From Priapulus caudatus (taxonomy: Eukaryota > Priapulida > Priapulimorpha > Priapulimorphida > Priapulidae): 44,346 bases of DNA. Both the position numbers and the translations under genes were made by a program. Shown here piece after piece: positions 1-44,346 of this stretch (the first letter of the stretch is position 1; each line of letters starts with the position of its first letter). The notes beneath the pieces were generated by a model. It was not told where the DNA came from and ran no database searches. It was given only the letters and a program-made list of their open reading frames with translations. The stretch covers positions 1 to 44,346 of the forward strand of contig NW_014577116.1 of NCBI RefSeq assembly GCF_000485595.1. The letters are read 5' to 3'.

Positions 1-121
1 GGGAGAGGGGAGGACAGCCAGTACCTATATGTAGGTGGAGAGGGGAGAGGGGAGGACAGCCAGTACCTATAGGTAGGTGGAGATGGGAGGACAGCCAGTA
101 TCTATATGTAGGTGGAGAGGG
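1..121. repeat. Minisatellite, about 41-45 bp unit, cut by the window start
   Basis: Almost three copies of a unit containing GGACAGCCAGTACCTATATG and TAGGTGGAGAGG follow one another. The copies differ by single bases (ATATG or ATAGG). The array continues left of the window. Confidence 0.9.
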
Positions 122-351
122 GATCACGGATGATACCACTACGAGGCAGGCGGATGAGAGTTAATCTCCAGTATTAACGCGCGGGAGAAGAGGCAGCAGA
201 TTACACGCGGTATGTACGCGATCCCTAGTACTCATATGGACAGGTGATGAGAGGTTGATCGCTAGTGCTTATAGGCATGCACGAGGGGTGGGGTGAACGC
301 AGCGTGGTGATGGGGGAAGAAAGGAAGAAAATACTACCGAATGGTAGCAGT

Positions 352-363
352 GCGTGTGTGTGT

Positions 364-431
<68 letters not shown>

Positions 432-478
432 TGTGTGTCTGTGAGTGTGTGTGGCTGTGTGTGTGGTAGTAATGGTCA

Positions 479-532
<54 letters not shown>

Positions 533-1375
533 TAGTGAATAGATAGAGTCACAGTGTGTGTGTGTCACAGTGCGTGTGTGTTGTGGTGTGTGTGTGTGTG
601 TGTGTGTGAAAAGTGTAGGTCACACGCGCTCGCTCGCTCTCGCTGTGATGTGTGTGTGTTGTGTGTGTCACAATGTTGTGTGTGTGTGTGTGTGTGTGAT
701 ACAAGTGTGTGATGTGTGTGTGTGTGTGAATGTGTGTGTGTGTTGTGCAGCAGTGTGTCTGTGTGGTGTGTGTGTGTGTGTGTGTGTTGTAATGTGATGA
801 AATGTGTGTCACCAGGTGTTGTGTGATGTGTGTGGTGTGTGTGGGTGTGTGTGTGTGTGTCGTAGTGCACCAAAAGTGTGTGTGTGTGACTAGGATGTGT
901 GTGTGTGATAGTGTGTGTCACACCGTAGTGTGTCGATGTGTGAAGTGTTGTATGTGTGTCACAGTGTGTGAGTAGTGGTGTGTCTGTGTGTGTGTGGAGT
1001 GTGTGTGTGTCGTGTGGGTGTGTGTCACAGTGTATGTTGTGTGAGTGTGTGTGTGTGCTGCAAGTGTGTGTGGTCACAGGTGTGTCTTGTGCCTGTGTCT
1101 GCTGTCTGGTCTGTGTCATATGTCGGTGATCGTGTAAATGTGTACTGTGGTCTGTGTTGTGTACTGTGTGTGTGCTGTGTGTGGGTGTATGTGTGTGTGT
1201 GTTTGCGCGCAGTTCATACAATGCGTGTGTGTGTGCGTGTGTGCGTGTGTGGAGTAGTGTGCGCGCGTGTGTTTGTGTGTGATGTGCTGTGTGTGTGTGT
1301 GAGTGTGATGTGTGTGTGTGTTGGCGCGTGGAAATAGATGTGGTGTGTGTGCGCGCGGCGCGTGCGTGCGCGCTG
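352..1375. repeat. TG-rich repeat block of about 1 kb
   Basis: Pure (GT)n runs lie at about 363-430 and 481-531. After 540 the array degenerates into TG runs broken by TCACAGTG-like spacers and, after 1200, by GCGC. No protein is encoded: the open frames on both strands are Cys-Val or His-Thr runs made by the repeat. Alternating purine-pyrimidine tracts like this favour Z-DNA. Confidence 0.95.
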
Positions 1376-1785
1376 TGCGCAAATATAGATATAGTGCGTG
1401 CGAAGCATCACGTTTCGCATTGTATTGATATGTATCAAGTGACACCCCATATACTAAGCATTCTCAACGGAGCGTGAACTATATCGTAAGTCGCTGTAAT
1501 TGCATATTCGCTTTAGGATTAAATGACAGGAAGGATGGAGAATCGATTAAAGAGAGCGCGAATGTGTGTGCACTCGAGATGTCAGACGAGTTTTTCGTCC
1601 ACTCGGCTGGCTTCACGTACTCATAGCCACACAGATGTTCGGAGTTCATCCATTGTTTTAATCGAGTAGCGACAACACACCCATGTAGCGTATAGCCTCC
1701 GCTGCCGTGGGGTCGGTTTTAAACACAGTGCAAATCGAAACCACCGTCATTATCATGGGGTTTTATTAAACTTAATCTTTTTGCG
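1376..1785. other. Spacer between two satellites, no gene seen
   Basis: Ordinary-looking sequence. It holds no splice-supported frame and no repeat I can pair elsewhere in the window. Confidence 0.5.
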
Positions 1786-2825
1786 ATATGATATGATATG
1801 ATATATGATAGATGATATGAATATGATATGATATGATATGATATGATATGATATGATATGATAATGCATATGATATGATATGATATGACATGATCAGTGA
1901 TATGATATGATATGATTGACTATGATAATGAATATGATATGAAGATGATATGCAATAATGATGATGATAAGATAGATCTGATATGATATGATATGATAAT
2001 GATTATGATACTGATATGATATGATATGGATATGAAATATGATATGATATCGATATGATGATGATATAATATGATATGATATGATATTAGGATATTGATA
2101 TGAAATGAATATGATATTAATATGATGATGAATATGATATGATATGATATGAATATATGATAATAGTATGATATGAAGTGATATGATGATATGAATATGA
2201 TATAAATGCTATGCGTATGATATATATGATATAATATATGATTAATGATATGATAATATGATTGATATGATATGATATGATATGATAATGAAATGATATG
2301 ATATGATATGATATGATAATGATATGATATGATATGATATGATAATGATATGATAATGATGATATGAAAGATATGGATATGATATGATATGGATATGATA
2401 TGATATTGATATGATATGATAGATATGATATGATATGATATGAAAATAATGATATGATATGATAATAGATAATGATATGTATGATATGAATATGATATGA
2501 TAGATATAAGATATACGGATATGATATGATATGATATGAATATGATATAATGACATGATATGATAATGAATATGATAATGATATGATATGATTATTGATA
2601 TGATATGATATGATATGATATGATATGATATGATATGATATGATACATGATATGATATGATATGATATGATATGATATGATATGATATGATATGATATAT
2701 GATATGATATGATATGATATGATATGATATGATATGATATGATATGATATGATATGATATGATATGATATGATATGATATGATATGATATATGATATGAT
2801 ATATGATATGATATGATATGATATA
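1786..2825. repeat. GATAT pentanucleotide satellite of about 1 kb
   Basis: Tandem ATATG/GATAT units cover the block. The left part (1786-2590) is interrupted by many one- or two-base changes. The right part (about 2594-2820) is almost pure. The long open frames on the minus strand are Ser-Tyr-His-Ile runs made by the repeat. Confidence 0.95.
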
Positions 2826-3053
2826 GGCATACGTTGATTAAGGTGATTAAATTGGTTGGCACGATACACACGGCGCGCGTGCCTTAATAATCGTCTTAAG
2901 ACCCGTATAACATCCGCCTGCTTTTAGTTGATTCTCAGAGCAATTGACACCAGTACTCAGCATTTAAACTGATTATTTCTCCTATATAGATGTTCCTTAC
3001 CGCAGACGTTGCGTAACCGCACGTGTATGCACTCATACGTATTCACCCACAGG

Positions 3054-3550
3054 CACTTGCGAAAATATAGTTATAATGCGCAGTTAGCTCAGAGTTGAAA
3101 TTCGCGCGTATATCGGTATAGGTATAACGGTGTATACACAGGCACTTGAAGCGTTTCAATAAAATATAATGCTAACGAAATACGAAATCTATTTACTACC
3201 AACTTCTTAATGTTTCTATTCTCTCTTTCACCTATTATTGCCAACACTTTCCTGTAAATTCCGTCCAAATCCTACGTGCAACGCTACCAAAATCCTACGC
3301 TGCCAGCCGCCATTGCTTTCGCGGCTCCACTGTTGCACGCTTACACTAATATATATATATAGTACTATTATATAGTATACTAGAGTATAGAAACATTAAG
3401 AAGTTGGTAGTAAATAGATTTCGTATTTCGTTAGCATTATATTTTATTGAAACGCTTCAAGTGCCTGTGTATACACCGTTATACCTACCGATATACGCGA
3501 GAATTTCAACTCTGAGCTAACTGCGCATTATAACTATACTTTCGCAAGTG
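3054..3550. mobile_element. Long inverted-repeat (foldback) element
   Basis: The left arm 3054-3219 and right arm 3387-3550 are inverted copies of about 165 bp with only a few differences. Their outer ends are CACTTGCGAAA / TTTCGCAAGTG. The 167 bp loop holds a GC-richer stretch and a TA run. I see no clear target duplication. A diverged copy of part of the arm lies at 27275-27362. Confidence 0.85.
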
Positions 3551-3977
3551 TTGCTGTCAAATGATTCTCGCATCTCGCGAGACTGCCATCGATAACAGCT
3601 TATAGACTAGCTGCCAATGCAATTTTACTAGCTTTGTCAATTTCGTCTATATGTAGACACAGCTAGGGTACCAGTCTACTGAGTCTAGAACAACTTACGT
3701 CACCGAATTGGATGCACGTGTGTCCATGCACGGCTGCGTTTCCAAATTAATTGTTCGGGCAATAAAAAATACGGCTGCGTTATCACACGCCTAATCGCTA
3801 TTTTATACACTGCAACAGCATAAATTCTTGATAATTTTCTTAAAGTGAGCGTCACTAGTAGTAGCATATCTGTTAATTGGCGAAAATATATTTTACCACA
3901 GACTTACTTTTGGATGTATTTGAGAAATAATTTCTTTAATCGAAGGCTGGGTGGTGTGGTCATTGAGGTTACACAAA

Positions 3978-3979
<2 letters not shown>

Positions 3980-4015
<36 letters not shown>

Positions 4016-4033
4016 TTATTATTGTTATTATTA
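3980..4033. repeat. (ATT)n microsatellite
   Basis: About a dozen ATT units are followed by an imperfect continuation. Confidence 0.9.
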
Positions 4034-6470
4034 CCACCGTTAGTATATATTACGATGACGTGAACGAAAACGTACACAGCCATATAACCATGTAACTAGT
4101 CTATAGGTAGACGGTAGTTATATACACTGTATAAACCACCTTATCAGCACCACTATCTGATAACCCTAATGATGGTTGGCTATATGCCAGCCAGCTCGTG
4201 CGTGGGTATCTATATACCTTGACAAATTAGTCACACAACTTGTGAGGAAATAATTAAAACTTCACTGGCTGCTCTGCATATAGTAATCAACAAACGCATT
4301 CATTCAATCACGACTGCGCATTTTGCGCGGATGCTGCAAATCCGCATTATTCTCGCATTAATTACGCTTATCTGTCATTAGTTAATTAGTGCCACCTGAG
4401 CACGCTATTGAATTTCTCCACAGGTTGACATTACCAAGTCTTAGCAACTCCATATAAAAACAAAAACTATATCGCAGCCGTGTTGAGTTGGGAAATTATA
4501 ACCCTTAGTTACGACTAAATTATCTATTTTTTTAAAGTATAATGTAATGTAATGTAACATAAGTATATGTTCCGATGCCTGCATGACTTCCACTCTGCTT
4601 GCTTCATTCATTTAAATAATATACACTGTTCGGGTTTCCGCAATGAGAGCAATTTTGTCACGCCTAATTCGTGATATTAAATTCCAAATTAGAGATCAAT
4701 AAAAAGGAATTGTGCTCTGGCAATCAGATCACTATAAAATCTTGACAATCTACGACACGCAACTATATCGTGGTTGCAGACACATGTCCCATACATAATT
4801 ACGTACAACCAACTACCCACAATACAACACAATCTTGTGTAGTTGTTTTTTTGTAATTGCTCCGAAAATTCCAGAATTCCCTGAGTATTTTTTCAGTTTT
4901 TCCTGTTCCAGTTCCTTTATTCCAGGGACTGCTCACCAATATTTTTTCCTCAACTATTACTATCTATATTGCTTACTAACTACCCAGCTTGATCTGCTTC
5001 CTTATAAACTACATACCCCGGTGAAGCTATTTGTGCTACTAAAACAGGCGTTTGGGTATAAGCTTTTCATACATGGGCGAGGGGCTTATATACAGTTTAT
5101 ACGGATATATATGTTTCATGACGCAAATATCTCTTTTAAAAACAACTCGGCACGCATAGATTTGCAGACGGAATAGACTTCAATTAACAGAATTTTACAA
5201 TCGAGTTTTGTAATTAAGTACTATCTAATAACCATTTTGGTAGTAGTATCTCGCAAATTCTATGGCATATATATATAATCATATATGACACGCGCCGTAC
5301 TTCACCACGTTACAGTACGAGTTGTATATGTGTATGTAGTGCGAGTTTTGTGTATTTAAAGCGCAATATTTACTCAACTGAACCTGTAGGCCTAAAGTCA
5401 TCAAGTTACATAAAAAAATCGTATTTTTATAGATGCTAGTCGCGAAACGTTGCAAGGTTTTATCTCTAACTATTATTTCCACTTAAATAAGAAAATGTGA
5501 CTTGACACGGGGTAACTGGTACAAACTTAAAAGATCTGTTGGCTTCCCCATGGTTAAAAGAAGGTTGCAATGACCTTTCCACTAAAAGTAACACCACCGG
5601 TAGCTCACGACAAATGAAAAATGTACGTCATTTAATGTCTCAATGTATGTTACTAAATACGACATTGAGGAATCACAAATACTACCTTCATAACTTTAAT
5701 TTTTTTTTCAATTTCGAAGCTTCGCGATTTGCATTTCAACATTTCTACTCTACGATGCACCAACCCGAATATGAACAGAAAAAGTCCCTTTTTGCATGCT
5801 CGTGATATAGCGTAAAGCGAATAAGGCAAACAAAAATATCCGTCTACAAAACACATTTGAAGCAGTACAAATGTTCAAGTGCAATGCGCGCAAAAATGGA
5901 GAAAAAATATGGAATCAATGTAATAAACATTCTTTTTAAAGATAGTATTGTTTTCCTCCTTCCTTTTTTTTATTTCGCAAATATATGCAAGAGCGAATCT
6001 ATTGCCATTTATTGTCTCAACAGTTTTTACGTCACTTCATGATGTTAAAATTCATTTCGTAGTTCATTTGTCGATGAAACGACGAGACAAGAGGAGATCC
6101 CTTTATGCAATGATAGCTGCTGTGCGAGCGACAGAAACAAATGCAACAACTTCTCTCAGCCTCTGACTTCGGAAATAGTTGAAATTTAACCACAAGCTTC
6201 CACAGGTTGTTCCTCGCAGTGCAAGCTTCATTTCTATGCGATTACTCTTATGTTAAAATGTAATTATCAGCTGATGATGAATGCTTTCCACGTTCAACGC
6301 AATGGAGCGTTAGTTCTCAGCCCACTGGTGTATACGCGCCCACGGAAACCCTATAACCCATACGCGCAGCAGTTAGCCAACCTTTCAATTAACTCGCACT
6401 AAATTGAAAGCATACATCAAGTGCGCCGGTTTTCTCACTGGAATCAATAAAGCTATCTAAACACAGGCGA
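4034..6470. other. AT-rich region without a recognisable gene
   Basis: Open frames here are at most 113 codons (4835-5176). They show no domain, no coding-like codon use and no consistent splice sites. A short (AATGT)n run lies near 4542. I see nothing else. Confidence 0.5.
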
Positions 6471-6474
6471 CTGG

Positions 6475-7010
6475 TCTCGCAGCGCTGCCCATGGCTCTCC
6501 GCGTTACTTAAGAAAAGGGGGCCAAAAAGCAAAGGCGAGAGTCAGGAAGTGAGACACGCGATGCCTTTCACACGCGCGGGGCCAGGCATCAGTGGCCAGC
6601 TGTGTGAGGTCCTCCCCACGCCGGCGGCGCCTGGCTCGCTGCTGCCAGCGACTCATGTTATCCCCGCGAGTGAAACCCGCACGCCAGCCCCCCACCACTA
6701 CACAGCTTCTGTGACGCTCGGCGTGCGCTGCATCCCGCAGTCGCAGACTAGCCATGCAGGAAGTGGAGATGCAGGGAGTGGGGTCAAGGAGAGGTTTATA
6801 CCATTGCCCCCCGACGAAGCGCGCTGGCGTGAAGTGCTGGTTGGGAGGTCAAATGGAATTCGATTTTACCCGCATGTGGGGAACGCACTAGCAGTAGGGT
6901 CGGGAAGGAATGATTCCGTCTTACCTATCCCTGCACCTCCGAACCCCCATGATAAGTGCTTATCAACGAGAGTGTGGTCAACTGGGTGGGTTGGGATGGG
7001 GTAAATCAGC
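6475..7010. other. GC- and CpG-rich block, unknown role
   Basis: The composition changes sharply to GC-rich with many CpGs, such as GCCGGCGGCGCC near 6620. A 151-codon frame (6549-7004, +) runs through it but resembles no family I know and is rich in P, S, G and R, as expected from composition. It could be a promoter-type CpG island, an unrecognised exon or a repeat. Confidence 0.35.
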
Positions 7011-7260
7011 TCGCTTGCTTTCTTCGTGGGAAAGTTAGCATCAACGCATACCCCAAGCATGGCTTCATGATATACTGCTTGTATTCTCCGCAGGGCGCTT
7101 AGCCCATATCAGGCATGATTTCATGGAATGCGGATTGTATCCGAACTATGGAGGTTAACATCTTGACATACACACATCAAGTATGGCTTTACAGACCCTC
7201 AAACACCGCGAACTGCATGGAAGATACAAGAAATTATATATACTTATTTAATGAGACAAG

Positions 7261-7341
7261 AAATGATATATATATATATATATATATATTTAAAATAAAT
7301 ATATATACATATATATATATTTATTTATTTATTTATTTAAT
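7261..7341. repeat. (TA)n-(TTTA)n compound microsatellite
   Basis: TA runs pass into TTTA units. A block of the same structure lies at 7700-7758. Confidence 0.9.
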
Positions 7342-7697
7342 TACTTATATTTATTGCTAGAGACAAGCACAAACTGATGTGTGATATTTAGGCCTACTTG
7401 GTATGAGTAAACAATGCCCTGCATGAGCCTGAGGGCTGAGAGATGAAAGTTAATAATAATGCAGGTTGCCTAAAGCTTCAGACAGATCGCCCTTGCCATC
7501 TCTATTATCTCAAAACGTGTGATTCCCACGTTTCTCAACAGGGATGCCGACAACAGATTACATACCTAGCGTTGTCAGCAATATTTTGTTGATGATCATG
7601 TTTGTTTTTACAGCCGTTCCTACCATTTAGCAGTTATTGTCACACGTTTGTTCGCTAGACCAAAGTCAGTCACTCATTTTATTACATAAATAAATGA

Positions 7698-7699
<2 letters not shown>

Positions 7700-7732
<33 letters not shown>

Positions 7733-7758
7733 TTTATTTATTTATTTATTTATATATA
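7700..7758. repeat. (TA)n-(TTTA)n compound microsatellite, second copy
   Basis: It has the same order of TA then TTTA units as 7261-7341. The sequence between the two shows no gene. Confidence 0.9.
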
Positions 7759-7960
7759 TGGGCCACACCGATATGCTGTAAATAGTTTAGCTCGGTGTCA
7801 GGCCATTGAGAAGTTGCAGCATTTTAAATTACAAACTACATTGAATCGCTTACCCCTCACCATTACAGTTCATAGTTCTAATTGGATGTTCATTTCACGC
7901 AGTGACTGTAATACTCAACTTTCCCTTATATGTGTGTGCATGCATGTGTGTTTACATATG

Positions 7961-7966
7961 CTCACA

Positions 7967-8006
<40 letters not shown>

Positions 8007-8013
8007 CACATGC
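7961..8013. repeat. (ACGC)n microsatellite
   Basis: Tandem CACG/ACGC units lie immediately left of the hairpin element at 8022. Confidence 0.9.
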
Positions 8014-8021
8014 ACGCACAT

Positions 8022-8067
8022 CAGGAGTGTATAATAGGGATGATAGGATCCCTATTATACACTCCTG
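8022..8067. mobile_element. Micro-hairpin element, copy 1 (46 bp)
   Basis: Perfect 20 bp arms, CAGGAGTGTATAATAGGGAT and its complement, surround a 6-base loop. Flanks are the 8 bp direct repeat ACGCACAT at 8014-8021 and 8068-8075. This supports insertion as a discrete unit. Confidence 0.85.
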
Positions 8068-8082
8068 ACGCACATATAAGAG

Positions 8083-8108
8083 AGAGAGAGGGGGAGGGGC
8101 GAGAGAGA
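8083..8108. repeat. Purine-rich GA tract
   Basis: AGAGAGAGAGGGGGAGGGG-type tract just after micro-hairpin copy 1. Confidence 0.7.
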
Positions 8109-8390
8109 TGAATCATTTCGCTAGACGTAAATATACATATTAAATTTAAATTTACTAGCTGTATATCAATGTATATAACATTTGAATTAAGTAAGCACAT
8201 GTAGTTCTCTTGATTCTCTGGATATATGATACATATGATATTATGACACACCATAGCAAAGATGATAGTTGCTGCCAAAAACAATGATTTATGACCAGTC
8301 ATTGAAATGCAAAACAACAGAACACAATAATTTTTACCTGCTTTTAACCTAACCAATCTGAGTGAAACGCATTCTTACGCATGTTTACAC

Positions 8391-8391
8391 A

Positions 8392-8427
<36 letters not shown>

Positions 8428-8438
8428 CACACGCGCGA
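8391..8438. repeat. (ACGC)n microsatellite, second locus
   Basis: Tandem CACG units end in CGCGCG. Confidence 0.9.
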
Positions 8439-8439
8439 G

Positions 8440-9200
8440 CAAACTAGTCCTGCTACTTTCCAGCTATTAGAGGAGCTATGCATGGATGCTGGAAAGATAA
8501 ATCATTCTAGTGTGGGAGCTCCCGAGTTTTGATTTTAATGTACATCTAAATTGTGACCGTTCAAATGTCAGTCAATAGCCACAGCATTTTGCTATAGGCG
8601 ATGAAAGCAGTAAAGAATCCAACGCACTTCTATTGAGGGTGAAAAACTCACTGGACAGTTAACTTTAATAGATCAATTTACTGACATGAGAATATACGGA
8701 TATTACCTCCGTAAATTCTCACCCACCTTAAAATATGGCGAATAAGAAAGAGGTTTAGTATATAATTATGCTTACGTGTCAAAGGGTCACTAAATATCCT
8801 TTTAAATAATATCCTAATGCCCCTCTCACGAAAGTAATAAAAACAAAAAGGGTTTTCTATTACTGCTCTATATTTTTCTACTACTAATACTATCCGACAT
8901 TTCAATCCTATACACCAAGGACACCGGTCATTTCGTGAGCTACCGAGATCTTTGTGGTCACCGGTGACACCGCAAATGTCGTAAGTACGGCTTCATAGAC
9001 TATGTACGTATATATTAAATGCAAGCGAACAAAAACATTACATAAAAAGACTCGTGTAGCAAAAGCTACAACTCGAGCGACGGCGTAAATGCGCTGCCAG
9101 CATTATTTTCTTCTATTAAAAGCTGCCCTCGCTTATGAGTGAATCTGCTTTCTTTCATAAATAGCGAGATTTAAATAGATGCAGGATAGCATGCACGTGT
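8440..9200. other. No gene seen
   Basis: AT-rich sequence with only short frames. The largest, 75 codons on minus at 8678-8905, has no recognisable motif. Confidence 0.5.
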
Positions 9201-9224
9201 GCTGTCGATCTCCCTCAGATAGTG

Positions 9225-9560
9225 TTTCCGCACTCCCGTCAGCGGTGGGCCGGAAAGCGCCGAGCCGACCGCCTCACCCCGGCTGAATAAAAATCCCCAC
9301 AGACATAAACCTATCTTTAACACTTGCTTCGGGGCTTAAGGACCTATAAACCTATCAGCAACACACACTGCAGGACTTGAAAGACGTGGCGTGACGTAAC
9401 TCGCTCGCATATCAATGAAGCTCTCGGCAGTCTACTTTCTACGTCTGCGGGTTTTCTACGCGACCCAGGCAGCTGCTGCTGCTGCCGCCGTCACCACCAC
9501 CGCCGCCGCAGCCGCTGCTGCTGCTGCTGCTGCTCCCATTCCTGCACTGTACTAGACGCG
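9225..9560. other. GC-rich block with a GCT/GCC triplet repeat
   Basis: CpG-rich sequence around 9230-9290 is followed at 9471-9536 by GCTGCT, GCCGCC and ACCACC triplets. On the minus strand, ATGGGAGCA at about 9541 opens a short frame of about 27 codons that is nearly all Ala and Val. It ends at TAG, so coding is unlikely unless spliced. It may be a promoter-type island. Confidence 0.4.
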
Positions 9561-9812
9561 AGAGCATAGAACGTGGAGGTTTTTTGTACAGCTGGCTAAC
9601 CTAGTTAAGAATAAATATCATCACCTGTCTCCGCACCACCGAATGGAGGAAGCGTTAATTACGTCATCGTCTCAGAGAATAATTGAATAATGGCGAGGAG
9701 AAAATGCGTAGCTGCAATCTCCTAAACATGCGTAGGCATCACAGTGTGTATGCACGTAGCTATAGGTAAAACCCAGCACACATTCCCACGCACACGAGAA
9801 AACATTATCACT

Positions 9813-9872
9813 ATATTATTATTATATATATATATATATTATATCAATAAATAAATTAAATATATATAATAA
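9813..9872. repeat. AT-rich dinucleotide repeat
   Basis: TATTATTATA(TA)n followed by its near-complement, able to fold on itself. Confidence 0.8.
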
Positions 9873-10478
9873 TATTCTGCTTGTTGAACAAAATTTTTTA
9901 CGTTCGCACATTTAATACTGCATGACTTAAGTTCACGTAGCTATATCGAAGAATATAGCGCCTTGTATATCAGGCAAGTGAAATGGCACTCTGAGATGAT
10001 GACGTTTAGATATTATATCTGTAACCATATTTTATTACAACTCGATTGCCTTCTTTAGACAAATTCAGATCGTATACGCCTACAATATATGGTAACGGTG
10101 GAATAATAGTTCTCGTGCCAAATACAACTAGAACATGATTGTGGTTGCATTATGCATTCATGGACGTTTCCTATTGAAATACTTCTGCTAAAGTATACTT
10201 TCCAACAGGTTGTTGCCGCGTTCATTCGCAATATCTATATATATATAAAGTTGTTCAGCCGAATTAGTTCGTACTCGCATAACTAGAGAACTCCGCAGCC
10301 TAGAGGAAAACTAAAGATATTTTCAGAATCAGCACGTCTGGGAGGTGGTTCTGGCTAAAACAAAAATTTTAAAAATTTTAAAAGTTAAAAATTCATAAAA
10401 ATTATATTCATCAATAGATGGCGGTGCGTACTGATTTTAACATCACGTACGTGTAAATCCATGGGGTATACCCTTAAC
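9873..10478. other. No gene seen
   Basis: AT-rich sequence with no frame, repeat partner or signal I can support. Confidence 0.5.
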
Positions 10479-10549
10479 GGCGCAGTGGCCTAATCGCTAG
10501 AACATCCGTCTCCTACACCGGGATTCCGGGTTCGAGTCCCAGCTGGGGA
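10479..10549 (+). repeat. tRNA-derived SINE-like head or tRNA pseudogene (tRNA-Arg-CCT type)
   Basis: The A-box region (GCAGTGGCCTAATCGCTAG), anticodon loop CTCCTAC and B box (GGGTTCGAGTCCC) match tRNA-Arg(CCT). The acceptor stem has mismatches and the anticodon stem has a C-C mismatch, so a working tRNA is unlikely. A T- and C-rich stretch and then a simple repeat follow directly, as in a SINE body and tail. Confidence 0.65.
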
Positions 10550-10679
10550 ACAGCAAGGCTTTCCCCTTTTTCCCTTTTTTCCCCTTTACCTACTACCTCT
10601 TTAGTATGTATTGTTTGTAATTTTTTTGTAATTTTTTAATATCTTTTACCTTTTGATTTCTTATTATTTTTTACTGTTT

Positions 10680-10890
10680 GGGATGGGATGGCATGGCATG
10701 GCATGGCATGGCATGGGATGGGATGGCATGGCATGGCATGGCATGGATGTTATGGGATGGCATGAGATGCGATGAGATGGGATGGGATTGGATGGGATGG
10801 GATATGGGATGGGATGAGATGGTCTGCGGTACGATGGGATGGAATCGGATGGCATGGAATGGGATGCATGGATGGATGCATGGATAGATA
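10680..10890. repeat. (GGCAT)/(GGGAT) pentanucleotide repeat
   Basis: Pentamers GGCAT and GGGAT alternate in blocks, then degenerate into GGATGCAT units. The array starts about 130 bases after the tRNA-like unit. Confidence 0.9.
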
Positions 10891-11277
10891 GATAGTTATA
10901 TTTTTTGGGGTATTTTCCTTTCAACCAAGCGGTCACCAACTGAGTAACGCCACTGATTTCCCCGGGCAATGCCGGGTATCCCGCTAATACGATATATTAG
11001 CATATTTCCAACATTACTATACACCTCGACAAAGGTCAATGCTAAACAGAATGCCAGCCCTGCTGTTAGATTAGCTTCCCCTAGCAGGTAGAAGAAGCAT
11101 GCAGTGGGAGGTTTAAATTCTCTTCACCGATGAATATAATACAGGAATAGATGAATGACATTTCATTGACTGTCATTAATCAATGTGATACGATTCATAC
11201 AATGTAGAACACGAATATTAGTGTAATTTCGCCGTTTAATATCTACATATTATAAAAGACTAATTATGCTCTTCTGA

Positions 11278-11315
11278 CTCTCTCTCCCTCCCTCTCTCTC
11301 TCCCTCCCTCCCTCC

Positions 11316-11371
<56 letters not shown>
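11278..11371. repeat. (CT)n microsatellite
   Basis: CT runs are broken by CCCT units at the left and pure from about 11320. Confidence 0.95.
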
Positions 11372-11373
<2 letters not shown>

Positions 11374-11608
11374 ATAAAACTCTACACATAGTATAAAAAC
11401 GTGAATTATAAAGGTGTGTAATCAAGCAGGAAACTTTTATACGTAAATCACTTTTCCCTACTTCTCCCCTCCCAACCCCTCCCTCCATCCGAATACTCTC
11501 TCACCACCTCTCCATCGCTTTACATTGATCACAGGCTTCTATATAGCGATATGATGATAATATCATGCATCAACCTATCTTCATGCATGAGGCTGGGCCA
11601 CATAAAAT

Positions 11609-11639
11609 CAGGAGTGTATCAAATATTGATACACTCCTG
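11609..11639. mobile_element. Micro-hairpin element, copy 2 (31 bp)
   Basis: Perfect 13 bp arms (CAGGAGTGTATCA) surround a 5-base loop. Flanks are the direct repeat ATAAAAT at 11602-11608 and 11640-11646. At 31 bp it is the smallest copy. Confidence 0.85.
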
Positions 11640-11649
11640 ATAAAATGCC

Positions 11650-12785
11650 ACCAAGTTTAATACACATTTTAAAGGCAGCAGGTTTTCTGGCAAAAACGTC
11701 GCACATGCAAGGCAGTGTGATGCTGCTTGCTGATGCAGGTACCGCTTGATAAATTAGTAGATTCCAATGCATAGAAATGGAAACAACGGGATTTCTTTTC
11801 TGATGTTATGGTGGATTACAGTCTATTTATGCATTGCCTTTGCACTGTATACAACGTATATGGAACTTATCAGTTGGGAATAGCCTAGTCCAACACAGAG
11901 AATTTAAAACGTGACACCGAAGAGAATTCAACAGACACGGTTCATTTAAGCACGAACTTTTTTAAGTGTTATGAAGTCGTTTAGTGGCTCAAACAACCCA
12001 GAAACGGTCACGGTGCTAATAGATAACTAGTTCATTTGCCCCTTATTTGTTGTTTCATGGAGCAGGCAATAACCACCATACAACTCTATTGTTCCTATTT
12101 TATCACACGTAAGCTGCAGCTGAAACTCAGGCAGAACAAACGACTTTGTACTATCACCCACCCACCTACGCAACCTGAGCTAAGCGCGAAGGGATGGAGC
12201 AAGGAGATTTGATCTGGTTCTGAGTTATTGTAACAAGGAAAACTCACAATCGCTGTTTATGACACGCAGCTACTGTAATTCACTGCCAGGTGCTGCCACC
12301 TTCTGTTGCATTTAATAAGAATGAATAGTAAATTCGAAAAACATTGGGCAGATTTGGGATGATCTCACCTGTAGACAGGCACACATCTACAAAGCAGACA
12401 TCAGTATGTTTATAATAGCCGAAAATTCAGCAATATATTATTCCCATATATACACAAATTTATATACACATTGTTATTACAACACTTGATTCATTCCGGC
12501 CGGCACGGTTATCAACTCTCATAGAATCTGATATCATTTTTGCTCTGAACATAATGCACCTAATGTAACAAATGCACCTAATGTAACAAATAACGCAAAA
12601 CGCCCAAGTTAAGAGAACTCTGTTCTGAATTTTTACACAAGCTCGCAAGCTTTGGTAATATATCAATAAATGATACGCATGAAATATGTTACACGTACAC
12701 ACTGACTAAATGATGAATCACACAGAACGGCAGGATTATGCAATCCTAATGTACCTGACCTGTGTGGTTACACTTGCAACTACAA
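11650..12785. other. No gene seen
   Basis: Frames are at most 80 codons and have no motif. One short direct repeat occurs (TGCACCTAATGTAACAAA, twice near 12555-12590). Confidence 0.5.
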
Positions 12786-12793
12786 AATATTAA

Positions 12794-13198
12794 GCCCGGC
12801 GCACACGTGAGTAATTTTACTCAAGTAAAATGATGCATGCGTAAAAATACTCACGCGAAATATTTTCAGCGTCCGCCACACACGTGAGTAAAATTACTCA
12901 AGGTGTAAGTGGTAATGTAGATCACGTGACTGTGCGCAGCCAATACTGGGCGCAGTCATCTTTAAAATGATTTACACGCATGCACTGTGAGTGTGAGTAC
13001 CAGTGTTGAGTAAATTTACGCAGCTAACGCGCACACGTTGAGTATTTTGACGCATAAGTCAAAAATTATCAAACATGTTTGATATTGAGTTTCTTGATGC
13101 AAGCGTCAGAAAACTCAACGAAAATCCGGCGCACACGTGAGTATTTTGACGCATGCATCATTTTACTTGGTAAAATTACTCACGTTGCTGCGCCGGGC
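12794..13198. mobile_element. MITE flanked by TTAA, 405 bp
   Basis: The ends are TTAA-GCCCGGCGCACACGTGAGTA and its complement (…GCTGCGCCGGGC-TTAA) at 12790-12793 and 13199-13202. Inverted arms of about 60 bp also share ATGATGCATGCGT. The TTAA duplication is typical of piggyBac and Kolobok elements, so this is inferred to be a non-autonomous member of one of them. CACACGTGAGTA recurs several times inside. Short frames over it are not genes. Confidence 0.8.
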
Positions 13199-13202
13199 TT
13201 AA

Positions 13203-13810
13203 AGGCTCACAACGCGGCATCAAACGCTTATTTCACCAGTACTAGGACTAGCAAATACTTCGCTGTCATGCATAATCACACTACCTTATGACAAAATAAA
13301 TCTAGTTGCTCCATTTCACTGCGCGTTGCTTTAAACCCACAAAGAAAGAGTGTGAGAAAACTGGCCATTCTCTGGCGCAAACGCCGACTGTTTGCAAAAC
13401 AATATAGCCTCGAAGTGGTGACGTGACGTCACATGTGTTTTATCTTTGCTGCGCCCGTACCGCTGTACCGCCTGTACCGCTGCACGGTTGCTTGGGGATT
13501 GGGAGAAACCGTCAACCAACATCGGAGAATTCAACAACAGTGGAGGTATTTTCAAAATACCTTTTATAAGACAAACGTGCAGGAAAATGGGCAGGAACTA
13601 GAGTTTATATTTTGTTCACTAAGTAGTGTGATTATGCTATGCCACGAAGTATTTTGCTAGTCTAGTACTGGAGAATTATGCGTTTTTGGCATTGCGCATC
13701 TCCGTGTGAGCTGTTAAGTTTAACAGCACTTCCCACACCAAGTTTCACCATGACGCTGCGATATTCAGAGATAACGTCAAACAGAAACAAAGACAGCCAC
13801 CAAGCGAGCA
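13203..13810. other. No gene supported; contains a perfect CRE motif
   Basis: TGACGTCA lies at 13424-13431, preceded by an overlapping TGACG, with tandem CCGCTGTACC-type units at about 13455-13485. This could be a promoter, but no gene start can be tied to it. Confidence 0.3.
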
Positions 13811-13814
13811 AAGC

Positions 13815-13887
13815 AGACACACAGACACACAGACACACAGACAGAGAGGCACGCACGCAGCACGCGCGCGCACGCCACACAGCACAC

Positions 13888-13962
<75 letters not shown>

Positions 13963-13990
13963 ACACACGCACGCGCGCGCGAGAGAGAGG

Positions 13991-14021
<31 letters not shown>

Positions 14022-14045
14022 GGAGAGAGAGCGACAGAGAGATCG
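13815..14045. repeat. (CA)n plus (GA)n compound microsatellite
   Basis: ACACAG units pass into long (CA)n, then CGCG, then (GA)n with GGGA and GCGA interruptions. Frames across it are repeat artefacts. Confidence 0.95.
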
Positions 14046-14331
14046 AGCCAATGCATGCAGCATGCATATATTTTGCATTACCACACTCTGTCAAGGTACA
14101 CTAGGTGAACGGGGGACGTGGAGAACGCGTACAAGTGCAGTAATTCATTACTTTCATTATATCAACTAAAACACCTATTTCATGAGGTAGAGTAACAGAC
14201 TAAATAACAGTTTCGCTAACATTCTCTAAAAATATTTGCATCCTATACCAACTCAGAATCAGATATAGCTGCCATTATTAAACACATAGAAGTATTGATA
14301 CTGTTCCGTTCTTTATCATTATACATGTAAT

Positions 14332-14376
14332 CAAGACTCAAGAGTACAGAATAGAGATCTCAATTATATACTCTTG
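14332..14376. mobile_element. Micro-hairpin element, copy 3 (45 bp)
   Basis: The ends are CAAGACT and ACTCTTG, and the pairing is imperfect: a second CAAGAGT lies 7 bases inside. Flanks are the direct repeat ATGTAAT at 14325-14331 and 14377-14383, which sets the borders. Confidence 0.75.
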
Positions 14377-14577
14377 ATGTAATATTATAGTGGTTCCCCA
14401 CTAATTTTAAGTGTATGACACGCAAAGAGACCAAGCGGTCAGACTGCAAAAATATTGGACAAACATGGTGAAGCTCCTTTTAGTGCAATTATGGATCGAT
14501 CTAACAATAAAATAAATATGTAGTGCCATTAATATCATATCATGTTGTAATGTTGATGTGGCAAACCAGCATACTAT

Positions 14578-14616
14578 CAGGAGTAAGATAATATATCCTA
14601 TATTATCTTACTCCTG
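14578..14616. mobile_element. Micro-hairpin element, copy 4 (39 bp)
   Basis: Perfect 18 bp arms (CAGGAGTAAGATAATATA) surround a 3-base loop. Flanks are the direct repeat ATACTAT at 14571-14577 and 14617-14623. It lies only 200 bases from copy 3. Confidence 0.85.
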
Positions 14617-14623
14617 ATACTAT

Positions 14624-16140
14624 CCCATCATAGATAACATCCCCTTCTCTAATGCATACATTACATGACATATAAGTTACTGCGCTGAAATATGTGCCCA
14701 CATTATGGGCTAATAGTTGTCAGTCAGTCGTTTCAAATGTGAAAAAAAATTGCAGAGTGGTAAGTCTGGAAATTGCTGCAATATCTTACTATGACATGAT
14801 TCCGCTATGCCAGGACAGTGTCAATGATATAATAAAATACAAACAAAAGAAGTTAAATTCCAACCAGCATAACTGATTGAAGAATTTTGTGTCAGTTTGC
14901 AGTACACTGTATGATACATTGTAACATAGTTCAGAATATGAAATATTGTATATATATATAGTTAACAAATACTGAAACAGATATTTCTATTCTTTTATGT
15001 GAGATGGGCTATTGGATGAACACTGAGCTGTTACTCGCACTCACAATGACTATTGGTGGTCGTGAGTAAATGCCAACCCCGCACCGGACAATTTTATTTC
15101 ATGATTTAGTTTTTTTGTTGGCAAAAACTCTAGCACTGGGGACAGAATGTGACATAGTAGGACCGAGCTCTCACTATCACTGAGATTTGGAGAGGTCGTT
15201 AGCTAGGCACTCGCAGCAAAGCGTATGAGCACACATTATCACAAATGAGCCATGCCGAGTATCATTCATAGATCCTATCGATCCTATGCAGATCATGATA
15301 TCACCTTGCACTAGCAATTCTTTTATTCAACCTTGAAATCTTGTTTTGTAGAGTACATACTATACATTCTATACATTCTATACATTCTAATACATGCAGA
15401 ACGTTCACGTAAATAATTCAACCTAGGTTATTATAATAATGTGGAAGTACGAATATCCTTCGTATTTTTCAGCTATATAACTACAGCAAACAAATTCATC
15501 TACACTTGAACCTGATAACATTAGCCAAACCTAAACCTGAACCGGCATTAACATACTGTGACAGATACGCATCTGATGGGCAAAAATAGTGATCAAACTA
15601 GTGGTAGAACGGCTGTAAGTGTAAACACTAATATTCCAAACAAAACACATGGCTACACACCGGTCAAATACACCATGAGAATAATGTAGGAACTATATCT
15701 TTATTAGTAGTTTATTATGTTTTCATGTTTACATTCAGGGAACTCATGAGGCAGCATGTTTATCAGGGTTTGTGCGGCTGAGCTTATCTAAGCAACGCTG
15801 TGCGGCCGAGAGCAAATGCACCCAACCTAAGCATGACCCACAGCATGGGGAATTTTGACAGATATCCGTTTATAATCGAGTTTACTCAAGCTAGTGAGAT
15901 TACCAAGCAATAGGTCATATGATCTAAACCATTTCACTCCCAGCACTATCAACTGAATCTGCTTTCATGAATACATAGTTAATATATTATATATAGCCTA
16001 CATACAGATCGACACCAACTGTAAACTAGTTAAATGCTATATCTATGGGATACAGAAAAATTAGCCCGTTCAATGCATCAACCATACCCAGTATCCTACC
16101 CAGTAACATCTTACTATTCACAAGGAAAATATTAGGTTTT
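14624..16140. other. No gene seen
   Basis: AT-rich sequence. A small tandem (TATACATTC, about 3 units) lies at 15358-15392. If the minus-strand exon at 16147 is real, this is its intron. Confidence 0.5.
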
Positions 16141-16146
16141 ACTTAC

Positions 16147-16543
16147 CAAGCAAGCCACTACTGGAATAAACTCCTTGACTGTACGGCCGATACTGAATAG
16201 GTACACAGATCGGAGACCCTTGGTTGCTATCCGATGCTCTTCCTAGTTGAATGCCACCTAGTGGTGAGTGGCTGAGTGGCACATGGGGACTCTGACTGCT
16301 GTCTGGGGTCGCTCTGGCAACAGAGCGACCCAGGCTGCTGTCTGGAGCAGTCCTGGCAACAGCCCTCTCCGGAAGTGCTATTGCAATCGGTCTAACAATG
16401 GGCAGCTGGGCAGAGCTGCGTGGGGTTAGGCCATGCACATGGCTGCCCTCGACCACGCCCCCTACCTGCACCACTCTCTGGTTCTGCTCGCGTGTAGTCG
16501 TGATTCTGTCAGCATCCCGAGATAGGGACTCTGACATTATACC
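16147..16543 (-). CDS. Unidentified coding exon, probable first coding exon of a minus-strand gene
   Basis: On the minus strand an acceptor (TGCTGCTTACAG) at about 16544 precedes GGTATAATGTCAGAG, and a strong donor (TTG|GTAAGT) follows at 16146. The frame is open from ATG at 16537 to the donor: 130 codons plus one base. The peptide starts MSESLSRDADRITTTREQ and is rich in S, P, R, Q and G, so probably disordered. It contains an internal tandem repeat of about 12 residues (VARTAPDSS then VARATPDSS), visible in the DNA at about 16285-16360. I recognise no domain and see no convincing next exon downstream (lower coordinates). The GC-rich codons differ from the AT-rich surroundings, which supports a real exon. 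Confidence 0.5.
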
Positions 16544-16698
16544 CTGTAAGCAGCACAAGAGAAATTAACATGTAAAGAAATATTATAATTTCGTATTACT
16601 ACTATATACCCTCGCGCATGAATACACTTATTCACGTGCTGAAGCACCCATGCACACACGCTCGTGACAGTACTATGTTGGGTCATCGCCAAACCTAC

Positions 16699-16766
16699 CT
16701 GCCGAGATACCTGCAATGAAGTCGGTAGCTATGTGAGGCCTTCCTCCACTTCAGCGCCATGGGAAC
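16699..16766 (-). other. Possible upstream 5' UTR exon with a short uORF
   Basis: On the minus strand, TGTTTCAG|GTTCCCATGG opens and TCGGCAG|GTAGGT closes a 68 nt exon-like unit about 155 nt upstream of the 16147-16543 exon. An alternative donor, TTGCAG|GTATCT, lies 12 nt earlier. The ATG here, read across the splice, meets a TAA just before the MSESLS start. It would therefore be an upstream ORF rather than the N-terminus. The call rests on splice motifs only. Confidence 0.35.
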
Positions 16767-16856
16767 CTGAAACAGAGAGAATAGCTTGAGATACAAAATT
16801 GCCTCGGGATGACATATGCAGAGTGACGGGCATGCAATATTACTATTTGATACAAT

Positions 16857-16891
16857 CAAGAGCGTATAAAGGTCCTCTTAATACGCTCTTG
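16857..16891. mobile_element. Micro-hairpin element, copy 5 (35 bp)
   Basis: Perfect 11 bp arms (CAAGAGCGTAT) surround a 13-base centre. Flanks are the direct repeat ATACAAT at 16850-16856 and 16892-16898. Confidence 0.85.
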
Positions 16892-17181
16892 ATACAATGT
16901 ATAATAAGATACCCATATTTGGAAGTCTCTGTAAACAGAAATTAACGCTTGGATTCGTACAATTATCCTTATGCGGTCCCAGTTTTTCTTTAGTACAATG
17001 TATGGATATAAAATTTACTGTGTGTACATTTAACAACGAATCACGGCACTCTGTTTCAAGAATACACAGCTCGCCACAGTAAAACGGTCAAAAATGTAAG
17101 CAGCTATTACACTTCAGCTACTTCAAATTTCCCTTCAGCACTGCCTCTTCACTTTAACCTTCCACGACTAGAACCAACTTA

Positions 17182-17194
17182 CCCCCCCCCCCCC
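17182..17194. repeat. Homopolymer of 13 C
   Basis: Uninterrupted C run. Confidence 0.9.
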
Positions 17195-18110
17195 GTTCTC
17201 AATCGTGATACTCACTCAAGGTGGATATTACACTCAATGTTTACTGTTAAATGTTAGATGATTAAATGTTTACTGTTTCTTAATCCTATATTACATATGA
17301 TTATTTAGTAAATTGGACAAAAGTGAAACTGCAGCCGAGGATACAACCACCTTTTCCAATAATTAAGCTGTTCGTCTCGCCAACTGTAGTTTTGCCAACC
17401 AAGAGTTGTTTTTCAGGGGTCTCACCCCGTGGTTACTGTATATGTGATTCCACGTTGTGTTACATTTGTCGAAGGTTACAATTAAATACACTACCTATGC
17501 CTACAATGACCAACAAGACAGGCATTATTACCACCAGGAATTCATGTGCATACATCGTACGGATAAATTCCGGCTACCACGACAACCACTACGACTACTA
17601 CTGTTTACAACTATCCACTACTATTACCATTGCATTCACCCGACTCATGTTTACTGCTACTGCTAGTGCTACAGATATTACAGTATCTAGATTTAAAAGA
17701 ACGTACCAGCAGGCAGTCAGTATAGTTCAATGGCACAGTTTACGAATTTCGAAGTCTAGACTGGCTAACGTAGTTGTGGTTGACAGACCACGATGAAACA
17801 GTCGACCAGCCAGAGTTCATGCGCAGCGTTCCAGGCAGAGGCCAGACTTTTACGATGTGGACTGACAATTGCAATATCCGACGGCAAATAACACTGGCAA
17901 ACTCCTACGCAGTAGCTGTAGGATTTATAACCGATGTGGTGCTTGTACGTGTGAAACGATCGTCTATCTAACGAAAGCGACCATATGATCTAGCGGCAAT
18001 AACCGGCTGCACATAACCAGCGGCCAGCAGAGCATTGATCAAGGCTGTATTTACTTTAATCTACATTGGCGGAGATAGCAAGATTGCGACGGTATAACTA
18101 TTACCAGGCT
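17195..18110. other. No gene supported; 157-codon open frame of uncertain status
   Basis: The + frame 17323-17796 stays open for 157 codons. The product is rich in T, I and Y, has no domain I recognise and has no supporting start context or splice sites. It is probably chance. Confidence 0.25.
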
Positions 18111-18117
18111 ATTACAT

Positions 18118-18345
18118 ACACGCGTGCTTCTGGCGTTCGTTCACGTACGCGCACGCGCGCGCACGCACCCACACACACACACACACACACGCACGTTCGC
18201 GAACGCGCATACATTCACGTACGCCCACGCACACACACACGTACAGATACGCATATTTACACACGCGATCACACACACTCACACGCACACGCACACACCC
18301 ACGGTCACATAGACATTCACATGAACGCACACATAGCTAGATAAA
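18118..18345. repeat. CA/CG-rich degenerate microsatellite
   Basis: CACACA, GCGCGC and CACGTACG units alternate. Frames on both strands are repeat artefacts. Confidence 0.85.
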
Positions 18346-19930
18346 TGCAGACAGCCTGCAGATTTTTCTGCCATGAGTCAGTTTCCTCCGCCCACTCCCT
18401 TTTCCCAGCAGCTAACCTACATAAACCTTCCTGAGCCCTGCCCCCTACTCTGTATACATGTAAACGAAAGTGCAAAGGCGACAACACCCAGGGTTGAACT
18501 AAATGTGAATGAATAACGTAAAATATATTTTGCTTGCCCATATTTCACACATATAAAATAGATCTTATATATATCATAACTATACGGACTGGCATGTTAT
18601 ATACGCGTTATTGGTGAATTCTGTATTTCCATTTTTTTGGTATATCCTTTGAGCAGTACCTTAATTTTACTCATTAGCTCTCGATTTTCCTGGCGATATC
18701 TATTTTTCTTGCAATTCAAATTTATTGATTTTTTACACTTTATTGTATAAATAACCCATTGTTATTTTATTAGTAGAGGTGGCAATATGGATTATCGATT
18801 ATACTGTGTTATAATTGATCATATTGTGAGTCTATTATATAGTGATTGTCGATCAATTATAGCTACAACTGAAGAGCAGAAAGCAGTCCTAAGTTGACTG
18901 CCAAATTGAAGACTTGAGGCGACTAGTTCAAGCGGTAATACACTCATCACGCAATATGTACAGCATATTCTACATTTCCGTCTTGTGACGCATTGAGAGT
19001 AGTTCTTCTCAGATATTTACACTTTTCGACATGTGTTATTTAAGTTTATACGCAGCGTAACCAGTGGGTACGTTTTATACGTGCGACACATTTTCCATCA
19101 TGAAACATCATTTTCCATGCGCTCGCGACACGTCGAGAGGGTTGGTTCGTCGCTTATTTCTCGGCAGCGCAGCCCGTCTAGCCGCTTGCTACGCACAACA
19201 GAAGGTGAGTTTTATTCACGCCGCCCGCCCTTGCGCGTATAATACTGCGTGCATACATACGCTCGACGGCTGCTGAGCCAGACGCTTTCTGATGTACATG
19301 TATATGATATTATGTGGCGTGTTGCAAGGGGGCTGGCTTATCCGGTAGCAGCCGACACAGACAGCAATACATACACTCTGCGACCCGACTACAGGCGGCC
19401 TTGCAGGCCTGTGTGTAGAGAAGAGAATTCGCACCGTCTATACTCCCCTCTATACTACGCTATACTAGCTCTACAGAAATGTCTACGAAACGTTTTCTCC
19501 TGCCCACACGCATTCGTTTAGACTGTTTTGGGGGGTGACCAGCCGATTTCTCCTTTTACAAACGTCCTATTGAGAAAGAAAATCACACGTTTTATGGAAC
19601 CGCCACTATATTATGTTTTTTTAAACAAAAGTTCAAATGTTTAAAAAAATACTAAAGCTTTTAAGATATTCAAAAGTTACCCTCATCCTATCTAGACTCG
19701 TCGTAGTGTCAACGCTGGCATTTAAACCATCGCGGTGACGTTGAATCCATGATCAGACATGTCACAAAGACAGGCTACCTGGTGAAGGTATATGTCGCAA
19801 ACCAAATTCTAACTCCGTCGAGCCGGTTTACTAATTAACTGGCAACGATATACGATTCATACGCTTACTCGCTATTACGCATGTATCCACACCACACCGG
19901 GCCTACATGCATCCTCCACACGTCCGGAGA
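18346..19930. other. No gene seen
   Basis: Frames are at most 90 codons. The stretch 19080-19440 is somewhat richer in CpG and could be regulatory. I see nothing specific. Confidence 0.45.
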
Positions 19931-19939
19931 ACCACTGTA

Positions 19940-20181
19940 GCAGATGGGGTCGTTGTCGTATCAGGTACTACAGATTTGCACCCGATGTAGTTTTAGGTTG
20001 TTTAGTATTATGTTTATATTTTTATATGAAGTATGTTTAGGGTTAGGGTTAGGGCTAAGGTTAGGGTTAGTGTTAGGGTTAGGGTACACTTCTGTAGTAC
20101 AAGTCTGGTACACTTTGTGTATACATATATGTACCTCGGGTACATATCTGTAGTACCTGATACGACAACGACCCCTTGAGC
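19940..20181 (+). mobile_element. MITE with internal TTAGGG repeats, copy A (242 bp)
   Basis: Inverted termini start GGGGTCGTTGTCGTATCAGG and continue to TACTACAGAT. Interior TTAGGG units run at 20037-20084. The outer six bases (GCAGAT left, TTGAGC right) match the edges of copy B, so they belong to the element. The 9 bp flank ACCACTGTA is repeated at 19931-19939 and 20182-20190. Such a length fits Mutator-like elements, but the superfamily is not proven. Confidence 0.8.
20037..20084 (+). repeat. Interstitial telomere-like (TTAGGG)n
   Basis: About eight TTAGGG units, some with a changed base (GCTAAGG, GTGTTAGGG), lie inside MITE copy A. Confidence 0.9.
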
Positions 20182-20190
20182 ACCACTGTA

Positions 20191-20885
20191 GCTACCGAGT
20201 CGCTGTAATGACCTGTTTTCAGTGTTGCAATTTGTTCCACTAAAGCACTTCGAATACTACCAGCCACGGAAACTCTGGTACGTCTTTCAACTAACGGCCA
20301 TTGCCACCACGAGATAGGTCAGCAGAATAAACGTATTTACGAACAACTTCAATGAGCTGTCTTCAATCCGCCATGACCACAATGGTCCGGCAGGAAATGG
20401 TACAAAGAGTATAAGACCTGTCCGTGAAAAAGAACCAGGCTGGCCCAGGCACATTTACACAACGCGTTCACAACAAATAGAAACGCTGCCATACGCTGTA
20501 TGAAAACCTTCCCATGGTATCTTTCATGTAAATTGTCCAACATCTAACTAATAACAGCATGAATTTAACTGCAACTGGTTAATAAATACCTACGCACATT
20601 CGCTTGAAAAATTTAGGTTCGGTATTTTAGATTTTGGTAATATACGAGATTGTGTAGCCGGGAAAACGTCAGTATAGCGCTAATGTCGTAAAACCTGTTT
20701 CACAGTGGAATTTTTTCCTGAACTAAATAACGTGCTACTTAATCGTGCTATGAAATAGACCACCACCACAGTTAAAGATTCAAGCATTCTCCGTCTTGCT
20801 TTATGTCAGGCAGCCAGTCCAAGTAATGCTGCATTATTTACTATATTGCCTGCACCATTCGGAGACATAGATATGTGACCATAAG
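20191..20885. other. No gene seen between the two telomere-repeat MITEs
   Basis: Only short frames; no motif. Confidence 0.5.
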
Positions 20886-20888
20886 CAC

Positions 20889-20960
<72 letters not shown>
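20889..20960. repeat. (CAA)n microsatellite, about 24 units
   Basis: Pure CAA run. The Cys or Val runs on the minus strand are artefacts. Confidence 0.95.
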
Positions 20961-21252
20961 GCGACATAAGTAGTACAGTCTGTGCAACATATATATTTTA
21001 TGGCTAAATGATTTGACATACACTGCATGACGCCTATAATTACATTATCGTATTACAATACATTGAAGTACTAAGCTCCCGAATGGCTTCTTATGTGTGG
21101 CCGAGATTTAAACGCCCGATATCCATCTTAAATGCAGTCACTTTACCTGCAAGGAATACGGAACCACGGGAAGGTAGTAGGCATCATATCAAGGCAGCTT
21201 TTCAATCACCTTCGGGCAAATTAGTGGCATGCCTCATCAGTGCGTCACTAAC

Positions 21253-21480
21253 GCTCAAGGGGTCGTTGTCGTATCAGGTACTACAGATATGTACCCGAGG
21301 TACATATATGTATACACAAAGTGTACCAGACTTGTACTACAGAAGTGTACCCTAACCCTAACCCTAACGGCCTAACCCTAAACATACCTCATATAAAAAT
21401 GTAAACATAATACTAAACAACCTAAAACTACCTCGGGTACATATCTGTATAGTACCTGATACGATAACGACCCCATCTGC
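21253..21480 (-). mobile_element. MITE with internal CCCTAA repeats, copy B (228 bp), inverted relative to copy A
   Basis: It has the same termini and interior as copy A in opposite orientation, with CCCTAA units at about 21349-21380. The arms are flanked by ACTAAC-GC and GC-GTTAGT, an extension of the palindrome rather than a direct duplication. No clear target duplication is seen. Confidence 0.8.
21349..21382 (-). repeat. Interstitial telomere-like (CCCTAA)n
   Basis: About five units, one broken by GG, lie inside MITE copy B. Confidence 0.9.
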
Positions 21481-23340
21481 GTTAGTATAACCGACGGAAA
21501 CTACACCACCTACCCGCCCCACCCAGCGTCGCCCACCCACCAAACCCTCCCTGCTCGTTGCTACGGAGATTAGCCATCAAATACGAAACCCAGTCGCATT
21601 TTCACTGACACTGTACGATGGGTACTATACAGTGAGCGCTAAACATAGGCGGGCCTATTTCTCATATAGCCTCACTGTGTTACTGATGCAAATAATGTCT
21701 GATATCACAACGCGAACACATAGATCGCATGAATTACACTATAAATACTGCGCGCACAATCATTTTCGCCAGAACGTAAATAGGTGCGAGTGAGTGCATA
21801 CTACATTCATGTGCGCGTGCCGTGCATGCGGGCGTGGGTGCTGTCTGCGTGTGTACAACCGATTAGCATATATCTATTAACAGGTACACAGGGATGCACG
21901 TGTGCTAATGTACAGTCTCCACACGCAGTGAACGCTGTAGTGAAGTCTGGCTGCAGCTATAGTATACGCAGCGGCATGAATTCAATCCACGCTTGGTAAT
22001 CGTACGTATAAATCAATTCACAGAGACTAGGTGTGTAAAATTGGCGTTCAATCGATGCACGCGTGTCAGTGTTTTCAAGCCACGTAGCTATGTGTACATA
22101 CACTAACCAACTTTCTCCGATTCAAACTGAACATAGTACGCATAGTAATACCCGTGGCGACATTGATCTGATGTACTTTGACCTGTAATCTAACAACATC
22201 AATAACCTCCGACTAAAACTATAATAAAACACCAAGTGTGTGGACTTCAACCCCACCCAATTCCTCGTGCGAAATACGTTTGCTCGTAACATGCACACAA
22301 AGTTATAGCGGTGACGATAGAATGGCACAGTCACCAATGCTAACGCATTACTATGTCAAGGGAAATTCCACAATTCTCGGTGACACGGTAACAACTTACT
22401 TGTCGCTACGGTTGATCCAGTCAGGTGGTCTTACACGGAGCCGTTTACACGGTGCCTAACAGCACGATACACACAGCATATAGGAAAGCGTTAGAAGGTG
22501 CTCCTTTCCTATCAGACCAGCTTGTACGAGTTTCCAAACACCGTCTATGCGCCTACCGTGTACAGCTACGTACATGAACGTACATCTATAGCACCAGGTG
22601 GTGCAAAGAGCCTTGCAAAAATGCTTGGCATGTCGCCCACTGATGTGTTACCAGGCCCGGCAGACGGCTTATACCTGAAAGGTCACCTGGGTGTGATTTT
22701 TGAAAGTCCCGATTGAAAATTACATGTCTAACAAGCCACTTCAGAATAAGCATGTAAAGTTTCTTGAACTTGACAGGTTTATATAGTTCCCGCTTTTCTG
22801 CAGCGCGCCTGGACATGCAATAGAAAATGTGCCGCCGTATTATGGGGCACTGAATGGCAAAATATCCAGACACAATAATGCGCCTTTTATATTGGCATTC
22901 ACTGAATGGGCAGTGATAACTGTTGATTGCCGTGCACACGTCAGTACTTCACAGGCTGTATGAATTTTGTCCGCTCACCGCGATAACTCGCTATCGACTA
23001 TGCACGCACGCACACTGTCTGCAGCAGACATGCCAGAGGGAAACCGTGGCGCTTACGACATTGTAGGCGGCGGGTTGAATGTAGGTGAACACTGGTGCAG
23101 CGCGCCGAGCAACACACGCAGTCTGCGCGGAAAGCCGAACAAAGCTAGGCACTGTCGGGAAATTCTCTGCTGGTGCGTGTACATCTACCGCCACATACCA
23201 CACACTATTCCTCAGCGCTGGCCTACAGCTCTCTTCGTATGCATGAACTTGTACACATTGAACACGTAGTGAGTGGTGGTTGTGACGCTCGCAGCGCATG
23301 CATGTGTCAATGCGCCGACCGAGATACTATTGTGTATAGC
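21481..23340. other. No gene supported
   Basis: The largest frames (117 codons on minus at 22586-22939; 100 on plus at 22967-23269) show no domain. A short hairpin, ATAGGAAAG / CTTTCCTAT, lies at 22480-22512. CpG content rises around 22980-23200. Confidence 0.4.
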
Positions 23341-23361
23341 GTTTTTTACGCGCCACCGTTT

Positions 23362-23510
23362 GCGCTTGCGTGCATGCGTGGGTGTGTGTGCGCGCGTGCC
23401 TCCGCGCGGGTGTGCGTGCGTATGCATGTGTGTGCGTGTGACACGGTGTGTGCGTGCGTGCGTCTGTGTGTAGTGTGTTCGTGTGTGCGTGCGTGCGTGC
23501 AAGCGCATAT
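23362..23510. repeat. GTGC/GTGT degenerate microsatellite
   Basis: GTGCGTGC and GTGTGTGC units are interrupted by CCTCCGCGCG. Confidence 0.85.
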
Positions 23511-23725
23511 GCGGATGTGTCGGTTGTATAGTGGAATAACTAATAAGTAACATTTGTAAAATACCGACGTGAAACCACAGACTGGATTTCCGACTTTTAT
23601 ATACGAACTTTACAATCCGTGCGTGCGTGACATTACAACACTACAACAACCTTGGTGATTTATTAAAGTTGTAACCATTTTTGTAAAAAAAGAGATATAG
23701 ATATATTATCCACTCCTGATATAAT

Positions 23726-23765
23726 CAGGAGCTAATAATGACAAATCATTATATGATAGCTCCTG
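23726..23765. mobile_element. Micro-hairpin element, copy 6 (40 bp)
   Basis: The ends CAGGAGCTA / TAGCTCCTG pair perfectly and the inner TAATGA / TCATTA pair with an offset. Flanks are the direct repeat ATATAAT at 23719-23725 and 23766-23772. The 8 bases left of the duplication, CACTCCTG, look like the end of another copy. Confidence 0.8.
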
Positions 23766-23825
23766 ATATAATCTACATGTACCCAAACGCATGTAAATCC
23801 ACATTACCTAAGACTAATAGTACAC

Positions 23826-23935
23826 TTGTACATATCTCTATGAGTGTACCTATAGTGTACCTGTAGTATAGGTACTCTATGAGTGTACCTGTACTCTACA
23901 TCACCACACTATCTCTATGAGTATGAAAGACATCC
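23826..23935. repeat. Short direct repeats around TCTATGAGTGTACCT
   Basis: TCTATGAGTGTACCT occurs at about 23837 and again at about 23876, with a partial TCTCTATGAGTA near 23912. Confidence 0.7.
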
Positions 23936-24299
23936 ACTATATGACTATACAGATTCAAATTTTTCCCCGATCAGCTCACACCCTCCTGTACGATATTCGT
24001 ACATAATCTACGAAGACACCCTTCTAGTACATCCATAGAGTCAATATTTTCACTGCCTAGTTGAACGCTTTACTCAGTGGGTTTTACATGAAACCAATAG
24101 AAAGCTCGATCTGAATTTTTAAATACAATACTATCAGGAACGAATAAAAGGTTAATTACTCTGCTTGCTTGCCCGCCGGGGCCAGTTATATAGCATTCTC
24201 GAGTGCACATACGGTTTCCCGTAAGTACGCACGCATAAACAGACCAGGTTACCATATCGCTAGCCTACTTCACAAGTGCATCATCCCATTCGTGTTCAT

Positions 24300-24760
24300 C
24301 AACACGCCGCAAACCTTGTTTTGTTTCTTAGCTGCGCCCGAAACGGCCTGCGCGAACGGTCAAACACGGTCAACAGCCCTGAAACAGCAACACCAGCGGC
24401 GGGCGGGCGACACGAGACCGACCGGTGGGGCGGCGGGCTGCACGCACGCAGCCGAGAGAGCAGGCGGCAGGGATCGAGAGCACTATTAAAGGGCGAGCAC
24501 GACCGCCGCGGCATCCCCGACTACGGAGCAATCCTCGCCGGCTAGACAGCGATACGCGGGGAAGCTGCTGTATCGTAGTCGGCGGGCGCGCGCGCATAAA
24601 CTATAGTCTATAGAGCTTCTGGTCGATTTGCAGCAACTGACCTTTTCAGTGCACGCGCGAGAACTACGACGAACGTCGGACGCAGCGGCGGCAAACCGCG
24701 GCGCGACGACACGCGCGCGCGTGCGGGTACACTTACATAATCGATACGTTCCGGTGACGG
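24300..24760. promoter_or_regulatory. CpG-rich block, candidate promoter island
   Basis: This is one of the most CpG-dense stretches in the window, with GGGCGGGCG, GGGGCGGCGGG and GCGCGCGCG. A TATTAAAG TATA-like word lies at 24484-24491. Overlapping open frames on both strands (61-106 codons) are expected from GC-rich DNA. No downstream exon can be assigned. Confidence 0.35.
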
Positions 24761-24769
24761 CAGCTCTAA

Positions 24770-25415
24770 ATCTCGGGTTGCTTGGTTTGTGCAAGCATCA
24801 CTGAAGCGGCGAGAAATCGGTGATTCCCCAACTCGCGAGGTTTCTGTGTGACCGGTATACGCTATTACAACGCGCGTAGTAAACGTGCCTTCTGTGATTA
24901 TAAATCAAGCGTTGCTGTACTCAGGATTCTGTCTACTCCGTGTATGCCCTGCATGCACAAGCCGCTGTTGTCCAGCGCATAAATGAACTAAATCTCATTA
25001 ATAAGCAAACTAAAGCGATTCGTCTAGTCCAGTACATCCTGTTACAAGTCCTTTTATAACATACACGGCATTAATTCATATTACCATATAGAAAGGTGTA
25101 TGAACCTAATTATATATTAGAGTGGTGTGATAATTGATGCAGCATAAAAAATAGAAGAGGATAAATAAATGCGTATTCATATTTAGCTACGCTGTATAAC
25201 AAGACAAATAACGGGTTCCAGGGTGAGGACGTATTTTGTGCATTAAAGATATATTCTGGATGAGATTATTATTATATTATTTAGTAAATAACGTTTCGCG
25301 CACAAATTAATGACATAATTTGCATGAAAACTTCATCATGGGATTATTTATTATCAAACCACTACTAATATATTCGTTTTACCGTTATACATACATTACA
25401 GTCTCCAATTCAATA
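24770..25415. other. No gene seen
   Basis: AT-rich sequence with no feature I can support. Confidence 0.5.
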
Positions 25416-25421
25416 CACTCA

Positions 25422-25766
25422 CAGGGATAGAAATTAACTTTTAAACACGGGAGTCCAACGGACTCCCTAAAAAGAGGGAGTCCGCAGCAAAATGAGGGAG
25501 TCCGCAGTCTGAAGTTCAAAATTAAAGATATTTTACAATAACGCATGTGCTTATTTTTAAGATTTATGCGGTTGCACGTCTGCCAAATTTTCTTTGGACA
25601 TTAGCTGAAATAATATGGTAATTCCGCAAGGCCGTGCTCTGGAACGAACTAGTTAGTATGGCAGAATTTTCAGGGAGTCACACGGACTCCTACACATGTC
25701 AAATCAGGACGTCCGACACAGTAAATCAGGGAATATTTGACTCCGGACTCCCGTTAATTTCGCACC
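25422..25766 (+). mobile_element. hAT-like MITE, copy 1 (345 bp)
   Basis: It starts CAGGGATAGAAATTAAC and ends GTTAATTTCGCACC (inverted). The flanks TACACTCA (25414-25421) and CACACTCA (25767-25774) match at 7 of 8 bases. The CAGGG end and 8 bp duplication are hallmarks of hAT transposons. A second copy in opposite orientation lies at 36876-37211. GGGAGTCC and its complement recur near both ends. Confidence 0.8.
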
Positions 25767-25912
25767 CACACTCATACATGTGCGCATGCAACGATGTACT
25801 GCCATGGAATTCAATACATGCAAGTATGCTCGCACGCACAAACACGCTCAACAGCCGTATATGCAACAAAATCAAGCTAGCAAGCTAATTGGTTTCCTGG
25901 TTATGATTTTAC

Positions 25913-25973
25913 CAGGAGTGAATAAAAATACTCACTCCTGACTCAAATACTCACTGAGTTTTACTCGCTCCTG
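25913..25973. mobile_element. Micro-hairpin element, copy 7 (61 bp)
   Basis: The ends are CAGGAGTGAATAAAA and TTTTACTCGCTCCTG, paired with two mismatches, so this copy looks older. Flanks are ATTTTAC (25906-25912) and ATTGTAC (25974-25980), 6 of 7 identical. An internal CACTCCTG lies at 25933. Confidence 0.75.
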
Positions 25974-25984
25974 ATTGTACATAA

Positions 25985-26868
25985 TGTTATTTTAACTAAA
26001 GTTCCAGCTACTAGGTGGCAGCAGCTTGCAGTGCGACGTGTCCCACAGCACCCCACTATTAGATGATAAAATATACGAGGTAATTATGGCTCAATATTAC
26101 AGACTAAAGTAATGCCCTGCGTCATCCAGGCAATACGTTTCAGAAAAAAAGGTTCATAAAGCGAAAATCCGTGACGTGAATCACGTTTTCCCAATGTTAA
26201 TAGGAGATGCGTTCCCACGGAAAATCCTTCAGTTAAAAATAGACGTACTATTCGTAGCAGCTGAAGTCGTCGTAAACTGCGATGAAAAAATACTCACAGA
26301 CACATGGGGGAGTAATTTCAAGGAACACGTACATTTCATCGCAACAGTGCATAGCGACAGGTAACACGTATCAACGATGACGCCCCAGAGGTGCTGGCAG
26401 CTGGCCGCACATTTATTACATACGTTTTAGTTACGGTAATTGAAGAACTGTTGTGTAAAATCATCTATTCAATCATTTGAAAAGTTCCAGGGGAGCAAGT
26501 TTACGTTTTGTTTCCTGAGTTTAGTGGTTATAATTTACAAATTAGGCACGGACGAATTCTACGTATGGCCCAATATACGTAACAAGCTGTCGTACCGTGG
26601 GGTCCTACTGTATATTGAATAAATGCTTGAGACATTAGCTGCTATTTATATGGCCCGTATTTCACGCAAGCTGTATTTTTGAGGGTGTTGGACACATTTT
26701 TGGATGTGTATGGACCCTCAACAATCGACTCATACGTGAAAAAAAATCACTCAATTGTGTCATATTTGTTGTGCTCCTGGTAAAATCTATCTACATGGAG
26801 TGAACATCGCCTCTTAGCCAGGTAATGTTCGACTGAGCAGCTCTGACAACCTTTTTATATTAAACAAC
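25985..26868. other. No gene seen
   Basis: Frames are at most 62 codons; no repeat pairing found. Confidence 0.5.
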
Positions 26869-26869
26869 G

Positions 26870-27016
26870 CTAGTGCTGTAGCTAAGGGGGGGGGGCAGTG
26901 CCCCCCCAGAACAATTAGATACAATATATGGTCAATAGCGGTCACCTTCCCAGAACAAACCACGCAGGTGACTCTGAACCTCCCTGAAACAAAATGGGTT
27001 AGCTACGTTCCTGAAT
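26870..27016. mobile_element. Probable short MITE with a G-run
   Basis: AGTGCTGTAGCTAA followed by ten Gs opens it, and GGGTTAGCTACGTTCCTG closes it. The inverted core TAGCTAA/TTAGCTA marks the ends. The G run is followed by CAGTGCCCCCCC and can fold back on it. A related start, GCTGTAGCCTCAG plus twelve Gs, lies at about 27382. Confidence 0.45.
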
Positions 27017-27274
27017 GCAGACATTTATAAGTTTTTTTACTCTAATGCCGTGTTAACGTGTGCTTATGTCAAAATTGTGTTTTTCAATGGGCAACACTAG
27101 TTTTCAGCCACACTCAACAGACCATATAGGTACTTCTTATTTACCAATGGAAGGTTTGCGAAGTCTTTAATTTCACTATTATTTTCAGTTATAAATGTAT
27201 GTATTTCTATTAAACAGGTGTGCATGCGTGTAATTAAACATTGATCCATTATGAGTATTATTAAGTGAAAGAGT

Positions 27275-27362
27275 CTAAAGAAACATTAGGACTTTTGTAG
27301 TAAACACATATCATGTTTATTACCTATCATTTTATTATTGAAACGTTCCAAGTGCCTGTGAC
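27275..27362. repeat. Diverged partial copy of the 3054-3550 inverted-repeat arm
   Basis: AGAAACATTAGGACTT to ACGTTCCAAGTGCCTGTG follows the same order as the right arm at 3387-3475 (AGAAACATTAAGAAGTT … CGCTTCAAGTGCCTGTG). Only one arm is present. Confidence 0.7.
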
Positions 27363-27751
27363 TGGTACTAGCTATATCAGGGCTGTAGCCTCAGGGGGGG
27401 GGGGGCAAGGGGACAGCTGCCCCATCTAGATTTTGACGCAAAATTAAAAAATAAGCTTAGCTAATAATTAATGTTTTTTTGGTCACTTAATGACTTATCC
27501 ATGAAAGCCTTGTCTCAGACCCACCCCTAACACACTATGTCTATGGACGTCGATCAAGAGCTGCGCCCCTTGCTCATCATTACACAGTTGACTCATGAAA
27601 TTTTGCCCCCCCTCCACTAGGAATGATCCTTGATCCTTGATCAAAGCTTCTTAGAGCTGTATTGGCCTCTTGTAGCACTTGTATGGCAATGTCTCATAGT
27701 AATGGCACATGTATATTTAAAAACTGGTAAAATCTGGTAGGTGGCGCTGGG

Positions 27752-27982
27752 TTAAATGTGGGCAGTCTGGGTAACGAACTCCCCCCGAAGCCTAGTGATC
27801 TCAGTTCTATGCTCCTTTAGACTATCCTCAGAGTCCACACACAATAAAATATCCTCACTTAGAGTTCCTACCCCACACTCTTTGAAAATCTTATGCTGAA
27901 GAAGTCCAAGTTCCTCCTCAAACTTAGCACATTCTAGTAGGTAGTGAGGTACAGTCTCGGCGACACGACACACGTCACACAA
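27752..27982 (-). pseudogene. C-terminal zinc-knuckle segment of the LINE
   Basis: The frame contains CDVCRVAETVPHYLLECAKF, spaced C-x2-C-x7-H-x4-C. This arrangement follows RNase H in many LINEs of this group. The frame ends with a stop at 27752. It is out of frame with the RNase H segment. Confidence 0.75.
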
Positions 27983-28264
27983 TGGATCATCACTAACTCC
28001 TATCTGTCAGTATCTGATGTAGGTATTTTCAGAGACCAATGTAGCCTGATCTTAAGCGTGCAATCTTGGTAATAAGCAATGGTCTGTTTGGATGGTCAGT
28101 GGTGGTGTAATGAGTGACCGATAGTATGAACACATATAACCGTCTTCCTATCTCAGCAGCATCACATTGACGTTGCCATTTAGCACTAACTGATTTTCTC
28201 GCTGCACTCTTGATGGTTCCTTGGGATGTTATACAGTCCAGCTTATTCAGATTTTTGGCCTCAC

Positions 28265-28877
28265 AACTGGCTTCCTTCGCTAGTCTATCGGCTATCTCGT
28301 TTCCTGCTATATCAGCATGGCCTGGTGTCCAGTCGGTGTTGACTGAGATGCCTTTTTCCTCCAGCTGACTAATACGGCTCTTGGTGGTAGCTTAGGTGTT
28401 ATGTAGCTGGTTAGCCTTCCAGCCCAGTGTGAGTAGTCCAACTGCGGACTGGCTATGGGAGAGGATCTGGATCTCCTCTATACTGGCTAATCTCACATCG
28501 CTGAGGATATATTCCAGCGTCATAAGGATGGCAACTAACTCTCCCAGTAGTATGGATCCGTGGAGTACTGGCTTCCTAAGTTCCTTCAGCTGATCCGAGT
28601 CGGGTAGTACAATGCAGGTGCCTGCTCCGCATGGTCCCGGGTTGGTCTGGCAGCTACCGTCGGTAAATGCTATAGCTGTGGCCGGTGGGCAGCTCTGGAC
28701 TATACTACGGATCATTTCCCTGTACTGTTCTTCCTGCAGGCTAGAGCGATCCTTGGAGGAGCCCAGTAATGACCAGTACTCAGGTGGAGAGCGAGAGGGC
28801 TGTAGTGACAGGATGTATGAGAAGCAAGGTTCAACACACTGTAGAGAGGTACCTGTCTCAGTGGTCATATCCTCCAT
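28265..28877 (-). pseudogene. RNase H domain of the LINE, one catalytic residue changed
   Basis: Visible motifs are AIAFTDGSCQTNPGPCGAGT (first Asp), LLGELVAILM (Glu), ILSHSQSAVG and, after an in-frame TAA at 28392, WTPGHADIAGNEIADRLAKE (His and last Asp). The family normally has Asp in the third position (LSDSQS). Here the codon at 28455-28457 reads His (CAT). Together with the stop, this makes it a dead copy. Confidence 0.85.
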
Positions 28878-28919
28878 CTGTGACTGGGCTAGGCCAAATG
28901 GTGAGATGTACCTTTCTCT

Positions 28920-29243
28920 TCATTCTATGCCTTGCCACCTGTTCCACGCTCTTCTTATCGGTTCTCTGGGTTCTTTGGCCAATATCTTCCCCATTTCTCT
29001 GACTGAGAGCTCTTCTCTTCGTAAGGCCAGTGGGAGCACACCAAGTTCAACTTCTAGAGCCTCTCTACTGGCGTTGCTCATTGCATCTATACAGATGGAC
29101 AGGCCCTTTCTCTGGATGTTGTTGAGTCTATGGCAACCGCTCGCTATCTGCCATACTGGCGCCGCGTATGCCAGGTGGGGGACCACAATTGCTTGGTAGA
29201 TCTGGTCTTTTGGTGTTAATTTTCTCTGTGCTCTTGACTGCAC
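28920..29243 (-). pseudogene. RT thumb/connection fragment of the LINE
   Basis: An open stretch of 107 codons contains YQAIVVPHLAYAAPVWQ and LNNIQRKGLSICIDAMSNAS. These match the thumb region of LINE RTs, where a Y-x-I-x-P-x-L-x-YA-x-P-W block is usual, followed by a QR(K) and an ALxVELGVLPL segment. It sits between the palm and RNase H, as expected. Confidence 0.8.
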
Positions 29244-29259
29244 GTAGTAGTCCTAGTGC

Positions 29260-29750
29260 CTTGTTAGCCTTGGCCTCTACCTTGTCCACGTGGTGACTGA
29301 AATTCAGCTCCTCGTCCAGGTAGACAACTAGGAGGCGTGGGGTTGTAGCGGAGAGTGGTGCTTCCCATCTTGATGAGTGGCTTGGCCTGGCCTGATAGTG
29401 GTTTCTTCTGGAATACGCATACTTCCGTCTTCTCTGTGTTGATCTTCATCCTCCACATATTGGCCCAAGACTGTATACTGATGCGAGGTCTTTTTCCATC
29501 ATCTTGGCAAGGGATTCTACATTCTCTCCTAAGTGCCAAATAGAGCCATCGTCTGCAAACTTTATCTTATCGCCTGTGGTTCGGTTCAAGGATAGAGATG
29601 ATGTCCCAGACGGTGATAGGATAGGATGATGTTCATTACTGGACATGCTCTCTATCCTTGAGCCTGTGGTTCACTCGAATATGTCTTCTATGTACAAGTT
29701 AAACAGAAGGGGAGATATGCAAGAAGGGGAGATATGCAACAGAAGGGGAA
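29260..29750 (-). pseudogene. Reverse transcriptase fragment of the LINE
   Basis: The minus frames show ISPLLFNLYIEDIF (29699-29745), then KFADDGSIWHLGENVESL with the FADD catalytic pair, then SWANMWRMKINTEKTEV-FQ (about 29400-29470), then LDEELNFSHHVDKVEAKANK in another frame. This is the order of the RT palm of RNase H-bearing LINEs. The frame changes near 29470 and 29330. The ISPLL segment is followed upstream by a second copy (see findings). Confidence 0.85.
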
Positions 29751-29760
29751 TGCCAAGCGA

Positions 29761-30980
29761 CGACAAGTAGGCCTACAACTGCAAGCACAATCTAACACAA
29801 TTTGCACTTGCACTATCCTATGCTACACATAAAAATGAAAAGATTCGCTAAAAAAGAACACGTCTTTACAAGTATTCTCATTTCATGGATGTATATTATT
29901 ATATATATAACTTAAGGCAGCTACTGAGACATTACTTACCAATGCCAATGAAACGAGGATGGGGCCTATGGCTATGGCTATGTGTTGTTAGTGAGCTGCT
30001 GGCCGCGAGCGCCGAGACTCCGAGTGACGATACTTTTATGCGACTTTTTGTAGTATGCGAAATTTTGATATAAACCGCGTCTTTTTGCAGTGTTTTTGCT
30101 CCTGCAGGGCCGTTTTGTCTCTAAATTGACTTAACAGACACTATCTTGACGTTTTCTATCACTTTCCGAATGATTAATGCGCCGCTGAATTTCACGCGAA
30201 AAGGCGCTTGATGGCGCTGAGATGCTATGACGCGGTCCTCCTAACTACCGGAATGTAACCCCATAACCCTAATTTCATTATAGCATGGTCGAACAGGGAT
30301 TATTGCTCACTTTCGTTTGACATTTCATGGAACCAAGTTTAAATCTGTGTTTAAGTGAAATACACAATTTTGATAATAAATCACCACTGTTCCCCAAAAC
30401 ATTTTGCACATTAGTTTGTGCAAGGCTTTTGGAATTTTAACCCCTTTCCGAAACAGTCGAGGTGTGCGCCCACAACATTTCAATCCGATAATGACGAAAT
30501 GCAGCTTATTTGAGTATTTTTATTCGCATGAAGTTAAACTTTATTAAACGCACGACAGAATTCATATATTTTTATATACAGATAGATTTATACAGCGAGA
30601 GAAAGAGAGACAGAAGGAGCTATCAGTTGGAGATCAGTGGTTGACAGCAATACGGGACACGCCTCTCCGGAAACGCACTCCGATTTTACTAACTGGGAGT
30701 AAAATGCGGACGGATTCAGTCATGTTTGTGTCTTTTTTATGTTTTAATGTTATAGTAGATATTTTTATTATTAAATATTACTATTTGTGTTTTTCTGGAT
30801 GTTTTTATATGCTATCTATATTATTTAGTGTTAGAAACAAAACTCTATCCTTACGATGCTTCGCTCTGTCTGCTCCATATTGGCTGGTTGGCTGTCGTTA
30901 GCGAGGTTTTTCTTTACCGGTGGATAAAATCTTTCAACATCTCTGAAACTTAAGGACGTTTACCTGCAAAGACGTAACAC
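29761..30980. other. Upstream region of SSR1; possible small signal-peptide ORF
   Basis: This contains the unmapped SSR1 promoter and 5' UTR. On the + strand, ATG at 29941 (next ATG 29947) opens MPMKRGWGLWLWLCVVSELL followed by AASAETPSDD, which looks like a signal peptide with an Ala-x-Ala cleavage site. The frame stops at 30073. It may be chance. On the minus strand, TTG|GTAAGTAATG at about 29940 is a good donor-like site. Confidence 0.35.
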
Positions 30981-30983
30981 GAG

Positions 30984-33900
30984 ATGAATAACAAATTGCT
31001 TCTCATATTTCTCTTAGTTTTACCAGCAGTGCTTATTGTGATAACAGATGGTGAGTTTGTAAACTGACCCATACGTATTGCTATGTAGAGTAACGATCAC
31101 TGTTTACGTGTAGCTTCGCTTACGTGGCAAGTATTTCGTGGACAATTTTGTACTTTCTTTACAACATTATTATAGTCAGGAGCTTAAATCAAAGTAATTA
31201 TTCGAAAAAAATTGTTTTTTTGCCAAGAACTAGAATTAAGTAATGCAAAACGTATTCAATAAATAGTTGGAAATTCGTTTAGACACGTACATGATACGTC
31301 TGTACTGTAGACAATGTAGAGCCTACTGTTTGTGACGTGTGGTTAGGCTAAGTTGGACGGCTCGATACCATACAGATAGAGATAGAATAAATTTGTAGTT
31401 TGCTCGTAGTATATTTTGCAAGACCACAGCTTGACTTATCGTCAGAGCGTCAGAACAGAAATGGTAAATTTGTAATGTTTGTTAATGTTATCTCTTGTTC
31501 TTGTGATGTATTCTAGCAGACCAATTAAGTCATTGTTGTTCATAGACCGAATAATTCTGTCCCATATAACCTTTTTTATATTTTGGTGAGGATTATATTG
31601 GGACAGAACGGGGTTCATTGAAATTTCGTGAGATCGCATGCAAAATGCATGCGCTGCGAATGCGGCCCGTACGCCGCTATTGGCGTGAAAAAAACCTTGC
31701 CGTTCCCTTCTGCATAACTTCACCTTGCTACAGATATGTGTATACATTCACTTCAATCGTTATTCACTTCTTAAAAGATTGTTTTTCAGAAACCTGCTTC
31801 ATTCAACTTTCGTAAATAACATTCGTCATTTACAAACAATCAGACCAATCAGAGCGAGGCTATCAGCCCTCCTGCAGCGCCACAGATACAAGCGAGAACC
31901 AGGCTATTGCAACACTCGCTCTGATTGGTCTGATTGTTTGTAAATGGCCAATGTTATTTACGAAAGTGGAATGAAGCGGGTTTCTGAAAAACAATCTTTT
32001 AAGAAGTGAATAACGATTGAAGTGAATGTATACACATATCTGTAGCAAGGTGAAGTCATGTAGAAGGGAACGGTAGGGTTTTTTTCGCGCCAATAGCGGC
32101 GTATGGGGCGCATTCGCAGCGCATGCATTTTGCATGCGATCTCACGAAATTTCAATGAACCCCGTTCTGTCCCAATAACCAACACCAAAATATAAAAAAG
32201 GTTATATGCAGGCTTTCATTTTTAAGGGGCGCGATCGCGCTCGCGCTCCACCGCGCACCATAAATTGTGCCATGGTGCGCGCATCATCGCGCCTCATAAA
32301 AGTGGTTGAAATCGCGCACCAAAAGTCTGTGTATCGATCGATCGTGTACATCAAAAGCCGCCGCGTCACGCGTGGCCTTGAGGCTAGTTTTCCCTGTCCA
32401 TAGAGTTGTCAATGTTGCAATGGATCGCGAGCCCTGAGTATCTATTCTAGCCCAACTCTAGTTTCAGTAGCCAATGAGAATGCAACTTTCATACACCCTT
32501 CGCAGGGCTCAATTTTAACAGTCGTCCGGTCGTCCGTGACGACTGGATTTTCTCTCGGGCAACTACAAATTGCTTCCGTGGTTGTCCGGTGTCCAACCTC
32601 TATAAAAATGTTATATTCATAATGCGCGCGTTCATTTTACATACGGCCAGGGTTGCACAATACGCTGCAAACGTACATGTCTAGACGCATTGTCTGGCTT
32701 GCTTGATACAAAGTATAACATTAACGTGTTTAACAACACAATGTTTCGTGTTAATTTTCAATTTTTGCTCATCTGTGACTTGACACAGTGTTAGTAATGT
32801 TAGTAATGTTAGTAGTTAATGTAAATGTTATGAAATAAATTTTATGCAACTTTTAATTACTATTATTATACGTCATTGATCCCAGCATCATTTACACATT
32901 ACCAATATTTTATTATCTTCATATAATGAGTGAAACAATGCGAATGGCCATGTCTGCTGTCACTGCAATACGTACAAAATGTACATGATTAGGCCTTTTG
33001 CTTTACAGCACTGAGCATCACGTGAGCAGAGCGCATGCAGAACATGTTTAAATAATATCCGGACAACCAAAACTCTTGAGGGACAACCCTTTTGGGTCTC
33101 TTGGTTGTCCTCCGGACAACCCAAAAAAAACCTTAAAATTGAGCACTGCGCCTTCGTCGTATGGCAGACCTTTTAAGAATGGCAGACCTTTTAAATTTAA
33201 GGGTGTGATTTTTAGTGGAGCCATAGCTCCATCATGCCTCTTAAGGGTGTGATTTTTTAATGGAACTCTCCATCATGCCTCTTAAGGGTGTGATTATGGA
33301 GCGTGAAAAGTCCCCCTATGGTGTTCTAGGGGAGTCATTAGTAGTCCTCCTGTACTTTTCAAATCTGAAAGCTTGTATATGGGACAGAATTATTCGGTCT
33401 ATGTTGTTCAGTGACATTGCATTAAAATCACGATTGCAATTTCTGTTCTGACAACAAAAATTACAAGTTTACAATTTCTGTTGTATAAAAATTGCCACAT
33501 TTGTTTAGGTTGTTGGTCCCTAGAATAGCGTCAGATTATATAAAAAGTTATGCCGCAATTTATTGGTTTAACACACATAGATAGAGCAAGAGATAATTAC
33601 TGCTATTTGTTATTATTACAAACTACAAATTTATAGCAGTGGCAGTGATAGTCAGCAGGGTGAAAAACTGATAATTGGAGGCACTGGTCCAGCAGGACCA
33701 GTACCTCTGAGGAAGTACTGGTCCTGGTCAGTAGGCACTGGTCCAGGATTTCTGTCATAGCAAAGGGAATGACTCGGATATGGGGACGTTTTTATAGGGG
33801 GGGGGGATGGTGCAATTTGGTGATGTGCATTCTAAGGTATTCTTAAAAATTATATTTTTTACTCATTTCGATACACTGATGCGTAGTAAATCGGAACAAG

Positions 33901-36900
33901 TCCAAAGATCAATCTCAAAAATCAATCAAATCAATCAAAGATCAAAAATCAACGATCAAAAATCAACGATCAAAACATCAAAGATCAGCGGTCTCTGAAG
34001 ACCGCCCATTATTCCTATAAATTATCATATTTAATTACAGGGGTCTTTTTACAAATTCAGCAATGGTGTCTACGTGCTCAGGTGTGCTTGTGTGGAGATA
34101 CGTTTTATGTTTGCCTACACATTTATATAATGTACATTGTACAGTGATACAATATACATATAAAATACTTTTAACAACTTGTGTTTATCAGAGCTAAATT
34201 GTGCATGATTTTATTTCCAGATCACACACGCACGCACGCACGCACGCACACATACACGTAATGTGGAAATAAAAGCATTACAAATAAAAGGAACTTGAAT
34301 TAAGAAATAATAAATATCTTCTTAGCACATATTAGTCTTTGGAAAAGAAAATAAAGTTAATCTGTCAGAGTTAGATCCATAATTAAGTTATTTAATATCT
34401 AAATTATAATATAGAGATTTCCAGGATTCCAGCAAAGTTTTGCTGTCCAAGTTTTGGAATCCAGCGATTCCAGGAAAGTTTTGCTGTTGCGCTCTCATAC
34501 CAGCGGTGCCCGGCCACCTCCTACATATGTAATAATGAACATGCACCCTGGCACGCAGCTGAAAGTGAAACAATCAATAATGCACTCGCCCCTCCCCCCT
34601 ACTTCAATCAGTGCCGACCAGCCAACAGGCACGTACGGAGGCTGTGCATAGCTCTAGTACTATAGCCCACGTACAGTTGCCGCAGGCCTGCCACATACGG
34701 AAACTTAAAAAAAAAATAGGAAAGGTCAATACAAATGTTTGTGTCGGCCCCTTTTTGGCGGGTCGGTCGGGTGAGGGCAAACAAACAACATTTTTATTAT
34801 GGCCTCAGTTTGGTAAATTTTTTATTTCCTGTGCGGCGATTATGTAGTCGCCCCGCCGGACCAGCTGACAGGAGCAAGCAGTCGCCCGGTCGATTTTCTA
34901 ATCGCCACTGGCGACTGGGCGACCGCTTGTTTCTCACGCTGGTCAGTTAGAATATTTTTCATCATGCTTTTCCTGCTCTGTCTCTGTATAACAAGTCAGT
35001 CATGTATACACCAAAATATACTTAGCCGATAGTGCCATGCTCAATTAGAGGCTTATCTAGCCTAGCCTAGTATCTATGTAACGGCAGGCACAATTTGCAT
35101 ATTAATACACTGTGTTATACAATATGCTTGTAGTGCTGTGCATAGTTGCAAGGATAGCGTGCACTCGTACATCATTATTTTCACAAAAATATACAAGGAT
35201 TGAAATCTGTACATCATGTTGACGTAGATAATTGATGATGCTACTTGTTTCTCGTGACTCCCTGCCCATGCACTTTGATATGGTAACTTTAAATAAAGCA
35301 ATGGAGATTGAGTACCAGTCTAGAACCATTTACGTTACTCAGTGAGAAACATTTTTATTTATGAAATCATTCCTTCGAGTAATACCCGCTTTGAGCATGA
35401 GTCCTAAAAAACTTACTGTCTATATGGAACTCACAAAAATTTTGTATAGCTTTCCTGTGCAAATATGAATAAAAGTGTGATATGGTGGAACGAACAATTC
35501 CACAACTATCTTATGTTGCTGTGTTTGTTGTTGGTGTATTAGTTGAGGCAAAGCCGAAAAGTTTTTTGTGTGTATTAATGAATGTTTCTAAATGTCATTG
35601 TTCTTTAGGCGGAGGTAGGTCTTCATTCGTCGCCCATGCCGATGATGCTGTCGAGGATGAGGTAGAAGGCGAGGATGATGTCACAATAGACGATGAGGGT
35701 CCAGGTGCAGGAACGCTAGAAACGGATGCTGTTGTTGCAGATAGTGTAAGTTTGGAAAAATATTTCCCAGCAAATGCATGGTAAAAAATGATATAAAAGC
35801 TATGAATAAAATGAAATAATAACAATTACCGTTGCTGCATTTCGTATCTATATAGGTGAAAATCTTGTTATGTAATTATATAACAGTGGCTATAGGCCTA
35901 TCTTTATACCACGTCAGGGACATATAACTAGAAATTGATATTGTGCCGTCCTGTTACAACACCCAAATTTTGCAGATCATATGAAATTTAAGAAACTATT
36001 CATCTTTGGCCCAGCTGAGAATGTGCTTCATTTGCATTTTTGATTAAAAAAATATAGTAAAGTCAATTATTGAAAGCCTCCTATCAAATAAAACAATCCA
36101 AAACTATGGTTCTTTTCATTTTCTAACATTGATCTCAATTTATATTTATCACCTTAACTTGCATATTTCTAGCTGGTAGTGCATGGTTGCTTGGTTTCCA
36201 GGTGTAGCCATACTAGCATATAATGAACTGTTGCAGGAAGAAGAGGAAGAGGAGGAAGAAGAAAAGGCATTGCAAGCTTCACCTGATGCTCAGACAAAGA
36301 TAGTTTTCAGCAAACCTGACAACTACATGGGTATGCTTTTTATAGGTGTTACAGAATGCAGAGTATTCAATCACGTTGAGCAAATAAATGTGTTTACACA
36401 AGTGCATACACATACCAGCGGTTGCTAGGTCAGCGTATGCCATTACTGTTGGACTGCCAGTCAATACCATTAACTTATAGGCTGGTCCGATGAATTTCTC
36501 AGCTTTGCTGGACCGTGGGTCCGGCGCTAGTATCGTAATCGCAAAGTACTACACCTATAGATTAGGCTAAGTACATTTTTTCATTTGAAAAGTGGCATGT
36601 TATCGAATATATTTTGGAGTAAATGATGCCATGTCTGTTGTAATACCTATCAAGTTAACAGCAGTAAATTCCGTGACATGGAGGCTGACATATTGTTTCC
36701 CCACTATGCACTGTGTAACACAAATCATTTTTGGCCAATGAAATTGGTTTTAACTCTACCCATGCATAGTTACTTTAAAGGCATAATGGGCCCATTGATT
36801 ATGCAAAGTTGATGAATGCTACAGCCTACAGTAACTGGCACCTTGTGTAGTTAATAAGTACATAACCTTACACATGGTGCAAAATTAACGGGAGCCCGGA

Positions 36901-39900
36901 GTCAAATACTCTCTGATTTACTGTCGGACTCCCTGATTTGACATATGCAGGAGTCCGTGTGACTCCCTGAAAATTCTGCCATAGGCTAACTAGTTCGTTC
37001 TGGACAGAGCACGGCCTCGTGGAATTACCGTATTTTTCCAGCTAATGTCCAAAGAAAATTTGGCAGACATGCAACTGCATGAATCTTCAAAATAAGAACA
37101 TGCGTTACTGTTTTAATATCTTTAATTTTGAACTTCAGACTGCGGACTCTCTCTTTTTGAGGGTAGGGAGTCCGTTGGACTCCCGTGTTCAATAGTTAAT
37201 TTCTACCCCTGTTACATCCAAACGTGTATTAGCTTGTCCAATATCACTGCTGGTTACTAAGAAATGTCTAATTGAAATCCGAGGTCAAATAAATCGGTTG
37301 TTTACAGTTTCAAAGCGGCGCCAAAGCAGGTGTGATACAGATTATAGTGCACCGGATATTTTCGCACGCATGCTCGGACGTATGCAATGCTATCATCAGT
37401 GATTTCGATCCTTGTGGTCTGAGTGCGCATTCGTTCATGCAGTATCTCTGCGCACTGGTAGATCGTCTCCAGCTGTTAGCGTTCAGCTGCTTGAAAGCTC
37501 ATGCCGCTGTATTGCGCTCAGCTGGCAAGCTAGCGATAATTGTAATGAACGTGGATTCCACATACGAAACACAGACCACCACTGGCACCTCCATTTCATC
37601 TGGCGTCCAAAACATACGGGCCGAACAAATGTTTTACGTCATCGCTTGACTCCTGGATGACATTTACGGCACGTAAATGATACGTTGATAAATATCAACA
37701 ACCGATTTCAAGTCTTGTTTGTAATGTAACCAGCAGTGGTATTGGACAAGTTAATACGCGTTTGGCTGTAAGGTTATGTACTTATTAACTACATAAGGTG
37801 CCAGTTACTGTAGCATTCGTCAACATTGCATAATCAATGGGCCTATTATGCCTTTAAGTAAGACTATCAGGATGACTCTGATTCTGAGGGAGTCAATAGA
37901 ATAAAGCTGAAGTGAACCAGGTTACAAAATGAAAATGTAATATCTGCAAAATGGCACTTGATGTTATATTGGGATAAATCATTGTAGAATGCATGCCAAG
38001 AATCAACCAGAGCGCACCAATTAACCAACCAGCTTTAACAACCGAATCATTATATTTATAGCTACTAAAATATGGCAACATGCTAATATACTCAATTGAT
38101 TTACCCATAAGGTGCATTTTTCACATGCTGGAAATATTTTCGGTCTGGCAAAAAGTCTTCTGGTCCTGTAAAAATACAACTACAGGATGGAATGTTCTGT
38201 AAAAATGAAATCTATTGGTGACCCCTGGCACATTGGCATTTGGCAATTAAATTATACATATTTTAGTTTTAGGGTTAATTGAGATTTATTCATGATAATG
38301 ATCAATGCAAATTTTTCTTATAAAAAATTAATTAGACAGCAAACGGCCTTAAATATGTGTGTGTGAGTGTGAATTTGTTTGTTAGCTTGTCAACTCCTGT
38401 TGCATCTGTTGCCACTTGCTGGCATGACGTCAGTTGCACTCTGAGTTTATTTTGGTTCACCACAGTGTATAACTCCTACAGAGTTGTTATCATTAGTAGT
38501 AGACAAGCAAAGCAGTATAGGTTGTCGGAGCATTATAATTAACGTTTGTTTACTTTAATTATTTGCAGAAATGCCAGCAGGAGCAATTGTGAAGTTCCTA
38601 GTGGGATTCATCAACAACGGTGAAAAGGATTTTATTGTAGACAGCATCGATGCAGCCTTCCGATACCCACAAGACTACAGCTTTTACATCCAAAATGTAA
38701 GCAATTAATTTACTTAATGCGAGTCATGAAGAAGTGTTCGGTAAGGAAATATATCAGGTTTATTGCTGGAATAAGTTGCCGATTGTCTAAGTCATTTGTT
38801 ACTGTATTTATGCTGCCAGTTTATCCCCTTGCTACTGTTTAATTGTATAATTGCAATAAGTAAATGTTCAACTTGTCATTACCTTCAGCTAAAAAAAAAT
38901 TGTATGCTGCATCATAAATATTGAATTGTAAAACACAACTGCTACTTGGTATATTTGTCTGCATATACACCTATAGAGAGCAATGAAGTGACTAGGAAAT
39001 TATAGGAAAGCGTGTTTTCGATAGTAACTAACATATATATGGTTTTTTCTCCTAGTTTACTGCGGCCTATTATGGACGATTGGTAGAATCCAAGAAGCAA
39101 GCAACATTTGACTACAGCTTTATGCCTAGTGAGAACTTCAATGCAAGACCCTTTGGTCTGACTATTAACCTTAACTATAGAGATGTTGTAAGTAACCATA
39201 TAAAATCATTAGTTTAGTATAATTGTTGCAACAAGTGCGATGAGAAATTTGTTTGGTAGGATTACAAACAAACCAAGTTGCATGATTCACAGTAATAAGG
39301 TGATAGATACCATATGCTGAATTTGTTTTTCTGGCACTTTCTGAAAAACCTATCATTTCGTATTGTGAAGTTATAGGAAAATCAAAGTGCCGATATCAAT
39401 GTGATTCAACTCCAGGTGCAGCTGCCTCTGCTGTAGCTTCTGTACCAGTCGTAGAAACAGACAGTCTATACACAGCCGAGCATGAATGAAAGGGCTTTTG
39501 TAGGGATATTGGGCAAAACTGTTGTTATGTCTTGGAATATGTTCAACAGTACACACAACTAGTCACTGAAGCATACGTATCTAGTGATCACATCCTTGCA
39601 GAAAGATATATTAGATAAAGGGTCATACCTTTATGAGGCTGACTGCTGACGTGTGTTTAAAACCGTATTGTTAGCTCATCTGACATAGTCAGATGCAGCT
39701 TGTAGAATCGCATGATTGTCCGTGCGTGCGTCCGTCCGTCAACAGTTGGGCACAAGTCTAAACGGCTAGACGTACAGATTCGAAAGTCGGGACGTAGGGG
39801 GGTAATCCGAAAACGAGTTGGGATGTCGAAGCTGGGGGTCAAAGGTCAAGAGGTGTAAAAGAAGGAACATTCTTTCCTTAACTTAAGGTATAGGGAGGAA

Positions 39901-41786
39901 ATGCAGAATTGCGGCACAAATCTAAACGGCTCGACCTGGGCTCGTGATAGTCGGTGTATAGCATCATGGTAGGAAAAGCCATCACTGTGCCGAAATTGGA
40001 GGTCACAGGTCAAAGGTCAATGGGCACAGGGCAGATTTTGACGGAGCGATTGAAAAACTTTTTTGTTTCAGCACTGACCTCTCATTTTTATAACTTTATT
40101 GAAAGCACCATGAAATGTGCTTTCCACTGACATGCGAAGAGTAAGTGTCTGATAACCTTTTGACCCTCAAGAGAAAATTTTTTTAATAGGGTTAGGGTTA
40201 AGGTCACAATGCACCATAAAACAGGAGTTTCACGCACGCGATTTGTATCAACCAATGGGATTTGGGAAGTGAGCAGAATGCAGAAGGTTGCTGAAATGAT
40301 GTGTACGCAACTGTGTATCTGCATATCTGCGCCTAACAAAGGTGTCACTACGCACGACTTAAATGTTACGTTTATAGCCGTAGCAACAAACCTCAGATGA
40401 GCCCAGACGCTCTGCGGCTCTTGTTTTGTGAATGCAATTCCTTATATGTAGGGAGTTCCATAACTATTTTAATAGTGTATAAAAATGTAACCCTTATTCT
40501 CTAATAAGAAGCTGCAATTTGGTATGGCAAAGCTACCTTGCCTGGTATGTGTGCAGTTGACCTATGATTTTCAAAACATAAACAATGAGTAGCAATTTTA
40601 ATTCTAAAGCAACAAATTCTCAACTTGCCTAAGTGAAAACAGTTCTTTAATATATTATGTGTTGTTAGCTGAGTGCTATGACTCTGTGGCACTTGTTTTG
40701 CATGCAAGTTTAGTCCTGGTGTAGGTATGCAATTTGCTCGTTACAGAGTGCATGTATGCATCGTGCAATCATTTTGCTGCGTGTGTTTATCCTTTTAATG
40801 CAGAAGCTACCTATTTATTGCAGGAGGGTTCTTTGTACCAAGATGCTCTGTTTAACGAAACCATCAGCATAATCGAAGTTGATGAAGGTCTTGATGGTGA
40901 AACGTGAGTGAATTCTTGGTCACCGGAAATGAGCTTTATAACATAAATTTATGTACTTTCCATGATTTTTTTTAATGGGCATAGGGATGTAATAATTTGC
41001 TTGTGTCATTCCCATACTCTAGGATTTATCGCATGAAGATGTGTAGTGCTGTCTTGATGAAACAGTGGTGCCAACTTTATCAGGGCCTCATATAAGTGGT
41101 CGCATCGCTTAAAAAAACATGACTGAAAATCTCTATACACATGTTAACCGCCTAATAGTGGCATTTTCACTGTTTCCGGCCCGTCCCGATAATGCCGCGA
41201 CCACCGTACCAAATGAAGGTAATATTTTTGTCTTGCATAGGTTCTTCCTGTACGTGTTTCTGGCTGCCGTGGCTGTATTGCTACTAGTTGCTGGACAGCA
41301 GTTCCTAGCATCATTCACAAAGAAGAGGGGACAGCGTACCAAAGCACCAGTTGAGATGGGGACATCAAACCATAATGATGTGGATTACGACTGGATACCT
41401 AAGCAAACACTTGATGACATGAGTGCGTCAATACTACCAATAGATCGTTTGGATGGTGTAAATTTAGTGTTGTCTGGTTAACATTTAAAAAGTAAAAGCA
41501 GAATGGTTTAAGTGCTTGGAATAGTGTAACATGCTGTTTTTGACAAATTGGTAACAGCTACACTACTTGTCGTTATGGCAGATATGCTAATGTTCGTTTA
41601 AGGTTTGTGGTTCCATTGTTTTTTTCTGAAGGTAATTTAATAATTGTATTGCTAATATTAACGTTTTCTGTATGTTAAAAAATTTTAGTTTGAGATATTA
41701 CAATTATTCTTGCAGAGAAATCTCCCAGAAGGACACCCAGGCAGTCACCACGACAAAGGCGCACGAAAGGAAGTTCAGAGGACTAG
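30984..41786 (+). CDS. SSR1: Translocon-associated protein subunit alpha (TRAP-alpha, signal sequence receptor alpha), 8 exons
   Basis: Coding exons are 30984-31050, 35609-35745, 36237-36330, 38569-38696, 39056-39187, 40824-40903, 41241-41422 and 41716-41786. They total 891 nt (296 residues; vertebrate SSR1 is about 286). All introns are GT..AG and the phases join cleanly. An in-frame TAA at 30975 fixes the start. Residues 1-22 are a hydrophobic signal peptide. Residues about 30-80 are acidic, with nine glutamates at 69-77. Residues 101-212 form the conserved lumenal domain ([26 protein letters not shown]-like). Asparagine sequons are NFT at 142 and NET at 197. A membrane segment spans about 214-235. 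The cytosolic tail has EMGTS, DW-IP and a basic SPRRTPR end. Known role: a subunit of the TRAP complex beside the Sec61 channel in the ER membrane, assisting translocation of secretory proteins. Identification rests on motifs recalled from the family, and the match runs over the whole length. Confidence 0.97.
32209..33375. mobile_element. DNA element inserted in the right arm of the foldback (1167 bp)
   Basis: It is bordered by TATATG at 32203-32208 and 33376-33381, a 6 bp duplication. Removing the insert and one TATATG restores the order GGTTATATGGGACAG seen inverted in the intact left arm. The ends CAGGCTTTCA and TGAAAGCTTG form 10 bp inverted termini with one mismatch. No transposase is visible. 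The interior holds a GC-rich palindromic stretch (32225-32300) and a hAT-like element. Confidence 0.75.
32503..33148. mobile_element. hAT-like non-autonomous element (646 bp) nested inside the 32209 insertion
   Basis: The ends are CAGGGCTCAATTTTAA and TTAAAATTGAGCACTG (inverted). The flanks ACCCTTCG (32495-32502) and CGCCTTCG (33149-33156) match at 6 of 8 bases. GTCGTCCG / GGACAACC repeats lie near both ends. The CAGGG terminus and 8 bp duplication suggest hAT. Confidence 0.75.
33680..33746. repeat. Cluster of ACTGGTCC / GGACCAGT units
   Basis: ACTGGTCC occurs at 33683, 33717 and 33737, and its complement at 33695. The first two form a hairpin with a 4-base loop. CCAGTAC … GTACTGG gives a second, overlapping hairpin. 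Confidence 0.75.
33893..33988. repeat. Degenerate (ATCAAA)n tandem
   Basis: ATCAATCAAA, AAAAATCAACG and GATCAAA units repeat for about 95 bases inside SSR1 intron 1. Confidence 0.7.
33989..35608. other. Rest of SSR1 intron 1
   Basis: A short (ACGC)n run lies at 34228-34246. A palindromic stretch, AGTCGCC … GGCGACT, lies around 34850-34925. Short frames only. Confidence 0.55.
36779..37853. mobile_element. TTAA-flanked element in SSR1 intron 3 (Kolobok/piggyBac-like, non-autonomous)
   Basis: TTAA at 36775-36778 and 37854-37857 flank inverted ends AGGCATAATGGGCC and GGGCCTATTATGCCT. The arms run about 140 bp: left 36779-36875 plus 37220-37265, right 37720-37853. The left arm is split by a hAT-like insert (36876-37211). 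TTAAAGG ends are typical of Kolobok T2-type elements. A 105-codon frame at 37332-37649 inside has no motif. Confidence 0.8.
36876..37211 (-). mobile_element. hAT-like MITE, copy 2 (336 bp), inserted in the TTAA element
   Basis: It is the inverted counterpart of copy 1 at 25422-25766 along its full length: GGTGCAAAATTAAC at left, GTTAATTTCTACCCCTG at right. The flanks are TTACACAT (36868-36875) and TTACATCC (37212-37219). The uninterrupted right arm of the host element reads the complement of TTACAGCC at this point, which supports an 8 bp duplication that later mutated. Confidence 0.8.
37858..38568. other. Rest of SSR1 intron 3
   Basis: AT-rich sequence with no repeat partner found and no frame with a motif. 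Confidence 0.5.
39674..40402. mobile_element. Dispersed repeat with CGTCCGTCCGTC and inverted ends, in SSR1 intron 5
   Basis: The ends are GCTCATCTGA (39674-39683) and TCAGATGAGC (40393-40402), a perfect 10 bp inverted pair. The left end forms a small hairpin, CATCTGAC-ATA-GTCAGATG. The body contains CGTCCGTCCGTCAACA near 39727 and several AGGTCA units. A similar CGTCCGTCCGTC block recurs at 43820. Confidence 0.6.
41423..41484 (+). other. Possible retained-intron alternative C-terminus of SSR1
   Basis: The donor after exon 7 (TGA|GTGCGT) is weak. If it is not used, the frame stays open through 41481 and ends at a TAA, replacing the basic tail of exon 8 with about 19 residues starting [13 protein letters not shown]. 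The spliced form is clearly the conserved one, so this is only a possible isoform. Confidence 0.3.
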
Positions 41787-42190
41787 TGAAACTACTAGGT
41801 GCAACACCATGGACACACGCGAAAAGCATGCAATGATACATCCTGATATACACTGCCCATCACACCACCACCATTGCCATCATCGTCATCATACGAATGC
41901 TCTACAAATGGTTCCTTTCAATAAGAATGCGTGAATAAGTATCATTTTGAGAATGGAAAAGTTTGGAGAACATTCTCTAATGAGGTGATGGTTTTCGAAA
42001 TTAGATAAGGCCAAAACAAAATATAGGTGTGGTTATGGTTTCCTGACCAACCCTATTTATTCCCAGCGACCCTAAACATTTTATTTTAAATTTTCTTTAA
42101 AGTAAAAAAAAAATTTTTTAATTAAAAAAAATATGAATTGCAGTTCCTGCTTCGAAAGGCACAACGCACATCCTTCGGACATGGTTCGTA

Positions 42191-42214
42191 AATAAAATAT
42201 TTCAAGAAAATAAA
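42191..42214 (+). terminator. Candidate polyadenylation signals for SSR1
   Basis: Two AATAAA hexamers lie at 42191-42196 and 42209-42214, about 400 bases past the SSR1 stop at 41786. They would give a short 3' UTR. Another AAATAAAAA lies near 43630. Which one is used cannot be told from sequence. Confidence 0.4.
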
Positions 42215-43796
42215 ATGTTTTCCCTACCTACCTACCCTATTTTTTTCGGCATGTATCGGTAACCACACATATATTTTGTTTTGGCCTAACTACCATTTGT
42301 TTGGTTTTCTGTATGCTGGCTATATGTCTACATACGTACATACATCCTGGCTCTCGACAAGTGATCTCCTGACATAGTTTTAGGTACGTTATCGTTGCCG
42401 TTATGTTGTCAAGCAACATTTAAACTATTTATACACGAGACACTCCTGACGAGATGTGCATGAGTTTACCTGTTGGAAAGCTGGAATCGGAACTGTATGT
42501 AACAGTTGCTGTTACCAGCTTGCCCAGAGTAGGTGATATAGATTGCCAATATAGTATTCACCAGTCAGTCGTCGTATGTTGAGCCCACCGACTGCATTTG
42601 TTTTGAGAATGAATGTGGATGTGCTGATTTCTCCCAACTTTTTTTGGGACGTGGTCTTTTATTAGACGACAAGAGTGTCGGGTGGCCGACGAGTGTTTGT
42701 GTTGCAACCATCTGTTGTATGATCGTCGAAGCATTGGTGTAGGCTTGTTAGTTTTGGAAAGGTTGTTTGTCTCGTGTTGTAAACACGTCACTGGTATATT
42801 TCACACAATGTTAATTAAAGGAAGTGACTAGGACTAAACTTCTGAGTCTTGTAGTTCTTCCCGTCACAAGTTGTAGTCACGAAAATCTCTCGAAGTACTA
42901 TTTCTATTAGCAAATTACCTCATTGGGTGCAATCGGGTGTGTCCATCGAGCTGCCACTGTTTTTTATTCTGTTGAAAGTTTCTAAATGAGATTTGTTGGT
43001 AAGGGTGTTTGTGTCCTTGAAGCTATACACAATCGTGTCTCTCTAATTCTGGAAGTGTGGTGCTAGGCAAGCTGAAAGTGTCAGTTTGAGGTTTGTTCTT
43101 TGCCCCTCACGGCTTTGTCTGATCATCTGCACACAGAAAGTGAAATTAGTCAGCACATAGATCTGTATCATACAATGCGAAGGGTACTTTGGAACGTGTG
43201 TAAAAGGTGAAAATCGGGTGCAACTCTTGCCTGAAATAGGAAGTACCATTTGTCTTGGAGAACAAGGTGGTGTATAGGGCATTGGAGGGAAAAAGTTTGC
43301 GTGGTGGTGTTTTTTAGGTATACGTTTATCTTGTCCAGAACCAAACCGCTACACGATTACAGCTACTTATGCCTTGTGTGATCGTCTGTACATTCCAACT
43401 GGCATATCAACATGTACATCTGTTGTGCTGGTAACTGCTAAACATTTATCCAATAATTTTGGAGTAGCTTATCTAAGACAAGGTGCTATTAGTTGTAATT
43501 GTGCTTGGTCATGTAGCGACTTCCGATGGAGACTTTTTATTGAAAAAAATGTCTTAGTTTCGTGTTATTGGGCTGGGCAAGGTGAATGTAGATAATGTAT
43601 ATTTAACATGTTGAGGGGTATCATTTTCTAAAATAAAAATGGTCGAAGTTACAAAAAATGTTGTATTATACTACACCGAATACATCCGAGAGAAATTACG
43701 ACTGTTGCATCTTTAAATGAAACATACAACCTTGGTTGTAAACCGTTTACACTTGCCACTGATTGTACTGAAGTAAACTTATTGTACATCGTCAAG
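42215..43796. other. SSR1 downstream region, no gene seen
   Basis: Frames are at most 79 codons without motifs. It could be an extended 3' UTR if the distal AAATAAAAA near 43630 is used. Confidence 0.45.
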
Positions 43797-44346
43797 ATGA
43801 GCTATTGCCATGGGTCGTCGTCCGTCCGTCCTTCCGTCAACATTTGGCTACGATCAACGATAACTCGAGAACCGTTTGCCCCACATGTTTGAAATTGGGT
43901 ATAGTTGTTACTGCTATGGGAGAGGTATGAACGTCCTATTTTGGAGCACGCGAGTCGACGTAGTTTCGAGCCACGTCAATTTTTTTGGCAAAAATGGAAA
44001 TTGCCATTAGTCAGTTCAGGTTCAATGGATTTTGCTCATTTTTGGTATGCGAATGAATAAGGGCTGGTCTCAAAACGTATTACAGGGTTTTGGTATTTAA
44101 AAAAAATTTATGCAAATTAGGTAGGTTTTGGCAATTATATAGCATATTATATAGACACGCAGTTAACAGTCTGTGGTGTCACACTCGTCTGGTTCGTTTT
44201 ACAAGATTTCATTGACAATATCTTTAATGCAAAATTGGTATTTCCTCTCCAACCTGCCGATAAAACGTCTATATTAGAGTAAATTTTTTCAAAACATGTC
44301 GGAACGCAGCATAACCTATTTATTTCGAACGCCATCGCTAAGAAAC
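43797..44346. repeat. Related CGTCCGTCC dispersed repeat, cut by the window end
   Basis: GATGAGCTATTGCCATGGGT is followed by CGTCGTCCGTCCGTCC and GTCAACATTTGG. The beginning resembles the 39674 repeat, and the rest is diverged or different. Confidence 0.5.

Follow-up and report, generated by a model that had tools for sequence, protein, structure and literature searches.

The window analysed here, a stretch of 44,346 nucleotides of Priapulus caudatus (contig NW_014577116.1, positions 1 to 44,346), contains seven hairpin-shaped insertions of 31-61 bases each, in which pairing between the two arms is kept while the arm sequence changes. Based on these seven copies and one solo arm from a single window, we tentatively read them as a MITE-like family in which copying from arm to arm maintains arm complementarity in the source copies, a reading in which our confidence falls a little short of even.

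Seven copies share ends and are flanked by direct repeats

Searching for CARGAG to CTCYTG within 75 bp, by end motif and spacing only and with no flanking repeat required, yielded 8 pairs in the window, which correspond to exactly seven copies, with c7 contributing two nested pairs (Table 1). The copies had been proposed in an earlier note on this DNA, and all seven are real at those coordinates. That note placed none beyond 26 kb, which is upheld under these criteria in the window; the absence carries little weight, as its chance is about 0.024 with seven copies.

Inverted terminal repeats, CARGAG/CTCYTG plus longer arms, are present in the seven copies. The ends CAGGAG or CAAGAG, first ascribed to all copies, are found in all except c3, which has CAAGAC at the repeat boundary. 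Perfect self-complementarity had been given as 20, 13, 18 and 11 bp for c1, c2, c4 and c5; the values for c1, c4 and c5 stand, whereas c2 pairs over 14 bp. Pairing in c6, which was not on that list, spans 16 bp with one 4-nt bulge. A single stem with a loop of 3-6 nt is found in six of the seven copies (c1-c6), interrupted in c3, c5 and c6, and not in c7, where an inner hairpin of 28 bp occupies 25913-25940 and a AAATACTCACT segment is duplicated. The hairpin of c3 is poor (z -2.3; 7/200 shuffles equally good), and its inner hairpin has a 7-nt near-duplicate, CAAGACT, ahead of it.

A direct repeat of 7-8 bp flanks 7/7 copies, in agreement with the first description. Five repeats are exact at the motif boundary, that of c3 is exact 7 nt outward and that of c7 has one mismatch. 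The c3 repeat fits only with an element start at 14332, 7 nt ahead of CAAGAG. The duplication is 7 bp long in six copies (one with the mismatch) and 8 bp in c1, whose repeat is less informative because it sits in a CACG-rich stretch. All six of the seven-bp target sites read NTNNNAN, a motif picked after viewing the sites, with a background of 0.085 per site. A search of the window alone for modelled empty sites found the flanks of the copies themselves, simple repeats and short matches due to chance, and no empty site.

Table 1. Positions of the hairpin copies, their flanking repeats and the solo arm in the window.
Feature	Positions	Strand	Description
c1 left repeat	8014..8021	.	ACGCACAT, 8 bp
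c1	8022..8067	.	46 bp hairpin element; perfect stem 20 bp, loop 6 nt
c1 right repeat	8068..8075	.	ACGCACAT
c2 left repeat	11602..11608	.	ATAAAAT
c2	11609..11639	.	31 bp hairpin element; perfect stem 14 bp, loop 3 nt
c2 right repeat	11640..11646	.	ATAAAAT
c3 left repeat	14325..14331	.	ATGTAAT
c3	14332..14376	.	45 bp element; inner hairpin 14339-14376, arms 19 bp with 3 mismatches
c3 right repeat	14377..14383	.	ATGTAAT
c4 left repeat	14571..14577	.	ATACTAT
c4	14578..14616	.	39 bp hairpin element; perfect stem 18 bp, loop 3 nt
c4 right repeat	14617..14623	.	ATACTAT
c5 left repeat	16850..16856	.	ATACAAT
c5	16857..16891	.	35 bp hairpin element; stem 11 bp, one mismatch, 3 bp; loop 5 nt
c5 right repeat	16892..16898	.	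ATACAAT
Solo arm	23694..23718	-	reads CAGGAGTGGATAATATATC... on minus strand; c4-like through c4 centre
c6 left repeat	23719..23725	.	ATATAAT, common to c6 and solo arm
c6	23726..23765	.	40 bp hairpin element; stem 16 bp with one 4-nt bulge, loop 4 nt
c6 right repeat	23766..23772	.	ATATAAT
c7 left repeat	25906..25912	.	ATTTTAC, 1 mismatch against right repeat
c7	25913..25973	.	61 bp element; ends match over outer 15 bp with 2 transitions
c7 right repeat	25974..25980	.	ATTGTAC

Controls against chance and regulatory hairpins

In Markov controls, which do not preserve microsatellites, 20 order-1 windows gave 3 units in total whose 6-bp ends are inverted and whose flanks carry an exact repeat of 7 bp or more. 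A count of perfect stems of at least 10 bp with loops of at most 8, made without regard to the motif, gave 0-2 stems in each of ten order-2 windows. The same screens of the real window gave, respectively, 15 rows (9 of simple- or tandem-repeat noise and 6 describing five copies, c6 being counted twice) and 5 stems, including c1, c2 and c4. An Rfam scan of the window returned nothing at the gathering score.

Under a strict rule, by which only an exact repeat of at least 6 bp at the motif boundary counts, a repeat is found at 5/8 window pairs and, among the matches listed, at 1/313 comparable pairs from 253 prokaryote and viral loci. These loci come from a degenerate palindrome pattern, with 115 prokaryote and 18 viral stretches, and from a second pattern with at least 120 viral stretches, in scans that may leave out records from the window's own genome. 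The sole locus of the 253 with such a repeat among the matches listed, L055, carries the AT-rich AAAAATA and is terminator-like in our reading. Another locus, L139 with two matches, was dropped; its contig has a high GC content (0.62) and carries CAGGAGTC-type repeats. Two subfamily-specific patterns gave 0 matches against viral contigs, and an RNase H remnant gave no confirmed relative among them.

Simple repeats abound in the window, and it also holds larger palindromes, which would suit chance palindromes or structured regulatory signals, such as terminators or RNA hairpins, in repeat-rich DNA. However, the copies have common ends, repeats at 7/7 loci and an excess over the shuffle controls, Rfam gave no match, and same-ended prokaryote and viral pairs lack flanking repeats (1/313, among the matches listed). 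Chance and regulatory hairpins are thus disfavoured by shuffles, Rfam and the prokaryote and viral control, and we give them only a minute probability. Palindromes of the bacterial terminator type, which have no flanking duplication, are rejected by the repeats at 7/7 copies against 1/313 control pairs among the matches listed.

Arm pairing is kept while the arm sequence changes

At positions 7-14 the two arms are 84% identical within copies and 49% identical between copies, and of 5040 arm pairings only the true one reaches the within-copy value (1/5040). Random window pairs, taken over ten positions, are 26% identical. Arm conservation past bases 6-8 gave a mean anchored score of 2.98 vs -1.25. 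The copies share their ends and, only weakly, their inner arms (49% vs 26% in random pairs). The first description had the arms unconserved past bases 6-8, which is too strong given this residual conservation, but the match within a copy is indeed far better. Across copies, 92.9% of 98 cells are paired, and 8/14 stem pairs are altered on both sides. Doubly changed cells number 16, compared with 5.5 ± 1.8 in shuffles, and slid structures pair just 32-51% of cells.

The flanking repeats as an internal clock

Mismatches were found at 1/50 positions of the flanking repeats and 6/117 positions of the arms, with no difference between the two (Fisher p = 0.68). The diversity of arms between copies is far above both. 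Of the left-arm bases at positions 7-14, 17/56 are off consensus. Even if divergence per base is set at 0.106, the highest value that the flanking repeats allow (upper 95% bound), P for this count is 4.5e-5. Repeat decay is too small to account for this diversity, and the arms must therefore have diversified before insertion. A single master decaying neutrally is rejected by this repeat clock, so that the earlier note was right that the copies, with their pairing kept, are not point-mutated descendants of one master. The arm complementarity is compatible with perfect palindromes at insertion.

The second proposal of that note, restoration of pairing after insertion, fits poorly, as flanking repeats that are near intact (1/50) imply that the arms already differed before insertion. 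It would require a one-master family whose arms diversified after insertion while hairpin-templated repair restored the pairing. Arm-to-arm correction is described as a known type of mutation in passages of PMC8794818, PMC3820800 and PMC8604942, and the strong covariation would suit it. However, repeats with 1/50 mismatches indicate insertions too young for roughly half of the inner arm positions to have diverged between copies, unless point mutations arise many times faster in the stems than in the flanks. Co-evolution after insertion is thus disfavoured by the same clock, and we hold it to be quite improbable. Taken together, arm covariation and the target repeats as an internal clock indicate that pairing was renewed in source copies and not after insertion.

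Possible subfamily links and the origin of the arms

The solo arm, which is absent from the earlier note, adjoins the left repeat of c6. It matches c4 through the stem and across the centre (score 11, 0/1000 shuffles), with a weaker link on the palindrome's other strand (8.0, 2/1000). In addition, an alignment of c1 with c3 extends over the full arm length (score 9.5, 0/1000 shuffles) and shows three G/A differences, each present in both arms; the other c1 arm against the same c3 arm falls outside the 14 best matches. These links are the two best of 98 comparisons with uncorrected shuffle counts, and they rest on short AT-rich stretches. Both point to inherited subfamilies. The arms had been called private to each copy; inner arms do differ widely, but full privacy does not hold where c1 and c3, and c4 and the solo arm, look related.

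These links bear on the first proposal of the earlier note, the birth of each copy from one transposon end, with a 3' end folding back or synthesis switching template close to the end to write a perfect palindrome that is then inserted. Arms would then be private from birth. Such a birth agrees with arms that may have paired perfectly when inserted and that had already diversified by then. The short loops (3-6 nt in c1-c6), the varying stem length and a total size small for ordinary two-ended transposition agree with it as well. The stem and centre shared by c4 and the solo arm, and the full-arm alignment of c1 and c3, suggest inheritance instead, and we consider fold-back birth unlikely. It is likewise doubtful that these copies represent a class of transposon that moves as a hairpin, with one arm serving to write the perfect palindrome from which every insertion starts. 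If they did, arms would covary family-wide, selection would act on the outer six bases only, and units down to 31 bp could be functional.

Longer parents and a proposed mechanism

Among 341 end pairs examined in the window, exact repeats of 7-8 bp occur at the copies and nowhere else, and a longer parent element in the window was rejected on this count. Seven long-distance pairs, one of them 11609-26779, have a 7-bp repeat with one mismatch; the other six join known ends that belong to different copies or to the solo arm and lie at AT-rich sites resembling one another. As no repeat among these pairs is exact, we accepted none of them as a parent, and the window yielded no larger element that combines such ends with exact repeats. 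Pfam scans of 24 of the 41 window ORFs of at least 95 aa found no transposase family.

Interrupted gap repair is a route to short elements. The copies might accordingly be what is left of larger transposons whose inverted repeats were long and perfect, and might never have moved at their present size; insertion of the parent would have made the target repeat, and interrupted gap repair would later have left only inverted-repeat parts. This would remove the size problem and account for intact target repeats and matched arms. However, hardly any copy retains unique internal sequence, six of seven being one stem with a 3-6 nt loop, and exact 7-8 bp repeats are missing at the other end pairs (341 in the window). 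Several different parents would also be needed to give the different arms. We regard a remnant origin as unlikely.

We favour the MITE-like reading, in which the insertions would be non-autonomous DNA elements with little beyond two fused inverted ends (CARGAG...CTCYTG). A transposase supplied elsewhere would make staggered cuts of 7 bp, once of 8 bp, at AT-rich NTNNNAN sites. The source copies would fall into several subfamilies, with template switching or hairpin or cruciform repair keeping the two arms identical in each source lineage. The arm sequence could then drift with pairing near perfect, constrained mainly at the outer six bases as the putative recognition site of the transposase. 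The most likely enzyme is of a type that duplicates 7 bp, for example from the 1360/Galileo branch of the P superfamily, with hAT less likely; the 8-bp duplication of c1 speaks against the 7-bp P-type assignment. A duplex of 31 bp is below the length expected to be tolerable for two-ended synapsis, which counts against the MITE-like reading.

If the units move at their present size, they would be among the smallest transposable units known to us, and they would question how a transposase joins two ends about 30 bp apart. Renewal of pairing in source copies opens the role of hairpin-templated copying in the evolution of transposons to direct testing. In the literature, covered by titles and the openings of abstracts, no transposon family of 31-61 bp with covarying arms was found, a weak negative.

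Comparison with known systems

Classical MITEs and foldback elements are short and non-coding, with inverted ends and target duplications, and form hairpins. The copies resemble them in all these features, but their interior is near absent, they measure 31-61 bp, and their arms covary without a single consensus.

Passages of PMC3276498 give a 7-bp duplication for 1360 (target GTTNAAC or KTNBWAB) and 8-bp duplications for hobo (NTNNNNAN) and for the P element itself, and Galileo duplicates 7 bp (GTAGTAC) according to part of PMC2775673. The copies resemble these two P-superfamily elements of Drosophila, Galileo and 1360, in their 7-bp duplication and in a motif, NTNNNAN, that fits the quoted targets. 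Within a single Galileo copy the two inverted repeats share 98-100% identity, whereas identity between copies averages 79.5% overall and 92-97.1% within subfamilies, as excerpted from PMC3573991. The pattern here is similar, with arm identity higher within than between copies and with apparent subfamilies. In contrast, Galileo inverted repeats are long and internally repetitive, whereas the whole element here is 31-61 bp. A P transposase was also absent among the 24 of 41 window ORFs (at least 95 aa) scanned.

Mar, a hAT MITE of the Buster group, has the TIR CAG(G/A)GGTAGGC and 8-bp duplications nnnTAnnn, and PCR fragments from most species are about 270-455 bp long, according to sections of PMC3517528. 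It is similarly non-autonomous, its TIR resembles CA(G/A)GAG, and c1 shares the 8-bp duplication. The 8-bp length typical of hAT elements is found at c1 only, the other six copies having 7 bp, and the copies differ from Mar, as those sections portray it, in this 6/7 majority and in having almost no interior.

Template switching can create and maintain perfect stems, as set out in part of PMC8794818. The quasipalindrome correction portrayed there resembles the present case in that stems become perfect and changes come in pairs. As a process of mutation it differs from a mobile element, and here it is invoked for source copies only.

Identification of the hairpin loci

All CARGAG and CTCYTG motifs of the window were located and pairs no more than 75 bp apart were kept, with the flanking repeat as no criterion. 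Motif and spacing alone yielded eight pairs at exactly seven loci, c7 being counted twice as nested pairs; these are the seven copies of the earlier note (c1-c7). Its claim of a direct repeat around every copy also holds, as 7-8 bp repeats flank 7/7 copies, six of them exact and that of c7 with one mismatch. Least informative among these repeats is that of c1, which falls within CACG-rich DNA. In c3, the direct repeat sits outside a 7-nt near-duplicate of the element end, and the start of c3 (CAAGAC) was set accordingly.

Features of the window, with the start given for c1-c7
Feature	Position	Strand	Description
c1	8022
c2	11609
c3	14332
c4	14578
c5	16857
c6	23726
c7	25913
Solo arm	23694-23718		Single c4-like arm beside c6
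Hairpin	16306-16331		Perfect 11-bp stem; ends differ from c1-c7
Hairpin	25459-25484		Perfect 10-bp stem; ends differ from c1-c7; among repeated GGGAGTCC segments
Long palindrome	3110-3495		Arms roughly 100 bp (by eye); includes TGTATACA / CAGGCACTTGAAGCG; possibly a larger foldback element
Very long imperfect palindrome	31600-32170		Arms >200 bp by eye
Inverted related segments	19933-20175; 21246-21474		GGGGTCGTTGTCGTATCAGGTACTACAGAT..., about 1.1 kb apart; both with TTAGGG-type telomere-like repeats
Triple repeat	23835-23930		Three TCTATGAGT around GTACCTATAG-type palindromes
RNase H domain	28029-28919	-	Two adjacent same-frame ORFs, stop codon between; possibly retrotransposon-derived
TRAP alpha exon	41113-41481	+	Translocon-associated protein alpha subunit; Pfam TRAP_alpha 5e-8; three PDB relatives

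As a control, 313 pairs with similar spacing and complementary six-base ends were taken from the listed matches at 253 prokaryote and viral loci. An exact boundary repeat of at least 6 bp was found in 1 of these 313 listed pairs (AT-rich context), compared with 5 of the 8 window pairs under the same strict rule. Twenty order-1 Markov windows gave three units altogether that combined 6-bp inverted ends with at least 7 bp of exact repeat. A motif-blind census revealed five perfect stems of at least 10 bp in the window, three belonging to the c1-c7 family; ten order-2 Markov windows had between 0 and 2 such stems apiece. Single-stranded DNA folding gave z-scores of -7.9 to -9.8 for c1, c2, c4, c5 and c6, and -4.7 for c7; the c3 hairpin is weak (z -2.3, with 7/200 shuffles equally good). 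The 44,346-base window is eukaryotic and most likely animal DNA: its GC content is 0.41, its simple repeats are long, the TRAP alpha exon shows a nuclear eukaryotic origin, and the listed RNase H relatives that carry an organism name are bivalve.

Pairing and relatedness of the arms

Over positions 7-14, the mean arm identity is 84% inside one copy versus 49% across copies; the corresponding value for random pairs from the window, based on ten positions, is 26%. When all 5040 left/right arm pairings were tried, only the real one reached the observed mean. When the seven sequences, a small set, are aligned over their outer 14 + 14 bases, 92.9% of the 98 cells are paired, compared with 32-51% for slid structures. 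Both-sided changes occur at 8/14 stem pairs, and the covariation score is 0.490 versus 0.187 +/- 0.045 for shuffles.

The arms had been described as private to each copy. They are not wholly so, as c1/c3 and c4/solo arm are alignable. The c1/c3 alignment is gap-free over 19 bases with six differing positions: at positions 3, 8 and 17 both c1 arms have G and both c3 arms have A, and at the remaining three the c3 arms disagree with each other. The match between the solo arm and c4 spans both the stem and the centre (score 11, 0/1000 shuffles), and c1/c3 scores 9.5 (0/1000 shuffles); these rank first and second among 98 comparisons, with uncorrected shuffle counts. Both matches lose strength if the opposite end of the palindrome is taken as the starting point (c4 8.0, 2/1000 shuffles). 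The solo arm, ATATAAT, c6 and ATATAAT follow in direct succession, the order expected if a second element had used the target repeat of the first.

Age of the arm diversity

Mismatches were found at 1/50 flanking-repeat positions (95% bounds 0.05-10.6%; 1/42 without c1) and at 6/117 arm positions; the arm alignment has a single gap, in c6, and excludes the duplicated 7 nt of c3 as well as the c7 interior. The two rates are statistically indistinguishable (Fisher p = 0.68), so the data are compatible with every copy having been a perfect palindrome at insertion, with ordinary decay afterwards. However, 17/56 left-arm bases at positions 7-14 are off consensus, far above post-insertion decay; a rate as high as 0.106 per base still gives P = 4.5e-5. 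Therefore, arm diversity predates insertion, given the premise that stems and flanks mutate at similar rates, and point-mutation descent from one master, which the earlier note had argued against, does not explain the copies.

Mechanism and comparison with known systems

The c1-c7 elements combine an insertion signature, common ends, arms compatible with a palindrome at insertion and pre-existing arm diversity. We propose that a transposase acting in trans would recognise the outer six bases and make cuts spaced by 7 (or 8) bp at NTNNNAN; this motif, picked after the sites were seen, fits 6/6 7-bp target sites against a background of 0.085. Pfam scanning of 24 of the 41 window ORFs of at least 95 aa detected no transposase family; the matches were TRAP alpha and RNase H, the latter in a pair of adjacent ORFs of which the second scored below the curated cut-off. 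Organism-named relatives of this RNase H remnant (seven, in a listing of 120 out of 224 relatives) are all bivalve RNase H-like proteins. Among the matches listed, no relative of c1-c7 was recognised in viral or prokaryote collections, as expected of an animal repeat.

Arm-to-arm template switching is described as a known process in the cited passages of PMC8794818, and we favour the idea that it may have renewed pairing in a few source copies. The present data do not discriminate between this and switching at each birth of a copy, or deletion of longer parents instead of switching.

According to the passages cited, 8-bp duplications are made by hobo (hAT) and the P element (PMC3276498), and 7-bp duplications by two Drosophila elements of the P superfamily, 1360 (GTTNAAC; PMC3276498) and Galileo (GTAGTAC; PMC2775673). 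The latter two are the nearest match found to c1-c7 in duplication length and motif. In addition, the inverted repeats of Galileo, in the cited part of PMC3573991, share 98-100% identity inside one copy; the figure is 92-97.1% for different copies from one subfamily and 79.5% overall. Like those of c1-c7, they are more alike inside a copy than across copies.
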